From Gemmatimonadota bacterium (GTDB lineage Bacteria > Gemmatimonadota > Gemmatimonadetes > Gemmatimonadales > GWC2-71-9), in assembly GCA_016209985.1 (NCBI GenBank), contig JACQVB010000103.1, positions 1-57,426 on the forward strand: a stretch of 57,426 nt of DNA, read 5' to 3'. Shown in pieces: positions 1 to 57,426 of the stretch; position 1 is the first letter of the stretch; every line of letters starts with the position of its first letter. The position numbers were made by a program, and so were the translations under genes. The notes under the pieces were generated by a model. The model was not told where the DNA came from. It worked only from the letters and a program-made list of their open reading frames with translations, and ran no database searches.

Positions 1-21
1 GTGCATAACCGCGCGGCCTAA
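1..21 (+). CDS. 3' tail of an upstream cassette gene (partial)
   Basis: Frame 1 reads VHNRAA then TAA, and that stop lies inside the first GCCTAAC core (16-22). Two other cassette genes in this region end the same way (GNAT ...RAA stop, ParE-type toxin ...DAA stop). I infer that this is the last few codons of a gene lying outside the window. Nothing can be said about its function. Confidence 0.3.
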   Translation: MHNRAA

Positions 22-186
22 CACCATTTAGAAGTGCGTTGTCAAGGGGCCGCAGTAGGTCTTCGTTGCTCCCACCTTCCAGCGGCGTCTGCCGCTCAGA
101 TCATGGTGAACGTCACCCGGGGTGGCGTCCAAACACCATTATGGGCTGAAGCGACTCGCGGCGGTTACGCGCGAGCCGTCGTCTTT

Positions 187-378
187 TCACCAGACGATTC
201 CAGATCCTTCGTGGGCACGATGCCGGGCTTCCCCAATAAAGCGCGTGATCTCCCCGATGCGGGGTTCGGTTGCTCGCGAAGCGAGTGCGGTCAGCGCTCC
301 CGAATCGCGCGCCAATTGAATCGCGGGCTGAAGCAGGCGCTCGGCGGGCCCTGAAGCGCTGAACGGGTCGAGCAGCGT
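187..378 (-). pseudogene. Conserved ORF fragment, weakly UspA-like
   Basis: Minus-strand reading gives a segment with the pattern LLDPFSASGPAERLLQPAIQ followed by ARDSGAL and ends at a stop at 187. The same protein segment is encoded at 1428-1570. Many differences between the copies are synonymous (for example GCT/GCC, TCG/TCA and GCA/GCG codons), which suggests it was once a translated gene. The pattern (hydrophobic strand, S/G-x-x-AER, then an 'A..LAR.SGA' helix) recalls the N-terminus of universal stress proteins, but the match is weak and the ATP-binding end is absent. It lies directly behind the transposase fragment. Confidence 0.3.
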
Positions 379-403
379 TTGTGCGCCGCGAGCGTGCGTT
401 CTT

Positions 404-553
404 TCAGAAATGGCCAATGCCATCGGGCCGGGCGCCGCCCGCTCCCATTGGCGCGATGGTCTGGGCGATCACCCGCCCGCTGTCCTCGCGGACCGAGGCC
501 AGCGTGGTTGCCTGATGCACATCCAGCGCCACATGTTTCCTCGTGCGTTTCAT
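404..553 (-). pseudogene. IS110-family transposase N-terminal fragment, copy 1
   Basis: ATG at 553 follows a GGAG ribosome-binding site on the minus strand. The reading frame begins MKRTRKHVALDVHQATT, the hallmark start of IS110/IS1111 transposases, where the Asp is the first acidic residue of the DEDD RuvC-like nuclease. It continues through GRVIAQTIAP and then diverges into unrelated sequence, stopping at 404. Only about 35 of some 340 residues survive, so no active transposase can be made. A second copy lies at 3806-3904. Confidence 0.65.
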
Positions 554-676
554 GAGGGCCGCTCCTTGTTGCTGACGCCCATGGGTTCGAGACAGCTCCA
601 TGGTAGCAGCAAGGGGCGCGCTCTCAATATGCGTTAGGCAGATGCGCCGCTTACCACCCATGAATAGATTGGCGCG

Positions 677-956
677 ATGCTGCAGTTCACTTGGGACCCC
701 GACAAGGCCGAAGCCAACCTCCGCAAGCACGGCGTTGACTTTCGGGAGGCAGCCACCGCGTTCGGCGACCCGCACTCCCTCAGCAAGCCAGATCCGGAGC
801 ACTCGATTGGAGAGGAGCGCTGGCTACTTCTGGGCTACAGTGCTCAGGGCCCGGCTCCTCGTCGTTGCGCACACAGAAGCAATTGATGAGATTCGAATCA
901 TCCATGCACGAGTGGCCGGCAAGACCGAGCGCCAGATCTATGAAGAAGAACCCTAA
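677..956 (+). pseudogene. brnT: BrnT-family toxin, frameshifted
   Basis: The frame from ATG 677 reads FTWDPDKAEANLRKHGVDF and then FGDP and EERWLLLGYS, a textbook BrnT N-terminus (RNase toxin of the BrnT/BrnA type II toxin-antitoxin system). At the GGGCCC run (847-852) the frame breaks. The family C-terminus (RLLVVAHTE..DEIRIIHAR....ERQIYEE) continues one frame over and stops at 956. Removing one C from the run restores a full BrnT of about 92 residues overlapping brnA by 17 nt. This is either a real inactivating mutation or a sequencing or assembly error. It lies 38 nt downstream of a GTTAGGC core, where a cassette gene should begin. Confidence 0.75.
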
Positions 957-1149
957 AGCCCCCGCTTCGAGCGACGACATCCGGCCAGAATACGACTTCC
1001 GCGGTGGCGTACGCGGCAAATACGCCAAGCGCTATCGTGAGGGCACGAACATCGTCGTCCTGGACCCAGATGTCGCCGCCAAGTTCAAAGACTCTCAATC
1101 CGTTAACCGGGCTCTCCGTAGTCTCCTCGAAGATCAAGCGCACCGGTAG
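940..1149 (+). CDS. brnA: BrnA-family antitoxin
   Basis: The 69-residue product starts at ATG 940, inside the 3' end of the frameshifted brnT, the usual toxin-first order of BrnTA. It contains YDFRGGVRGKYAKRYREGTN near residues 16-35, the conserved signature of BrnA/CopG-type antitoxins, followed by VVLDPDVAAKF and a ribbon-helix-helix type tail (SVNRALRSLL). BrnA neutralises BrnT and represses the operon. The frame is intact, so this antitoxin may outlive its toxin. The stop codon is 10 nt before the next GCCTAAC core. Confidence 0.85.
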   Translation: MKKNPKAPASSDDIRPEYDFRGGVRGKYAKRYREGTNIVVLDPDVAAKFKDSQSVNRALRSLLEDQAHR

Positions 1150-1159
1150 GCGGCGCACC

Positions 1160-1570
1160 GCCTAACACCATTAAGAAGCGCCTTGTCAAGGGCTCTGTTC
1201 AGGGATGTGCGCAAGCTCCACGGCGAGAGCGCTCGCCGCGCTCTCCTGAAACACTGATTCGTCGTCGCTCTACCTTCCAGCGGCGTCTGCCCGTCAGATC
1301 CCCGTGAACGTCACCCGCGGTGGCGTCCAAACACCAGTATGGGCTCCGCGACTTGCGACGGCTACGCGCCAGCCGCCGTCTCTCACTGGACGATCCCGGA
1401 TCCTTTGTTGGCACGACGCCGGGCGTCCCAATCAAGCGCGTGATCCCCCCGATGCGGGCTTCGGTCGCTCGTGAGGCGAGTACGATCAGCGCTCCCGAAT
1501 CCCGCGCAAATTGAATCGCGGGCTGAAGCAGGCGCTCGGCGTGCCCTGAAGGGCTGAAGGTGTCGAGCAC
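1160..1570. other. attC-like core and diverged repeat, copy 2
   Basis: GCCTAAC at 1160-1166 begins a stretch matching 16-375 over most of its length, including the arm ACCATTAAGAAG and the block around GGCGTCCAAACACCA. The Usp-like minus-strand fragment recurs at about 1428-1570 (RTVLDTFSPSGHAERLLQPA). The transposase start and the closing GTTAGGC core are absent, so this copy has lost its far half. From 1570 to 1872 I see no convincing gene except a possible N-terminal extension of the next one. Confidence 0.45.
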
Positions 1571-1872
1571 GGTTCGACGCCGGACCGCACGCGGCCTCCC
1601 AAGCGGCGCATCCGAGATCTCCGTGCCTTCCAACTGTCCCAGGGGACGACGAATGACGGTGACGGACAAGATGCCCTGGCTAACGGACCGTGTCGCGGAG
1701 CTGAAGCAGCGCGAACTATCGCCCGCCCCAACCTGAGCGCACTTTAGAGACATATGAGGCAGCGCAGCGTCTTCAGGAGCGCGTATCCGTGTCCGAACCT
1801 AGCGAGTTCGATCGAGAGTACTTCGTGCAGACGCGCGCCGAGATAGACAGAGAGAAGCAGGTGCTATCTGAC

Positions 1873-2859
1873 ATGCGGTTTTCTAACTGGCGAGCGCTCT
1901 GGACCACCGCGGCACTCATTGCTGTTCCGGTTCACGCCCAAGAGACGAGGTTCATCTCGGTAGAGCCGAATGTCAGACTCGAAGTACTCGACTGGGGTGG
2001 AACTGGACGACCTCTTGTCCTCCTGGCTGGCCTTGGGAATACAGCACACATCTTCAACCAATTTGCCCCGAAGCTGGCGAAGGAGTATCGCGTTTACGGA
2101 ATCACGCGACGGGGATATGGTGCTTCGAGTACTCCCTCATCGGGCTATTCAGCCGATAGACTCGGCGACGATGTACTGGCTGTTATTGACTCCCTGAAGA
2201 TCAAGCACCCCGTGCTGATCGGTCATTCGATTGCTGGACAGGAGTTGAGCTCCATCGGCTCGCGCCATCCGGAAACAATCGCCGGGCTGGTTTATCTCGA
2301 TGCCGGTTATGGGTACGCGTTCTACGATCCCTCCTTGGGTGACTTCTCCATTGACCTCCCTGACCTGCAAAGGAAACTCGAGCAACTCGGCCGGGAGGCG
2401 CGCCCCCAAGCGCCACGAGAGCGCGCACGACTGATCAAGGAGCTACTGGAGAGCGACCTGCCGAGGTTCGAGAGAGAATTGCGGATCCTCTACAGCATCG
2501 TGGCGACCGCACCTCCCGGGCAGGGCCCTCCACCGGCTTCCCCTCCCATGCTGCCCGCCGCGCGCGCGATCATCGAGGGACGCCAGAAGTTCACACAGAT
2601 CATTCTCCCCGTTCTTGCCATTTTCGCACTGCCGCACGAATTGCCAGAATCACTCGTGAACGACTCAATCGAACGTGCGCTTCTGGATTCCGCAGACGCA
2701 AAGTTCGGCAACGCCCAGGCAGACGCCTTTGCGAAAGGGGTCCGGTCGGCTCGGGTCGTACGCTTTCCTCGGGCCAATCACTACGTGTTTAGGTCGAATG
2801 AAGGGGATGTTCTTCGAGAGATTCGCACGTTTGTCGACAGCCTGCCCATCCCCGAGTGA
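1873..2859 (+). CDS. Secreted alpha/beta hydrolase
   Basis: A 328-residue protein of the alpha/beta-hydrolase fold. Residues 1-23 form a signal peptide ending HAQ. The strand-turn-helix LVLLAGLGNTAH (48-59) carries the oxyanion region, the nucleophile elbow is GHSIAG (Ser119), and a late His sits in PRANHYVF (His303). Substrate unknown. The frame stays open to GTG 1789 and gives 28 hydrophilic residues before the signal peptide; I chose ATG 1873 because the signal sequence then lies at the N-terminus. Codon use is visibly less GC-biased than in the genes after 5.8 kb, consistent with acquisition. It lies in the cassette-like region on the same strand as the other cassette genes. Confidence 0.75.
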   Translation: MRFSNWRALWTTAALIAVPVHAQETRFISVEPNVRLEVLDWGGTGRPLVLLAGLGNTAHIFNQFAPKLAKEYRVYGITRRGYGASSTPSSGYSADRLGDDVLAVIDSLKIKHPVLIGHSIAGQELSSIGSRHPETIAGLVYLDAGYGYAFYDPSLGDFSIDLPDLQRKLEQLGREARPQAPRERARLIKELLESDLPRFERELRILYSIVATAPPGQGPPPASPPMLPAARAIIEGRQKFTQIILPVLAIFALPHELPESLVNDSIERALLDSADAKFGNAQADAFAKGVRSARVVRFPRANHYVFRSNEGDVLREIRTFVDSLPIPE

Positions 2860-3030
2860 TTGGCCACAGGGACCGGTCTAGGCTGGGCTTGAGGCCGGCA
2901 TCGTCGACGTGAGGCAGACCCGGAGTACGTTCCGAGGGCCTGCGTCCTTACCCCACGGCCGGTACACTCGCAGCCTGAGAGCGGATCCGTTAGTGCACGC
3001 TACCAGCGTGGAGCCGGCTCTCGACGCCCT

Positions 3031-3549
3031 ATGCTAACTCTTGAAACCGAACGCCTCCTGCTCCGGCCCTTCCGCGATACCGACATCGACGCCTATGCCG
3101 TCATGTGTGCCGACCCCGAAGTCATGCGCTACGTCGGGGACCGAGGCGTGCTCAGCCGAGACGACGCTTGGCGGCAGATGGCCATGCTGGTTGGCCACTG
3201 GCACCTGCGCGGTTTCGGCATGTGGGCGGTCGAGGAGCGCGCCACCGCCACGTTTGTCGGACGCGTCGGCCTCCACTTCCCGGACGGTTGGCCCGATCGA
3301 GAAGTTGCTTGGGCGCTCGCTCGTCCGTATTGGGATCGCGGATTCGGTCTAGAAGCCGCACGGGCGGCCCTGACGCATGCATTCGGACCTCTTCAGTGGC
3401 AGCGGGCGATCAGCTTGATCGATCCGGAGAACCGCCGGTCGATTCATTTGGCCGAACGCCTCGGCGAGCAGTTTGAGAGAGAGGTCGACATGCGAGGCCA
3501 TTGTGTGCATCTGTACGCGATTGCCCGTGAGTCATGGCGTGCTGCCTAA
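3031..3549 (+). CDS. GNAT N-acetyltransferase (RimJ/RimL-like)
   Basis: A 172-residue GCN5-related acetyltransferase of the RimJ/RimL type. It begins LETERLLLRPFRDTD, has REVAWALARPYWDRGFGLEA in the acetyl-CoA-binding motif A region (about residues 90-110), and ends with NRRSIHLAERLG near 135-145. The acceptor could be a protein N-terminus, an antibiotic or a metabolite. The TAA stop (3547-3549) is inside the GCCTAAC core at 3544-3550, the pattern seen for integron cassettes, where GNATs are common. The 171 bp before it hold no gene; a GTTAGTG at about 2989 is a poor R' core candidate. Confidence 0.85.
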   Translation: MLTLETERLLLRPFRDTDIDAYAVMCADPEVMRYVGDRGVLSRDDAWRQMAMLVGHWHLRGFGMWAVEERATATFVGRVGLHFPDGWPDREVAWALARPYWDRGFGLEAARAALTHAFGPLQWQRAISLIDPENRRSIHLAERLGEQFEREVDMRGHCVHLYAIARESWRAA

Positions 3550-3678
3550 CACCATTGAGCCGGAGTCAAGAGGGTGTAGCTAGCTCACTAGGAGATGGCT
3601 GGCCGTTTTCTTTTCTGGGGACTGTGGTACCGGCAGGACCGTTCCGGATCAGTCGCGGTACTGAAGTCCGCCCTTCGG

Positions 3679-3739
3679 CTTCGCTCAGGGCAGGCGCTCG
3701 GCGCGTGGGGTGCGCCCCTTCACTTCGCTCAGGGCAGGC
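3679..3739. repeat. Two copies of a 17-bp repeat
   Basis: CTTCGCTCAGGGCAGGC occurs at 3679-3695 and again at 3723-3739, both inside the attC-like interval. Similar 'TTCGCTCAGG' sequences are widespread short intergenic repeats in several bacterial phyla. Function unknown. Confidence 0.7.
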
Positions 3740-3805
3740 CTGAAGGGCGCTCGCGTAGCATTCTTCAGAGCGGGCCACGCCATCGGGTCGAGCGCGGCCC
3801 GCTCC

Positions 3806-3904
3806 CGTTGGCGCGATGGTCTGGGCGATCACTCGGCCGCGGACCGAGGCCACCGTGGTTGCCTGATGCACGTCCAACGCCACATGTTTGAGGGCGCGTT
3901 TCGT
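3806..3904 (-). pseudogene. IS110-family transposase N-terminal fragment, copy 2
   Basis: The minus-strand reading KHVALDVHQATTVASVR..GRVIAQTIAPT matches copy 1 at 404-553. The ATG of copy 1 is replaced by ACG (3904-3902) although the GGAG ribosome-binding site upstream is kept, and six bases are missing before GRVIA. This is a dead relic of about 33 codons, homologous in position and sequence to copy 1. Confidence 0.6.
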
Positions 3905-4058
3905 GAGAGCCGCTCCTTGCTGCTGAGGTCCAGGGTGCTTCGACAACTCCATGGTAGCAGTAAGGGGCGCGCTCTCAATATGCGTTAGGCCGACACGCCC
4001 GCCCGCTTGAGCAGCTCCCCACACGAGGCTAGACTTCGGTAGGCTCCTTGGAGGACCA

Positions 4059-4241
4059 ATGACTGCTCCGACCATCAAGCAACAGGTACTCGAGGCCCTC
4101 ACCAGGCTGCCAGAAAATGCCAGCTTCGAGGACGCGATGGAGCGGATTTACTTCCTTTCCAAGATTCAGCGTGGTCTCGACCAACTCGATCGCGGGGAAG
4201 TCGTCTCTCACGAAGAGGTCAAGCGGCGTTTCCTGAAGTGA
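4059..4241 (+). CDS. Antitoxin of a ParE/RelE-type toxin-antitoxin pair
   Basis: A 60-residue acidic, helical protein (IKQQVLEALTRLPENASFED, then AMERIYFLSKIQRGLDQLDR and EEVKRR). Residues 1-30 resemble the short helical N-terminus of antitoxins paired with ParE/RelE toxins (usually annotated as addiction-module or PHD-like proteins). It starts 69 nt after the GTTAGGC core and its stop overlaps the toxin start by 4 nt (ATGA-type), so the two are translationally coupled. The role is inferred from the partner and the order. Confidence 0.75.
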   Translation: MTAPTIKQQVLEALTRLPENASFEDAMERIYFLSKIQRGLDQLDRGEVVSHEEVKRRFLK

Positions 4242-4534
4242 CCGTCATCTGGTCACGCCAAGCTCAGGATGACTTGGCTGCCATCCGCAAGTTCATCGCC
4301 CGCGATTCCGAACGTTACGCCCAACTCACCGTCGAACGACTGATCGCCGCCACCGATCGCCTGGAGGGCTGGCCACGGTCCGGACGGGTAGTTCCCGAGG
4401 TTGGCGATGAGAATCTGCGAGAGGTCCTCTTCGGCCTTTACCGTATCGTTTATCGGCTCCAGGACGACTCCATAGGAATCGTCACCATCGCGCATATGGC
4501 TCGCGAGTTACGGTTACCGGAAGACGCGGCCTAA
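4238..4534 (+). CDS. ParE/RelE-superfamily toxin
   Basis: A 98-residue protein with the ParE fold pattern: VIWSRQAQDDLAAIRKFI near the start, then IAATDRLEGWPRSGRVVPE, LREVLFGLYRIVYR and a final beta segment with HMARELR. ParE toxins inhibit gyrase and RelE toxins cleave mRNA; the YRIVYR form fits ParE-like members better. The start is GTG or ATG overlapping the antitoxin stop. The TAA stop (4532-4534) sits inside the GCCTAAC core at 4529-4535, again the cassette pattern. Confidence 0.85.
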   Translation: MTVIWSRQAQDDLAAIRKFIARDSERYAQLTVERLIAATDRLEGWPRSGRVVPEVGDENLREVLFGLYRIVYRLQDDSIGIVTIAHMARELRLPEDAA

Positions 4535-4680
4535 CACCATTAAGAAGTGCGTTGTCAAGGGGCCGTAACAATTACGCGCCCGTCGTCTCTCACCCGACGA
4601 TCTCAGATCCTTCGTTGGCACGACGCCGGGTTTCCCAATCAAGCGCGTAATCCCCAATGGGGGCCTCGGTTGCTCGTGAA
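4529..4680. other. attC-like core and truncated repeat, copy 4
   Basis: GCCTAAC (4529-4535) is followed by ACCATTAAGAAGTGCGTTGT, the same arm as at 16-50, and then by a shortened version of the copy 1/copy 2 interior (the block around GATCTCAGATCCTTCG). It ends near 4680. No GTTAGGC follows, so the right half is missing. It marks the right end of the recognisable array. No gene is visible between 4535 and 4766. Confidence 0.45.
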
Positions 4681-4735
4681 GGTCAAGCGTGATTCTTGAT
4701 GGAGAAAGTTGATCTGAGGCGTCTCACGCTTGACC
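4681..4735. repeat. Perfect 12-bp inverted repeat
   Basis: GGTCAAGCGTGA (4681-4692) and TCACGCTTGACC (4724-4735) are perfect inverted repeats separated by 31 bp, in the gene-free stretch after the last cassette core and before the minus-strand gene ending at 4767. It could be an end of a small element, a recombination site or a terminator for that gene; there is no T-run. Confidence 0.7.
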
Positions 4736-4766
4736 CGTGACGGATCAGATGAGCGCGGGGGAGGAG

Positions 4767-5243
4767 TTAGCGAGCCTTGTCGGTGGGCTGCAGTTGCTTG
4801 ATGCGCTCGAGCTCTTCGACATCTGCTTTGTCTTGTAGACGGTCCGTCCGCTTCGTCCTGATCAGCGTATCGAGATCCGCGTACGGGATTTCTACCCCGT
4901 CGATCGTTTCCTTCTTGATACGAGGCAACGCGTCCGCATAGCGAACACTCCAGGCGAGGGTTAGTAGATCTACCCTCGGCTCATCCCCTATGATGGTGAT
5001 CGTTTTCCTGGCGACCTCTTTGGCGGTCAGTTCCTTGGCGATGCCGTGAGGAAGTTGCCCGAGAGCTTCCAAGGCCCGCTTTACATTGTCCTCATCGGTA
5101 TCGACGAGTATGTCGACGTCCTTCGTTGCGCGAGTCACACCGTGGAGGGCCAGGGCGAATCCGCCCACGACCACGTACTTCACATTTGCTTGGTTCAGGA
5201 GGCGACAGACCGTTACCAGCCGGGAAGCTCCTGGCGCGGTCAA
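4767..5243 (-). CDS. Nucleotidyltransferase (AbiEii/MNT-like), putative toxin
   Basis: A 158-residue nucleotidyltransferase-fold protein. VVVGGFALALHG (about 24-35) and TKDVDILVD (about 40-48) give the GG and DxD motifs that bind nucleotide and metal. A TTG start at 5243 is preferred: AGGAGG lies 7 nt upstream, and the TTG overlaps the TGA stop of the upstream ribbon-helix-helix gene (TTGA), so translation is coupled. Members of this fold act as toxins that modify tRNA or proteins (MenT, MNT, AbiEii). The antitoxin-like neighbour supports such a role but the target is unknown. Confidence 0.75.
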   Translation of the reverse strand: MTAPGASRLVTVCRLLNQANVKYVVVGGFALALHGVTRATKDVDILVDTDEDNVKRALEALGQLPHGIAKELTAKEVARKTITIIGDEPRVDLLTLAWSVRYADALPRIKKETIDGVEIPYADLDTLIRTKRTDRLQDKADVEELERIKQLQPTDKAR

Positions 5244-5572
5244 GCACCAACCTCCTGTTTCCGCCGCTGCCACTGCTCGTACTGTTCAAACGTATCGAAT
5301 GATGCAGCGACCGGCCGAGTGAGGGGCCGACCACGCGCGAATTCGTTCCAAAGCTCTTCGGACAGCCTTACCCGGTCGGCAGGACTGAGCGCAAGGTTCT
5401 CGCGGAGCGTCTGATCTCGTGCATCTCGGAAGACATCCCGATCCTGGCGCGCGATGTACTGGCGGACAGCTTCAGCAACGACAAAGCTGCGTGAGCGCTT
5501 CCGGCGTTCTGCTTCCGCGTCGAGGGCGTCCCGCAGCTCATCCGGCAGAGACACAGAGAGGATGGTCGTCAT
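5240..5572 (-). CDS. Ribbon-helix-helix antitoxin-like repressor with long C-terminal tail
   Basis: A 110-residue protein. Residues 1-45 (ILSVSLPDELRDALDAEAER...SRSFVVAEAVRQYI) match the CopG/MetJ-type ribbon-helix-helix DNA-binding domain. The rest is a charged tail containing LSPADRVRLSEELWNEFARG, similar to tails of addiction-module antitoxins that fold on their partner. It is the first gene of a two-gene minus-strand operon with the nucleotidyltransferase. A 17-bp palindrome 31 bp upstream of its start could be its operator. Confidence 0.8.
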   Translation of the reverse strand: MTTILSVSLPDELRDALDAEAERRKRSRSFVVAEAVRQYIARQDRDVFRDARDQTLRENLALSPADRVRLSEELWNEFARGRPLTRPVAASFDTFEQYEQWQRRKQEVGA

Positions 5573-5602
5573 AACACGGCTTCGTCCTTAATGTTGCATG
5601 AG

Positions 5603-5619
5603 TTATTAACTGCTAATAA
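5603..5619. promoter_or_regulatory. Palindromic operator candidate in an AT-rich promoter
   Basis: TTATTA-ACTGC-TAATAA is a perfect 6-5-6 inverted repeat in the only strongly AT-rich patch of the first 10 kb, 31 bp upstream of the ribbon-helix-helix start. Such repressors usually bind short palindromes in their own promoters. Between here and 5838 I see no gene. Confidence 0.5.
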
Positions 5620-5837
5620 TATGCCATGTAAGGGCAGCCCACCGCAAGCAAAGTCTCCTAAGTGATCCAGCTGCAATAACTTGCCACCAGCAGCGCCGCG
5701 GTCAGATATCCGAGATTCCGAACGGCCCCTCCATCTCTCAGTCGGCGAACGCCGCTCTTCAGGTTCCCCACCCCGCGTTGCGGCCGGCGTGTCCCAAACC
5801 CTACATTCGCCGGTCCCATGAGACCGGGAGTCCCGTC

Positions 5838-6341
5838 ATGCCGCGGCAATCGCTCAACCTGCCGGCCCTGATGCTCGTCGTGTCGGTCCTGGCACCCGCC
5901 GGCCTCGCGGCCCAGGCCCGCATCAACCCCGACGACCTGATCGGCACCTGGCAGCTCATGACCCGCAAGAACCTGCGGACCGGCGTGGTGGATTCGATCG
6001 CCAAGCGGCGGCTCATGTGGGAGGGCTACACCCGCAACACCTACCACCTCTACGAAATGGACCTCAACCCGACGCCGAGACGCGAGGAGCTGCGCTCCCT
6101 GCCGCCCCTGGAGCGCCAGAAGCGCTTCCTCGAGGCGGCGCACTTCACGGCGCGCGGCGGCATGTTCTGGATGGAAGGCAACGTGATGCACTTCAAGCGG
6201 GTCATGTCGCTGGATCCCAACGACATCGGCACCATGCCCACGTCCAACATCGATTCGCTGACTGCCGACTACATGTACCGCCACACCAACCCGGACAGCA
6301 CCGGCGTGGTGATGGAGAACATCTACCGGCGGGTGCGATGA
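5838..6341 (+). CDS. Secreted lipocalin-like protein
   Basis: A 167-residue exported protein. The signal peptide (about 1-26) ends GLAAQA. The mature start DLIGTWQLMTRKN resembles the 'GTW' first strand of lipocalin-like proteins, and MFWMEGNVMHFKRVMS looks like a later strand pair. ATG 5838 follows GGGAG and places the signal peptide correctly. The stop overlaps the next gene's start (ATGA), so the two are coupled. Ligand unknown. Confidence 0.65.
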   Translation: MPRQSLNLPALMLVVSVLAPAGLAAQARINPDDLIGTWQLMTRKNLRTGVVDSIAKRRLMWEGYTRNTYHLYEMDLNPTPRREELRSLPPLERQKRFLEAAHFTARGGMFWMEGNVMHFKRVMSLDPNDIGTMPTSNIDSLTADYMYRHTNPDSTGVVMENIYRRVR

Positions 6342-7351
6342 GAGCAACCAGAACGGGCCGCGCTGCCCTGCTCTGGCTGGCGTGCATCGTTTCGATCTCG
6401 GCGCCAGGCGCCGCCCAGACCACGCCTCGCCGCCCCCACTACACCTACTCCATCGTCGCGCTGGACTCCGCTACCGGCCAGATTGGGGCGGCGGTGCAGT
6501 CGCACTGGTTCTCGGTCGGCTCGTCGGTCATCTGGGCCGAACCGGGCGTGGGCGCGGTCGCGACCCAGTCGTTCATCGATCCGAGCTACGGTCCCCGCGG
6601 TCTCTACCTCATGCGGTCGGGCGTGCCCGCACCGGCTGCCCTCGCGGGGCTGCTCCGCGCCGATCCCGACAGCCAGGTGCGGCAGGTGGCGATGATCGAT
6701 GCGCAGGGCAACGTGGCGGCGCACACCGGATCGCGGGACATTCCGGCAGCGGGCCAGCACGTGGGCCGGCGCTATTCGGTCCAGGCCAATCTCATGCGCA
6801 GCGACCGGATCTGGCCGGCCATGGCTCGCGCATTCGAGACCGCGACCGGTGACCTCGCCGCGCGCCTGCTCGCAGCACTCGAGGCCGCTCAGGCAGCCGG
6901 CGGCGACATCCGCGGCCGCCAGTCGGCGGCGCTGGTGGTGGTGAGCGGCGACCGCAACGCGAAGGCCTGGGAGAAGATCTTCGACCTCCGGGTGGAAGAT
7001 CATCGCGATCCGGTGGGCGAGCTGCGCCGCCTGGTGACCGTGGCGCGCGCCTACCGCGCCGCCACCGACGGCGACAATTACGTGACCGCGGGAAAGATCG
7101 ACTCGGCGCTCATGTCTTACCGCCGCGCGTCGGAGTTCCTCCCGGACTCGGCCACCAACGGCGAACTGGCCTATTGGGTGGGCGTGACCCTCGCCGACCA
7201 GGGGCGGGTGGACGAATCGATTCCCTGGTTTCGGCGGTCGTTCATGCTGGACCAGAGCTGGGTCGAGTTGCTGTGGCGCCTTCCCCGCGTGGGCCTGCTC
7301 AAAGCGGACTCGACCACGCTCGCGCGCATCGTGCGGGAGGCGGGAAAGTGA
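6338..7351 (+). CDS. Secreted DUF1028 protein with C-terminal TPR region
   Basis: A 337-residue protein. After a signal peptide (1-26, ending GAAQ), residues about 30-225 match DUF1028, an Ntn-hydrolase-like family: YSIVALDSATGQIGAAVQSH, GVGAVATQSFIDPSYGP, then DIRGRQSAALVVV. Residues about 240-320 contain helices with ELAYWVGVTLADQGRVDESI, a TPR-like pair. DUF1028 members are thought to be hydrolases or peptidoglycan-related, but their activity is not firmly known. It is coupled to the upstream gene by ATGA overlap. Confidence 0.85.
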   Translation: MRATRTGRAALLWLACIVSISAPGAAQTTPRRPHYTYSIVALDSATGQIGAAVQSHWFSVGSSVIWAEPGVGAVATQSFIDPSYGPRGLYLMRSGVPAPAALAGLLRADPDSQVRQVAMIDAQGNVAAHTGSRDIPAAGQHVGRRYSVQANLMRSDRIWPAMARAFETATGDLAARLLAALEAAQAAGGDIRGRQSAALVVVSGDRNAKAWEKIFDLRVEDHRDPVGELRRLVTVARAYRAATDGDNYVTAGKIDSALMSYRRASEFLPDSATNGELAYWVGVTLADQGRVDESIPWFRRSFMLDQSWVELLWRLPRVGLLKADSTTLARIVREAGK

Positions 7352-7372
7352 GGCATGGCAAGCCGAGCAACC

Positions 7373-8677
7373 TCAGGGCGAACGCACGTAATCGTGCCCG
7401 TTCAGCACCAGGTCCTGCGGATTGGCCGGATCTCCCTGGCCGAGCATTAGATTGATGCTCTGCACGAATCCCGTGCTGAAGCGCAGCACCAGACTCCACC
7501 TCATGATTTCGTAGCTGCCGGATCCCTGTTCCGGGAAACCCGGATTGATGGTCGCCCCACCCATGGTGTTGTTGAGACCGCTCGAGGTGAATCTGCCGTC
7601 GCGATGTAGCGTGATCTCCCATGGAGGACCGAAGGGAACGACGCGCTGGTAACGACCATCGAGCCGAAGGCCGTCGATCGGCGCGTATGGAGTCCACCGG
7701 TTGTATTCCTCCATCAGATTCGTGCCGTCTCTGGTCAGTGCGGTGGGCAATCCGATCTGCCAGTTGATCGAGATCTTCCCGCCGCTCTCCGTCCAGTGCC
7801 CCATGGCCCGGGCGCCGATCTGCGAGGGATCGCGGGGATCCAGGGTGGCGAACCCCTCGGCCCAGTAGTTGTCATCGATGTTTTTCCCCATGGCACTTGC
7901 CCGCACCGCCACACCGTTCCCGAACAGCAGCAGGATGGTCGTCGTGACGCGGCTCTTCACTCCCGGGTCGCGCGGATCGACGCTGAAGGAAGTCTGAGGC
8001 CCGGCGGAGATATAGGCGCCGACGATCGGAACGGCCTCGGCGGCAGACAGCACGGGCTTGGGACAAAGCTCGATGCCGTTTGGGCGGAGACAGGGTGGCG
8101 CGGCCGTGGCAACGGGAACCGGGGCCACACCCGCGCTCGACGGTTCCGGCGCCGGTGCGGACGGGCCGGCAATCACCTGCGGCACCGCAATGCGGCTCAC
8201 CATCGCGTCCGCAACGGGAAGGTATTTCTGTGCCAGGTCCGCGGTGTTGGTGGACAACATGAGAGCCTGTCCCCGATCGCTCCACCGCGCCGTGTAGATG
8301 AAGTTCCAGAGCTCTAGACCGTTGGACATGACCTGATGAACGCCGGTTACGAGAAATCCGCCCGTGGCGCCCTTCTGCGGGGGCTCCATCAGGCGGCTGG
8401 CGGCGGTCCCGCGCCTCACGATTTCGTCGTGAAACGCCGCGGCAGAGCCGGAAAACGGCTCTGCCGTGAACACGGAAACGGCGCAGATGCCGCCGAAGGG
8501 CAGACCGCGAGGCACCAGGGTGACGACGCCGGTGTTGGGGTCCACGGCCCGATTCCACCCCTCGGGGACGTCATATGCCAGGGAATTGACCTGCTGGACC
8601 GCCGATAGGGGTGCGCCCGAAATGGCCATGAGCAACGCTGCTCCGGTGCTCAGGACGGCACCACGCCGGCGCGTCAC
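7373..8677 (-). CDS. Exported protein of unknown function
   Basis: A 434-residue protein. The GTG at 8677 overlaps the TGA of the upstream gene (GTGA) and gives a signal peptide directly (about 1-28). Residues 30-165 contain YDVPEGWNRAV and QALMLSTN, a pattern seen in small periplasmic alpha-beta domains that begin with 'Y.iP.gW'. Residues 210-434 (VGAYISAGPQ, RWTPYAPIDGLRLDGRYQRV) look like an all-beta lipocalin-like half. A Pro/Ala linker near 170-195 separates the halves. Function not recognised. It forms an operon with the FG-GAP gene. Confidence 0.6.
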   Translation of the reverse strand: MTRRRGAVLSTGAALLMAISGAPLSAVQQVNSLAYDVPEGWNRAVDPNTGVVTLVPRGLPFGGICAVSVFTAEPFSGSAAAFHDEIVRRGTAASRLMEPPQKGATGGFLVTGVHQVMSNGLELWNFIYTARWSDRGQALMLSTNTADLAQKYLPVADAMVSRIAVPQVIAGPSAPAPEPSSAGVAPVPVATAAPPCLRPNGIELCPKPVLSAAEAVPIVGAYISAGPQTSFSVDPRDPGVKSRVTTTILLLFGNGVAVRASAMGKNIDDNYWAEGFATLDPRDPSQIGARAMGHWTESGGKISINWQIGLPTALTRDGTNLMEEYNRWTPYAPIDGLRLDGRYQRVVPFGPPWEITLHRDGRFTSSGLNNTMGGATINPGFPEQGSGSYEIMRWSLVLRFSTGFVQSINLMLGQGDPANPQDLVLNGHDYVRSP

Positions 8678-10137
8678 AGGATCACCTTCACCGTAAGCAC
8701 CGCCGACTGCCATTCCCTGGGGTCCACGTCGGAGAGCCTGGAGGTGACGCGTTTCCCCGCGCTGGGAAAGCTGACCTCGATGTCCACCACCTGGGCTTGC
8801 GCGAGAGGTATGGACACCGGCATCACGCTCTGCGAGTTGTAGCCCGAGCCTGCGTCCACCAACCGGGTGCCGAGCACCCGCCGCGTCCCCCTCGCGAATA
8901 CCCGCACTTCGGCGCCGGCCCGCGTCTCCCTTCCCTGCGCGTCAACCACCCGAACCCGGACCGCCCTTCGCGCGATATCCGCCGGCAGCAGGTTCCGCAT
9001 GATGAAGTGCATGCCGTCAGGCCGGGCGCCCGTGAGCGAAAGGTCCTCATCTCCATCGCCATCGAAATCAGCCCACTGGACGCCGTGATCCGCCTGCAGC
9101 GCCTTGATGCCGGGGGGCGTCACTTCTTCGAACCCGGTGCCGATATTGCGGAAGAGGTAATCGGGATAGCTCGTGCCGCCCGTGACGGTGCCGTTCACGT
9201 AGAGATCGAGCCGGCCGTCATGATCGAAATCGCTGAACGCGCAGGAATCGTATCGGCCGTCGATCGCGACACCCCATTCGGCCGAGGCGTCGCGGAATTG
9301 TCCCCCACCGGTGTTCAGCAGGAGACCGTTCTTCCCGTAGTTGGCGGCGAAGAGGTCGAGATGGCCGTCGTTGTTCACGTCGGCCGCACAGACGCCCACC
9401 GTTCCGTTCGCGGGATCGCGCGGCGAGCGGCCACCCCACGCGACGCCCGCCGCTTCGGCCACGTCGGTGAACCTGCCGCCGTCGTTCCGGAACAACCCGT
9501 TGGCGTCGCCATCCATGTTGGCCACATAGACATCGAGATCGCCGTCTTCATCGTAGTCGAGCCACACGGCGCCGACCGTCCGGCGCGGATCGGCAAGACC
9601 CACCTCTGCTGCGACGTTGGTGAATCGCCCGCGGTCGTTGCGGAAGAGCAGGTTGGGGCGATCCCGCATGCCGGTGAATAGGTCCAGGTCGCCGTCGCCA
9701 TCGAAATCCACCCACGCGAGCTGTCGCACCGCTCCGGAATCCAGCCTCGCACCCAACCGATCGGAGGCGTCGACGAATCTGCCGCCGTCGTTGCGATAGA
9801 GCCGGAGCACGCCTCCTGCACCGGGCACGAATCCCACGACCAGGTCCGGATCGCCATCCCCGTCGAAATCGCCCCAGGCCCCGGCCCGCGTGGCGCGCGC
9901 ATCCGCCACTCCTGCCGCCGGGGCGACGTCGGCCAGGATCCCGGCATCGTTACGGTAGAGACGGTTGGGCGCGCCTCCAAAGCCGACAAACAGATCCAGG
10001 TCGGCGTCGCCGTCGAAATCCGCCCACGCGTTGACCAGGGTGCCGCCGGTCTTCAGCAGATCGGTTTGCACCGGCTCGAATTGCGGCCCGGGCGACTGGA
10101 CCAGCGCGAGCAACAGCAACAGCGACACAGACATCAT
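8674..10137 (-). CDS. FG-GAP/VCBS repeat protein with UnbV/ASPIC C-terminus
   Basis: A 487-residue secreted protein. A hydrophobic N-terminus (MMSVSLLLLLALVQS) is followed by seven calcium-binding FG-GAP/VCBS-type motifs, such as DFDGDGDPDLV, DFDGDGDLDLF, DYDEDGDLDVY, DVNNDGHLDLF and DFDHDGRLDLY, which should build a seven-bladed beta-propeller. Residues about 390-487 (VDAQGRETRAGAEVRVFARG, GSGYNSQS) match the ASPIC/UnbV domain. Role probably surface binding; partner unknown. ATG 10137 or the adjacent ATG 10134 is the start. Confidence 0.85.
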   Translation of the reverse strand: MMSVSLLLLLALVQSPGPQFEPVQTDLLKTGGTLVNAWADFDGDADLDLFVGFGGAPNRLYRNDAGILADVAPAAGVADARATRAGAWGDFDGDGDPDLVVGFVPGAGGVLRLYRNDGGRFVDASDRLGARLDSGAVRQLAWVDFDGDGDLDLFTGMRDRPNLLFRNDRGRFTNVAAEVGLADPRRTVGAVWLDYDEDGDLDVYVANMDGDANGLFRNDGGRFTDVAEAAGVAWGGRSPRDPANGTVGVCAADVNNDGHLDLFAANYGKNGLLLNTGGGQFRDASAEWGVAIDGRYDSCAFSDFDHDGRLDLYVNGTVTGGTSYPDYLFRNIGTGFEEVTPPGIKALQADHGVQWADFDGDGDEDLSLTGARPDGMHFIMRNLLPADIARRAVRVRVVDAQGRETRAGAEVRVFARGTRRVLGTRLVDAGSGYNSQSVMPVSIPLAQAQVVDIEVSFPSAGKRVTSRLSDVDPREWQSAVLTVKVIL

Positions 10138-10440
10138 GACAGCCTCGTCCGGAATGGAGTCAAAAAAGCCGCCATATTGTAACACTCGAGCCAGCGGAAA
10201 ACCTTCACGGATGCGTCCGAAGAGACGCACGCGAACTCGCGCTGAGGGCTGGTGTGCTTCAGCACGCCAACTTTCTCCTGCTTTCCCCTCTTGCGGCGCT
10301 GATCTGCGGTCCCCAAAGAGTGGTCTCAACGAGCTTGCGGTAGATCCCTCGCTGTGCTCGGGATGACAGTCCGCCGCTCAAATAAGAGACCCAGGTGATA
10401 GGTTTGAAGAATGAAGCTTGCGACCCCGAGGAGACTCGCC
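10138..10440. other. Divergent intergenic region with a short dispersed repeat
   Basis: These 303 bp separate divergent genes and should hold both promoters. The only recognisable item is TAGATCCCTCGCTGTGCTCG followed by GGATGAC (10341-10367), which matches the widespread 'GATCCTTCGCT..GCTC(A/G)GGATGAC' class of short dispersed repeats. I cannot identify a gene here. Confidence 0.5.
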
Positions 10441-11508
10441 ATGAACCACCTGCTCGCCGTTGCCGCGCTGCTCTGCTTCACCACTCTCGCCCACGCCCAG
10501 CAACGCCCCCTGAAAGTCCTCGTCCTCCACGACATGGAAGGCCTGGCCGGAGAGGACGACTGGCGCGAGTTCATCTCGTCCTATCCCGATCTCTACGCCA
10601 AGGGTCGCCAGCTCCTGACCGATGATGTGAACGCGGTGATCGCGGGACTGGTGGCCGGCGGCGCGACGACGATTGACGTGGTGGACGGCCACGGCAGCGG
10701 CAACCCCCAGCCGGATCTTCTCCTCGACAAGCTCGACCGCCACGCGAAGATGGTCGAGCGGGATAAGCCGTTCGACCCCTATGTGGATCTGGTGGCACCG
10801 GGCGTCTACGACGCCGTCGCCCTGGTCGGCATGCACGCCAAGCCCGGCAGCAAAGGCTTCGCCTCCCACACCGCGACCCTCGGCATGGAGCTGTGGATGG
10901 ATGGGATGTCGCTCTCCGAGCCCGAGATCAACGGCTACTCGTGGGGACGGGTGAACGTGCCGGTGATCTTCGTGTCGGGTGACGACCACCTGAAGGAAGA
11001 CTTGAAGACGATGCCTTGGATCGAGTACGTGGTGACCAAGCACGCCACCAGCGCCTCCACTGTCGACCTCCTGCCGGTGGATCAGGTCCACGCGCAGATG
11101 ACCGAGAGCGCCAAGCGCGCCCTGCAGAACCTGTCGCGCATGCAGCCGATGAAGATGGCCGCACCGGTGCAGGCCGCACTGCACGCCCGCCCACCGGCCA
11201 ACCTCGCGTTCATGGATAGTGTCCCGGGCATCAGCTACGCGGACAACACCGTGAGCTTCACCGCCCCGGACTTCGGCTCGGCCTACGCGGGACTGAAGAA
11301 ACTGATGAGGGGCGCAGCCAACGGATATACGTCGGTGCTGATGGAGGTGATCCGCAAACAGCCCAACGGACCCGAGCTCCTTCGACAGTACCGGGAGGCG
11401 CTATTCACCCGCTGGGTGGACTTTGAGTCGGGGCGCTGGTTACCGCCGCCCCCCGTCCCCGCGGAAATCCAGAACGCGGGGCGGAAGTTTCACGGGGACA
11501 GCGAGTAA
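10441..11508 (+). CDS. M55 family D-aminopeptidase (DppA-like), exported
   Basis: A 355-residue protein with signal peptide (1-20, ending AHAQ). The DppA/M55 zinc ligands are visible in order: DMEG (Asp and Glu, about 32-34), DGHG (His), VGMHAKPG (His) and SEPEINGYSWG (Glu). GFASHTATLG carries the catalytic His. DppA releases D-amino acids from peptides; an exported form suggests scavenging of D-Ala peptides from peptidoglycan. ATG 10441 is chosen over the earlier ATG at 10411 because GAGGAG lies 8 nt upstream. The C-terminal extension WLPPPPVPAEIQNAG is not part of the core family. Confidence 0.88.
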   Translation: MNHLLAVAALLCFTTLAHAQQRPLKVLVLHDMEGLAGEDDWREFISSYPDLYAKGRQLLTDDVNAVIAGLVAGGATTIDVVDGHGSGNPQPDLLLDKLDRHAKMVERDKPFDPYVDLVAPGVYDAVALVGMHAKPGSKGFASHTATLGMELWMDGMSLSEPEINGYSWGRVNVPVIFVSGDDHLKEDLKTMPWIEYVVTKHATSASTVDLLPVDQVHAQMTESAKRALQNLSRMQPMKMAAPVQAALHARPPANLAFMDSVPGISYADNTVSFTAPDFGSAYAGLKKLMRGAANGYTSVLMEVIRKQPNGPELLRQYREALFTRWVDFESGRWLPPPPVPAEIQNAGRKFHGDSE

Positions 11509-11515
11509 ATCAAAA

Positions 11516-11546
11516 CGGGGCCGAGAACGACTTGCCCTCGGCCCCG
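11516..11546. terminator. Bidirectional hairpin between convergent genes
   Basis: CGGGGCCGAG (11516-11525) and CTCGGCCCCG (11537-11546) form a perfect 10-bp stem with an 11-nt loop, between the convergent stops at 11508 and 11569. There is an AAAA upstream but no long T-run. Confidence 0.7.
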
Positions 11547-11568
11547 CAATCACGCCATGTAGTCCGTT

Positions 11569-12993
11569 CTAGCTCACCTTGCCCGGCTTCGGCGCCCCCT
11601 CCGGCCCATTGTCCCAATCCTGCGCGCTGGAAACGTTAGGCACGCCCCACTGGTGGCCGTTCCACCCATCGAATCCTTCCATCTTGAACGCCCAAAAACC
11701 GGTGGCGAAATCACTGATCACGATCAGGCCATCGGCATTCCGCACGTCCACGCCGAATGCACCGTTCATCACGTTCTGGCCGGCCTCAGGCGTCTGCACC
11801 CCGCCCCAGCCGCGGTTGTGCGGGCCGTCGTAGGTGTAGTAGTAGCCCACCGTGTACGGATTGCTGGGGTCCATCATGTTGAACACCTGGAGACCGTCTT
11901 CGTACCCGGAGACGAACACGTAGGGCCAGCGGACCTCATGATTGTGCACGAGATTGCGCCAATCGGCGGTCCACGCCCCGATCGGGCGCGAAATGTTCTT
12001 CACCGTTCCGTCCAGCCCGGGCTTCAGGTCGAAAATCCGGAGCGGCGCGTACTGGTACTCGGTCTCGGCCACCACATAGCGGCCGGTGGCATCGGGCGTG
12101 AAGGTATGCCCGCCGGTGACCCCGGCGACTCCCGTGATCGAGGTGAGCAGTTTGGGCGCGTCAGGCGCGGTTACGTCGTAGATGTAATAGCCGCCCACAC
12201 CCGCCCCGTAGAACCTGTCCTGGTGGCTCACCGGATCGTAGCCGACGTAAAAATCGTGATACCCGCCGCCCCGCCGGATACTCTGCTGCTCCTGCGGAAT
12301 CGGAATGCTGCCGACCAGCCCCTGGTTCGGATCGTTGGTGATGACCTTGGCCATGTCATAGATGTTGGCCTTGGGCGTATTCAGCGTGGCGAAGAGCAGC
12401 GAGCGCCCGTCCGAGTGCTTGTACATGTAGATATTGTGGAATCCCCCGGGGAACTGCGGCTCGCGGATTCCGCCGACTTCCTTGATCTTGGAGGTGTCGG
12501 GGAGGCCGGTAACATCGAGCACCATCGCACCGAGGTCCGCGTCCGGCCCGCCGGCATCAAACTGCAGGGACTGCACGTCGTAATAGCGGCCGCTCAGCTT
12601 GAAGTACTTGTTGTCCATCGCCCCCATGCCGTGATGCACGTCGGGATCGTGGATTCTCCAGTAGTACATCTCATACGCGCGGGTCGGATCCTTGAGATTG
12701 ATAATCGAGGTCCCCGCGCTATGCGTGGTGCCTTCCATGCGGGACACGTACGCGTACGGTCGCGAAAGCTCCTGCTCGATCTCCATGTCCGTGGTGGTGA
12801 ATCCGCGGCCCAGCGGGACGTGCGCCAGCAGATGAATGTTCCGGCTGCCCTGGCCACCCGGCTCGAAGTGGGGAACGTTGTTGCCGGTCGAGCCGGACAT
12901 CGGCTGCTGGGCCACCCCGGCCGCGAATGCCGCCAGGCTCAGCACGGCCGCGGTGGCACCGATTTTCACCCGCGGCCTGAGTGCGTATTTCAT
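11569..12993 (-). CDS. Exported LVIVD-repeat beta-propeller protein
   Basis: A 474-residue protein with signal peptide (about 1-29, ending GVAQQ). Repeated blades of the type YVFVSGYEDGLQVFNMMDPS, YYIYDVTAPDAPKLL and VSRMEGTT...SIINLKDP match LVIVD repeats, which form propellers at the cell surface. NIHLLAHVPLG opens the first blade. ATG 12993 follows GGGAG. It is downstream of the esterase gene on the same strand, 60 bp away, so probably in one operon. A second LVIVD protein lies at 47115. Confidence 0.75.
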   Translation of the reverse strand: MKYALRPRVKIGATAAVLSLAAFAAGVAQQPMSGSTGNNVPHFEPGGQGSRNIHLLAHVPLGRGFTTTDMEIEQELSRPYAYVSRMEGTTHSAGTSIINLKDPTRAYEMYYWRIHDPDVHHGMGAMDNKYFKLSGRYYDVQSLQFDAGGPDADLGAMVLDVTGLPDTSKIKEVGGIREPQFPGGFHNIYMYKHSDGRSLLFATLNTPKANIYDMAKVITNDPNQGLVGSIPIPQEQQSIRRGGGYHDFYVGYDPVSHQDRFYGAGVGGYYIYDVTAPDAPKLLTSITGVAGVTGGHTFTPDATGRYVVAETEYQYAPLRIFDLKPGLDGTVKNISRPIGAWTADWRNLVHNHEVRWPYVFVSGYEDGLQVFNMMDPSNPYTVGYYYTYDGPHNRGWGGVQTPEAGQNVMNGAFGVDVRNADGLIVISDFATGFWAFKMEGFDGWNGHQWGVPNVSSAQDWDNGPEGAPKPGKVS

Positions 12994-13053
12994 GTAGGGA
13001 AGTCTCCCGGCTTGGTGTGAATTGTGGGAACGGAGCGAAGCTCGGCTCATATA

Positions 13054-14778
13054 CTAATATCTCCACCCCTTGGTGTCTTCTCCCGCCGGCGCGTTCCTGG
13101 TGATCTCGGCCGCCATCATCTGCACCAGCTCGGCGTTCGTTATCGGGTGCCAGCCGTGTCCCTTCATGGGCCGGCCGTACTCGAAGTGCCCCGCGTAATA
13201 CGGAGCCTTGGTGCTCTCGAGGAACTCTTCCAGCCGATACACCGCGAACGCCAGGAAGAAGTGGTCCATATCTCCGCAATAGAGGCGGATCTTGCCGACC
13301 AGGCTGGGACCGATCTTGGGCCAGTTCTGCTCCAGGTAGTACCGCAGGTCGTAGCCATGGTCACGCATGTAGTATGCGACCTCGCGGTCGATCATCCCGG
13401 TCTTCTTGTCCCACACTTCGCGGGGATAGCCGTCCACTCCCACCGGTCCGTACGCAGCGTTCCACGCGTCAATCTGCCAGGCCGAGCGGCCGTGGGTGCC
13501 GGCCAGGTGCTCGAGCCGGCTCATCATCCGGTTGGTAGCGACCGTCTGCCCCTTCACGTTCATCTGGAATGGGCGCTCCGGTTGGCCATAAACCGCGTTG
13601 GGAACGGTGAAGGCGCTGGTATCCTCGTAGATGTTGACCAGCTGATATTGACGGAAGTCGACCGGATCGGGAAAGAAGGTCCAGGTGCCGCCGAAGAAAT
13701 CGGGATGATAGACCTGGAGCGCCAGGGATTCCCAGCCGCCGGTCGAACCTCCGGTCAAGACGCGCGCGTACGGCTGGGCCACGATGCGGAAATGCTGCTC
13801 CAGATAGGGAATCAGCTCCATTAAGATCGCGTCGCCATAAGGACCGTTATTGGCCGAGTTCACCGCGTAGGAGTCGTCGAAATAGGGCGTGGGATGCTGG
13901 AAGGTGATGGCAACCATCCGGGGCATCGAATCTGAATCCCATTCCTGCGAGAACTGGTATCCCGTCTCAGATCGGCTGCCCGCCTCGCGTATCATGTCGG
14001 CAAAGAGTCCCGGGCCCCCGCTCGGCGGCGTGGTGGTGTAGCCGAACGCGGGCTCCAGGCTGAAGTGGCCCTGCTCGTAGATCACCGGATAGCGAACGTT
14101 AGGGTGCTCGTCGTAACCCCTGGGCAACAACACGGTCGCGCCCAGGTACATCGGCTGACCCCAGAACGCGCTCAGCAGCTTGCTCTGGATCTTGATGTGT
14201 TTCACCAATCGCGTGTCAGCCGGAAGCTGGATCGGCGGGATCACCTTGGTCAGCTCGAGGCGCACGACGGTCCCCGCCGCCGGATCCAGGTGCACCCGCT
14301 GCGGCTCGCTGTACAAATTGCCGGGCGAGAATCCCCAGCGCTGCCCTTCCCACTGGTCGTTGTGTGCCCAGACGAGGTGGCCGTCGGCCCGGTGGAATTC
14401 GGTATAGACGTTGACGATCGCCTGCACGTAGTAATCACCGGCGGGAAGATCGCCCAGCGTCGGGTAGGGATAGCCCTCGGCCGATCCGTCAACCACAGCC
14501 GGCCGCCCGGGCGGCACGGCGGCGACATCGGCGGCAAAGAGCGGAACTTCCCCATCGCGATGCCGCGCGGAGTTGTAACCCGCCATCCGCGGCTCCTCGC
14601 CCGCCTTCCGGCTGACGGCCACGAACATCCGCCCGGTGAGCGGACCGGCGTGCAGGGACGCGGGGAAGGTAATCTCGAAACGAATGCCCGGTGCGCGACG
14701 AGCGGCCTGCGCCGACACCGAGCTTTGGCAGACGGTCGCGGCAGCGCCCAGCACGACAAGAGTGGCCAATGATCGCAT
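13054..14778 (-). CDS. Secreted esterase (esterase-D/PF00756 type)
   Basis: A 574-residue protein with signal peptide (1-24, SVSAQA). The N-terminal 180 residues (RFEITFPASLHAGPLTGRMF, YYVQAIVNVYTEF) form a beta-sandwich. From about 190 comes an alpha/beta hydrolase: GATVLLPRGYDEHPNVRYPV, nucleophile elbow GGSTGG with Ser345, and a C-terminal GHGWH that supplies the catalytic His. Asp is probably in GDMDHF. This arrangement is that of Fes/esterase-D enzymes acting on peptides, sugars or siderophores; the substrate is not shown. GGAG precedes the ATG. Confidence 0.82.
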   Translation of the reverse strand: MRSLATLVVLGAAATVCQSSVSAQAARRAPGIRFEITFPASLHAGPLTGRMFVAVSRKAGEEPRMAGYNSARHRDGEVPLFAADVAAVPPGRPAVVDGSAEGYPYPTLGDLPAGDYYVQAIVNVYTEFHRADGHLVWAHNDQWEGQRWGFSPGNLYSEPQRVHLDPAAGTVVRLELTKVIPPIQLPADTRLVKHIKIQSKLLSAFWGQPMYLGATVLLPRGYDEHPNVRYPVIYEQGHFSLEPAFGYTTTPPSGGPGLFADMIREAGSRSETGYQFSQEWDSDSMPRMVAITFQHPTPYFDDSYAVNSANNGPYGDAILMELIPYLEQHFRIVAQPYARVLTGGSTGGWESLALQVYHPDFFGGTWTFFPDPVDFRQYQLVNIYEDTSAFTVPNAVYGQPERPFQMNVKGQTVATNRMMSRLEHLAGTHGRSAWQIDAWNAAYGPVGVDGYPREVWDKKTGMIDREVAYYMRDHGYDLRYYLEQNWPKIGPSLVGKIRLYCGDMDHFFLAFAVYRLEEFLESTKAPYYAGHFEYGRPMKGHGWHPITNAELVQMMAAEITRNAPAGEDTKGWRY

Positions 14779-14786
14779 AGTGACTC

Positions 14787-15338
14787 CTATCTCCCTGGCG
14801 GATTGACCGATCGAAAGTCGCTCAGAAACACCTGCAGGTTTCTCGTCACCACGTTGGCCACGGCCCCGGCATTGTTTCTGGCCCCGACTCCGTACACCGC
14901 CCTCCGATATAACGCTACGTCGACGCTCCTCTGGACCAATGGTGCCAACTCACTTACAGAGATTTGCGCCCTGTCAGGAAGCCCTCTGATCATTGCGGAC
15001 AACTGCCGGGCCGGTATGGCAAAGGTGTGATACTCGAGACCGACATCGTAGACCAGCATCGTGGTCGTGTGGACCTGGAACGCGTGGACCTCGACAATCA
15101 AGTAGGAACCGCCGAAAACGGTCATAATCGAGAACCCTGCGTCGTGGAGGCGGGATTCGACCTGCCTCTGCAAGCTGTCCTCGTCGATACCGGCCGCTCG
15201 CGCCAGCGAATCGACGGTCACCACCACGTGGACGGCCTCAGGCAGGCCGGCCAGCTTAGCCGCCTGAGGAGTTTGCGCCGCAGCCAGGTGCCCTGGGCCG
15301 GAGAGCAGGCATGCTGCCAGCCACGCGGTCTTCTCCAT
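14787..15338 (-). CDS. Small secreted protein of unknown function
   Basis: A 183-residue protein with signal peptide (1-21, ending AAAQ). The rest alternates beta strands and helices (VHVVVTVDSLARAAGIDEDS, LQRQVESRLHDAGFSI, YLIVEVHAFQV). This resembles short exported proteins built on a 'parallel beta plus helix' fold, but I do not recognise a named family. It is first of the three-gene minus-strand group with the esterase 8 bp downstream. Confidence 0.55.
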   Translation of the reverse strand: MEKTAWLAACLLSGPGHLAAAQTPQAAKLAGLPEAVHVVVTVDSLARAAGIDEDSLQRQVESRLHDAGFSIMTVFGGSYLIVEVHAFQVHTTTMLVYDVGLEYHTFAIPARQLSAMIRGLPDRAQISVSELAPLVQRSVDVALYRRAVYGVGARNNAGAVANVVTRNLQVFLSDFRSVNPPGR

Positions 15339-15491
15339 GGATCACCTCACCGCAAGGGAAATCGGAAGGGTAATGAGGCAACCTACCACCTTGGACGCAT
15401 TCTCGACGAGACCAGGCAAAACGGCGACGATTATCTTCCACGCGCCGGGGCCTGTTTGAGCCGCGCCTGGCCGCGCCACTGGAGGCTACCC

Positions 15492-16163
15492 GTGTCCGTC
15501 GCTCGCCATCTCGGCATCAAGCTCGCGGAATACGACCAGCGCATCCGCACCTTCATTCCCTACTATGGTGAGATCCTCGATGCGGTCGCCGAGGCCCTCG
15601 GCCCCAGCCGCACTCGCTCGCCCAGGGTCGTCGACCTGGGAATAGGAACCGGCGCGCTCGCGGCCCGTTGTCTGGCTGCCCTTCCCCGCGGGCGCATCCT
15701 CGGGATCGATTCCGATCCGGACATGCTCGAGACGGCCCGGCGCCGTCTCGCGCGCCACGCGGGCCGGATCCAGCTGACGCGGGGCAATTTCCTCCAAACG
15801 CCGATTCCCCGCAGCGACGCGATCGTCGCGAGTTTCGCGCTCCACCACATCCGCTCAACGGCCGCGAAGGAGCGGTTCTACCGCGCCTGCCGCGCAGCAC
15901 TGGCGAAGAATGGTCTCCTCGTCACCGGCGACGTATTCCTCTCGGACGATCCCGCGCTCGTCGATCGGCACTTCCAGCGCTGGCGAGCGCACCTGGAGCG
16001 CTCCTACGGCGCGCGGAAGGCGGGGAAATTCTTGGAAATGTGGGCCCGCGAGGACCGCTACTTCCCCCTCACGGTCGAATTGCGCTTGCTGGAGCGTGCC
16101 GGCTTTCGGCCCGAGGTGGTCTGGCGGCGGGCGCCCTTCGCGGTGGTGATCGGCCGCCGCTGA
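15492..16163 (+). CDS. Class I SAM-dependent methyltransferase
   Basis: A 223-residue protein. Motif I is VVDLGIGTGALAA (46-58), the acidic motif II is GIDSDPDML (about 70-78), and IVASFALHHIRS is motif IV. The C-terminus carries the usual LLERAGFRPEVVWRR. The GTG at 15492 has GGAGG 6 nt upstream, so it is preferred over the far longer open frame. The substrate cannot be told. It stands alone between a minus-strand operon and the DUF5916 gene. Confidence 0.85.
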   Translation: MSVARHLGIKLAEYDQRIRTFIPYYGEILDAVAEALGPSRTRSPRVVDLGIGTGALAARCLAALPRGRILGIDSDPDMLETARRRLARHAGRIQLTRGNFLQTPIPRSDAIVASFALHHIRSTAAKERFYRACRAALAKNGLLVTGDVFLSDDPALVDRHFQRWRAHLERSYGARKAGKFLEMWAREDRYFPLTVELRLLERAGFRPEVVWRRAPFAVVIGRR

Positions 16164-16269
16164 TCTCGGGGTTTACAGACACACCGGTAGCAGCGAGATT
16201 GGCCCTCTCTTGCGACTCTCACCGTTGTCTTTGTCGCCTACACGGCCGAACCATCGTGCGCTGGACCGA

Positions 16270-18729
16270 GTGACCTTTCGAACTCGCCGGTGGGCACCGA
16301 TCGCGCTCGTCGTTCTGCTGGCCGGCGCAGTTCCATTGGCCGCTCAGGAAGCCGCTCCCACCGCCCGCCCCGCCACCGCCGCGCAAGACGCCGTCACATC
16401 ATCGGGGACAACCGGCCGGATCATCGCGTCGGGCGTTGCCGGACAGATCACCGTTCAGCCACCGCGAGTTGCCGGCCCCGAGACCGAGCTCACGCTCGAC
16501 GGGGTCCTCGATGAAATGGTGTGGCAGCGCGCGGCACTTCTTACCGGCTTCTCCCAGTTCCAGCCCGTGGATGGCAGCCCGGCGGAGGATTCCACCGAGG
16601 TGCTGGTCTGGTATTCGCCCAACGCGATCTACTTTGGCGTCCGCGCCTTCGAGCCGCACGGCGCTACCCGGGCCACCCTCGCGACCCGCGACAAGATTCA
16701 GGCGGATGATGCGGTCCATCTGTTGATCGACACCTTCAACGACCGCCGGCGCGCCATGGATTTCGGCGTCAATCCGCTCGGCGTGCAGTCGGACGGCAAC
16801 CTGGTGGAAGGCCTCCAGGTGCGGTCGGAGTCCAAAGGCCATTCCGCGGGCGGCTCCCGGGACACCGTGGACCTGAGCGCGGACTTCGTCTTCCAATCCA
16901 AGGGGCGGCTCACCGACTACGGCTACGAGGTCGAGATCCGCATTCCCTTCAAGAGCCTGCCCTTTCAGGCGGTGGACCCGCAGACCTGGGGCATCAACGT
17001 CATTCGCGAAGTCCGGCACTCGGCCCACGAAGACACCTGGACGGCGGTGAAACGCGCGAACGCGTCGTTTCTTGCCCAGAGCGGCAAGCTGACCGGGTTG
17101 ACCGGTCTCTCGCGCGGACTGGTCCTCGATCTGGTCCCGGAGATCACCGGCAAGATCACCGGCGCCGCTGCCGGGCCCGCCACCTCGGGCTGGAGCTACG
17201 ACGCCAGCCGGCCGAAGGTCGGGGGCAGCACGCGCTGGGGCATCAGCAACAACCTGACGCTCTCCGGGACCGCGAACCCGGACTTCTCGCAAGTCGAAGC
17301 CGACGCCCAGCAGGTGCAGTCCGATCCGCGCCGGGGCACCCAATATGCCGAGAAGCGCCCGTTCTTTCTCGAGGGAATCGATCAGTTCCAGGTCCCCAAC
17401 TCACTCATCTACACCCGACGAGTGGTCGAGCCGGTCGCGGCCCTGAAGCTCGCGGGCAAGATGAGCAACACGAGCGTGGGATTCCTCTCCGCGGTGGACA
17501 CCAGGCTGCAATCCGCGTCGGGCACCGAGAACCCGGTCTATAACATCGTCCGGGTCCGGCGCGATATCGGCAAACAGTCCAACGTCGGCGTCGCCTACAC
17601 TGACCGGATCGAGGGCGGCAACTACAACCGCATGGCGAGCGTGGACGGCCGCATCGTGTTTGCCAAGGCATACAGCCTGCGGCTGCAGGCAGCGGGGAGT
17701 CTTACCCGGACGGCGGGAGTCACCACCCACGCTCCGATGTGGGACGTCGCCTTCGAGCGCTCGGGCCGCAAGCTCAACCTGCGCTATCAGTTCAACGGCT
17801 TCAGCCCGGATTTTCAGGCGCGCGCGGGGTTCATCGGCCGGAGCAACTCGTCCATTCTCTCCTTCAACCACCGCTTCACGTTTTACGGCAGACCCAAGTC
17901 CCTGCTCGAGAGCTTCACCTGGACCTTTCCTCTGAGCAGCACCTGGAACTACCGCCGCATGATGGCAGGCATCGGCGGCGACCTCAAGAACGACAACAGC
18001 TTCGTGTTCGTGCTCCGCCGCGGTTGGCGACTGAGTTTTTCGTTCTTCGACGAGACCTTCAAGTACGATCCGGACCTCTACGCCAACTACGCGGTCGAGC
18101 GGCGTCTGGGCAGCGCGGTTGACACCGTCAAATTCACCGGCACCGACCGGCTGACGAACTTCGACCTGGGCTGGACCGTGCAGACGCCGCAGACGAAGAC
18201 CGTGGATGCGTTTGCGAGCGTCTTCACCGGGTGGGACGACAACTTCAGCGAGTGGTCGCGCGCCTGGTACTGGAACATGACGTTCACGGTGAATTTCCGG
18301 CCGAGCGACAAGCTCCGCGTGAGCGGCAATCTGCAGCGCCGGCAGTACGACCGGCTGACCGACCGCACCACCGTCTTGACCCGCACCATTCCGTATGTCA
18401 AGGCCGAGTACCAGCTCTCGCGCCCCATCTTCTTCCGGATCGTCGCGCAGTACGATATCCAGTGGCGCGACAGCCTGCGGGACGACTCGCGCACCAACTT
18501 TCCCCTGCTGATCAGGAACGCCCGGACGGGCGGGTACGAGAAAACGCGGATCGTGAGGTCGAATGACCTGCGGGTGGATTGGCTCTTCTCTTATCAACCC
18601 ACCCCGGGAACCGTCTTCTTCGCCGGATATGGGAGCAGTTTGACGGAGACCGATCCGTTCCGGTTTCGCGATCTGCGACGGGTGGGTGACGGGTTCTTTG
18701 TGAAACTGAGTTATCTCTTCCGCGTGTAG
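16270..18729 (+). CDS. DUF5916 outer-membrane protein with N-terminal CBM9-like domain
   Basis: A protein of about 819 residues. A signal peptide (1-26) ends PLAAQ. A carbohydrate-binding family 9-like sandwich follows (LDGVLDEMVWQRA, YFGVRAFEPHG, DAVHLLIDTFNDRRRAMDFG) to about 260. The rest is a DUF5916 barrel with the motif FFLEGIDQF near 375 and terminal aromatic strand KLSYLFRV. Such proteins are thought to bind or import glycans or other surface substrates. GTG 16270 places the signal peptide correctly; the frame extends 20 codons further upstream. No TonB box or plug domain was seen. Confidence 0.85.
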   Translation: MTFRTRRWAPIALVVLLAGAVPLAAQEAAPTARPATAAQDAVTSSGTTGRIIASGVAGQITVQPPRVAGPETELTLDGVLDEMVWQRAALLTGFSQFQPVDGSPAEDSTEVLVWYSPNAIYFGVRAFEPHGATRATLATRDKIQADDAVHLLIDTFNDRRRAMDFGVNPLGVQSDGNLVEGLQVRSESKGHSAGGSRDTVDLSADFVFQSKGRLTDYGYEVEIRIPFKSLPFQAVDPQTWGINVIREVRHSAHEDTWTAVKRANASFLAQSGKLTGLTGLSRGLVLDLVPEITGKITGAAAGPATSGWSYDASRPKVGGSTRWGISNNLTLSGTANPDFSQVEADAQQVQSDPRRGTQYAEKRPFFLEGIDQFQVPNSLIYTRRVVEPVAALKLAGKMSNTSVGFLSAVDTRLQSASGTENPVYNIVRVRRDIGKQSNVGVAYTDRIEGGNYNRMASVDGRIVFAKAYSLRLQAAGSLTRTAGVTTHAPMWDVAFERSGRKLNLRYQFNGFSPDFQARAGFIGRSNSSILSFNHRFTFYGRPKSLLESFTWTFPLSSTWNYRRMMAGIGGDLKNDNSFVFVLRRGWRLSFSFFDETFKYDPDLYANYAVERRLGSAVDTVKFTGTDRLTNFDLGWTVQTPQTKTVDAFASVFTGWDDNFSEWSRAWYWNMTFTVNFRPSDKLRVSGNLQRRQYDRLTDRTTVLTRTIPYVKAEYQLSRPIFFRIVAQYDIQWRDSLRDDSRTNFPLLIRNARTGGYEKTRIVRSNDLRVDWLFSYQPTPGTVFFAGYGSSLTETDPFRFRDLRRVGDGFFVKLSYLFRV

Positions 18730-18755
18730 CAACAAGCGCTTGAGGCAGGAGTAGC

Positions 18756-19346
18756 TCAGCCTTCGTCCGGGGGCGCCTTTTCCGCTGCCGTGGGACCTCG
18801 CGGGGAACGAGCCTTACGGCGGTCGGCGCCTTGGCGCCGCTCCGATCCCGCACGGCGCTCCACCGTCACCGGAGTGGCCTCCTGGCGCCGGTTCGCAGTC
18901 CGCCGGTCCGGTCCTCTCTTGCGAGGAATGGTAGCGGAGCTGGTCCGCCGCGGCCGATCTCCGCCAGCCGTGGTCGCCTTTGGTACCTCTTTACGCTCCG
19001 GCCCCGTCCACGCCACCGTAAACAGTCCGTTGCATTGGGGACAGCGCATGTTTGCCGGCTGGCCTGCAAGGGGTAGCCGCTCTCGACAGCTCGGGCACAC
19101 GGCATAGGTGGAGCCCAGGGAGCGGGGACTACGGGGCGAGGGTTCCGCTCGTTCTACGACGGTCCACATCTGCATCGGTTGGTCTGCGAGCTGCAGATGG
19201 CGGCGAGGAACGCGTACTTGTTTCTGATGAACGTCCACGACGACTTCGAGTGGTGAGGCGTTCAGCACCCGATACCAGGCCCCGCGGCGAAGCGGGCAGG
19301 GATATTCGGTCTGCAACCGAGCCCATTTGGGCGACGTCATCCGCAC
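18756..19346 (-). CDS. Zinc-finger protein with Arg-rich tail
   Basis: A 196-residue cytoplasmic protein. Residues 84-105 hold a CPSC...CPQC zinc ribbon. Residues 1-65 (WARLQTEYPCPLRRGAWYRV) look like a small beta domain. The tail from about 130 is strongly basic with repeated RR pairs (GPDRRTANRRQ, ERRAGSERRQGADRRK), typical of nucleic-acid contact. No known family was recognised; DNA or RNA binding is an inference from composition. Confidence 0.65.
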   Translation of the reverse strand: MRMTSPKWARLQTEYPCPLRRGAWYRVLNASPLEVVVDVHQKQVRVPRRHLQLADQPMQMWTVVERAEPSPRSPRSLGSTYAVCPSCRERLPLAGQPANMRCPQCNGLFTVAWTGPERKEVPKATTAGGDRPRRTSSATIPRKRGPDRRTANRRQEATPVTVERRAGSERRQGADRRKARSPRGPTAAEKAPPDEG

Positions 19347-19417
19347 CTCATAGGAGTCTGTTTACGCTGTTACCGGCGCCTCGGTCTGTCAATCGGGATG
19401 ACCGAACACGTTCTCGA

Positions 19418-19446
19418 TTTGACTTAAGCCCCTGGAGTGATTACTC
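19418..19446 (+). promoter_or_regulatory. Sigma70-type promoter upstream of the rpsU leader
   Basis: TTGACT (19418-19423) and TACTCT (19441-19446) are separated by exactly 17 bp. Transcription would start near 19453, about 140 nt before rpsU, leaving a leader that contains two hairpins. Confidence 0.6.
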
Positions 19447-19452
19447 TTAGAC

Positions 19453-19537
19453 AGCAGGTTCGCCACACAAAAGAGGCGAGCCTAGAAGGTTACGATCGGG
19501 CGGGACACAGCAATCAGCGGTCCCGCCTTTCTTTTTT
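19453..19537 (+). ncRNA. Candidate rpsU leader or independent small RNA
   Basis: Downstream of the promoter, GGTTCGCC...GGCGAGCC (about 19457-19482) can form an 8-bp hairpin with one wobble. GGCGGGAC (19498-19505) pairs with GTCCCGCC (19519-19526) and is followed by TTTCTTTTTTT, a Rho-independent terminator. The product would be an 85-nt RNA, or an attenuated leader that sometimes reads through into rpsU at 19594. I know of no Rfam family that I can confirm here. Confidence 0.5.
19498..19537 (+). terminator. Rho-independent terminator or attenuator before rpsU
   Basis: A perfect 8-bp GC stem (19498-19505 with 19519-19526), a 13-nt loop and an 11-base T-rich run. It lies inside the leader of rpsU rather than after a gene, so it probably attenuates rpsU or ends a separate small RNA. 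Confidence 0.75.
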
Positions 19538-19593
19538 TGGTCCGCGGCCTCCATGTCGGGCCGCACATCACCCCTGGAAGGGCGGCGCGCTGA

Positions 19594-19806
19594 ATGACAC
19601 AGATCGTGCTCGGCGAACAAGATCGGCTGGAAGGAGCGCTCAAGCGATTCCGCAAGCTGGTGGAGCGCTCGGGAGTGCTCAAGGATCTCCGGAAGCACCG
19701 TCATTACGTGAAGCCGAGCCGGGCGCGCCGGCTCAAGGAAGCGGAAGCCCAGCGGCGCAAGCGCGCCGATGCGCGTCGCGCCAAGCGCCGTGACAAGGGC
19801 AGGTAG
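19594..19806 (+). CDS. rpsU: 30S ribosomal protein bS21
   Basis: A 70-residue, strongly basic protein with the bS21 pattern: EQDRLEGALKRFRKLVERSG, then LKDLRKHRHYVKPS.R and an Arg/Lys/Ala-rich helical tail. bS21 binds the 3' region of 16S rRNA in the small subunit and aids translation initiation. It is expressed from the promoter at 19418 through the hairpin leader. A Gram-negative-type gene order (with dnaG/rpoD) is not seen. Confidence 0.92.
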   Translation: MTQIVLGEQDRLEGALKRFRKLVERSGVLKDLRKHRHYVKPSRARRLKEAEAQRRKRADARRAKRRDKGR

Positions 19807-19851
19807 GGGACAGTAGCCGAGTCGCGGCTTTAGCCGCGAAAACCAGGAGGC

Positions 19852-20106
19852 ATGATGACAGCAACACCAAGCATCGAATACAACGGTCACATCCTGACGC
19901 CCGCCACCCGGCTTCGCCAGAAGCCGGTCGGCTGGACGCTCGAGGTCCATATCAAGCCCTTGGGCCGCCGGGTCGGGACCCGGAAGTGCCGCGCCGGAAA
20001 TTTGTACCGCACCCAGGAGCGGGCGACCGAGCGCTGTCTCGAGTTCGGACGGCGGATCGTGGACGGAAAGCTGCACCCCAAGGCGAATCCGAAAAAGAAG
20101 GCGTAA
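19852..20106 (+). CDS. Small conserved basic protein
   Basis: An 84-residue protein: IEYNGHILTPATRLRQKPVG, WTLEVHIKPLGRR, then RTQERATERCLEFGRRIVDG and a Lys-rich C-terminus. The order beta hairpin-beta-helix resembles small uncharacterised proteins found beside cold-shock genes, with the helix probably packing on the sheet. It is 45 bp downstream of rpsU, followed by a strong terminator. The function is not known. Confidence 0.6.
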   Translation: MMTATPSIEYNGHILTPATRLRQKPVGWTLEVHIKPLGRRVGTRKCRAGNLYRTQERATERCLEFGRRIVDGKLHPKANPKKKA

Positions 20107-20128
20107 CCGTCGGCTGTAGCTGGAAAAA

Positions 20129-20167
20129 CTGAGGGGCTGCCCCGGGAATCCCGGGGCAGCCCCTCAG
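20129..20167. terminator. Strong bidirectional hairpin
   Basis: CTGAGGGGCTGCCCCGGG (20129-20146) and its exact complement (20150-20167) form an 18-bp perfect stem with a 3-nt loop, lying between the convergent small gene and the cold-shock gene. An AAAAA precedes the stem, which serves as the T-run for the minus strand. Confidence 0.85.
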
Positions 20168-20185
20168 CCGTTAAAGCGCCGACCG

Positions 20186-20395
20186 TTAGCTGGCGACGGT
20201 GACGTTCTGCGCGGCGGGGCCTTTCTGGCCCTGTACCACGTCGAACTCGACCTTATCGCCTTCCTTCAGCGACTTGAACCCGGAGGCGTTGATACCGCTG
20301 TGATGGACGAACACGTCCTTCTCACCATCCTCGCGGGTAATGAAGCCGAAGCCTTTTTGGTCGTTGAACCACTTCACGGTTCCCTTGGTACGCAT
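20186..20395 (-). CDS. Cold-shock protein
   Basis: A 69-residue CSD protein: [15 protein letters not shown] contains RNP1 (KGFGFI), and DVFVHHSGI contains RNP2 (VFVHH). The C-terminus [10 protein letters not shown] is canonical. CspA-family proteins bind single-stranded RNA and melt hairpins. AAGGAG sits before the ATG at 20395. The 5' region between 20396 and 20520 is gene-free and could form a regulated leader. Confidence 0.95.
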
Positions 20396-20524
20396 GACGT
20401 ACTCCTTACTAGTGTGGTGACGATGTCCTCGGAGTCGATCACTCGTACCGATGGCAACGCAAGCCACTCTCGCGGAAAAGGCCTCCGCGTGGGCTGCCGG
20501 TCAGAATACCGGCGAACTTGGTAA

Positions 20525-20559
20525 CAAAAAACGGGACCTGCGTTCTTGCCAGGGCCCGT
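20525..20559 (-). terminator. Rho-independent terminator on the minus strand
   Basis: Read on the minus strand, ACGGGCCCTG and CAGGTCCCGT form a stem with one mismatch, then TTTTTTG. It ends transcripts from the zinc-ribbon gene at 20710. The 150 bp between (20560-20709) hold no gene. Confidence 0.75.
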
Positions 20560-20709
20560 TCAGGTTGATCTGGATCTTGCTGGCGCGCCGTACCGGCCAC
20601 GCATAACGCTTCAACCCAATATAGCCGGAGTCACCGCGAAGTCCAGTGTGGCGGCGTCGCTACGAAAATCGCCGCCAATCCGCCCTCAAGGCCACCCATC
20701 GGATCCACG

Positions 20710-21351
20710 CTATCGAGTGGAGACAGACTGTTGCGGCTCCCGGGCGCTCAACAAGTCGCCGGCCACGTAGCCCAGGCTGTCTCCATCCACAAAAACGAGC
20801 CACCAGCCGTAGCGCCGAGCCTGTGCCTCGACCCGGGTCCCGGGACGCAACACTTTGATGATGGGGGCGTCGTCGGCGGGTCCTTGGCGGACATTGACCC
20901 AGAGAGTGGTCCACTTGGTCTTGAGCACGAGGGGTTGAGAATCCGGCCGGACCGCCGGTGGAACGATGAGCACCGTCTCGGCCGCCGGTGCCGAATCGGG
21001 GAGCGGTCGGCGTACTGGAGCCTTGCGCGATGGGGGGGCCGCCAGCGCAACCGTGTCGGTTGGCGATGAATCGGGCAAACGGTCGACCACGAAGACACCG
21101 ATCAGGAGCAGGGCCGCCACGCCCAGCGAGACGCGCAATACCGCGGGACGCTTTCCCGGGGCTGTCACCCCACAACTGGGGCACACGCGGCTGGCTGAGC
21201 GAACGGTATGCCCACAGGCACGACACTCGGTCAGCTCACCGCTGTGTTCCGGGCCCAGGAACGTCATCCCCAGCGTGGCGTTGCAGGTCGGGCAGATCGA
21301 GGCCACGCTGAGCACGCTGTGACCGCAATGGGGACATTTGATGAGTGCCAT
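20710..21351 (-). CDS. Zinc-ribbon, membrane-anchored SH3-domain protein
   Basis: A 213-residue protein. Two zinc ribbons lie at the N-terminus: C6/C9/C20/C23 (CPHC..CPTC) and C43/C46/C57/C60 (CRAC..CPSC). A transmembrane helix spans about 72-90. After a Pro/Ala-rich linker, residues about 150-205 (WTTLWVNVRQGPADDAPIIK, YGWWLVFVDGDSLGYVAGDL) form a bacterial SH3 domain. Ribbons inside and SH3 in the periplasm suggest cell-wall sensing. ATG 21351 starts cleanly at MALIKCPHC. Confidence 0.78.
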   Translation of the reverse strand: MALIKCPHCGHSVLSVASICPTCNATLGMTFLGPEHSGELTECRACGHTVRSASRVCPSCGVTAPGKRPAVLRVSLGVAALLLIGVFVVDRLPDSSPTDTVALAAPPSRKAPVRRPLPDSAPAAETVLIVPPAVRPDSQPLVLKTKWTTLWVNVRQGPADDAPIIKVLRPGTRVEAQARRYGWWLVFVDGDSLGYVAGDLLSAREPQQSVSTR

Positions 21352-21536
21352 GAATGCGTCCCTCTGGTGGCGTTCGTTGCTTCGAGGGGCGCAACTCGGA
21401 GACGACGAGCGGAAGTTCTCCGACAAGATGAAGCCCGCCAGCCGTACCCGCAAGCCGTACCCGGCTGGCCGTCGCCGAAACGACGAGGGCCACCTTTTCG
21501 AGTGACCCTCGTCACTGCCGCTTTCGAACTTCTCAA

Positions 21537-22187
21537 TCAGCGGCGGAAGAGTCCAAAGCAGTAGAAAAACCCGTTCCCACCGGTGGCCACGAGATTCTTC
21601 TGGCCGCATCCGCGCGAGCTGTGGGCCGAATTCCAGGAGGTCGGGTTCTGTCCCCCGCCCTGCCGATCATGGTGGCCGACTCGGGTGGCGCCGGTGCTGT
21701 CGGAGCTGGTGAAGTTGTCGCAGCTGTTGTAGCCCTCACCCGTGAACGCGGTGCCGTCCAGATTGGACCCGGTGATAATGTCGTGCATGTTGGGCGTGTC
21801 CCCGCGGCCGTTCACGACGGCGCCCTTTTCGGTGAGCGAATTGTCCTTCGAGAGTTTGCTGTTTTCACTGTGCAGATCCGCCACGTTCTCGGCCACCTTC
21901 ACCCCCTTGGCGTTGTACCATGGACCGGTGCCGATGCGGTCGCGCGCATTGACGCCGGGCTTGCCGTCTTTGGGCAGCGTGCTGAGATAGGCGCGCCACT
22001 CGACATCGCGTACTCCCGCGGCGTCCGCCAGCGCCTGGCAATGACGGTCCGCCCCTTCGAGACCGCCGAGGTCCGCGCCCTTCCCGGAGCCGACGCTGGT
22101 AATGAAGAACGTCATTGGCGGCTGCTGGGGCGCGGGATGCGCGCCGAGAAACACCACGCTGGCGAGAACCACCCACATCTTCTTCAT
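21537..22187 (-). CDS. Secreted lectin-like protein
   Basis: A 216-residue exported protein (signal peptide 1-21). FITSVGSGKGADLGGLEGAD begins a domain with WRAYLSTLPK, RDRIGTGPWYN, GRGDTPNMHDI and a Cys-containing C-terminus (SSRGCGQKNL...GNGFFYCF). The pattern is that of the C-type-lectin/endostatin-like fold found in bacterial exported proteins. The signal peptide begins at MKKMWVVLASVV. Ligand unknown. It is divergent from the membrane protein at 22336. Confidence 0.6.
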   Translation of the reverse strand: MKKMWVVLASVVFLGAHPAPQQPPMTFFITSVGSGKGADLGGLEGADRHCQALADAAGVRDVEWRAYLSTLPKDGKPGVNARDRIGTGPWYNAKGVKVAENVADLHSENSKLSKDNSLTEKGAVVNGRGDTPNMHDIITGSNLDGTAFTGEGYNSCDNFTSSDSTGATRVGHHDRQGGGQNPTSWNSAHSSRGCGQKNLVATGGNGFFYCFGLFRR

Positions 22188-22335
22188 CGCACACCCCTTG
22201 CTGGCTGGAGACTCTGGTGAACTCCGGGAAATACTCGTCTCTCGGTTGCGTCCGGTCAATTACCGGCGGGCCATCCGTCGGACGATGCAGGCTGCTTGCT
22301 CGCCGGCGCCGGCAGCCACAGGTTATCGGGATCCG

Positions 22336-23277
22336 ATGCGCACTTCTCCGGTAACCGGGGCCACTCCTCCCCCCGCGCCCCAACACCCCCGCCGGCGCGA
22401 GTCGCGTCCCGAGACGCAGCTCGCGCTCCAGCTCGGCATCGCCGTCTTCATGCTTTCCGCGGGCGCTACGCTGGTGCTCGGGGCCGTCGGCCTGCTTCAT
22501 CCGGACGAAGAACCCGGTGCCTTTGCGCGGGTGGTCGCGTTCCTGTTCGGTGCCGTGGTCGGGGTCCTCGGGTTCAAAATGTTCTTCGCGCCGCTGCTCC
22601 TGCTCGCGACAAACGAAGGAGCGGGAGACCGGGCGAGCGCACTCGTTCTCGGCACCGGGCGATTGCTCAGGCGCCCGACCGCGTACTCGCTGGCGTCCGC
22701 CCTGTTCCTCGCTCCGCTGGCGTGGAGCTGTTGGCGTGAGCTGCACGGGCTGCCCGTGTTCGGATGGTCGCGAGAGACGCTGATCGATCTCGTGTCGCTC
22801 GAGTTCCTGCTGATTCACGGGTTTCCCTTCTTCGTCATCGCGGCGAGCTTCGCGCGGCTCCCCGACAAGTGGCCCCGCCGCGCGGGCATGGTCGGGATAG
22901 CCCTCCTGCTCGCGCTCTATTCGCTTTTCGCCTGGGGCGCGGGGCAGATCTGGGGCGTCTTCGCCCTGCTCTACCTCTGCCTTCCCAACGTGCTCGCGTT
23001 CGCTCGCGCCGCCAACGACTGGAGCGTCAGGCTGGCCGCCATCTCCCGGTGGGTGGTGAAGATCGTCTCCTTTCTCGGAGTCGCGATGGTGGTCAACGAG
23101 CGGGAGCTGCAGGGTGAGGGCAACCTGCGGGTCGGCCTGCTCTACTTCGGGCTGCAGACGGCGGTCGAGCTGCTCCGCGTGAGCGAGATCCCGCTGGACC
23201 TGGGCGCCGCCTGGGGCCGCCTGCCCGCCAACCGGCGCCGGAAGGCGGTCATGGTGGAGACGGCCAGCCCGCAGTAG
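22336..23277 (+). CDS. Multi-pass membrane protein
   Basis: A 313-residue protein with about eight hydrophobic segments, for example LGIAVFMLSAGATLVLGAV, FGAVVGVLGFKMFFAPLLLL, AGMVGIALLLALYSLFAWGA and WGVFALLYLCLPNVLAF. The N-terminal 25 residues are Pro/Arg-rich and cytosolic. I do not recognise a named family. ATG 22336 follows no strong ribosome site; the frame extends upstream but has no plausible membrane segment there. Confidence 0.55.
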   Translation: MRTSPVTGATPPPAPQHPRRRESRPETQLALQLGIAVFMLSAGATLVLGAVGLLHPDEEPGAFARVVAFLFGAVVGVLGFKMFFAPLLLLATNEGAGDRASALVLGTGRLLRRPTAYSLASALFLAPLAWSCWRELHGLPVFGWSRETLIDLVSLEFLLIHGFPFFVIAASFARLPDKWPRRAGMVGIALLLALYSLFAWGAGQIWGVFALLYLCLPNVLAFARAANDWSVRLAAISRWVVKIVSFLGVAMVVNERELQGEGNLRVGLLYFGLQTAVELLRVSEIPLDLGAAWGRLPANRRRKAVMVETASPQ

Positions 23278-23307
23278 CGCGGCAGTCGACGCGGTTCTCG
23301 CCGAACG

Positions 23308-23577
23308 TCAGGTGCCCTTGCGGCCCCCGAACACGTTCTTCTGTACGATGGCCCAGAGAATGAGCAGGAAGCCCAGCACCCGCAGAAGGTAGGCGTTGCC
23401 GCTGCGCTCGTCCGCCGCACCGAGCAGTGTCACGATCGTCTGGTTCAGGGCCAGCAGCCAGAAGGCGAAAGCAAAGCTGAGAAAGAGCCCGTCGCGAGTC
23501 TTGCGCCAGAACCGGAAAAAGTAGACGCCAGCAACGACGTAGGTCACCGCCACCCCGCCCGCCATGAAATCGACCAT
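23308..23577 (-). CDS. DUF5985 membrane protein, copy 2
   Basis: An 89-residue protein with three hydrophobic segments and the family signature YFFRFWRKTRDGLFLSFAFA followed by FWLLALNQ. DUF5985 proteins are small inner-membrane proteins of unknown function, often encoded in pairs. A GTG at 23586 overlapping the upstream TGA (GTGA) is an alternative start three codons earlier; ATG 23577 is annotated. It is the last gene of the operon led by ybdK. Confidence 0.75.
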   Translation of the reverse strand: MVDFMAGGVAVTYVVAGVYFFRFWRKTRDGLFLSFAFAFWLLALNQTIVTLLGAADERSGNAYLLRVLGFLLILWAIVQKNVFGGRKGT

Positions 23578-23582
23578 GGTCT

Positions 23583-23852
23583 TCACGTTTCCGCTTCCCA
23601 GATGAACCCGTAGAGCAGGAAGAGCATGCCGATGAGCGCTGCGAGGAGGCGCACCAGGCGGAGATCGAGCCCGGGAAAGACCACCAAATCGGCGAACAGC
23701 AGGATGTTGTTCAGGGTCAGCCCGACGAAGCAGAGCGCGCTCCACAGCAACAGTCGCAGCCGGGTCCGACGGTACTCTCTATACAGCAGCACCATGCACG
23801 CCAGTGAGGTGAACACGGCGCCTAGATAGATGATGATCTTGAAGGTCGTCAT
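23583..23852 (-). CDS. DUF5985 membrane protein, copy 1
   Basis: An 89-residue protein, also three hydrophobic segments: IIIYLGAVFTSLACMVLLYR, then YRRTRLRLLLWSALCFVGLT (the DUF5985 'RRTR..LL' motif) and LLAALIGMLFLLYGFIW. Same length and layout as its downstream neighbour, so a tandem duplication. Its ATG directly follows the TAG of the winged-helix gene. Confidence 0.75.
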   Translation of the reverse strand: MTTFKIIIYLGAVFTSLACMVLLYREYRRTRLRLLLWSALCFVGLTLNNILLFADLVVFPGLDLRLVRLLAALIGMLFLLYGFIWEAET

Positions 23853-24248
23853 CTATTCATCCTTCTTGAGCTTGAACGCATCCGCGAAGCTCTGGATCCT
23901 CTTGCTGTCGGCGATGGCGTACACCGTCCGGATGAGCGTCACCGGGCGTTCATTATAGGCCTTTAGCAAACCCCGTACCGCCGCCTCCACCCCGGGAGTC
24001 GCCGGCTGGTGGGCGAACCGGGCGCCTTCCTGCTCCACCACCAGACCGTGGGAACGAAACAGCGCGAGATAATCGTTCATCGCGGATTCCGACACCACAA
24101 TGGGGAGCATGGCAACGACCATCTCCTCTGCCGTCCGCGACTGGGCGGGGTTTCGCACCAGCAACACCAGCGCCTCCAGCGCGTCGGGGGTCGGCACGCT
24201 GTCGCGGATCAATTGCCGCACGTCGGCCGGGAGCTCGAACCCGTTCAC
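23853..24248 (-). CDS. Winged-helix-like cytoplasmic protein
   Basis: A 131-residue soluble protein. LEALVLLVRNPAQSRTAEEM and YLALFRSHGLVVEQEGARFA suggest a winged-helix DNA-binding domain (helix-turn-helix with a beta wing). The C-terminus RPVTLIRTVYAIADSKRIQS is helical. It lies between ybdK and the DUF5985 pair, adjacent by zero and 15 bp, so all four are likely co-transcribed and functionally tied. It may be a regulator or an adaptor rather than a DNA binder; the sequence cannot decide. Confidence 0.6.
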   Translation of the reverse strand: MNGFELPADVRQLIRDSVPTPDALEALVLLVRNPAQSRTAEEMVVAMLPIVVSESAMNDYLALFRSHGLVVEQEGARFAHQPATPGVEAAVRGLLKAYNERPVTLIRTVYAIADSKRIQSFADAFKLKKDE

Positions 24249-24263
24249 CCGGCCCGCCGCGCG

Positions 24264-25388
24264 TCAGCAGACAAAGGGTTTATCGGTGCGTAATTCATGG
24301 ATCAGCATCTCAGCCACCATCTGAAGGTCCTGCGAGGCGTCATAGACCGCGCGCTGCCGCTGGTAGGACAACCCCACGTCCATCGTACTCGCGAGCGCGT
24401 GGAGCTCGGCGCTGCATTCGAGCTTCGCGGCGTAGGGCTCCAGCGAGCGGAACAGCCGTTCCAGCTCTCCCCTGAGCGGCCGGTTGAAGCCGGCCTCGTT
24501 GGTCACGATGTCGGCATCCAATCCCCAGCGCGAGGCGCGCCATTTGTTCTCCCGCAGCACCCAGTAGGGTGGCGGCGAGAACAGCTCGCCATCCTGATGC
24601 CGCTCGTCCAGCCAGCAAAAGAGACAATGAATCAATGCGGCCATGCTCACCGCCTCGCCGATGGTGGGCAGGCCATCGCACACTCGCACCTCGACCGTCC
24701 CGTATTCCGGCTGGGGCCGGATGTCCCACCAGATGTCCTTGGTGGACTTGATGGCCCGGGAACGCACCGCGGCCTCGTAAAATACCTGGAACTCGGCCCA
24801 GTTGGAGAAGAGACAGGGATGACCGGCCGTGGGGACCGCTTCGAAGATCGTGATCCGGGAAGAGGCGAGGCCGGTGTCGGAACCCTGCCAGAAGGGCGAG
24901 CTCGCCGACAGTGCGAGCATGTGCGGCAGATAGTGCGCGCAGCCGTTCAGCATCGCCATGGCGTGGTCCCCATCGCGCATGCCGACATGCACGTGCATGC
25001 CGAAGATCATCAGCCGGCGGGCGAGCCACCGATGCCGGTCGATCACGGACGCGAATCGGGTCGAGGGGTACACCAGCCGTTCGCGGTGCCGGGCGAATGG
25101 GTGCGAGCCGGCACTCGCCAGCGAAACACCGATGGGCCCGCAGACTTCCCGCAGCCGCGTCATGGCGCGCTCGAGGTCGGCGCGCACCTCCGAGATGCGG
25201 GTGCAGACGCCGGTGTTGATTTCCAGCATCCCGCGGAGGATCTCGGGCTTGACGTGCTTCTCCTCAGCGCCCAGCAGCTCGAGCACCAGCGGCGCGCCGG
25301 CGGTGAGGTCACGGGTCACCGCGTCGAGCAGTTGAAGCTCGATTTCCACACCCACGGTCATGCGTGGCGATCCAATGAATTCCAGCAT
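24264..25388 (-). CDS. YbdK-type carboxylate-amine ligase (GCS2 family)
   Basis: A 374-residue protein: VGVEIELQLLDAVTRDL starts the fold, followed by GMLEINTGVCTRI, SAGSHPFARHRER, MIFGMHVHVGMRDGDHAM and EVRVCDGLPTIGEAV. This is the YbdK branch of the glutamate-cysteine ligase 2 family, an ATP-dependent carboxylate-amine ligase. YbdK itself has only weak gamma-glutamylcysteine activity, so the true substrate is unknown. It precedes the winged-helix/DUF5985x2 genes. Confidence 0.88.
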   Translation of the reverse strand: MLEFIGSPRMTVGVEIELQLLDAVTRDLTAGAPLVLELLGAEEKHVKPEILRGMLEINTGVCTRISEVRADLERAMTRLREVCGPIGVSLASAGSHPFARHRERLVYPSTRFASVIDRHRWLARRLMIFGMHVHVGMRDGDHAMAMLNGCAHYLPHMLALSASSPFWQGSDTGLASSRITIFEAVPTAGHPCLFSNWAEFQVFYEAAVRSRAIKSTKDIWWDIRPQPEYGTVEVRVCDGLPTIGEAVSMAALIHCLFCWLDERHQDGELFSPPPYWVLRENKWRASRWGLDADIVTNEAGFNRPLRGELERLFRSLEPYAAKLECSAELHALASTMDVGLSYQRQRAVYDASQDLQMVAEMLIHELRTDKPFVC

Positions 25389-25543
25389 GGGTCCCCCACG
25401 GCGGGCGCGGCGACAGGACGAACACGACGAACGACGGCGAACAACGACAAGACTACGAATGTTTGCGAATCACGAGATGCGGAACTGCTCCTAATTCTAG
25501 CCCGCCCCATTGCCGAGCGGCACCCCGCGAAGAAAACTCGTTG

Positions 25544-26326
25544 CTAGGGGAGATCGGTCCTGGGTCGCGGAGCCCTGAGGTGCAGGAGCGGCACCACGAT
25601 CCCTACCGCCGTCCCGGCGAGCGCCCCGGCGGCCACATCGGTGGGAAAATGCTTTCCGGACACGACCAATTCGGCGGCCACGCTACCTCCCACCAGCATG
25701 GTGAGGACCCAGGGCCAGCCCTTCTCCCCATGGCGCCGTCTCGCCGTCATTGCGGCCGCACTCAGCGCGGCGAAGGCGAGCGACGTATGCCCTGAATAGA
25801 AGGCGCGGTATCCTCTGGGCGAGGCCAGCAGGTCCGCGTCCCCCGCGTAGGTTCCGGGAAACGGTCGCTGTACCAGATACTTGGTGAGGGTCACCAGCGC
25901 GCCATCGATCGCCAGTGTCTGGGCAAACACGCCGGCATCCTCCAGCAACGCAGGTGAGACCCCTACGTCGAGATAGTCGAGCGCGAGTGGCGCGATAACC
26001 GCCAGGGCCACCGAAACGTTGCTGGCAATGCCTGCCCATCGGCTGCTCTTTCCGATCGCTACGCGGTCGAGCCGGTTCACCTCGGAGGCGTCGCACGGGC
26101 AGTGCGGCGTGATGAGCCGAGAAGCGAAGGCGTATGGCAGGACGACCGCCGCGGTGCCGATACCGGTGATGGCGACATCCGTGCGGCCGATCCGGTAGAC
26201 CGAAACCGCTTCGCTCCGGGCCCGCGCACTGTCGGGCGGGGGAGACAGACCGAGCCGGTCGTGCTGTGCCCACAGAGACGGTACAGCCGTCGCTTGAATG
26301 GCGACCGCGAGAAGAATGGCCCGCAT
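25544..26326 (-). CDS. PAP2-superfamily membrane phosphatase
   Basis: A 260-residue protein with a signal-like N-terminus and four or five hydrophobic helices. The three PAP2 motifs are visible: KYLVQRPFPG (motif 1, Lys and Arg), FYSGHTS (motif 2, SGH) and SGKHFPTDV (motif 3, His and Asp). The family removes phosphate from lipid or isoprenyl phosphates. It starts at ATG 26326 and is divergent from the glycosyltransferase. Confidence 0.85.
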   Translation of the reverse strand: MRAILLAVAIQATAVPSLWAQHDRLGLSPPPDSARARSEAVSVYRIGRTDVAITGIGTAAVVLPYAFASRLITPHCPCDASEVNRLDRVAIGKSSRWAGIASNVSVALAVIAPLALDYLDVGVSPALLEDAGVFAQTLAIDGALVTLTKYLVQRPFPGTYAGDADLLASPRGYRAFYSGHTSLAFAALSAAAMTARRRHGEKGWPWVLTMLVGGSVAAELVVSGKHFPTDVAAGALAGTAVGIVVPLLHLRAPRPRTDLP

Positions 26327-26458
26327 CACCTTGCTATACCCCGCGCCTTGCGGCCGGGTCGCCCGGGCGCGGGGGGCGCTTCCGCCTTAGGTTGTACCAC
26401 CCCAATGGCAGGCTGTCATCACGCCGTGACCCACCAGCCGTCTTCTCGAAAGCGATAA

Positions 26459-27574
26459 ATGCACGTCCTGGCGCTCATCGCGCTGGTCATCGCGATCGTC
26501 GCGTTGGTGAATACGGTCCTGAATCTGCTGCTGGTCCGCCGGCTGCCTGCGTCGGGCCTCACCGAGGGTCCGCTGGTCTCGGTAATCATTCCGGCGCGAA
26601 ACGAAGAACGAGCCATCGAGCAGACCGTGCGTGCCTTTCTCGCGCAGCGCTATCGGGTTCTCGAGCTGGTGGTGGTGAACGACCGTTCGACCGACGCGAC
26701 CGGTGCGATCCTGGACCGGATTGCGGCCGAGGACCCCCGACTCGCGGTCATCCATGGCGAGCCACCGCCGGAGGGGTGGCTGGGGAAGCCGTGGGCCCTG
26801 CACGAGGGCAGCCGCCACGCCCGCGGCGAGCTGTTCTTTTTCGTGGACGGCGACATCATCTACTCGCCCGAGGCCGTCGGCACCACGGTGTCCGAGCTCC
26901 AGCGAAGCGATAGGGCGATGGTGGCGCTGCTGCCGTATGTGGAAATGCAGGGCTTCTGGGAACACGTCGCGATGCCGATGCTCGCAGTCACCTTTTTCAC
27001 CATGCTGCCGAGCTGGATCGGCAACCGTACCAGGAGCGTGCGCCTGGCGCTGGGCGGGGGCGCGGGCATGCTGGTGCGCCGGAGCGCGTACCAATCGGCC
27101 GGTGGCCACGAAGCGCTGAAGAGCGCGGTGGTGGACGATATCGGGCTCGCGCGGCTCATTCGCCGGCACGGGGGCCGCACCGTGGCGCTGCGTGCGGACC
27201 ACCTGATCCGCATGCGGATGTACCACGGCGCCGCCGAGATCGTGTACGGTTTTACCAAGAACATGTTTTCGGCGATGGGCCGCAATTATCTGATCGTGCT
27301 GTTCTGGTTCCTGTTCGGTCTCGTCGCCAATTTCCTGCCGTACGGCCTGGCGCTCGCGGGCGATCCGATCGGCATCACCACGGTCATCCTCCTCACCATG
27401 AGCCGTGTGATCCTGTTCGCTGCGCTGGGCTACCGGTTGGACAACGCGATTCTGGCGCACCCGCTCATGACGGCATTCTGGGGGGGAGTGATGCTCCGGT
27501 CGACGTGGATCACCGGCTTTCGTGGACTGGTTCACTGGCGCGGGCGGACGTACGGCCCGACGGTGACGAGATGA
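26459..27574 (+). CDS. Membrane-anchored family 2 glycosyltransferase
   Basis: A 371-residue protein. An N-terminal helix (1-25) is followed by a GT-A catalytic domain: VSVIIPARNEE, VNDRSTDAT, GWLGKPWAL, FFVDGD (the DxD motif) and GGGAGMLVRRSAY, then VVDDIGLARLI (acidic catalytic region). Two or three C-terminal helices follow. GWLGKPWAL is typical of CrtQ/hopanoid-type glycosyltransferases that act on lipid acceptors. The acceptor is not proven. A PAP2 phosphatase is divergently encoded 132 bp away. Confidence 0.82.
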   Translation: MHVLALIALVIAIVALVNTVLNLLLVRRLPASGLTEGPLVSVIIPARNEERAIEQTVRAFLAQRYRVLELVVVNDRSTDATGAILDRIAAEDPRLAVIHGEPPPEGWLGKPWALHEGSRHARGELFFFVDGDIIYSPEAVGTTVSELQRSDRAMVALLPYVEMQGFWEHVAMPMLAVTFFTMLPSWIGNRTRSVRLALGGGAGMLVRRSAYQSAGGHEALKSAVVDDIGLARLIRRHGGRTVALRADHLIRMRMYHGAAEIVYGFTKNMFSAMGRNYLIVLFWFLFGLVANFLPYGLALAGDPIGITTVILLTMSRVILFAALGYRLDNAILAHPLMTAFWGGVMLRSTWITGFRGLVHWRGRTYGPTVTR

Positions 27575-27626
27575 GTGGCGGGTCCGCTGTTCGCTCCCCG
27601 CCGGCGGCAGCCGCCAGGCGACCGGA

Positions 27627-28496
27627 TCAGCCGATCGCTTCCAGCACTCGCCGGTATTTGTCCTCGGGCTTTCGGAACCCCAGGTTGCTCACGTAGACCT
27701 TGTCCACGCCGATCTCACGGAGGGCGTGGATCGTGCGCGCCGTGATCTCCTCCGGTGCCAGGCCGGCGACAAAGTCGCGGGTCACGCCTTCCGCCGGCAC
27801 CGGAAAGAACCGGTGGAGCCGGCCCAGGGTCGCCGGGTTTGCGCTGTGATAATGAAATACGCCGAACACACCCGGAAACGGCACGCCCCGCCGGCGTGCC
27901 TCGTTCACGAACCGCTCGACGTTGCGGATCGAGTGATGCGAAACGATCTGGGTGAGATAGAAGGCGGCGTTGAATTCGGCCTGCAGGAGAAAATCCACCT
28001 GCGCCACCGGGTCCTTGAGCGGGTTGGCCCACCCGCCGAGCGTCACCGACGGGATGCGCTCGCGGATAATTTTGCGGAGCTGCCAGGCGTATTCGACACA
28101 CCGAGGCGGCCCCACGGTGCGGTCACCCCCCAGCACCGTGAGGGTCTGGAACCCGTTGGACGCCGCCCGCGCCGCGTACATCAGGCAATATTCCAGCGAG
28201 TGCTTGCTGGTGAGAAACGGCACCAATTGCGAGGGGCTGACGTCGCCCGCAAGATTAGCCATTAAATGCCCCAGGTTCTCCTCTTCTGCCTGGCCCACCG
28301 CGTTGTCGGTCATGAAGACCACGGTGTCGCGCGCCGTCAGGCGCCGAACCGCGTGATGCATGTCGATCCAGGTGTCCATGCTGCGGGCTGAAGAGAGACC
28401 CATGGACGGCGGCCGCATTTCGACTGCCACCAGCGGCTTTGGCGCTGAGAGACGCTCGAGGACCGCGTTGCGCGGAGCAGTTTCGGGGGTTGCCAT
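27627..28496 (-). CDS. Divergent methylenetetrahydrofolate reductase-like (MetF-type) protein
   Basis: A 289-residue TIM-barrel protein. VAVEMRPP near the start carries the family's catalytic Glu position (MetF has EFFPP). LTVLGGDRT resembles the MTHFR 'RGD' loop, and DFLLQAEFNAAFYLTQIV the MTHFR 'Q..F.TQ.FF' strand. The rest is distant, so folate reduction to methyl-THF is uncertain. ATG 28496 lies inside CCATGG shared with the start of the divergent gene. Confidence 0.7.
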   Translation of the reverse strand: MATPETAPRNAVLERLSAPKPLVAVEMRPPSMGLSSARSMDTWIDMHHAVRRLTARDTVVFMTDNAVGQAEEENLGHLMANLAGDVSPSQLVPFLTSKHSLEYCLMYAARAASNGFQTLTVLGGDRTVGPPRCVEYAWQLRKIIRERIPSVTLGGWANPLKDPVAQVDFLLQAEFNAAFYLTQIVSHHSIRNVERFVNEARRRGVPFPGVFGVFHYHSANPATLGRLHRFFPVPAEGVTRDFVAGLAPEEITARTIHALREIGVDKVYVSNLGFRKPEDKYRRVLEAIG

Positions 28497-29505
28497 GGAA
28501 GCGGAACCTATCAACCGCAAGGGTGGCCGTCCACGCATCCGGGTGCTGATCCGCACACCGAAGGTGGCCGCCGTGCTATTGCTGGCGCTGGCCGGAACGA
28601 TGGAGGCGCAGCAGACGTCTTCCCGCTGGGTGAATGATGCCGGGGCCGGCCTTTATGGCACGAGACACGATGATGGTCCGGTCCTCTACGCCAGACAACT
28701 GCGGCCGGTCGGCCGGTTCGGGTTGGCAGGGGTGCGTGAGGAGTACAGCGAGAACGACAGGTTCGGGGTGATAAGTGCTGGCGTGGAAGCGGCGTTCGCG
28801 CTCAACATTGACGCAACGACCCTGTACGTGCCCGTTGGGCTGGCGCTTGGCGCACGAGTCTCACGGGGGCTTCCCTTCCTGCCCCGCCTCGGCGGAGGCG
28901 GCCTGGACCTGTGGCTGAGCGCTGGATTCGGCATCGGCCTGCCGGCCGGTCCGGCACAGGTCGCTTTCGAGGTGCGTCCGTCCATCGGCTTTGAATCGAC
29001 CAGATGGGCCGGGACCTTCGCCGTGCGAACCCGACCGGGCCGCGAAGGCATGGAGTCCGGCAGCGCACGACTCTATGCCAACGCGCTTCTGCCACTCACT
29101 CCCGGGTACCGGCGCGAACCCGATTACCAGGGCTACACGGCAGTCTACCAATGGCCGGTCTCGAGCCGCCTCTTCGACGCGGTGCGGGCCAGCTTCGGGG
29201 TCGACTTCCTGGAGTTCCGCGGGTACAGCACCGGTGTGATCACCAGGTTGATCGGAACAGGAATTGTCCTCGCCCAGGGCATGCAGCGGCACTTCGTGCT
29301 GGAAGCGGTTCCGCAAATCGGGGCGATCTTCTATCCCGAAGGTTCGGAGCGAGTCCAGAATCCTGCCGCGATGATGGGGTTGGAAGCCACATTGGGGAGT
29401 CCAACGGCAGCCGTTACTGCCGGCCTCAGCGGACTCGGGGCCATCACTCCCGAGGGAGCTCTCGTGGGTCTTCAGTACCGGGTTGGCGTGGCCATGGGAC
29501 TCTGA
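28495..29505 (+). CDS. Exported outer-membrane barrel-like protein
   Basis: About 336 residues. A signal peptide-like region VAAVLLLALAGTMEAQQ is followed by amphipathic beta strands (GAGLYGTRHDDGPVLYARQL, GLALGARVSRGLPFLP, LSAGFGIGLPAGPAQVAFEV) that fit an outer-membrane barrel. The start is uncertain: ATG 28495 overlaps the ATG of the divergent gene by two bases, while GTG 28543 gives a shorter leader with the signal peptide nearer the N-terminus. Function unknown. Confidence 0.6.
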   Translation: MEAEPINRKGGRPRIRVLIRTPKVAAVLLLALAGTMEAQQTSSRWVNDAGAGLYGTRHDDGPVLYARQLRPVGRFGLAGVREEYSENDRFGVISAGVEAAFALNIDATTLYVPVGLALGARVSRGLPFLPRLGGGGLDLWLSAGFGIGLPAGPAQVAFEVRPSIGFESTRWAGTFAVRTRPGREGMESGSARLYANALLPLTPGYRREPDYQGYTAVYQWPVSSRLFDAVRASFGVDFLEFRGYSTGVITRLIGTGIVLAQGMQRHFVLEAVPQIGAIFYPEGSERVQNPAAMMGLEATLGSPTAAVTAGLSGLGAITPEGALVGLQYRVGVAMGL

Positions 29506-29616
29506 GAGGCGGCCATCGGCCGACAGCCGCCAGCCATCAGGCGGGTGGAATAGCGGATTCATTTCGCCGCGCTATAATCTGAAAATGCGATCGAACATTC
29601 GGATGGCCGAAGGCTG

Positions 29617-30111
29617 ATGGCTAGCATCGAACCCCTGCTTCCCGCTCACGGCGCCCGCGTCCTCGCGATATTCGCCGAGGGCATTGCGACGGGTGATGCC
29701 ACCTTCGAGACCGCCGTTCCGACTTGGGAAAAGTGGGACCAGGGGCATCTACCAAAATGCCGCCTGGTGGCTCGCGCTGGACCCGACGTCCTCGGCTGGG
29801 CCGCGCTGTCTCCGGTGTCCGACCGCTGCGCGTACGGCGGCGTCGCGGAAGTGAGCGTCTACGTGGCCTCGGCCGCGCGGGGCAAAGGGGTGGGGAGGAA
29901 ATTGCTCGCGGAGCTGGTGAAGGCCTCGGAAGAGGCCGGGCTATGGACGCTGCAGGCGGGCATCTTCCCCGAAAACCGGGCGAGCGTCGCGCTGCATCTG
30001 GCAGCCGGCTTCAGGGAAGTCGGCCGGCGCGAAAAGCTGGGGCGCCTGAAGGGACGTTGGCGGGACGTGTTGATGCTGGAGAGACGGAGCACGGTTGTGG
30101 GTGCAAAGTGA
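29617..30111 (+). CDS. GNAT acetyltransferase of the phosphinothricin/ArsN type
   Basis: A 164-residue GNAT: IFAEGIATGDATFETAVPTW is the typical Bar/Pat-type start, VAEVSVYVASAARGKGVGRK carries the acetyl-CoA-binding R/Q-x-x-G-x-G/A loop, and NRASVALHLAAGFREVGRRE the closing motif. It is close to phosphinothricin N-acetyltransferases and ArsN proteins that acetylate arsenical or phosphinothricin-like amino groups. The substrate here is open. A palindromic heptamer repeat follows within 10 bp of the stop. Confidence 0.85.
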   Translation: MASIEPLLPAHGARVLAIFAEGIATGDATFETAVPTWEKWDQGHLPKCRLVARAGPDVLGWAALSPVSDRCAYGGVAEVSVYVASAARGKGVGRKLLAELVKASEEAGLWTLQAGIFPENRASVALHLAAGFREVGRREKLGRLKGRWRDVLMLERRSTVVGAK

Positions 30112-30118
30112 ACCGATA

Positions 30119-30190
30119 GGGGCCAGGTGTCAGGGGCCAGGGTTTTAATGCAAGCGCCCTGGCACCTGACACCTGATCGCTGACGCCTGC
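30119..30190. repeat. Heptamer palindrome, copy 1
   Basis: CCAGGTGTCAGGGGCCAGGG (30123-30142) pairs with 30157-30176 over 18 of 20 positions, with a 14-nt loop. The arms are built of CAGGNNN units. It lies 10 bp after the GNAT stop. Four relatives occur at 34602, 38618, 39364 and 51949. Confidence 0.85.
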
Positions 30191-30284
30191 AACTGCAGCG
30201 TTTCCCTTCACTTGTGCGTAACTTCTTTGGCAGGTCGCGTGACGTGTTCCAGATTCACTCCCCTCTTCACGCCAAACAAGAAAG

Positions 30285-31475
30285 ATGAACTTGCGCGTCG
30301 CCGTTCCGCTGTTTTTCGCTCTTACCGCTTTCGGCTGCAAGCAGAACGCTCGGCCGGCACCTCCGTCCGTTCCGGTGACCGTGGCGAAGGCCGAAGAGCG
30401 CCCGGTTCCCTTCGAGATCACTGCCCCGGGGACGGTCGAGCCGATTCGCGCGGTCGCGGTCGCTTCCCAAGTGTCCGGTCTGGTGACCGGCGTCAATTTT
30501 CAGGAGGGGGACGAAGTCACCGCCGGCCAAATTCTGTTCCGGATCGATTCCCGCTCGTACCGGAACGCGCTGCAGCAGGCCCAGGCGGCTCTGGCGCGTG
30601 ATCTGGGCCAGTTGCAGAATGCCCAGCGCCAGGTGGATCGTTATCAATCGCTCGCCAGGAGCGAATACGTGACCGACGAACAGTACCAGGCGTTGAAGAC
30701 GACCGCCGAGGGACTGGTGGCGACGGTGCAGTCGGACTCGGCCGCGGTGGACAATGCCAAGCTCAACCTCGAAAACACCACCATCCGAGCTCCCATTTCC
30801 GGCCGGACCGGCAGCCTCCTAATAAAGGAAGGGAATCTGGTGCGGGCGCCGGGGTCCGGCGCGATGGTGCTGCTGAACCAGACCAAGCCGATCCAGGTCC
30901 GGTTCGCGGTGCCCGCCAGCTATCTGCCGGAGATCCGGCAGCGGCAACAGGAGAACCTCAAGGTCCGGGTATCCCTCAACGATGGGCGTCCCCCGCTGAC
31001 CGGCGAGCTGGCCTTCGTTGACAACGCGGTGGATACGACGACCGGAACCATCATGCTCAAGGGTCGGTTCGAAAACGCCGACGGCGCCCTCTGGCCGGGA
31101 CAGTTCGTCACCGCGACGCTGGTGCTCTACGTGCAAAACAGCGTGGTGGTGCCCGCACCGGCGGTCATGAACGGCGAGCGCGGCCCCTACGTCTTCGTGG
31201 TGAGCAGCGACCAAAAAGCCTCCACTCGCCCGGTGGAAGTCGGGCGGACGGTGGAGGACGTGGTTATCGTCATTAAGGGAGTGTCGCTTGGCGAAACGAT
31301 CGTCACCGACGGCCAGCTTCGGCTGACCCCCAACGCGAAGGTCGAGATCAAGACCGAAGGAGGAGACGGGGCGGCCCCCCCGGCGCCGGGACGCGGCCCC
31401 GGCGGAGAGGGCGCCCCGGCAGGCGGCGGCGGCAATCGCCGCGGCGGGCAGGACGGACGGGAGAGCACTTCGTGA
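30285..31475 (+). CDS. RND efflux periplasmic adaptor (MdtA-like)
   Basis: A 396-residue lipoprotein adaptor. The signal ends at FGC (Cys18). VSGLVTGVNFQEGDEVTAGQ is the lipoyl half with the coiled-coil hairpin RNALQQAQAALARDLGQLQN following, then RAPISGRTGSLLIKEGNLV (second lipoyl half) and beta-barrel and membrane-proximal domains. The last 40 residues are a Gly/Pro/Arg-rich tail. It links the inner-membrane pump to an outer-membrane channel. The TGA overlaps the pump's GTG start. Confidence 0.9.
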   Translation: MNLRVAVPLFFALTAFGCKQNARPAPPSVPVTVAKAEERPVPFEITAPGTVEPIRAVAVASQVSGLVTGVNFQEGDEVTAGQILFRIDSRSYRNALQQAQAALARDLGQLQNAQRQVDRYQSLARSEYVTDEQYQALKTTAEGLVATVQSDSAAVDNAKLNLENTTIRAPISGRTGSLLIKEGNLVRAPGSGAMVLLNQTKPIQVRFAVPASYLPEIRQRQQENLKVRVSLNDGRPPLTGELAFVDNAVDTTTGTIMLKGRFENADGALWPGQFVTATLVLYVQNSVVVPAPAVMNGERGPYVFVVSSDQKASTRPVEVGRTVEDVVIVIKGVSLGETIVTDGQLRLTPNAKVEIKTEGGDGAAPPAPGRGPGGEGAPAGGGGNRRGGQDGRESTS

Positions 31476-34400
31476 ACATCGCTGCCACTTTCATTCGCCG
31501 GCCAATCGCCACTACGCTCGTGATGGTGGGGATCCTGCTGTTCGGGATCGTGGGTTATCGCGGGCTTCCGGTGAGCGACCTGCCCACGGTCGATTACCCG
31601 ACGCTCAACGTGAACGCCGGCTTCCCGGGGACGAACCCGGAGACCATGGCGGCGGCGGTGGCGACACCGCTGGAAAAAGCGTTCTCCAGCATCCCCGGAA
31701 TCGACCAGATCACCTCGCGCAGCAGCCAGGGATCTACCAACATTACGCTGACGTTCGCGCTCTCGCGCAATATCGACGCGGCGGCGCAGGACGTGCAAAC
31801 CGCCATGTCGCGGGTGGTGCGGCAGCTGCCTCAGGGGATGCAGCCGCCCTCGCTGTTCAAGTCCAATCCGTCGGATGCCCCGATTCTATTCTTCGCGGTG
31901 CAGTCGCCCACCCTGCCGCTGTCCACGGTCAATGAGTACGCCGAGACGATGCTGGCCCAGCGGCTGTCCACCATCCAGGGGGTGGCTCAGATCGACGTCA
32001 TGGGGTCGCAGCGCTACGCGGTCCGGGTGCAGCTCGATCCCCGCGCGCTGGCGTACCGGCGGATCGGCATCGACGAAGTGGTGTCGGCGGTGAATCAGAG
32101 CAACGTGAACACGCCGGCCGGGGTCCTCTACGGCCGCTACAAGGCGCTGGCGCTGCAATCCAACGGCCAGCTCCAGGACGCCGCGGCCTTCCGCGAGATC
32201 ACCGTCACCTACCGCAATGGCAGCCCGGTGCGCCTCGGCGATCTCGGCTCGGTCATCGACGGGGTCGAGAACCCCCGCTCGGGCAATTGGTTCAATGGCG
32301 AGCGCACGATCGTTCTCTCCATCCGCCGCCAGCCGGGCAGCAACACGGTCCAGGTGGCCGACGCGGTGCGGTCGGCGATCCAAACCCTGTCCACCCAGCT
32401 GCCGCCCTCGGTCAAGGTCACCCTGCTCTACGACCGCTCCCAGACCATTCGGGAATCGGTGAACGACGTCAAGTTCACCCTGATGCTCACCCTGGCCCTG
32501 GTGGTCATGGTGATCTTCCTGTTCCTCCGCAACGTCCCGGCCACCATCATCCCCAGTACCGCCTTGCCTATGTCGGTGGTCGGCACCTTCGCCGCCATGG
32601 CGCTGCTGGGCTACAGCATCGACAACCTCTCGATGATGGCGCTGACCCTGGCGGTGGGATTCGTGGTAGACGACGCCATCGTGATGCTGGAGAACATCCA
32701 CCGCCACGTGGAAATGGGGAAGCCGGTGATGCAGGCCGCCTTCGAGGGCTCGGAGGAAATCGGCTTCACCATTCTCTCGATGACGCTGTCGCTGGTGGCG
32801 GTGTTCATCCCGCTGCTCTTCCTGGGCGGCCTGCTGGGGCGTCTGTTCCACGAGTTCGCGGTGGTCATCGGCGTCGCCATCCTGGTGTCGGGGTTCGTGT
32901 CCCTGACGCTGACGCCCATGTTATGCAGCCGGTTTCTCAAGCCCCATAATGCCGAGCGCCACGGCCGGTTCTACAACGCCTCGGAGCGGGTCTACCAGCG
33001 CGTGCTGGCTTTTTACCAGCGCACCCTGCACTGGGTGATGGGTCACCGCAAAACCACCATCGGATTCTCGGGCGCGATTCTAGCGGGTACCGTTGCGCTG
33101 TTCATAATCGTCCCCAAGGGCTTCATCCCCAACACCGATCAGGGCGCGGTCTACGGAACCGTCGAAGCGGTTCAGGGGATCGGGTTCGAAGCCATGGTCT
33201 CCCGCCTGGAAGAGGTGGCGTCGGTGGCCCGCAAGGATCCCAATGTGGACGGGGTGATGGTCTCCAGCGGCGGGGGCGGGCCGTTCGGGGGCAGCGGCAA
33301 CGAAGGCCGCATGAGCGTCTATTTCAAGCCACGCCACGAGCGGCGGCTCACGGTCGATCAGATCCTGCGATCGTTGAACGGAAAGCTCATTCGGGTCCCC
33401 GGGGTGCGGGTATTCATCAGCAATCCACCCGCCATCCGCATCGGCGGCCGCAACAGCAAGAGCCCCTATCAGTTCACCCTCCAGACCCCCGACCTCGAGG
33501 CGCTGTACCAGTATGCGGGCGTCATGGAGCAGAGGATGCGCGAGCTGCCGGACCTCACCGACGTGACGACCGACCTCCAGCTCCGGAACCCGCAGCTCAA
33601 GATCGACGTGGACCGTGACCGGGCCGCTTCGCTGGGGTTGGGGATGGACCAGGTGCAGAACGCGCTTTACAACGCCTACGGCTCGCGCCAGATCGGGACC
33701 ATCTTCGGCGCCAACAACGACCATCCGATCATGCTGGGCCTCATGGACGAGTTCCAGCGCGACCCCAACGCCATCAACCTGCTGCACATCCGCTCCCGCA
33801 GCGGCGCGCTGGTGCCGCTCGGAGCCGTAGCCAAGGTCAGCAACATCCTGGGGCCGAACTCCATCAACCATTCGGGCCAGCTCCCCTCGGTCACCCTCTC
33901 GTTCAACATCCGGGAGGGCACCTCGCTGGGCGCGGCGGTCTCCGCGGTGCAGCGGGTGGCCGACCGCACCCTTCCCGCCTCGATCAGCACCCAGTTCGCC
34001 GGAACGGCCCAGGCGTTTCAGCAGTCGCAGAGCGGGCTTTTCTTTCTGCTGCTGGTCGCGATCGCCGTGATCTATCTGGTGCTCGGCGTCCTGTACGAGA
34101 GCTTCATCCACCCCTTGACCATCCTCTCGGGCCTGCCCTTCGCCGTCTTCGGCGCTTTGCTGACCCTCCTCATCTTCCGGATCGATCTCAACATCTATTC
34201 CTACGTCGGGTTGATCCTGCTGGTGGGTCTGGTCAAGAAGAACGCGATCATGATGATCGACTTCGCGCTGGACGCTCAGCGAAACGAGAACAAGAACGCC
34301 GCGGATGCCGCGGTGGAAGCCTGCATGGTGCGCTTCCGGCCGATCATGATGACCACCTTCTGCGCTCTCATGGGGACGCTGCCCATCGCCATCGGGTTCG

Positions 34401-34591
34401 GCGCCGGCGGCGAGACCCGCCGTCCGCTCGGTATCGCGGTCGTGGGCGGACTGGCCTTTTCCCAGGCGGTTACGCTCTACGTGACTCCGGTGATTTACAC
34501 CTACCTGGATGGCTTGCAGCGCTGGGTGGAGCGACGGTTCCGCAGACAGGCGCCGAGCGCGGTGGAACCGGCGTTCGGGGCGGCAGACTAG
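31472..34591 (+). CDS. RND multidrug efflux transporter (MdtB/MuxB-type)
   Basis: A 1039-residue inner-membrane pump. It starts FIRRPIATTLVMVGILLFG, typical of HAE1-type RND permeases. TM4 carries TLAVGFVVDDAIVMLENIHR with the paired Asp residues for proton relay, and the second-half repeat has YVGLILLVGLVKKNAIMMID. LPTVDYPTLNVNAGFPG matches MdtB/MdtC-like members. It extrudes lipophilic substrates with the adaptor upstream; no TolC-like channel is visible in the window. Confidence 0.93.
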   Translation: MNIAATFIRRPIATTLVMVGILLFGIVGYRGLPVSDLPTVDYPTLNVNAGFPGTNPETMAAAVATPLEKAFSSIPGIDQITSRSSQGSTNITLTFALSRNIDAAAQDVQTAMSRVVRQLPQGMQPPSLFKSNPSDAPILFFAVQSPTLPLSTVNEYAETMLAQRLSTIQGVAQIDVMGSQRYAVRVQLDPRALAYRRIGIDEVVSAVNQSNVNTPAGVLYGRYKALALQSNGQLQDAAAFREITVTYRNGSPVRLGDLGSVIDGVENPRSGNWFNGERTIVLSIRRQPGSNTVQVADAVRSAIQTLSTQLPPSVKVTLLYDRSQTIRESVNDVKFTLMLTLALVVMVIFLFLRNVPATIIPSTALPMSVVGTFAAMALLGYSIDNLSMMALTLAVGFVVDDAIVMLENIHRHVEMGKPVMQAAFEGSEEIGFTILSMTLSLVAVFIPLLFLGGLLGRLFHEFAVVIGVAILVSGFVSLTLTPMLCSRFLKPHNAERHGRFYNASERVYQRVLAFYQRTLHWVMGHRKTTIGFSGAILAGTVALFIIVPKGFIPNTDQGAVYGTVEAVQGIGFEAMVSRLEEVASVARKDPNVDGVMVSSGGGGPFGGSGNEGRMSVYFKPRHERRLTVDQILRSLNGKLIRVPGVRVFISNPPAIRIGGRNSKSPYQFTLQTPDLEALYQYAGVMEQRMRELPDLTDVTTDLQLRNPQLKIDVDRDRAASLGLGMDQVQNALYNAYGSRQIGTIFGANNDHPIMLGLMDEFQRDPNAINLLHIRSRSGALVPLGAVAKVSNILGPNSINHSGQLPSVTLSFNIREGTSLGAAVSAVQRVADRTLPASISTQFAGTAQAFQQSQSGLFFLLLVAIAVIYLVLGVLYESFIHPLTILSGLPFAVFGALLTLLIFRIDLNIYSYVGLILLVGLVKKNAIMMIDFALDAQRNENKNAADAAVEACMVRFRPIMMTTFCALMGTLPIAIGFGAGGETRRPLGIAVVGGLAFSQAVTLYVTPVIYTYLDGLQRWVERRFRRQAPSAVEPAFGAAD

Positions 34592-34601
34592 TCGTTAAAG
34601 G

Positions 34602-34671
34602 AGGTGCCAGGTGTCAGGTTCCAGGTTTCAGGGCGAAAACCCTGGCACCTGGCACCTGAAACCTGGCACCT
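34602..34671. repeat. Heptamer palindrome, copy 2
   Basis: Two 32-nt arms (34602-34633 and 34640-34671) of CAGGNNN units pair imperfectly round the loop CGAAAA. It lies between the convergent RND gene and the desulfhydrase-like gene, whose TAA at 34674 is 3 bp away. Intervals of 7 bases between CAGG tetramers are clear (CAGGTGT, CAGGTTC, CAGGTTT). Confidence 0.85.
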
Positions 34672-34673
34672 CT

Positions 34674-35672
34674 TTACGCGACCAATTCCACTTGACCACC
34701 GGTATGCCAGAACAACACTGTCTCTTCTTTTCCGAACCGTCCGTCCCGGACATACGCGATCAGGGCCGCCATCGCTTTTGAGGTATAGGTAGGATCGAGG
34801 TAGAGACCCTCGGTCTGCGCGGCGAGGGCGATGGCTTCGCGGGAAGCGAGCGTGGGAATACCGTACCCTTCTCCGACAAATCCGTCATCCACCACGATCT
34901 TCTGCCCGCGCGCGAACTCCTTTCCGTCCAGACCAAGCAGCAGGGCGACGCCATGGACAATCTCTGCCGCGGTCGCCGCAATTTGCCCGGCGGGATCGTC
35001 CGGACTGACGCCGAAGACCCGGATGGGTAATCCCGCCAGCTCGATGCCGGCGATGAGGCCGGCCAGCGTCCCTCCGGAAGACGCGGCGACGACGATCGCG
35101 TGGGGTGGGTGGCCCTGCGCGGCGAGCTCCTGCACCGCGCGCACGTAGCCGAGCGCGCCCAGCGGAGTCGAGGCGCCGAGCGGGACTTGATAGGGCCGGT
35201 GGCCGGCCTGCTCGAGCTGGCGCGCCACCTCTCGCATCCGGGGGACCCGTTCTTCGCGCGATCCCACGTACTGGACCTCGGCACCGGACAGCTCGTCGAG
35301 CAGGGCGTTGCCTGAGAGTCGCTGGGGCCGCGATCCGTTGATCACCAGCACGCACTTGAGGCCGGCGCGGGCGGCGGCCGAGGCGGTGACCCGGACGTGA
35401 TTGGAGTGGACCCCGCCGATGGTAACCAGCGTGTCGGCGTTCTGGGCCAGCGCCTCGCTCAGCACCAGCTCCAGCTTGCGGACCTTGTTGCCCCCGAAAG
35501 CGAAGGAGATGGCATCGTCCCGTTTGGCCAGCAGGCGCGGGGCCTGGTCGCCCAGCGCCTGGCGCAGCCGGGGAAGCTCCTCGACCGGCGTGGGGTAATG
35601 CCCCAGCCGGAAGCTGGGGACGGCATCGAGGCGGTTAAGGGCGGCTTGGTAGATGGGGGTCATTTGGGCCAT
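34674..35672 (-). CDS. D-cysteine desulfhydrase/ACC-deaminase family enzyme
   Basis: A 332-residue PLP enzyme. AFGGNKVRKLELVL holds the PLP-binding lysine (Lys63), VTIGGVHSNHVRVTA the phosphate-binding segment, and AASSGGTLAGLIAG the PLP phosphate loop. The closest family pattern is D-cysteine desulfhydrase (DcyD), with the related ACC deaminases second. It would convert D-cysteine to pyruvate, H2S and ammonia. The start may be ATG 35672 or ATG 35663. Confidence 0.85.
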   Translation of the reverse strand: MAQMTPIYQAALNRLDAVPSFRLGHYPTPVEELPRLRQALGDQAPRLLAKRDDAISFAFGGNKVRKLELVLSEALAQNADTLVTIGGVHSNHVRVTASAAARAGLKCVLVINGSRPQRLSGNALLDELSGAEVQYVGSREERVPRMREVARQLEQAGHRPYQVPLGASTPLGALGYVRAVQELAAQGHPPHAIVVAASSGGTLAGLIAGIELAGLPIRVFGVSPDDPAGQIAATAAEIVHGVALLLGLDGKEFARGQKIVVDDGFVGEGYGIPTLASREAIALAAQTEGLYLDPTYTSKAMAALIAYVRDGRFGKEETVLFWHTGGQVELVA

Positions 35673-35743
35673 CCCAAGCTACTTTGTAGGGACCGGCTAG
35701 GAAAAGTTACCCACGGGGGGAGTCAGATATCAGCAAATCGGGG

Positions 35744-36250
35744 ATGCTATTTTCCCAGCAATCGGGATGGTTCGACGGTGTCTCCAATCAGGGACCCGTC
35801 CCGAGTCGCATTGCCGGTTACACGCTCATCGAGCTGCTGATCGGGTTGTTTCTTCTTTCGCTGCTCTCGCTCATGACGTACATCCGTCTTCAGCCCGGTC
35901 TGGAGCACGGCAAGGTCAACGGCGCGGCGTCGGTTTTCGCGATCGATTTGCAGTATGCTCAGCAGCTCGCCGCGCAGCAGCGCAAGCCGGTGGTTGTCAT
36001 CATGACTGCCGCCACGGCATCATACGTGATTCGCGACCGGGCGAACGCGTCCACCATTTTTCGCACCCGGTACCTGGGAAACGATACCGACTACACACTT
36101 GATGAGTTTGATTGTACGGCTTCCTCGCTGGAGATCTTCCCGACCGGCGTCACCCGCACCACCACGACCTGCACGCTCGGGCGCAATGGCTATCGCAAGC
36201 AGGTCAAGTATACCAAGGCCGGCCAGATCCGCGTGGCCAGTGTCTCATGA
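35744..36250 (+). CDS. FimT/GspH-type minor pseudopilin
   Basis: A 168-residue type IV pilin-like protein. The prepilin motif is G25-YTLIEL with Glu at +5, followed by a hydrophobic helix (LIGLFLLSLLSLMTYIRL). The leader is 25 residues long. The soluble half (VFAIDLQYAQQLAAQQ...) resembles FimT/GspH. It opens a four-gene operon of minor pilins that would initiate pilus or pseudopilus assembly; the start may be internal, but the motif position fits a long leader. Confidence 0.8.
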   Translation: MLFSQQSGWFDGVSNQGPVPSRIAGYTLIELLIGLFLLSLLSLMTYIRLQPGLEHGKVNGAASVFAIDLQYAQQLAAQQRKPVVVIMTAATASYVIRDRANASTIFRTRYLGNDTDYTLDEFDCTASSLEIFPTGVTRTTTTCTLGRNGYRKQVKYTKAGQIRVASVS

Positions 36251-36656
36251 TCTCGCCCGCTCCGAGAGGGGCGTCGGGCTGGTGGAGATCATGCTCGCCA
36301 TCACCATCATGTCGGTGGTGCTGCTGGCCCTGGGCTCACTCATGTTTCAAGCCACCCGTGATATGAACCGCACCGGCGCGGTCGCGTATCGCAGCGCCGC
36401 CCAGCTCTCGGCCATTTCGTGGGCCCAGAGCCTGCCCTTTGACAGCCTGACATCGGCGACCTATCAATCACAGGTGGTGGGCTGCGTCACGGATACCACG
36501 GGGCAGCTCATCTACAATCGCTGCACCACGGTGCAGGTAATCTCGGGAAAGGACACCCGCATCACGCTCGTCATCACGCCCACCAATCTGACCGGGAAGT
36601 CCGACACGGTGGTGGTCGAACGCAACCGTCCACTTGTTGCCTCGCCATTCTTTTGA
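36240..36656 (+). CDS. pilV: PilV-type minor pilin
   Basis: 138 residues. GTG 36240 overlaps the FimT stop and gives the leader VSHDLARSERG before VGLVEIMLAITIMSVVLLAL, with cleavage after Gly11 and Glu at +5. The soluble part has a disulfide candidate (VGCVTDTTG..NRCTTV). PilV is a minor pilin; the next gene (PilW) starts by overlapping its stop. Confidence 0.78.
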   Translation: MSHDLARSERGVGLVEIMLAITIMSVVLLALGSLMFQATRDMNRTGAVAYRSAAQLSAISWAQSLPFDSLTSATYQSQVVGCVTDTTGQLIYNRCTTVQVISGKDTRITLVITPTNLTGKSDTVVVERNRPLVASPFF

Positions 36657-37531
36657 GCCGCCGCGGTTTCACCCTGATCGAGATCATCATCGCCATGACG
36701 CTGATGGCGGTGATCGGGATCGGCTTTACCCGCATCCTGATCAACGACTCCCGTTTTGTCAGCCGGCAGGACGCGTTGATGGGCGCGCGCCAGGGCGCCC
36801 GTGCCGCTCTCAATACGCTGGTGGCGGAATTGCGCATGATCGGCGACGGAGGTTTGGTTGCCGACAGCGCGAAAAAGATCGTGGCCCGCATTCCGTTCGC
36901 CTTCGGGGCGCTCTGCAATCAAACCGGTGGAACGGTGACCGCTTCACTGCTCCCGGTGGACTCACTGAGCTACAACACCGCGATCAATTCCGGCGGCACT
37001 ATTGGCCTCGCGTACCTGCTCAAGCCTTACAATGGGACCTATCAGTTTCCCACTCCCACCAGCCTCAGCGTCGCTAATTCGACCAACATGGCTCAGTGTA
37101 CGGTGGATAGCCTCCGGGTGTTGGGCGGTTCGCCTGCCGGCAAGCTGATCGACATGACGGTCAGCCCCGCCTCGGCGCTTGCGGCGGCGGTTTCCGGAAG
37201 TTTGTTCTACCTCTACCAGACCGTGACCTACAGTTTCGAGAATTCGACGGACCCGAGTCTCACCGGCCGCACCGCCTTGTTCCGCCAGGTGAGCGGGCTC
37301 ACAGCGGACGAGCTGGTTGCCCCCTTTGATACGTCTGCCGGATTCAAGTGCCTGACGGGGCTCGCCCTCACCCGAGCCGCCTGCCCGGTAGCCGTGTCGT
37401 CGGTGCGCGGCCTCGAGTTGCATCTGGTTTCGGCCAGCGAGAAGAACCCGCAGGGCTGGAGCAAACCCGAGACGTTCGACCTGACCGCGCGAATCGTGTT
37501 CGTGAATTGCGGGACCAAGAGCACATGCTAG
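36653..37531 (+). CDS. pilW: PilW-type minor pilin
   Basis: 292 residues. TTG start (TTGA overlap with pilV), leader MSRRG then FTLIEIIIAMTLMAVIGIGF with Glu at +5. RQGARAALNTLVAELRMIGD is characteristic of PilW. The large soluble domain is beta-rich and ends with two Cys (NCGTKSTC). It would be part of the minor-pilin priming complex. Its stop overlaps the next start (ATGCTAG). Confidence 0.8.
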   Translation: MSRRGFTLIEIIIAMTLMAVIGIGFTRILINDSRFVSRQDALMGARQGARAALNTLVAELRMIGDGGLVADSAKKIVARIPFAFGALCNQTGGTVTASLLPVDSLSYNTAINSGGTIGLAYLLKPYNGTYQFPTPTSLSVANSTNMAQCTVDSLRVLGGSPAGKLIDMTVSPASALAAAVSGSLFYLYQTVTYSFENSTDPSLTGRTALFRQVSGLTADELVAPFDTSAGFKCLTGLALTRAACPVAVSSVRGLELHLVSASEKNPQGWSKPETFDLTARIVFVNCGTKSTC

Positions 37532-38616
37532 ACGAGAGACGCCATAATCAGTCGGGCTTCGCCCTTCCCCTAGCCATCTTCTTCATGGCGATCCTGACCC
37601 TGCTCCTCACCGCGGCGTTCGCCAAGATCCAGGGCGACCGCCGGGTCGCCGACAGCAGCGGGGATGCCGTCACCGCGCTGGCGGTGGCGCAGAGCGGCCT
37701 GCATACGTACGTCGGGACGCGCACCGGCCGGCCGGCCAATGGAGACTCCGTCCGCGTGAATGTCGTGGGGGGGTACGCGGACGTTATCGCTCACGTCATG
37801 CAGAGGCCGGCCGACACCATGGCGGCCGAGTTGTTCGTGGTGCGGTCCACCGGTCATGTCATTAACCCCACGCAGGGATCTGATCCGCAGGCGTCCCGCA
37901 CCGTGGCCCGGTTCGTCCAATGGCAGGCATCGGGTGGTCTCACCACCTTTCCGGCGGCATTCACCGCTGCGAATGGGCTGAGGAACTACACCAACGGCAT
38001 CGTCACGATTACCGGGGTAGACAGTGCCTCGTGCGGGGCAACCACGATCGGGGGACTGTGGGTCTATAAGAACAACCCAAACTACGGCGGCGCCAACGGA
38101 ATCACGATGTCGGGGTCACCGGCCCACAACGACGACGACAACAATCAGTCCACCGTCGCCGATCGCATCGGTGTGACCTGGTCTACGATCGAGGCCGACG
38201 GGTTCACGCCGAATTACACTTCGCTGTCCAATACGAGTACGCTGAATACGTGGTCGACCTACGTCGTGTCGGGAACACCCACGCTGACCGCCAGCGGCTC
38301 GGGCATTCTCATCGCGAAGGACTCATTGATCATCGGCAACGTCGGGGCGCCATCGATCACGTGGTCAGGTATCATCCTGGTCGGCAAGTCGGTCCGGTTC
38401 AATGCGCTCATCACCCGAATCGAGGGGCTACTCGTCACCGGGCTGGACAGGCAATTGAGCGGCGGAGCGAGCAACACCAACAACGGGAGCGTCGGGGGCA
38501 CCGGAAAGACTCAGATCATCGAATACAACTCCTGTAATATCCGGCGGGCGCTCCAGTACGTGAGCGGGTTCGCTCCCGTCCTCAACGGCTGGGTGGACAA
38601 CTGGGGGACATACTGA
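37525..38616 (+). CDS. PilX-like minor pilin with large surface domain
   Basis: 363 residues. Leader MLDERRHNQSG then FALPLAIFFMAILTLLLTAA. The +5 Glu is absent (Leu), as in PilX-type minor pilins. QGDRRVADSSGDAVTALAVAQ is a PilX-like helix, and the 250-residue C-terminal part is Ser/Thr/Asn-rich and beta-like, so possibly an adhesive tip. No PilY1 or major pilin gene is seen downstream. A heptamer palindrome begins 1 bp after the stop. Confidence 0.75.
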   Translation: MLDERRHNQSGFALPLAIFFMAILTLLLTAAFAKIQGDRRVADSSGDAVTALAVAQSGLHTYVGTRTGRPANGDSVRVNVVGGYADVIAHVMQRPADTMAAELFVVRSTGHVINPTQGSDPQASRTVARFVQWQASGGLTTFPAAFTAANGLRNYTNGIVTITGVDSASCGATTIGGLWVYKNNPNYGGANGITMSGSPAHNDDDNNQSTVADRIGVTWSTIEADGFTPNYTSLSNTSTLNTWSTYVVSGTPTLTASGSGILIAKDSLIIGNVGAPSITWSGIILVGKSVRFNALITRIEGLLVTGLDRQLSGGASNTNNGSVGGTGKTQIIEYNSCNIRRALQYVSGFAPVLNGWVDNWGTY

Positions 38617-38617
38617 A

Positions 38618-38694
38618 AGGTGTCAGGTGCCAGGTTTCAGGTGTCAGGACCTGAAGAGCAGACTCTGACACCTGGCCCCTGAAACCTGACACCT
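38618..38694. repeat. Heptamer palindrome, copy 3
   Basis: AGGTGTCAGGTGCCAGGTTT and the matching right arm (38665-38694) pair round an unpaired centre. CAGG recurs every 7 bases. It starts 1 bp after the PilX-like stop and ends 1 bp before the next gene's ATG (38695), so the whole spacer between the two genes is the repeat. Confidence 0.85.
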
Positions 38695-39396
38695 ATGCAT
38701 TGGAGCCCCTTGAACGTCCTCCTGCTCGCCCTCTTCGGCGCGGCACTCCTGATCGGTCTGGCCGCGCTGGTCTACGCGGCGTGGCGAAAGGACCGCGGTC
38801 TCTCGCGTCTGCTTGGAGCGGGGTTGTCCGCCTGGGTCGGTCTCTACCTCACCACGCTTCTCATCGTATCGCTCGCCAGCCATGAGATCGTCCTGACGCG
38901 GGGCACGCCGAAACATTTCTGCGGCTTTTACCTCGATTGCCATCTGAGCGTGGCGGTGATGAACGTGAGCACCGCGTCCGTCCTGGGCTCCGGTTCGGTG
39001 GCGGAGAAGCCCCGGGGAACGTTCTTCCTGCTGACCGTGCGCCTGGCGAACGACGCGCGTCGCGAGACCCTCACCCTGCACCGGCCCGGGATTTGGATAG
39101 CGGACGATCTGGGCCGCCGGTTCGCACCGGTCGCGATACCGGCGATCGACGGCGGGGCCGGCGGGGCCGCCTCGCTGTCGCAGCCGCTGCTTGCCGGATC
39201 CGGATATCCCACCGTGCTGGTGTTCGATTTGCCCAACGACGTCGCCCGGCCGAGGCTGCTGGTGACCGAAGGGCAAGGCGTGTGGCCGGACCGGCTATTT
39301 GAAATGTTTCTCATCGGGGACGAAGACAGCCTGTTGCACAAGAAGACGATGCTGGAGATAGCAGTGTCAGGGGTCAGGGATCAGGGCTTTCATTAA
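38695..39396 (+). CDS. Two-helix membrane protein
   Basis: 233 residues. Two transmembrane helices (VLLLALFGAALLIGLAALVY and LLGAGLSAWVGLYLTTLLIV) are followed by an extracytoplasmic domain with FCGFYLDCHLSVAV and a pair of beta sheets (TFFLLTVRLANDARRETLTL). DUF-type protein, unrecognised. The last ten codons (VSGVRDQGFH) are read from inside heptamer palindrome copy 4, so the repeat now encodes its C-terminus. The ATG directly follows copy 3 without a visible ribosome site, so the start may lie within. Confidence 0.55.
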   Translation: MHWSPLNVLLLALFGAALLIGLAALVYAAWRKDRGLSRLLGAGLSAWVGLYLTTLLIVSLASHEIVLTRGTPKHFCGFYLDCHLSVAVMNVSTASVLGSGSVAEKPRGTFFLLTVRLANDARRETLTLHRPGIWIADDLGRRFAPVAIPAIDGGAGGAASLSQPLLAGSGYPTVLVFDLPNDVARPRLLVTEGQGVWPDRLFEMFLIGDEDSLLHKKTMLEIAVSGVRDQGFH

Positions 39397-39434
39397 GACC
39401 TGGCACCTGGCCCCTGACCCCTGATCCCTGATCC
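39364..39434. repeat. Heptamer palindrome, copy 4
   Basis: TGTCAGGGGTCAGGGATCAG (39365-39384) pairs with right-arm sequence ending near 39434. The unit here is CAGGGNN. Its left arm lies within the coding end of the upstream gene (stop at 39396). Confidence 0.8.
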
Positions 39435-39485
39435 CGGTGTTCTTGCTCCCTCGAGCGCACTGCCCTACCTTCTAAGACGAGTCTC

Positions 39486-39842
39486 ATGAATCGCGCCACT
39501 CTCCGCCGCCTCGGCGGCCTGTTCCTCTTTCTGGCCTGGGTCCAGGTGGCCACGGCGAATGCCATGCCGTGCGCCGTCTCCTGCCTGCTGGAAAAGGACC
39601 TCGCGCATCATCACCATGAGGGTTTGAACGAAGACCACGCCATTGGCCACCACATGTCGGGTTCGGCCATTTCGGCGCCGGAATTCTGCGGCACCCCACA
39701 GCTGATGGTAGTGTCGTTCGTGCCGCCCGATTTCCCGCTGCCCCCGATGGTGGAAGTCGCCGTCCTGCACCTGGCGCCGGCTGCACCGGTATCCGTCGTT
39801 TCCGCAGTCCTGGAGTTCGCGACCCCCCCTCCGCGAGCCTAG
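39486..39842 (+). CDS. Small secreted His-rich protein, putative metal binding
   Basis: 118 residues. Signal peptide 1-25, then CAVSC (Cys29/Cys33) and a His cluster LAHHHHEGLNED...HHMSG near 40-58. The Cys-His arrangement suggests binding of copper or zinc. It is the first gene of the metal-handling region and precedes the TonB receptor by 89 bp. Not a known named family; role inferred from composition and neighbours. Confidence 0.6.
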   Translation: MNRATLRRLGGLFLFLAWVQVATANAMPCAVSCLLEKDLAHHHHEGLNEDHAIGHHMSGSAISAPEFCGTPQLMVVSFVPPDFPLPPMVEVAVLHLAPAAPVSVVSAVLEFATPPPRA

Positions 39843-39930
39843 CTACACCCTGAAAAATCCGAGCAGGAACGCACCGCCAGTCCGGCGGCTGCGGGTGCTT
39901 GCTCCAAAAGAGTGTAGCCGGGAGTAAACC

Positions 39931-42270
39931 GTGAAGCAGACGATGTTCATCGTGGCGGTGCTGCTGTTCCGGGCGCCGGCCGCGGCGCTGGCCCAGGAAC
40001 CCACCGGATGGATCGTGGGTGTGGTGTCTCAGGCATCGAGCGACACCGCTCACCCTCACAACGAGCCCATTCCCGGCGCGACGGTCATGTTGCTCGAAAC
40101 GCCATCCACCACCATCTCCAACGATCAGGGCGAGTTCGCGCTGGGACCGTTGCCGCCGAGGGTTTACGTGCTCGAAGCCCGGCGGATCGGGTATCGGCCG
40201 GTGCATGAGCAGGTTCGGGTGACCGCCGGCCAGCGTACCAAGATCGACCTTCATCTCACGGCCGTCCCCATCACCGTCGATGCGGTCGTCATCGAGGCAC
40301 TCCAGGATCAGAGCCACCGGACCTATGACTTGTCCGAGCTCCAGAAGGTGCCGCTGGTGGGCACCGCCAACGTCACGGCGGTAACGCTGCGTCAGATCAA
40401 GCAGATACACGCCCGCGATCCCTGGGAGCTGGTGCGGCAATCGACCGGCCTGGAAGTGCACGAGCAGGGCCAGGGACCGGGGTTCGCCAGCGACGCGGTG
40501 ATTCGCGGCTTCACCTCCGACCATTCAGCCGACGTCGCGCTGGTGGTGGACGGTGTACCCATCAACGAGCCGGTGAACGGTCACGGCGAGGGCTACGCCG
40601 ACTGGAACCTGATTTTCCCCGGTGCGCTCGCCGACGTCCAGGTCATCAAGGGCCCGATCAGCCCGCTGTTCGGCAACTTCGCTTCCGGCGGCGCGGTGAA
40701 CGTGACCACTCAGGCCAGCGCGCAACAGACCAGTTTCCAGCTCGAGGGCGGCAGCCACACGTTCGGCGCCGCGACCCTGACCACCGGCTTCGAAAAGGGT
40801 GCCTGGGGCGGCTTCCTCGGCGGGCATGGGGTGCACAGCGACGGCTGGCGCGACAACAGTGGCTACGGGACTGCGCAGGTGATCGGCCGGATCAACCGGC
40901 GCATGACGCCGGAATTCCTGCTCGACGCGGGCCTGCAGTATTACGGGACCAACTGGGACTCGCCCGGCTACCTGTCGCTGGCACAGTTCAACGCCGGCGA
41001 TCTCACCTCGGCCGCCGACCCCACCGACGGCGGCAACAAGCAACGGTTCCAGGGCCGCGCGTCGGCGGTGCTGATCAAGCCCACGCTGCAATGGAACAGC
41101 ACCGTGTGGGGATACGACAGCCACTGGCACCTGTTCCTGACGATTCCCGAGCTGGGGGGGGCCGGAGAGGGAACCGGCTCACAGACCGAGGAGCTGGATG
41201 ACCGCAGGGCATTCGGCGGCAAGTCCATTGCCAAGTGGACCCGTGGCTCGCTGGAACTGACCGCCGGGGCGGAAGTCCAGCGGCACCAGGCAGCATACGA
41301 CATCTGGTCCACCATTGCGCGCCGCCGCGACATCACGATCAACCGCTTGGACGCGACGCAGGTGACGCTGGCAGGTCTCGGCGGAGCCGCGAAAACCTTC
41401 GGCCGCTTGCTCCGACTCGAGGCGGCGTTGCGAGCCGACCGGCTTCAACCGAAGACGCTGGATCGCGTCACCCGCCTGTACCTGCCGGCTACGAGTCACA
41501 CGGTGCTCAGCCCGAAGTTCGGCGCCGTGCTCTACGCGCGGGGCAATCTGCAGTTCTACGGCTCCGCGGCGCGGGGATTTCGCAGCGCGCCCGCGACCAT
41601 CGGCGAGCCCACCAGGGCGCCGGTCACGGTGTGGGCGTTCGAAGGGGGCGCGCGCTTCTCCACCAAGCGGGTGGATGGATCGGCGGCCTTCTTCCGGCTC
41701 GATACGCAGAACGAGCTGGTGTTCAATCCGGTCACCCTGGAAACCGAAGACACGGGCCACAGCATCCGGGAAGGCATCGAGTGGGAGGTCAAGCTGCACC
41801 CGGTGCCGCAATTCGAGTTCGAGACCCATTTCACCTGGAACACCAAGGGACTGTTTTTCGTCGCCGACACCACGGCGCAACCCGCCGCTTCGATCGACCC
41901 GCTGTTCAGCATGACCGACGCGAGCTCCACCACCGTGATCATGCACGATGAAGGCGCCGGCAGATTCGTCGAAGGGGTAGCGGACTATTCCGGGCGCGTC
42001 GGGGTCACGGTGCGCCCGACGCTCGCGACCTGGATCAACACCTGGGCGACGGTTATGGGCCCCTACGTCCCACTGGGTGAGCCCGACGCCAAAACCACCG
42101 CATATGTGATCGGCAACATCCAGACTGGCGCCCGACTCACCGATCGCATCGAGCTGGCGTTCGGAGTGGACAACGTACTCAACAAACGGGCGGCGGAGCT
42201 GCGGGCCTCGGGTGCTGTCAACCCGGTGGCACCGCGCACGGTGCACCTCAACGTGAACACCCGCTGGTAA
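39931..42270 (+). CDS. TonB-dependent receptor with carboxypeptidase-regulatory domain
   Basis: 779 residues. Signal peptide 1-22 (ALAQ), a carboxypeptidase-regulatory-like domain at about 25-115 (IPGATVMLLETPSTTISNDQ, GEFALGPLPPRVYVLEARRI), a plug domain at about 140-255 (SDAVIRGF, PISPLFGNFASGGAVNVTTQ) and a barrel to the end (YGSAARGFRSAP, DNVLNKRAAELR). It imports a substrate using proton-motive force. The His-rich neighbour and copper proteins downstream suggest a metal or a metal chelate. A hairpin (39855-39893) lies in the leader. GTG start. Confidence 0.85.
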   Translation: MKQTMFIVAVLLFRAPAAALAQEPTGWIVGVVSQASSDTAHPHNEPIPGATVMLLETPSTTISNDQGEFALGPLPPRVYVLEARRIGYRPVHEQVRVTAGQRTKIDLHLTAVPITVDAVVIEALQDQSHRTYDLSELQKVPLVGTANVTAVTLRQIKQIHARDPWELVRQSTGLEVHEQGQGPGFASDAVIRGFTSDHSADVALVVDGVPINEPVNGHGEGYADWNLIFPGALADVQVIKGPISPLFGNFASGGAVNVTTQASAQQTSFQLEGGSHTFGAATLTTGFEKGAWGGFLGGHGVHSDGWRDNSGYGTAQVIGRINRRMTPEFLLDAGLQYYGTNWDSPGYLSLAQFNAGDLTSAADPTDGGNKQRFQGRASAVLIKPTLQWNSTVWGYDSHWHLFLTIPELGGAGEGTGSQTEELDDRRAFGGKSIAKWTRGSLELTAGAEVQRHQAAYDIWSTIARRRDITINRLDATQVTLAGLGGAAKTFGRLLRLEAALRADRLQPKTLDRVTRLYLPATSHTVLSPKFGAVLYARGNLQFYGSAARGFRSAPATIGEPTRAPVTVWAFEGGARFSTKRVDGSAAFFRLDTQNELVFNPVTLETEDTGHSIREGIEWEVKLHPVPQFEFETHFTWNTKGLFFVADTTAQPAASIDPLFSMTDASSTTVIMHDEGAGRFVEGVADYSGRVGVTVRPTLATWINTWATVMGPYVPLGEPDAKTTAYVIGNIQTGARLTDRIELAFGVDNVLNKRAAELRASGAVNPVAPRTVHLNVNTRW

Positions 42271-42374
42271 TGCGCTCGCTCACCAAAAAGGAGTGTCGCT
42301 TCAGCGACCGACGGCCGAGACGCGAGTTCATTCGCGGGTCAGAATGCCAAACTCTTTCGAGGAGATTCGAACCC

Positions 42375-43130
42375 ATGTTCCGCAAACTCTCGTCGCTCGC
42401 GCTGGCTGCGGCTGCCCTGGTTCTTGCCGCGTGCTCGGACAATACCGGCGTGGATCTCAGTGCTCCGTTGACGGTGGATTTCCGCAGCTCCGCCGGCCAC
42501 ATCCACATCTGGGAGACGGCCATCACCTACACCGCGTTGATCACCGCGAACAATCAGCTGGTGAACGATTTCGACACGTTGCGAGTGGAGTACGCGGCGG
42601 CGGGCGGTAACAACTGGACGCCTTTCGGTTCGCTCACGCTGCAAGCAGGCGGGTCATATTCCGGCACTACCTACTTCCCGGTGGCCGGGACGTACAGCAT
42701 CCGGCTCGCCGGCCATCGTCCCGGCCAGTCCGGCATCCAGGAGGTCTACCGGCCCGCCTCGACCATCGCACCCGTACGGCAGCACTACGACGTGGCCGGC
42801 ACCACCTGGCGGGTGGAGTTCGAGTCGGTGCCCGGGCTCAACAAACCGGGCGACACTCCGACCGTGAACTTCTACGTCATGCAAGCCACGGCGGATGCCG
42901 GCGGCACCCGCGCTCCGATTACCGGGCTCAACGGTGTCACGGTCAACTGCATCAGCCCAGCCAACGCCACCGTCACCAGGTCGGCCACCGAGAATGCGAC
43001 GACGCCGGGTCTCTACCAGGCGACATGCGCGGTGAGCAGCAACGGCTGGTGGAAGGCCACCGTAAACCTGCCCGGCCCGAGCGGGTCGGTGTCGGCAACG
43101 GCGAGCTACGGAGTGGGAACGATCGGCTGA
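42375..43130 (+). CDS. Lipoprotein with His-containing beta domain
   Basis: 251 residues. Lipobox LVLAAC places the lipidated Cys at 20. The mature part begins SSAGHIHIWETAITYTALIT, a short His-x-His-x-Trp-Glu motif suitable for metal binding, and continues as immunoglobulin-like beta strands (LQAGGSYSGTTYFPVAGTYS, GLNGVTVNCISPANATVTRS). Two Cys may form a disulfide. It is 104 bp downstream of the TonB receptor gene on the same strand. Function inferred only. Confidence 0.6.
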   Translation: MFRKLSSLALAAAALVLAACSDNTGVDLSAPLTVDFRSSAGHIHIWETAITYTALITANNQLVNDFDTLRVEYAAAGGNNWTPFGSLTLQAGGSYSGTTYFPVAGTYSIRLAGHRPGQSGIQEVYRPASTIAPVRQHYDVAGTTWRVEFESVPGLNKPGDTPTVNFYVMQATADAGGTRAPITGLNGVTVNCISPANATVTRSATENATTPGLYQATCAVSSNGWWKATVNLPGPSGSVSATASYGVGTIG

Positions 43131-43160
43131 GGGTTGGCAATTCTCGATTCGAAAGAACGC

Positions 43161-43197
43161 GTGCTCGCGGTTTCGCGAGCACCAAGATAGGTTTTTT
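43161..43197 (+). terminator. Hairpin after the lipoprotein gene
   Basis: GTGCTCGCG (43161-43169) and CGCGAGCAC (43174-43182) make a perfect 9-bp stem with loop GTTT. A six-T run follows 9 nt later (43192-43197), which is farther than in a typical terminator. Confidence 0.6.
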
Positions 43198-43237
43198 ACT
43201 GCCAGGGACGGCCTTCACCGAATGTTCCGGAGGAACA

Positions 43238-43873
43238 GTGCTCAAGAATCTCGCAGTGATGATCGCGCTCGCCCTGGCGCTGCCCGCGGCCGCCGCCGCG
43301 CAGCACGAAGACCACGACATGTCCGGCCCCGCTCCTCAGGCCCCCACGATCCTGGCGCCCGACGTACAGATCGCGGGCGCGGTTCTCGCGGCGCCGGAAG
43401 TGCTCCGCGCCGGGGCGGCGGTGCTGGGATACGCACCCGACGGCAAGCTGGTCGAGCTCAGGAAAGGAACGAATGAGCTGATCTGCCTGGCCGACGATCC
43501 CAAGGCCGAGCAGTTTCACGTCGCTTGTTACTACCGCGGACTCGAGCCGCTCATGGCGCGTGGCCGCGAGCTGTTGGCGCAGGGCGTGACCGGCCCCAGG
43601 CGTGACAGCATTCGCAACGCGGACATCGTGGCAGGGCGGGTGAAGATGCCGGTGGCGGGCGCGGTGTACACGCTGAGCGCTCGGAAGGCGTGCTTTGATA
43701 CCGCCACCAAGACGCTCTGTGATCGGGTGAGGCCGGTCCATTCGGTGTATGTCGCATTCGCCTCCACCGAAAACACCGGCCTGCTGGACCACGCCACGGA
43801 TGCTTACACGCCGTACCTGATGGACGCCGGAACCCCCAAGGCCCACATCATGTTCGGCGAGCATGGACACTAA
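43238..43873 (+). CDS. Secreted His-rich protein of unknown function
   Basis: 211 residues. GTG 43238 has GGAGG 4 nt upstream. Signal peptide to about 21, then QHEDHDMSG at the mature N-terminus and HIMFGEHGH at the C-terminus: His/Met clusters at both ends, fitting copper binding. Four Cys (LICLADD, HVACYYRG, RKACFD, TLCDRV) may form disulfides. The middle (KTLCDRVRPVHSVYVAFAST) looks globular. The neighbours are CusF and TonB genes. Confidence 0.6.
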   Translation: MLKNLAVMIALALALPAAAAAQHEDHDMSGPAPQAPTILAPDVQIAGAVLAAPEVLRAGAAVLGYAPDGKLVELRKGTNELICLADDPKAEQFHVACYYRGLEPLMARGRELLAQGVTGPRRDSIRNADIVAGRVKMPVAGAVYTLSARKACFDTATKTLCDRVRPVHSVYVAFASTENTGLLDHATDAYTPYLMDAGTPKAHIMFGEHGH

Positions 43874-43972
43874 GTTCGCGGCTGAAACGTTAAGCGCGAT
43901 GTTGGGTACTAGAACCGCGTTGCGGACCGCGGGTGACCATCTAAGCCTCTCTATTTCCAGGAGCTACGTCGC

Positions 43973-44332
43973 ATGAAGACGAAGTCGTTGTTTCTCGCCA
44001 TGCTGATCTCGGCCGCGGCGGTGCTACCGGCCTTCGCGCAGGCCGCGAAAAGTGGGGAGACCAAGCAGGGCGCCGAAAAGAAGTACCACATCGACGGAAC
44101 AGTGAAATCGATCTCGCCTGCCTCGCATTCCGCGGTGATCGACGCCAAGGCGATCCCGGGATTCATGGCCGCGATGGCCATGCCCTACACGTTCAAGGAT
44201 TCGGCTACGCTGGCCAAGCTGAAACCCGGCGATCACATCACCGGTGATCTGGTCGTGGTCGGGAGCAAGACCTTGGTGGACAACGTGGTGATCGAGAAGC
44301 CGGCGGCGAAGAAGGACAACCCTAGCCCCTAA
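43973..44332 (+). CDS. CusF-like periplasmic copper-binding protein
   Basis: 119 residues. Signal peptide 1-23 (FAQA). The CusF_Ec/PF11604 pattern follows: HIDGTVKSISPASHSAVIDA, then IPGFMAAMAMPYTFKD, where Met65/68/70 and a nearby His mark the copper site, and LKPGDHITGDLVV closing the OB-type barrel. CusF-like proteins bind Cu(I)/Ag(I) in the periplasm. Here it is followed by the small gene at 44367 and the second TonB receptor. Confidence 0.85.
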   Translation: MKTKSLFLAMLISAAAVLPAFAQAAKSGETKQGAEKKYHIDGTVKSISPASHSAVIDAKAIPGFMAAMAMPYTFKDSATLAKLKPGDHITGDLVVVGSKTLVDNVVIEKPAAKKDNPSP

Positions 44333-44366
44333 CACCTGATACCCAGGACCCTTCGAGAGACAATTC

Positions 44367-44699
44367 ATGTCTGGCGTCCGTCGCGCCTTCGCGCTTGCAC
44401 TCGCCCTGTCCTTTGCCGGACGGGCGACGGCCGCCGGAATCGACGCGCTGCTGTACCACAACGACTCCGGGCCGTCCCCCGCCTCGGCACACTGGGACCC
44501 TCCCGGCGGTTGCCAGAGTCACGCCGAGCGTTGTGCCCTCCGCGCCGCCCCGGTCGGTCCCCGGTTCGTGACGCCCTCGTTTCGGACCATCACCGCGGCC
44601 GATCAGATCTTCCAGCGAATCCATCTCCGGGCAGAGACTCAACACCGTTCCCTCGTCAGATCACCTCTCCAGGCTCGCGCCCCGCCCTTCGTCCTCTAG
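44367..44699 (+). CDS. Small exported Cys/His protein
   Basis: 110 residues. Signal peptide 1-22 (RATAAG), then CQSHAERCALRAAP (Cys49, Cys56, His52), a possible metal site. The remainder is Pro/Arg-rich. It sits 84 bp before a ZnuD-like receptor, as the other His-rich small gene precedes the first receptor, so the two receptor genes appear to have the same layout. Low similarity to anything I know. Confidence 0.45.
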   Translation: MSGVRRAFALALALSFAGRATAAGIDALLYHNDSGPSPASAHWDPPGGCQSHAERCALRAAPVGPRFVTPSFRTITAADQIFQRIHLRAETQHRSLVRSPLQARAPPFVL

Positions 44700-44783
44700 C
44701 TGACCAAGAAGCCGCCGTTTCCTGCTGACCGCTCCGCTACTGCGGCCAGCTCGATTATCACAGCCAGGGGCGGGAGCACCTAC

Positions 44784-47075
44784 ATGCGTGTCCAGCACAT
44801 CACGCTACTCGTTTTTCTTGCAGTCATTACGGAAGTCTCCATGGTGCACGCGAGCAACCTGGCTTTCACGCCGGGTGGCCCGCCACCGGCACCGATCCTG
44901 CGCGGCACGGTCACGGACTCGGCCGGATCGCCGATCGCTGACGTGCAGGTCATCGTCACCGCCCTCAATCGGGTCGCCACCACCGACGACGAAGGCCATT
45001 TTGTGTTCCAGGGACTCCCGCTCGGCTCGTATCATCTGAGAGCCCAGCGAATCGGGTACGCACCCGCTCACGCAGACGTGACCTTGGGCGCCTCCGACAC
45101 GGAGGTCACCGTCTCCATCGTGATGCACGCCTCACCCCTCCAGCTCAATCCGATTCAGGTCACCGCAACGCCAACCGGCACCGACCCGCGAGACGTGCCG
45201 CAATCGGTTGTTTCCCTCTCCGGTGAGCAGCTCGCTCGAGCGGCCGGAGCCTCCCTGGCACAGACGCTCGCCGGCGAGCCGGGGATCGCGGTCCGCTTCA
45301 ACGGCCCGGCCGCTTCTGCGCCGGTGATCCGTGGCCTCCAGGGAGAAAGGGTGCTAGTGCTGCAGGACGGCGATCGGGCCGGCGACCTCTCCTCCACCGC
45401 ACCCGATCACTCGGTGTCGGTCGATCCCCTCACCGCCACCCGGGTAGAGGTGGTTCGCGGTCCCGCGTCTCTCTTGTACGGGAACCAGGCTTTGGGCGGA
45501 GTCGTGAACGTCATTTCGAACGACATTCCATCCGAACACCCGACCCACGTCGATGGCTACCTGGCCAGCCAGGCGGAATCCGTGAACCCCGGGGTGAGCG
45601 GAGCGGGCGGATTGACGGTCCCGCTGGGGGGTAGCCTGGCCCTGGTCGCGCGCGGGGGTGGACGACATTCCGATGAGATGCGGATGGGCGGTGGAGGGCA
45701 GCTGCTCAATTCTTTCTTCAGGAATTACTACGGCGTCGGCGGACTCGGCTTTGCAGGGACGACCGCCAACGGTGGCGTGATCTACCGCTACTACCATCAG
45801 AACTACGGTCTTCCGTCAGCAGGGGGCGAGAGTGCACGAATCGAAGGGCAGCGCAAAGAAGTGCAGGGCCGCAGTGATTTCACCATCAACAGCGCCTTGC
45901 TCACCTCGCTGCGGGTGAGTGGCACCGCCCAGTGGTACGGGCACGCTGAGATCAACCAGGAAACCGCCGACACCAACACCAGCTTCAGCCTCAAGACTCA
46001 GACCGTGGATCTTCTGGGCCACATCACGACCGGCTCTTCGACCGGAGCGATCGGGGCCTCGGGCATTTTCCGGCAGTACGCCGCGACTGGAGAGGAGGCG
46101 CTCACGCCCGCCGCAAACAGCAATGGGGCCGGCGCGTTCCTTTACGAGGAAATCCCCCTCGGCGCTCGCGAGGACCCGGACGCGGCAGTCACCAAGCTCC
46201 AGTTCGGCGGGCGCTTTGACTCCTACCGGATCGCATCACAGGCCGGGGATCCGAAATTCGGCCTCCCGACCTCCATAACGTTCAATACGTTCTCCGGCTC
46301 GATGGGGCTGATGGTGCCGGCCGGCTCACGTTTCAGCCTGAGCGGCAGCGTGGCGCGGTCGTTTCGCGCCCCCTCCGTGGAGGAGTTGTTCTCCAACGCG
46401 CGCCATGAAGCGCTGGGAACATATGATGTCGGCAACCCGGCCCTGAAGGCGGAGATCAACCAGGGAGCGGAACTCATTGTTCGCTTGCATTCCGGCCGCG
46501 CAAACGGGCAGCTCGCCGGGTATTACAACTCGATCCAGAACTACATCACGCCAAATATCGTCAAGGACACGGTCCTTCCCGGCAACCTGGGGTCCGACAC
46601 CCTCCCGCTCAACCGCGTCACCCAGGCGGACGCCATGCTGCGGGGGTTCGAAGGCAGCCTGGAGGTCCAGGTGGCGTCCCACGTCGTGTTGGGCGCGATG
46701 GGGGATTTGGTATGGGGCGAGCTGGCGGATTCGCAGGAGCCGCTCCCATATATGCCACCGGCGCGCATCGGCGGCTCGGCCCGCTTCGACGACGGCCGGA
46801 CGTCGTTCGGGGTGGACTATCGCCACGGGTTCGCGCAGAACCGCGTACCACCAGCGGTATCGCCGGACGATCCGTCTGGAATCGCAACCGGCGCCTACGA
46901 CCTCGTGAACCTGAGCATCGGGTGGGTCGTGAATCTCGGCGGTCGGACGAATTCGCTTACCTTGCGGCTGGACAATGCCTTCGACGAGCGATACCGGGAT
47001 GCCACCAGTCGCATCAAGACGTTCGCGTTTAGCGCAGGACGAAACCTCGCGCTGGTGTACAAGATCCTGCTATGA
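44784..47075 (+). CDS. TonB-dependent receptor (ZnuD-like)
   Basis: 763 residues. Signal peptide 1-24, carboxypeptidase-regulatory-like domain (TVTDSAGSPIADVQVIVTAL, FVFQGLPLGSYHLRAQRIGY) at about 40-115, plug (PVIRGLQGERVLVLQDGDRA, RVEVVRGPASLLYGNQALGG) and barrel ending DNAFDERYRDATS...LVYKILL. SFRAPSVEELFSNARHEALG and TYDVGNP resemble the ZnuD metal receptor pattern, so it probably takes up zinc, copper or a metal complex. The neighbouring CusF-like and His-rich genes agree. Confidence 0.82.
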   Translation: MRVQHITLLVFLAVITEVSMVHASNLAFTPGGPPPAPILRGTVTDSAGSPIADVQVIVTALNRVATTDDEGHFVFQGLPLGSYHLRAQRIGYAPAHADVTLGASDTEVTVSIVMHASPLQLNPIQVTATPTGTDPRDVPQSVVSLSGEQLARAAGASLAQTLAGEPGIAVRFNGPAASAPVIRGLQGERVLVLQDGDRAGDLSSTAPDHSVSVDPLTATRVEVVRGPASLLYGNQALGGVVNVISNDIPSEHPTHVDGYLASQAESVNPGVSGAGGLTVPLGGSLALVARGGGRHSDEMRMGGGGQLLNSFFRNYYGVGGLGFAGTTANGGVIYRYYHQNYGLPSAGGESARIEGQRKEVQGRSDFTINSALLTSLRVSGTAQWYGHAEINQETADTNTSFSLKTQTVDLLGHITTGSSTGAIGASGIFRQYAATGEEALTPAANSNGAGAFLYEEIPLGAREDPDAAVTKLQFGGRFDSYRIASQAGDPKFGLPTSITFNTFSGSMGLMVPAGSRFSLSGSVARSFRAPSVEELFSNARHEALGTYDVGNPALKAEINQGAELIVRLHSGRANGQLAGYYNSIQNYITPNIVKDTVLPGNLGSDTLPLNRVTQADAMLRGFEGSLEVQVASHVVLGAMGDLVWGELADSQEPLPYMPPARIGGSARFDDGRTSFGVDYRHGFAQNRVPPAVSPDDPSGIATGAYDLVNLSIGWVVNLGGRTNSLTLRLDNAFDERYRDATSRIKTFAFSAGRNLALVYKILL

Positions 47076-47114
47076 TAGGCGCTGCACGCTTGCCGGTGAC
47101 CGGGAGATCGGTTC

Positions 47115-48350
47115 TTGACCCTGACTAGCTACGTGAAGGCAGCGCGACTGCTCGCGTTCCTGGTGCTCGCCGCGGCGTGCAAGGACACCACGGAGCCGCC
47201 GGTAGTCGTTCCACCCCACGACAATCACATCATCGATTCGACGATGATGGTTCCGGCCCCGACGCTGGCGGCTAGCGTGGCGATCCCACCGCAGTACGGC
47301 ATCCACGACACCTTCATTCGTGACGGCATCGCCCTGGTTTGCGCCTGGAACAGCGGACTCATGCTCTACGACGTGGGGAACGGAATCAAGGGCGGCAGCC
47401 CTTCGAGCCCGGTCCTGATCTCCAGCCTCGTCACTAACGCCAACGGGGTCGCCGGCGGCGCCGCGGTGCACAACGCGTGGTGGTTTCACAATCCGGTGAC
47501 CAACGAGAAGCGCTACGCCTTCGTCGGCCAGGAAGGCCCCGCCACCATTCCCAGCACCTCGAGCGGAGATATCCACGTGGTGGACGTGTCCGACCTGGCC
47601 CACCCGCAGGAGGTGGCGTTTTATCACATGAACACGTCGCCGGCCGCCGGCACGCACAACTTTTGGATGGACGAGCCCGCGCAAATCCTCTACGCGGCCT
47701 ATTACAACGGCGGCGTCGTGGCGCTGGACGTGTCGGGCACCCTGAGCGGCGACCTCTCCTCCCGCGAGCTGGCGCGCTACCAGCCTTCGCCCACGTCGAA
47801 CTTCGTCTGGGGCGTGCAGCTTTCCGGCGGATCGCTGTATGTCATCGACCTGTTGAACGGTTTCTATCAGCTCAAGTACGCGAATCGGGCCTTCACCACC
47901 GCGTCCGGCGGCGGCAATGTCCCCGAGCGGTACAGCTCGGACCTCTGGGTCACCGGCCAGTACGCCTATACCGGCACCTGGGGAGCGACCGGCAGGGCCG
48001 GCGTGTCCGGCAACACGCTGAAGACCTGGCGACTCAGCGCGAGCGGCGCGCCGGCGCTGGCGGATTCGCTGAGGTTCATCGGGGTCGGCACCATCAGTGA
48101 CGTCAAGGGCACCGATGATGGAAGATTGCTGATCGCGAGCGCCGAATCGGGGCCGAACGGCGGAGTGTACGTCTTCAAGCTCACCGACCCCACCTTCCCC
48201 ACGCTCGTGGCCAAAGTCCTGGTACAGGGCGGGGTGCACACCGTGAAGCTCGCGGACATCGGAGGCAAGCGATACGTTTTTGCCGCCAAGAATCCGGGCT
48301 CGGCTGGGCCCGCATTGCTGATCTATGACGTAGAGTCCCTGGCGCAGTAA
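47115..48350 (+). CDS. LVIVD-repeat beta-propeller lipoprotein
   Basis: 411 residues. Start TTG 47115 with GGGAG upstream, or GTG 47133. Lipobox LAAAC places Cys at 22. Blades such as DGIALVCAWNSGLMLYDVGN, GDIHVVDVSDLAHPQEVAFY and VYVFKLTDPTFPTLV match LVIVD repeats. It is the second such protein in the window. It follows the ZnuD-like receptor by 39 bp and could be its surface partner. Confidence 0.75.
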   Translation: MTLTSYVKAARLLAFLVLAAACKDTTEPPVVVPPHDNHIIDSTMMVPAPTLAASVAIPPQYGIHDTFIRDGIALVCAWNSGLMLYDVGNGIKGGSPSSPVLISSLVTNANGVAGGAAVHNAWWFHNPVTNEKRYAFVGQEGPATIPSTSSGDIHVVDVSDLAHPQEVAFYHMNTSPAAGTHNFWMDEPAQILYAAYYNGGVVALDVSGTLSGDLSSRELARYQPSPTSNFVWGVQLSGGSLYVIDLLNGFYQLKYANRAFTTASGGGNVPERYSSDLWVTGQYAYTGTWGATGRAGVSGNTLKTWRLSASGAPALADSLRFIGVGTISDVKGTDDGRLLIASAESGPNGGVYVFKLTDPTFPTLVAKVLVQGGVHTVKLADIGGKRYVFAAKNPGSAGPALLIYDVESLAQ

Positions 48351-48351
48351 G

Positions 48352-48376
48352 AGCGTGGGTTGGCCAACCCAACGCT
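48352..48376. terminator. Hairpin between convergent genes
   Basis: AGCGTGGGTTGG and CCAACCCAACGCT pair with one bulged base round a central GGCC, between stops at 48350 and 48382. No clear T-run; it may act on both strands. Confidence 0.65.
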
Positions 48377-48381
48377 ACCGT

Positions 48382-48927
48382 CTACCGCGGTCCGGCGTCG
48401 TGCTTCGTGGAGCCGTGGTCCATCCCTCCGGCATGATGATCCTGCCGCTGGAACGCCATGAACTGCTCGATCGCCTGGAGCGCTTCCGGATCGTGGGTGA
48501 CGATCCGTACCTCGCCGCCCCGCGGCAGTTCATGGTAGGTGTACGTGATCGCGCCGCGCTTCGCGGCCATCACCGAGGCGCCGGGGACCGGCTGCATGTG
48601 GACGAACGCGGGGGTCGTGAAATCGCCGGCCTTGAACGACTTGGTGATTCGCTGTAAATGCCGGCGGATTTGCGCGACGCCGGCGGGGTCGTCCACGTCA
48701 CGTTGCAGTTCGATCCGCCCACCGTCAGGGAGCACATCGAACTGGTGTCTGGACGTGTACTGGTCCACGCCCATGGCCGTCTTTCCACGAGCCTGCATCG
48801 CCGCGAACGCGCTGTCGGACTGGCCCCGGGCCTGACCGGATTGGCCGGCTGCCTGGGCACTCGCCAGGGTTGGAAGGAGCGACGCCGCTAGTCCCAAGAG
48901 GAGAATCGCCGAACGGTGCTGCCACAT
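48382..48927 (-). CDS. Secreted protein with His-rich tail
   Basis: 181 residues. Signal peptide 1-25 (ASAQA). The central DGGRIELQRDVDDPAGVAQI and HELPRGGEVRIVTHDPEALQ are conserved-looking, and the tail HHAGGMDHGSTKH is rich in His and Met. Family members are sometimes named after unrelated enzymes, but no catalytic motif is visible. The tail fits copper or nickel binding. It is minus-strand, convergent with the LVIVD gene. Confidence 0.6.
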   Translation of the reverse strand: MWQHRSAILLLGLAASLLPTLASAQAAGQSGQARGQSDSAFAAMQARGKTAMGVDQYTSRHQFDVLPDGGRIELQRDVDDPAGVAQIRRHLQRITKSFKAGDFTTPAFVHMQPVPGASVMAAKRGAITYTYHELPRGGEVRIVTHDPEALQAIEQFMAFQRQDHHAGGMDHGSTKHDAGPR

Positions 48928-49084
48928 ATCGCCTCCTGCTGTTGTACATCCAGGCTTGCTTTCGTGGTGGCCGCTGCGGCAGCTTGGCCGAAGGTGCGGC
49001 CGACGGGCGCTCCAATATTACGCGGCTTCCGCAGGCCGCGAAGGAACCAAAGTCACCTCCCGACTCTGCGCGTAGTCCGTTCGT

Positions 49085-49753
49085 ATGAGTGATCCGGCCA
49101 ACCTCGACACCCTACCGCTTTTCGCCAGTCTGTCGGCGGAGACCCGCCGGCAGCTCGTAGCGCGTGCGGTCGAGCGCACGTTCCCGGTAGGCGCGGTGCT
49201 GTTCCATGCAGGGACCGAGCCCACGGGCATCTACGTCGTTCTCTCGGGCTGCGTTCGGATCGTGCGGTCGCGCGATGGGCGGCGCTACGTGGTGCATACA
49301 GAAGGCCCGGGCGGAACCCTCGCTGAGCTTCCCTTCTTCGAGGGCGGCAGGCTTCCGGCGACAGCCGTGGCGGCCGAGCCCTCTCGCTGCCTCATCCTCC
49401 CCCGCGAAGCTTTACGTGCCGCCATGCGCGACGACCCCGCGGTTGCGTGGCTCTTTCTGCGGCGCCTCTCCAGTCGCGTACGCGAGCTCGTCGAGCGCCT
49501 CGACCGCGCCTCGACCCAAGGGATTCCCGCCCGGCTTGCGGCATTCCTCCTGACCCGGGAGGAGTCAGCCCAGGGCGGGCCTTTCACGCTCGGGCTGACG
49601 CAAGCCGAACTCGCCGAGGAGCTGGGGACGGTACGCGAGGTCGTCGTGCGAGGACTCGGGCGTCTGCGGAACTCCGGCATCATGGGTTCGGCTGGCCGTG
49701 GGCGGTATGTGATCCGAGACGCCACAGCGCTGCGCGCCCTCGCGGAGCGCTGA
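49085..49753 (+). CDS. Crp/Fnr-family transcriptional regulator
   Basis: 222 residues. Residues about 10-125 form a cyclic-nucleotide-binding-like beta-roll (VLFHAGTEPTGIYVVLSGCV, GPGGTLAELPFFEGGRLPAT). Residues about 150-215 contain a winged helix with LTQAELAEELGTVREVVVRG, whose recognition helix reads VREVVVRGLGRL. No Cys cluster for a [4Fe-4S] is present, so a different signal is likely. It is divergent from the His-tail gene and upstream of the CusF-cytochrome gene, and may control this metal locus. Confidence 0.85.
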   Translation: MSDPANLDTLPLFASLSAETRRQLVARAVERTFPVGAVLFHAGTEPTGIYVVLSGCVRIVRSRDGRRYVVHTEGPGGTLAELPFFEGGRLPATAVAAEPSRCLILPREALRAAMRDDPAVAWLFLRRLSSRVRELVERLDRASTQGIPARLAAFLLTREESAQGGPFTLGLTQAELAEELGTVREVVVRGLGRLRNSGIMGSAGRGRYVIRDATALRALAER

Positions 49754-49910
49754 GGCCGCCGGTGTCGCACCCCCACCACGCATCCTCAGGAACGCCATGA
49801 ACCCATGGGGTAGGACACCACGAGGCATCCACGGTGCAAGCAGCACCAGGACATGAAGAAGGATTCCACTCAACGATAACGCTCGACCTCGAGCGGACGG
49901 AGTCAGCGAC

Positions 49911-50624
49911 ATGAACGCAGCACGAACGGCGCTCACCGCGGTGACCCTCATGGTGGCCGTGGCCGCGACACGGGTCCTGGCACAGGATCCCTTGGACTCG
50001 ACGAAGAATCACGTCTCGGACACGATCAACCGGAGTGTCCAGCACTGGCACTTCGATGGTGACGTGTCGACCGTCAATCCCGGCAACCACAGTCTCACCA
50101 TCAATGCGGACAGTATCCCGCAGGCCTACGGTGGTAAGACCACTCTACCCTACACCGCCCGGGATTCGAGCGAGCTCGCGAAATTCCATGTTGGCGATCG
50201 CGTGAACGGCGATCTGGTGGTTAGAAACAACCGGTCGTTTGTCGAGAACCTCAAGCTCGGCAGTACGCCCAGACCGGGCACTGCCATGAAGAAAGGCCCA
50301 GACGTTGGGATGCAGAAGAGCTCAGGCGGTGGAATGAAGAAGGAAACGATGGCGGCGCGGGGCGTCGACGGAAAGGCGGCGTACGACAAGAATTGCAAGT
50401 CTTGTCACGGGGTAAAGGGAATGCCTCCCGCGGCCTTGTCCAAACAGCTCAAAATCCCGAAGTGGGATGCCGCCTATCTCGCGGCGCGGTCGGATGACTC
50501 CCTGGTCCGCGTCATGAAGCAGGGTGGAAAGGTGATGAAGGGCTTCGAGGGAAAAATGACACCGCAGCAAATGGAGGCAGTGGCCAAGTACATTCGAGAA
50601 ATGGTGGGCAAGCCGGCCTCCTAG
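49911..50624 (+). CDS. CusF-like domain fused to cytochrome c
   Basis: 237 residues. Signal peptide 1-24. Residues 45-115 (HFDGDVSTVNPGNHSLTINA, then IPQAYGGKTTLPYTARD and FHVGDRVNGDLVV) align with the CusF-like protein at 43973, but its Met-rich IPGFMAAMAM is replaced by IPQAYGGKTTL, so the usual copper ligands are lost. A Lys/Met-rich linker (120-150) leads to a class I cytochrome c with Cys162, Cys165 and His166 (CKSCH) and a candidate axial Met in GKMTPQQM near 216. It should be a periplasmic electron carrier. Confidence 0.82.
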   Translation: MNAARTALTAVTLMVAVAATRVLAQDPLDSTKNHVSDTINRSVQHWHFDGDVSTVNPGNHSLTINADSIPQAYGGKTTLPYTARDSSELAKFHVGDRVNGDLVVRNNRSFVENLKLGSTPRPGTAMKKGPDVGMQKSSGGGMKKETMAARGVDGKAAYDKNCKSCHGVKGMPPAALSKQLKIPKWDAAYLAARSDDSLVRVMKQGGKVMKGFEGKMTPQQMEAVAKYIREMVGKPAS

Positions 50625-50650
50625 GACCAACCGGTATCTGTCTGGCAGGG

Positions 50651-50686
50651 TCAGCCCCCGGAGCCGCTGTGGCGACCGGGGGCTGA
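50651..50686 (+). terminator. GC-rich terminator hairpin
   Basis: TCAGCCCCCGG (50651-50661) and CCGGGGGCTGA (50676-50686) form a perfect 11-bp stem with a 14-nt loop, 27 bp after the cytochrome stop. An outer CTGGCAG/CTGCCAG pair extends it. It is followed by TTCATTCT rather than a T-run. Confidence 0.7.
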
Positions 50687-50780
50687 TTCATTCTCTGCCA
50701 GGTTGAGTCCACCGTGGGCGGGAACTAGATTCTCGGCCACTCGACGATTCTCGCTGAACGGCTTTTTTCGGAGTCCCGCC

Positions 50781-51950
50781 ATGAGCACCGGATCCCTCGC
50801 TCTTCCCGCCGCGCTCACCGTCCTTTCCGAAGACGAGGAAATGTTCCGGAAGGCGGTGGGTGATTTCGCTCAGGCCGAAGTGGCGCCCCGCGTTTCCCAG
50901 ATGGAGCGGAGCGCCCAGTACGATAAGGACCTGATTCCCAAGTTCGCCGAGCTCGGGTTGATGGGCATCGACGTGCCCGCGGAGCTGGGCGGTGCCGGCG
51001 GCACTTTTTTCATGGCGATGCTCGCGGTGGAAGAGCTGTCCGCCGTGGACGCGTCGACCGCCATCCTGGTGGACGTGCAGAACACCCTGGTCAATGCGCC
51101 GCTCCTGCTCTTCGCCAATGACGATCTCAAGCAGCACTACCTGCAGCAGCTCGCCGCAGGAAAGGTCGGCGCCTACGCCCTCTCCGAGGCCGGCTCGGGA
51201 TCCGACGCGTTCGGGCTGCGTACCAGGGCGGAACAGAAGGGCGACCGCTGGACCCTCAACGGGCGGAAGCTCTGGATCACCAACGGCGCCGAAGCAGAGA
51301 TCTACATCGTTTTCGCGAATACCGATTTTTCGCAGGGGTACAAGGGGATCACGGCGTTCGTCGTCGAGCGCGGGTTTCCCGGCTTCAGCGTCGGCAAGAA
51401 AGAAGACAAGCTCGGCATCCGGGCGTCCAGCACGACCGAATTGCTGCTGGACAACTGTGCGGTTCCCCAAGCCAACGTGCTGGGTGAGGTCGGCAAAGGC
51501 TACAAGGTGGCGATCGAGACCTTGAATGGCGGCCGGATCGGGATCGGCGCTCAGATGATCGGGGTCGCGCGCGGCGCGCTGGCAGCCACCTTCAAGTATG
51601 TGAAGGAGCGCCAGCAATTCGGGAAGCCGATCGGTGATTTTCAGGCGGTACAGTTCCAGCTCGCCCAGGCGGCCACCGACTTGGAGGCGGCCAAGCTCCT
51701 GGTCTACAACGCCGCCCGTCTGCGGGACGCGGGCCAGCCGTATACCAAGGAAGCAGCCATGGCCAAGCTGTTCTCCTCGCAGGCAACCGAAAGGGTGACC
51801 AGCCTCTGCGTGGAGCTGTTCGGGGGCTACGGCTACACCCGGGAGTATCCGGTGGAGAAGTTCTACCGGGACGCCAAGATCGGCACCATCTATGAAGGCA
51901 CCAGCAACATGCAGCTGCAGACGATTGCGAAACTGCTGCTGAAGGACTAG
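50781..51950 (+). CDS. Acyl-CoA dehydrogenase (short/branched-chain type)
   Basis: 389 residues. The three-domain fold is complete: helical N-domain, beta domain with YALSEAGSGSDAFGLRTRAE and WITNGAEAEIYIVFA, and C-terminal helices with RQQFGKPIGDFQAVQFQLAQ and ELFGGYGYTREYPVEKFYRD. The catalytic Glu is in IYEGTSNMQ near residue 374. It makes a trans-2-enoyl-CoA with FAD; ETF partner not in the window. GGAG precedes ATG 50781. Its TAG stop is the first base triplet of heptamer palindrome 5. Confidence 0.92.
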   Translation: MSTGSLALPAALTVLSEDEEMFRKAVGDFAQAEVAPRVSQMERSAQYDKDLIPKFAELGLMGIDVPAELGGAGGTFFMAMLAVEELSAVDASTAILVDVQNTLVNAPLLLFANDDLKQHYLQQLAAGKVGAYALSEAGSGSDAFGLRTRAEQKGDRWTLNGRKLWITNGAEAEIYIVFANTDFSQGYKGITAFVVERGFPGFSVGKKEDKLGIRASSTTELLLDNCAVPQANVLGEVGKGYKVAIETLNGGRIGIGAQMIGVARGALAATFKYVKERQQFGKPIGDFQAVQFQLAQAATDLEAAKLLVYNAARLRDAGQPYTKEAAMAKLFSSQATERVTSLCVELFGGYGYTREYPVEKFYRDAKIGTIYEGTSNMQLQTIAKLLLKD

Positions 51951-52004
51951 GTGTCAGGTTTCAGGTGTCAGGTGCAAAGCCCTGAAACCTGGCACCTGGC
52001 ACCT
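51949..52004. repeat. Heptamer palindrome, copy 5
   Basis: AGGTGTCAGGTTTCAGGTGT (left arm from 51949) and CCTGAAACCTGGCACCTGGC (right arm to 52004) pair with small changes. The TAG stop of the acyl-CoA dehydrogenase (51948-51950) and the TAG stop of the minus-strand gene (52003-52005) both lie in the arms, so the repeat fills the gap exactly. Confidence 0.88.
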
Positions 52005-52233
52005 AATGTTCACGAGCCCCATTCAAGAGTCCCAGAAGGTCGCCTTCACTCAGCACCTCGAGTGCGTCCCGTCCCACCGGCAACGCCACATATCGTCGGG
52101 GCACCGATGAGCTCTTGCAGCTAAACTGTACCACCGGCCGGTGAACTTTGGGATTCAAATAGTCCGACGTGCGGCCGTGACTGATGATTTCGGCGATCCA
52201 GAGGCGTCCTTCCGGGTCGATAATTTCGCGCAT
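52003..52233 (-). CDS. Small conserved hypothetical protein
   Basis: 76 residues with a compact fold: MREIIDPEGRLWIAEIISHG, then YLNPKVHRPVVQFSC and RYVALPVGRDALEVLSEGDL. Beta-rich, soluble, without a recognised domain. Its short length and dense conservation-like pattern (charged termini, hydrophobic core) suggest a real gene; it is divergent from the M42 gene 21 bp away. Confidence 0.6.
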   Translation of the reverse strand: MREIIDPEGRLWIAEIISHGRTSDYLNPKVHRPVVQFSCKSSSVPRRYVALPVGRDALEVLSEGDLLGLLNGAREH

Positions 52234-52254
52234 GCGCTTTCTTAGGATAACGGC

Positions 52255-53322
52255 ATGAAACCAACTTCGCTCGCCTTTCTCAAACGGCTTCTGGACGCTC
52301 CGGGACCCTCCGGGTTCGAGACGCTGCCCGCCAAGGTCTGGCGCGCCGAGGCCGAATCGTTTGCCAATCAGGTCACGTCGGACGTCACCGGCAACTCGGT
52401 GGCGGCGCTAAACCCCGAGGTGTCGCCCCGGGTGATGTTCGCCGGCCATATCGACGAGATCGGCCTCATGCTGGTCCACGTGGACGACGAGGGCTACCTG
52501 CACTTCGCCACCATCGGCGGGTGGGACGCCCAAGTTCTGGTGGGCCAGCGAGTGATCATCATGTCCAGGGGCGGCCCGGTGGAAGGCTTGATCGGCAAGA
52601 AGGCCATTCACCTCATCAAGAAGGACGAGCGGGACAAAGTCTCCCAGCCCAGCGATCTCTGGATCGATATCGGTGCCGCCAACAAGAAGGACGCGCTCAA
52701 GCGGGTGCGGGTAGGCGATCCGGCGGTCCTCGCTTCGGTGGCGATCGAGTTCCCCAACGGCCGGCTGGTGTCTCGCAGCATCGACAACCGGATCGGCGCC
52801 TTCGTGGTGCTCGAGGCACTCCGGCTGCTGGCCAGGAAAAAACCCAAGGCCGGTGCCTTCGCGGTCGCCACGGTGCAGGAAGAAATCGCCTGGGCCGGCG
52901 GCGGCGCGCGGGTAAGCGCGGTGCATCTCGATCCCAAGGTGGCCATCGTGGTCGATGTGACGCACGCGACCGATCATCCCGGCGTCGAAAAGAAGGAAGT
53001 CGGCGACTTCAAGCTCGGCGGCGGTCCGGTCCTCTCACGCGGCTCGGTCGTGAACCCGGTGGTGTTCGACATGCTGGTGGAAGTCGCGGAAGAGGAGGAG
53101 ATTCCCTACACCATCCAGGCCGCGCCGCGCGACACCGGAACCGATGCGGACGCGATCTATACTGCGTCGCACGGGATCGCGACCGGGCTGGTGTCGGTAC
53201 CGAACCGGTACATGCATAGTCCCAACGAGATGGTAGACCTGAAGGACCTGGAGCGGGTAGCCCAGCTCCTGGCGGCGTTCACCCGGAAAATCACCGAGAA
53301 GACCGATTTCACTCCCCGGTAG
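52255..53322 (+). CDS. M42-family metallo-aminopeptidase
   Basis: 355 residues. The M42 signature is complete: VMFAGHIDEIGLM (zinc-ligand His64 and the following Asp), RSIDNRIGAF (Asp ligand), VQEEIAWAGG (catalytic Glu and ligand) and SVPNRYMHSPNE (final His). VVDVTHATDHPG supplies the second-site Asp. These enzymes form dodecameric aminopeptidases that trim small peptides. Standard family length. Confidence 0.93.
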   Translation: MKPTSLAFLKRLLDAPGPSGFETLPAKVWRAEAESFANQVTSDVTGNSVAALNPEVSPRVMFAGHIDEIGLMLVHVDDEGYLHFATIGGWDAQVLVGQRVIIMSRGGPVEGLIGKKAIHLIKKDERDKVSQPSDLWIDIGAANKKDALKRVRVGDPAVLASVAIEFPNGRLVSRSIDNRIGAFVVLEALRLLARKKPKAGAFAVATVQEEIAWAGGGARVSAVHLDPKVAIVVDVTHATDHPGVEKKEVGDFKLGGGPVLSRGSVVNPVVFDMLVEVAEEEEIPYTIQAAPRDTGTDADAIYTASHGIATGLVSVPNRYMHSPNEMVDLKDLERVAQLLAAFTRKITEKTDFTPR

Positions 53323-53364
53323 CAAGACCCCCGCAAGCCGGTCAACGAGAGACCAGACGACGCC

Positions 53365-55470
53365 ATGAAGCGCCGCAAGTCCAAACGCGCCGGCAAGTCA
53401 CCGCCGGCCAAATCGAAGAAGCCGCCGGCCACGCCTCGACCGGTGGGGGCCGCGGCCCACCCGGCCGACAACAGGCTCCGGCGGCTGGAGAAGATCGTCC
53501 AGACGATGCAACTCGGCGTGACTATCACGGACGCCGAGGGACGGATCCGGTACGTGAACCCGGCGGATGCGGCCATGCACGGGTACACGGTCGACCAGTT
53601 GATCGGGCAGGACGTCGGCATCTACGCGCAGCGAACGAACCGCCGGCCCCTGACCCGGGCCGAGCTGCTCGGATTCTCGAGTTGGCAGCGGGAAAGCACC
53701 AACGTGCGCAAGGATGGGAGCGTCTTCCCGGTGCGGCTCCTCTCCGACGTGGTGCTGGACGCAGCAGGCGAGCCGATCGGGGTCATCACGACCTGCGAGG
53801 ACATCAGCGAGCGCAAGGTGGCCGAGCAGGCGCTGCGGGAATCGCGGGAGGAGCTGGAGCGGAGAGTCAGCGACCGGACCGCGGCGCTGGCGCAGGCGAA
53901 CGCGGACCTCATGGCCCAAATCGCCGAGCGCCGGCTCGTCGCCGAGGCCCTGCGGGAAACCGAAGAGCGCTACCGGGACCTGGTAGAGCACAGCATGGGC
54001 CTGATCTGCTCCCACGACCTGCAGGGCGCTCTGCTCTCGATCAATCCGAGCGCCGCCCGCCTCCTGGGATACACGCCCGAGGAGCTGCTGGGCACGCAAA
54101 TGGAAAGACTGTTGGTTCCCACCGCCCGCCCGCTGTTCCGCCAGTACCTGTTCACCATCCGCCATCACGGCGTAGCCAGCGGACTGATGCGAGTGCTGAC
54201 GCGTGAGGGGAAAGAGCTGACCTGGGCCTACCGCAACGTGCTCCGGCGCCGGCCGGAAGGCGCCGACTACGTCGTGGGACATGCGGTCGACGTCACCGAG
54301 CAGCGACTGCTCGAGGCGCAACTGCGCCAGGCACAGAAGATGGAGGCGCTGGGGCAGCTCACCGCCGGCATCGCGCATGATTTCAACAATCTTCTGTCGA
54401 TCATCCAGGCCAATGCCGAGCTGATCGCCAGCGCGCCGCCGTCGGACGAAGAGACACTCCAAAGCGGGGTAGCCGACATCCACGCCGCTGCCCGCCGCGG
54501 CGCCGAAATGATCCACAAGCTGCTCGCGTTCAGCCGCCGGGAAGCCGTCGCCCTCGAACCGATCGACCTCGGGCGGCTGGTCACCGAGACCTCCGCCATC
54601 CTGCGCCGCATCCTGCCGGCCAACATCGCGGTTCGCGTCACCGAGGAAACCGGGCTTGGCGTCGCGCGGGCGGATGCGGGAGCCGTTCAGCAGATTCTGC
54701 TCAACCTCGCCACCAACGCGCGGGACGCGATGCGCAGCGGCGGGTCGCTCACCATCGAGAGCGGGTTCTCGCGAATCGAGGAAGGATCCGAGAGCGCCCC
54801 GAGCTGGGTGGCGCCGGGCAATTACGTGGTCATCACCGTTCGGGATACCGGCGCCGGAATGGATGAGCAGACGCGAGCGCGAGTGTTCGAGCCGTTCTTC
54901 ACTACCAAGCCGTCGGGACAGGGCAGCGGACTCGGCATGGCCATGGTCTACGGTCTCATGAAGCAGCACAAGGGGTATGTCGCACTCGACAGCGCGTTGG
55001 GCGCCGGCACCACCGTCAAACTCTACTTCCCGGCGGCAGAGGAGCGCCCCGCTCCCGCAGTGGAAGCCGCGTCGGCCTCTCAAGAGCTGCGGGGCGGCAC
55101 CGAGACCATCCTGGTGGTGGAGGACGAAGAAGCGGTTCGCCGCTCGGCGCGGCGGGTGCTCGAAGCCTTCGGCTATTCCGTGCTGTTGGCCGTGGATGGA
55201 CAGGACGCCATCGAGCTCCTCCAAGCGCGGAAGGAACCGGTCGCGTTGGTTCTCGCCGACGTGGTGATGCCGCGGATAGGAGGACTCGAGCTCCATGCCG
55301 AGCTACGGAAGGGAGGCAACCCGGTTCCCTTCCTCCTCATGTCTGCCTACGCCTCGCCAGACGTGCGTCAACGGATTCGGCTGGACGCCGAGCTACCGTT
55401 CGTACAGAAGCCGTGGACGATTCCCGCCCTGTTATCGGCGGTCAGAGAGGTGCTGGACGGCGGGCACTAG
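53365..55470 (+). CDS. PAS-PAS hybrid histidine kinase with receiver
   Basis: 701 residues, cytoplasmic. A basic tail (1-30) is followed by PAS1 (about 38-160, GVTITDAEGRIRYVNPADAA), a coiled coil (165-200), PAS2 (about 205-325), HisKA with AGIAHDFNNLLSI (phosphoacceptor His), HATPase with NLATNARDAM, DTGAGMD and GQGSGLGMAM, and a C-terminal receiver (ILVVEDEEAVRRS, LVLADVVMP with the Asp). No membrane segment, so a soluble sensor. The partner regulator is not in the window. Confidence 0.9.
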   Translation: MKRRKSKRAGKSPPAKSKKPPATPRPVGAAAHPADNRLRRLEKIVQTMQLGVTITDAEGRIRYVNPADAAMHGYTVDQLIGQDVGIYAQRTNRRPLTRAELLGFSSWQRESTNVRKDGSVFPVRLLSDVVLDAAGEPIGVITTCEDISERKVAEQALRESREELERRVSDRTAALAQANADLMAQIAERRLVAEALRETEERYRDLVEHSMGLICSHDLQGALLSINPSAARLLGYTPEELLGTQMERLLVPTARPLFRQYLFTIRHHGVASGLMRVLTREGKELTWAYRNVLRRRPEGADYVVGHAVDVTEQRLLEAQLRQAQKMEALGQLTAGIAHDFNNLLSIIQANAELIASAPPSDEETLQSGVADIHAAARRGAEMIHKLLAFSRREAVALEPIDLGRLVTETSAILRRILPANIAVRVTEETGLGVARADAGAVQQILLNLATNARDAMRSGGSLTIESGFSRIEEGSESAPSWVAPGNYVVITVRDTGAGMDEQTRARVFEPFFTTKPSGQGSGLGMAMVYGLMKQHKGYVALDSALGAGTTVKLYFPAAEERPAPAVEAASASQELRGGTETILVVEDEEAVRRSARRVLEAFGYSVLLAVDGQDAIELLQARKEPVALVLADVVMPRIGGLELHAELRKGGNPVPFLLMSAYASPDVRQRIRLDAELPFVQKPWTIPALLSAVREVLDGGH

Positions 55471-55580
55471 CCTTGCGAGCAGACCTCCGCCAACGCTAGA
55501 CTGGGAATGGGGAGACGAGCCGGCAACTGGGTTCCGGCGAGCATTCTTGGTGGCGCTCTGCGCGTAAGGCGGGAAGAACA

Positions 55581-56333
55581 GTGACCCTTCGCGGTGTGGC
55601 ACGGGTAAGCGCAATCGCGCTGGCGGCGGCGCTGGCGTTTGCCCCGCGCGCGCGGGCACAGCACGCAGGACGCGGGTTTCTCTTCCGGGAACCCCGGGGT
55701 GCGCTGGCCCTGCGCGGCGGTTTCGCGCTGGCGAGCGCGGGTAGCGACATCTTTTCGTTTACTACCAGCCAGCTCACCGTCAACCGCAGCGACTTCAACG
55801 CAGCCTCATTGGGAATGGACCTGGCGTTCCAACTCACCCCCCGGCTGGACGTCGCGTTGGGCGTTGCCTACGCTCGCGCCAATACGCCTTCCGAATTCCG
55901 TGACTGGGTGGATCAGAACGATCTGCCGATCAGACAAATGACCGCCTTCACGCGGATACCGGTCACCGCCAGCCTCAAGGCGTACCTCACCCCACGGGGC
56001 CGCTCCATCGGCCGGTTCGCCTGGATACCACGGTGGTTCGCGGTGTACGCTGGCGCTGGCGCCGGCGGCATGTGGTACCAGTTCCGCCAGCAGGGTGAGT
56101 TCGTCGACTTTGCGACGCTGGCCGTTTTCAACGACCGATTTGAATCCTCCGGCTGGACCCCGACGGCGCATGCGATGGTGGGGACCGAGATCTCGGTTGG
56201 AACGCGGTTCCTTCTTATCACCGAGATGCGATATGCCTACGCGAGAGCAAAGCTGAGTCAACGGTTCGCCGGCTTCGACCCCATCGATCTTGCTGGGGCC
56301 TCCGCGACCACCGGCGTGGCCGTTCGGTTCTGA
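55581..56333 (+). CDS. Outer-membrane beta-barrel protein
   Basis: 250 residues. GTG start; signal peptide to about 25 (ARAQ). Alternating hydrophobic strands follow (ALALRGGFALASAGSDIFSF, LDVALGVAYARANTPSEFRD, VYAGAGAGGMWYQFRQQGEF) and the last residues GVAVRF are a typical barrel C-terminus ending in Phe. Similar in size to OmpW/OmpA-like eight-stranded barrels. Ligand unknown. Confidence 0.7.
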   Translation: MTLRGVARVSAIALAAALAFAPRARAQHAGRGFLFREPRGALALRGGFALASAGSDIFSFTTSQLTVNRSDFNAASLGMDLAFQLTPRLDVALGVAYARANTPSEFRDWVDQNDLPIRQMTAFTRIPVTASLKAYLTPRGRSIGRFAWIPRWFAVYAGAGAGGMWYQFRQQGEFVDFATLAVFNDRFESSGWTPTAHAMVGTEISVGTRFLLITEMRYAYARAKLSQRFAGFDPIDLAGASATTGVAVRF

Positions 56334-56346
56334 GAGGATGGTCCCC

Positions 56347-57426
56347 ATGGGCACTGGAACCCGTATCAGAACGATGCTGGGATCGCTGGTCGCCGTGTCG
56401 GTGCTCACCGGTTCTGCCCTTCGAACGGTGGCCGCGCAGGAGCCCGACATACGCTGGCAGGCCTGGATCGGGTGCTGGACGCCCACCGATTCCGCGTCTC
56501 CAGCGGCTGACCGCGAGGACCCCTCATCCCTCGTGTGCGTAACTCCTACCACGCAGGCTTCCAGCGTCCAGCTCGCGACCATCGATAGCGGGCAAATCGT
56601 GGCGCGGGAAATCATCGAGGTGAGCGGGGTCCGTTCGAGCGCGCGTGGCGGTTGTGATGGATGGGAACGTGCCGAGTGGTCGCCGGATGGCCGGCGGTTG
56701 TATCTGCAGTCTCGGCATGTCTGCTCCGGCGGCTTGATCCGTACGTCCCACGGGGTGCTGTCCATTACGGCGGACGGCGACTGGCTGGATGTTCGCGGCC
56801 TCGCGGCCGGTGGCAGCGCGGGTGTTCGGGTCATGCGCTACCGTCCGGTTGAAGCCACGTCTCTGAGGGACCAGCTGCCCGGCGACATGGTGACGGCTGT
56901 GGAACACGTCGCCTTTGAGGCCAGCGCCGCGCGGGTTGCTGCCGGACGCCGGCTCACCAGCGCGGAAGTGATCGAGGCGACGCAGAAACTGGACGCCGTC
57001 GTGGTGCGGGCGTGGCTGGCGGAAATAGGGCAACGGTTCGCGGTCGATGGTCATGAATTAACGAGACTCGCTGGCGCCGGCGTACCGAGCAGCGTGACCG
57101 ATCTGATGATCGCGCTGTCCTATCCGGGGGCCTTCACGGTGAACCGCCGTTCGCACGAGACGGAGCTTCGGCCACCGGACAAGACTGAGCGGGTGACTGA
57201 TACGGACAACGAATACGGGTACCCACCGCATCGTTCTTCATTCTGGGATCCGTTTGCCTACCCGGCGTATGGCTTTGGGTACCCGGGATACGGTTACCGG
57301 TATGGATATGGCTTCGGGAGCTACGGATGGTATCCCGGTGATCGCGTGATCATCGTGGTCGGCGCGGGAACGCCGAGCTCCACGGAGCCAGGGAACACCG
57401 AGTCCGCCGGCAAGGTGGTGAAGGGA
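56347..57426 (+). CDS. Exported protein, 3' end beyond the window (partial)
   Basis: At least 360 residues remain open to the last base. ATG 56347 is chosen for spacing to GAGAGG; ATG 56338 is in frame. Signal peptide to about 33 (ALRTVAAQE). Then a WD-like section (RRLYLQSRHVCSGGLIRTSH, SITADGDWLDVRGLAAGGSA), a helical middle with LTSAEVIEATQKLDAVVVRA and a C-terminal Tyr/Gly-rich stretch (YPAYGFGYPGYGYRYGYGFG). Probably anchored at the cell surface. Family not recognised. Confidence 0.65.
   Translation, partial: MGTGTRIRTMLGSLVAVSVLTGSALRTVAAQEPDIRWQAWIGCWTPTDSASPAADREDPSSLVCVTPTTQASSVQLATIDSGQIVAREIIEVSGVRSSARGGCDGWERAEWSPDGRRLYLQSRHVCSGGLIRTSHGVLSITADGDWLDVRGLAAGGSAGVRVMRYRPVEATSLRDQLPGDMVTAVEHVAFEASAARVAAGRRLTSAEVIEATQKLDAVVVRAWLAEIGQRFAVDGHELTRLAGAGVPSSVTDLMIALSYPGAFTVNRRSHETELRPPDKTERVTDTDNEYGYPPHRSSFWDPFAYPAYGFGYPGYGYRYGYGFGSYGWYPGDRVIIVVGAGTPSSTEPGNTESAGKVVKG

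Follow-up and report, generated by a model that had tools for sequence, protein, structure and literature searches.

The locus at positions 39486-50624 probably encodes a metal-scavenging operon in which each of two TonB-dependent receptors would be controlled by its own nascent-chain sensor, the metal most likely being copper for haem-copper respiration. We assign this reading, which is built on sequence comparison, a probability of about 0.78. The small Cys/His-rich proteins encoded in front of the receptors are probably regulatory nascent-chain sensors rather than metal carriers, and the conserved unit is a leader together with its receptor, not the combination of eleven genes. Bacterial copper acquisition is poorly understood, and to our knowledge the first descriptions of metal sensing by a ribosome-bound nascent protein date from 2022-2023 and come mainly from Proteobacteria.

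The window is the whole 57,426-nt stretch of DNA that was analysed; its host is a soil-type bacterium of the Gemmatimonadota. A sequence check found all eleven named genes (A-K) to be open reading frames at the following positions.

39486-39842, + strand: A, leader peptide of 118 aa, predicted copper-responsive uORF of B (from sequence, paralogues and the syntenic leader).
39931-42270, + strand: B, TonB-dependent receptor 1, with a GTG start and a carboxypeptidase-regulatory-like N-terminal domain (Pfam, homologues).
42375-43130, + strand: C, lipoprotein with YtkA-like domain(s) and HIHIWE, putative periplasmic copper chaperone (PF13115, 2.4e-11, above cut-off).
43238-43873, + strand: D, exported protein with His/Met ends, without a Pfam family.
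43973-44332, + strand: E, CusF-like copper-binding protein, Met motif kept (PF11604, 1.4e-9).
44367-44699, + strand: F, CruR/DUF2946-like leader peptide of 110 aa.
44784-47075, + strand: G, TonB-dependent receptor 2, ZnuD/haem-receptor type.
47115-48350, + strand: H, LVIVD-repeat lipoprotein (Pfam).
48382-48927, - strand: I, exported His/Met-tailed protein, its link to the operon uncertain.
49085-49753, + strand: J, Crp/Fnr-family regulator, its link to the operon uncertain (Pfam).
49911-50624, + strand: K, CusF-like domain fused to a c-type cytochrome, its link to the operon uncertain (NCBIfam, sequence).

Genes A-H form a run on one strand (+), and I is the only gene of the locus on the - strand. 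In both small-gene/receptor pairs the two genes follow each other head-to-tail (+ strand), separated by 88 nt (A-B) and 84 nt (F-G), rather than in the mirrored layout described in the initial annotation. F, directly before its receptor, may be internal to a longer transcript and not first in it. The gene assignments of the initial annotation hold: Pfam confirms the two TonB-dependent receptors, the YtkA lipoprotein with HIHIWE, the CusF-like protein, the LVIVD protein and the Crp/Fnr regulator, NCBIfam recognises CusF and a c-type cytochrome in K, and none of the eleven genes was recognised as CopA, CusA or a multicopper oxidase. The CusF-cytochrome fusion holds as to its domains, but the CusF-like part of K has lost its Met ligands (QAYGGKTTLPY, compared with GFMAAMAMPY in E, as read from the sequence). 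Pfam assigns no family to the small genes A and F or to the His/Met-tailed D and I, comparison of H with the PDB gave no meaningful match, and a promoter scan found nothing.

Leader F carries AHWD, Cys49, His52 and Cys56, and a C-terminal RAPP at residues 104-107 of 110, which lies 47 residues after Cys56. A motif search identified R[AG]PP leaders, with the motif near the C terminus, before 28 of the 33 close and 19 of the 20 distant homologues of G, that is, before 47 of 53 receptors in total. The distant homologues (L115-L134) were the first control and proved unusable as such, since nearly all of them carry RAPP leaders too; they were replaced by 186 unrelated genes, only one of which has a RAPP-ended ORF upstream. 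The pairing of small gene and receptor is thus far above chance. The leaders of most close homologues have a full CxxC 43-46 residues before RAPP, and those of most distant homologues have C-x-H-x-H-C in its place. In F the corresponding residues read C56-A-L-R59, with the right spacing and with Cys49 and His52 kept; the change of the second Cys to Arg may be a sequencing error. The Cys residues of F, at distances of 54 and 47, occupy the places of the family's first two. We rejected the possibility that F is a dead or degenerate leader, since RAPP, the spacing, AHWD and two Cys are retained. Pfam DUF2946 (PF11162) matches 13 of 24 leaders (best 5.3e-6) and was found by Pfam in 15 of 121 genomes. 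F alone has no match in Pfam or NCBIfam, PF11162 included, and scores 61 bits (5.6e-16) against the family model A2, of which it is itself a part.

Leader A has a signal-peptide-like N terminus (judged by eye), CxxxC, HHHH, Cys68 and a C-terminal TPPPRA, and its PPPRA end lies 45 residues past a Cys. It is conserved at the protein level in three other loci (own-genome paralogues and the sister species; 34-43% identity), the syntenic leader of the sister species being 43% identical. The leaders of B homologues constitute a second class, which is Cys-rich, ends in LPFxxGPP or PPPRA, and lacks the Arg of RAPP in its tails. NCBIfam CopL matches 5 of 18 of these leaders (best 2.8e-5; the one score seen is below the cut-off), and A matches neither the DUF2946 model nor CopL. 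The published CutF-like rule (fewer than 150 aa, a signal peptide, PP in the last 15 residues and a same-strand downstream gene within 1000 nt; PMC9973294) includes A, with its 118 aa, signal peptide by eye, TPPPRA, and B 88 nt downstream. Profile comparison of the two leader classes aligned only 15 columns, in the signal peptide, and so did not show common ancestry.

At the nucleotide level, the ends of both leaders have the following features.

39825-39833, + strand: three consecutive Pro codons of A (CCC CCT CCG), a putative site of arrest and anti-Shine-Dalgarno (sequence, pairing).
39838-39924, + strand: predicted stem-loop that spans the end of A and the ribosome-binding site of B (z -2.1; general in the family).
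39918-39924, + strand: ribosome-binding site of B, ccggGAG.
44608-44725, + strand: C>G bubble at the end of F, candidate Rho-utilisation region (lowest 0.1% of 78-nt windows in the locus).
44676-44687, + strand: RAPP codons of F, of which those for Ala-Pro-Pro pair with the ribosome-binding site of G (duplex of -24.5 kcal/mol).
44766-44777, + strand: ribosome-binding region of G, AGGGGCGGGAGC, predicted to be sequestered by 44679-44689 (pairing).

In B-type leaders, the tail pairs with the Shine-Dalgarno (SD) sequence of its own receptor more strongly than interior windows of the leader (mean rank 0.15, z 5.8) and than swapped tails, and in 21 of 23 cases it also surpasses the reversed tail. 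In A, in its three close relatives and generally in B-type leaders, the SD sequence is predicted to be held in a structure. The F-G pair of the window also shows strong SD pairing; as a general rule for the G class, SD sequestration was rejected, its signal being weak when compared with interior windows (rank 0.40, z 1.7).

The motifs, their spacing, the phylum-wide pairing with receptors, the SD complementarity and the genomic links to copper can all be read in the sequences. We propose that the leader would be translated first and its export would begin. With metal scarce, the ribosome would arrest at the leader's C-terminal proline motif, which is RAPP in F and PPPRA in A; since a ribosome stalled over the leader end would prevent that stretch from pairing with the ribosome-binding site of the receptor, the receptor would be made. 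In the case of F, the stalled ribosome may also shield the C-rich Rho-entry region. At that point the Cys/His site, which lies about 45 residues further upstream, would be leaving the ribosome. Metal bound there would relieve the arrest, the leader would be finished and degraded, and the receptor would be switched off as the pairing re-forms or Rho terminates. Imported metal may then pass to the YtkA lipoprotein and the CusF-like protein and on to periplasmic cuproenzymes. We infer the arrest, the identity of the metal and the chaperone roles, and the direction of regulation is taken by analogy from CruR. RAPP arrest, including that of CruR, has been demonstrated in vitro (PMC12992588, PMC10951233); 45 residues separate CxxC and RAPP in CruR (PMC9426467), and its Cys pair is required for copper sensing. 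CutF is reported to regulate in the opposite direction to CruR, and its proline tail alone caused no strong stalling (PMC9973294).

Conservation in relatives, proposed as a check in the initial annotation, gave a divided result: the whole cluster is scattered, whereas leader-receptor pairs are kept together. Cluster-wide conservation of the eleven genes was rejected, as C occurs only in its own genome (two copies among 61 genomes, other matches being weak), and D, H and I, which have homologues in 38, 39 and 26 of the 61 genomes respectively, show, in the loci read outside the genus, no linkage to leaders or receptors. The syntenic locus of the sister species contains an A-type leader, an unrelated receptor, CopC-CopD and YcnI (DUF1775), and a D-homologous domain is fused to DUF1775 in that species. 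That a conserved leader stands in front of a receptor of unrelated type suggests that the imported cargo is marked by the sensor and not by the transporter. One paralogous locus in the own genome encodes a leader, a receptor, a YtkA lipoprotein, CuA-COX2, COX1 and SCO1; a C paralogue sits behind a B paralogue in locus L006, and MbnH adjoins one B homologue. YtkA/CtaK acts in CuA assembly (PMC13344008). Because of CopC-CopD/YcnI at the sister locus and YtkA, the CuA oxidase and SCO1 at the own paralogue, copper appears to be the best candidate cargo, with zinc (for G) and nickel (for B) possible. The same loci support the surface metal acquisition system, probably for copper and linked to respiration, that the initial annotation envisaged, apart from the role it gave to the small Cys/His proteins, which is probably wrong.

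The closest match of G in the PDB is ZnuD (4.6e-34). Residues D208, H209 and H541 of G are counterparts of ZnuD D99, H100 and H499 and are invariant in 50 of 50 homologues, so that three of the four zinc ligands (D99, H100, E340, H499) are matched, and no counterpart of E340 was identified. G does not reach the cut-off of NCBIfam ZnuD (168 bits, cut-off 950), nor do B and G reach that of OprC/NosA TIGR01778 (18 and 44 bits, cut-off 472); compared with CrtA (PDB 9RVQ), G matches in the plug only (7e-6) and B has no match at 0.001. The ZnuD likeness, with its invariant plug Asp-His and barrel His ligands, raises the possibility, to which we give a rather low probability, that the two receptors serve two metals, zinc in the case of G and copper (or nickel) in that of B, with each leader sensing the metal of its own unit. 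The C-x-H-x-H-C without CxxC in leaders of most distant G homologues and the missing second Cys of CxxC in F are consistent with this, as is published context work in which CutF-like leaders are not all copper-specific (PMC9973294). However, CxxC, which is the copper type known from CruR, is present in the leaders of most close G homologues, and in the window G is placed between a CusF-like gene on one side and H on the other, within the run that also includes YtkA. Moreover, a ZnuD-like site does not fix the cargo, ZnuD itself having once been taken for a haem receptor (PMC4557270).

We consider it unlikely that B serves as a receptor for nickel within a mixed nickel/copper locus. One own-genome paralogue of B (L070, 64% identical) does adjoin, convergently, hydrogenase-maturation hyp genes (HypC PF01455), and a Methylobacterium jeotgali homologue (27% identical) lies near apparent nikR, urease and DUF4198-like genes (read from the sequence by eye), but the other own-genome paralogue shares an operon with YtkA, CuA-COX2 and SCO1, and in the sister species a leader of the same type stands at the head of CopC-CopD and YcnI. 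B leaders are also Cys-rich, whereas leaders in HupE/UreJ (nickel/cobalt) contexts are His-only (PMC9973294). Signal-peptide-like N termini and His/Cys-rich mature parts would suit true exported carriers, periplasmic or on the surface, that pass metal to the receptors, yet we hold this to be very improbable: a carrier has no need of the C-terminal Pro motif or of its set distance from the Cys site, which are the most strongly constrained features, proteomes avoid RAPP-like motifs outside the end regions of small uORF proteins (PMC12992588), the leader end matches the SD sequence of the receptor at the nucleotide level, and the related CutF and CruR proteins were undetected in cells (PMC9973294, PMC9426467). 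Chance occurrence of short ORFs before receptors in GC-rich DNA, with Pro-rich ends derived from C-rich sequence, has a negligible probability, as 35 of the 186 genes have a PP-ended ORF upstream but just the one has a RAPP-ended ORF, the Cys-to-motif spacing and the A protein are conserved, and the family statistics exclude a chance origin of F.

For sensor-controlled receptors as proposed here, the mechanism itself is already known; what looks new is the presence of two leader classes in one operon, the swap of the receptor, and the near-universal use that Gemmatimonadota make of leaders for these receptors. Only tentatively do we suggest a wider picture, in which metal receptors of Gemmatimonadota would be run by a repertoire of nascent-chain sensors with one geometry (a site about 45 residues before the proline arrest), varied metal sites (CxxC; C-x-H-x-H-C; His-rich CC..C...C) and varied arrest motifs (RAPP/RGPP; LPFxxGPP; PPPRA), the two units of the window sensing two metals and LPFxxGPP/PPPRA forming a new arrest class distinct from RAPP. 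If the reading of the leaders as nascent-chain sensors is right, both 'hypothetical proteins' A and F are switches, and like switches, largely missed by Pfam, stand before nearly all receptors of the family phylum-wide. They would provide a natural sensor series in which a single spacing rule is combined with three metal sites and several arrest tails, so that arrest relief by metal and metal specificity become directly testable.

CruR-bfrG(crtA)-bp2921 of Bordetella pertussis (DUF2946 uORF; PMC9426467, PMC12914433) likewise has a small exported-type leader with a Cys site, a distance of about 45 residues and RAPP, and F resembles CruR in standing directly before a TonB-dependent receptor gene and in the C>G bubble at the leader end. 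In contrast to that system, the window, from another phylum, has one run with two leader-receptor pairs, each pair with its own leader class, F reads CxxR in place of CxxC and is followed by a gap of 84 nt instead of 162 nt, G is of ZnuD type and not CrtA, and there is no PepSY_TM gene. F and its family are of the same kind as the RAPP/RGPP arrest peptides upstream of TonB genes (PMC12992588), the survey of which reports TonB-related uORFs across Gram-negative bacteria; B-type leaders, having no RAPP/RGPP, would be missed by that search, and Gemmatimonadota are unnamed in the main text of that study. With CutF-CutO-CutG of Rhodobacter capsulatus and CopL (PMC9973294), A shares the CutF-like rule, CxxxC and, as a prediction, the SD stem-loop, but it precedes a receptor and not an oxidase, the tail of its class is PPPRA or LPFxxGPP, and regulation is expected to run in the opposite direction, for import and not detoxification. 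G shares plug and barrel parts and the three zinc ligands with ZnuD of Neisseria (PDB 4RDR; PMC4557270), from which it differs by an extra N-terminal carboxypeptidase-regulatory-like domain and a leader peptide in front. Finally, C, whose role is putative, differs from the CuA-assembly lipoprotein YtkA/CtaK of Bacillus subtilis (PMC13344008) in its Gram-negative origin and extra HIHIWE region, and shares with it the YtkA-like domain, a homologue of C being encoded in a CuA oxidase operon.

All genes reported by the initial annotation are present where it placed them, on contig C51 of a 4.6-Mb Gemmatimonadota genome of 289 contigs. Genes A to H form one plus-strand series with short gaps; I, J and K may each lie outside the operon.

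Genes of the locus.
39486-39842, plus: A, leader
39931-42270, plus: B, TonB-dependent receptor
42375-43130, plus: C, YtkA lipoprotein
43238-43873, plus: D, exported His/Met-ended protein
43973-44332, plus: E, CusF-like protein
44367-44699, plus: F, leader
44784-47075, plus: G, TonB-dependent receptor
47115-48350, plus: H, LVIVD lipoprotein
48382-48927, minus: I, exported His/Met-tailed protein
49085-49753: J, Crp/Fnr regulator
49911-50624: K, CusF-cytochrome fusion

The CusF-like domain of K lacks the Met ligands, which E retains. Type IV pilus/secretion pseudopilin-like genes adjoin the locus (35744-38616), and the first of them also flanks the syntenic locus of the sister species.

The small genes before the two receptors, annotated initially as Cys/His-rich exported proteins, are re-read here from their end motifs, Cys spacing and receptor association: on sequence grounds they are probably metal-responsive leader peptides of the CruR/CutF type, two classes in one operon. 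F ends in ...LQARAPPFVL*. In small exported proteins, a C-terminal RAPP has been proven to arrest the ribosome (PMC10951233, PMC12992588). In Bordetella CruR this motif, acting with a CXXC that precedes it by 45 residues, puts a TonB receptor under copper control (PMC9426467). We therefore surveyed the regions upstream of B and G homologues across the phylum. ORFs with a RAPP or RGPP end lie upstream of 28 of 33 close and 19 of 20 distant G homologues, against 1 of 186 other large genes of the same loci (motif search). The close G-class leaders have 43-46 residues between CxxC and RAPP. The two Cys of F sit exactly at the first two positions of the family triad (54 and 47), and F keeps His52 and the AHWD motif, with Arg replacing the last Cys. 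Pfam DUF2946 matches 13 of 24 G-class leaders (best 5.3e-6), and the curated model alone finds matches in only 15 of 121 genomes.

Leaders before B homologues differ from this class, being His-rich with CC..C...C and the ending [LR]P[FP]xx[GA]PP. The motif search found such a PP-ended ORF at 24 of 31 B-family loci, including A and the own-genome paralogue locus L006; a second own-genome locus, L070, adds a further clear leader. The last metal-site Cys lies 39-47 residues ahead of the Pro motif (44 for A, in the script's register), and NCBIfam CopL matches 5 of 18 B-class leaders (best 2.8e-5). A, both own-genome paralogues and the sister-species leader form a subgroup ending in PPPRA, PPPPRA or PPPPRI. 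At another B-family locus (L075), a second Cys/His-rich leader-like ORF lies at 4750-5115, some 1.5 kb before the receptor gene. Profile comparison yields no proof of kinship between the G-class and B-class leaders.

As for conservation of the cluster in relatives, the whole combination is not retained and the leader-receptor pair is, often with no other gene shared; C is rare, and D, H and I are widespread yet apart. B homologues of 35-40% identity occur in Gemmatimonadetes/Gemmatimonadaceae. A congeneric sister species retains this chromosomal position (L202, G001:C5:94000-113500), with 60% identity in the neighbouring pseudopilin and 80% in the acyl-CoA dehydrogenase. It carries there an A-type leader (43% identical to A and with its ending), and behind the leader come a TonB receptor of unrelated sequence, a CopC-CopD fusion, a DUF1775 (YcnI) protein and H. 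Leader and receptor span 3538-6285, and the receptor has no detectable similarity to B; by sequence comparison, this is a receptor swapped behind a conserved leader. The DUF1775 protein (8383-9603) is homologous to D in its C-terminal half; the D family, with conserved CLA...CY...PFMARGR...PGTPKAHIM, has no Pfam entry.

The leader ends are complementary to the receptors' ribosome-binding sites. In F, the codons for Ala-Pro-Pro (44679-44687) can base-pair with 44766-44777, the ribosome-binding region of G (AGGGGCGGGAGC; predicted duplex -24.5 kcal/mol), and the fold of the whole F-G stretch is no better than shuffles (z -1.1). The A end pairs with the B region in a stem beginning at the stop codon (predicted fold, z -2.1), and in all four A-type leaders, despite different sequences, the end is held by the ribosome-binding region in predicted folds. 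B-class tails outpair interior leader windows at their own site (mean rank 0.15, z 5.8), their reversed selves (21 of 23) and swapped tails (z 5.3), with mean pairing of 0.59 versus 0.22 in shuffles. In the G class the advantage is smaller (z 1.7 over interior windows, 3.75 over swapped tails). The z values overstate certainty, since related loci were compared and a simple score picked the receptor starts. Since Pro codons are C-rich, the arrest motif may itself account for part of the pairing. Nowhere in the locus is the C>G bubble deeper than at the F end (44608-44725). A ribosome halted on the Pro-motif codons would therefore free the receptor's site and, at F, would also hide a candidate Rho site. 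Motifs, their spacing, the receptor association, the complementarity and the links to copper genes are direct observations on sequence; arrest, the metal and the direction of regulation are inferred.

For receptor G, zinc is a serious alternative cargo, because D208, H209 and H541 of G correspond to the zinc ligands D99, H100 and H499 of ZnuD and are unchanged in 50 of 50 homologues. Like F, most distant G leaders lack CxxC; in its place these distant leaders (L115-L134) carry C-x-H-x-H-x2-C, mostly 58 and 49 residues ahead of RAPP/RGPP, possibly a zinc-sensing subclass.

For the A-B unit copper is favoured, because of the CopC-CopD and YcnI genes in the sister species, an MbnH gene upstream of another B homologue (L094, 479 bits), and L006, where a leader and B paralogue (49%) accompany a YtkA lipoprotein (35%), another receptor, a NapH-like protein, CuA-COX2, COX1 and SCO1; Bacillus YtkA/CtaK acts in CuA assembly (PMC13344008) and haem-copper oxidases obtain copper through CrtA (PMC12914433). 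L006 also holds a stand-alone short COX1-like protein (1551-2006), and its COX2/COX1/SCO1 set (13319-16619) lies with a NapH/NosR-like 4Fe-4S protein and the second TonB receptor; these genes resemble an atypical operon for a haem-copper oxidase or NO reductase. Against copper, two loci suggest nickel. At L070 (G000:C205:25000-44000) the leader and B paralogue (64%) are convergent to hyp genes (HypC by Pfam; hypF, hypD, hypE and HypX judged by eye), and a remote, 27% identical homologue in Methylobacterium jeotgali (L150) lies near genes read by eye as nikR, urease alpha and a DUF4198-like protein, suggesting a nickel branch within the B receptor family.

Our literature search found no earlier description of CruR/CutF-type leaders for Gemmatimonadota. 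CruR has a CXXC where F, with Arg at the last Cys, has no complete CxxC; the bubble at the F end resembles that of the CruR Rho-utilisation region, and A fits the criteria published for CutF-like proteins (PMC9973294).
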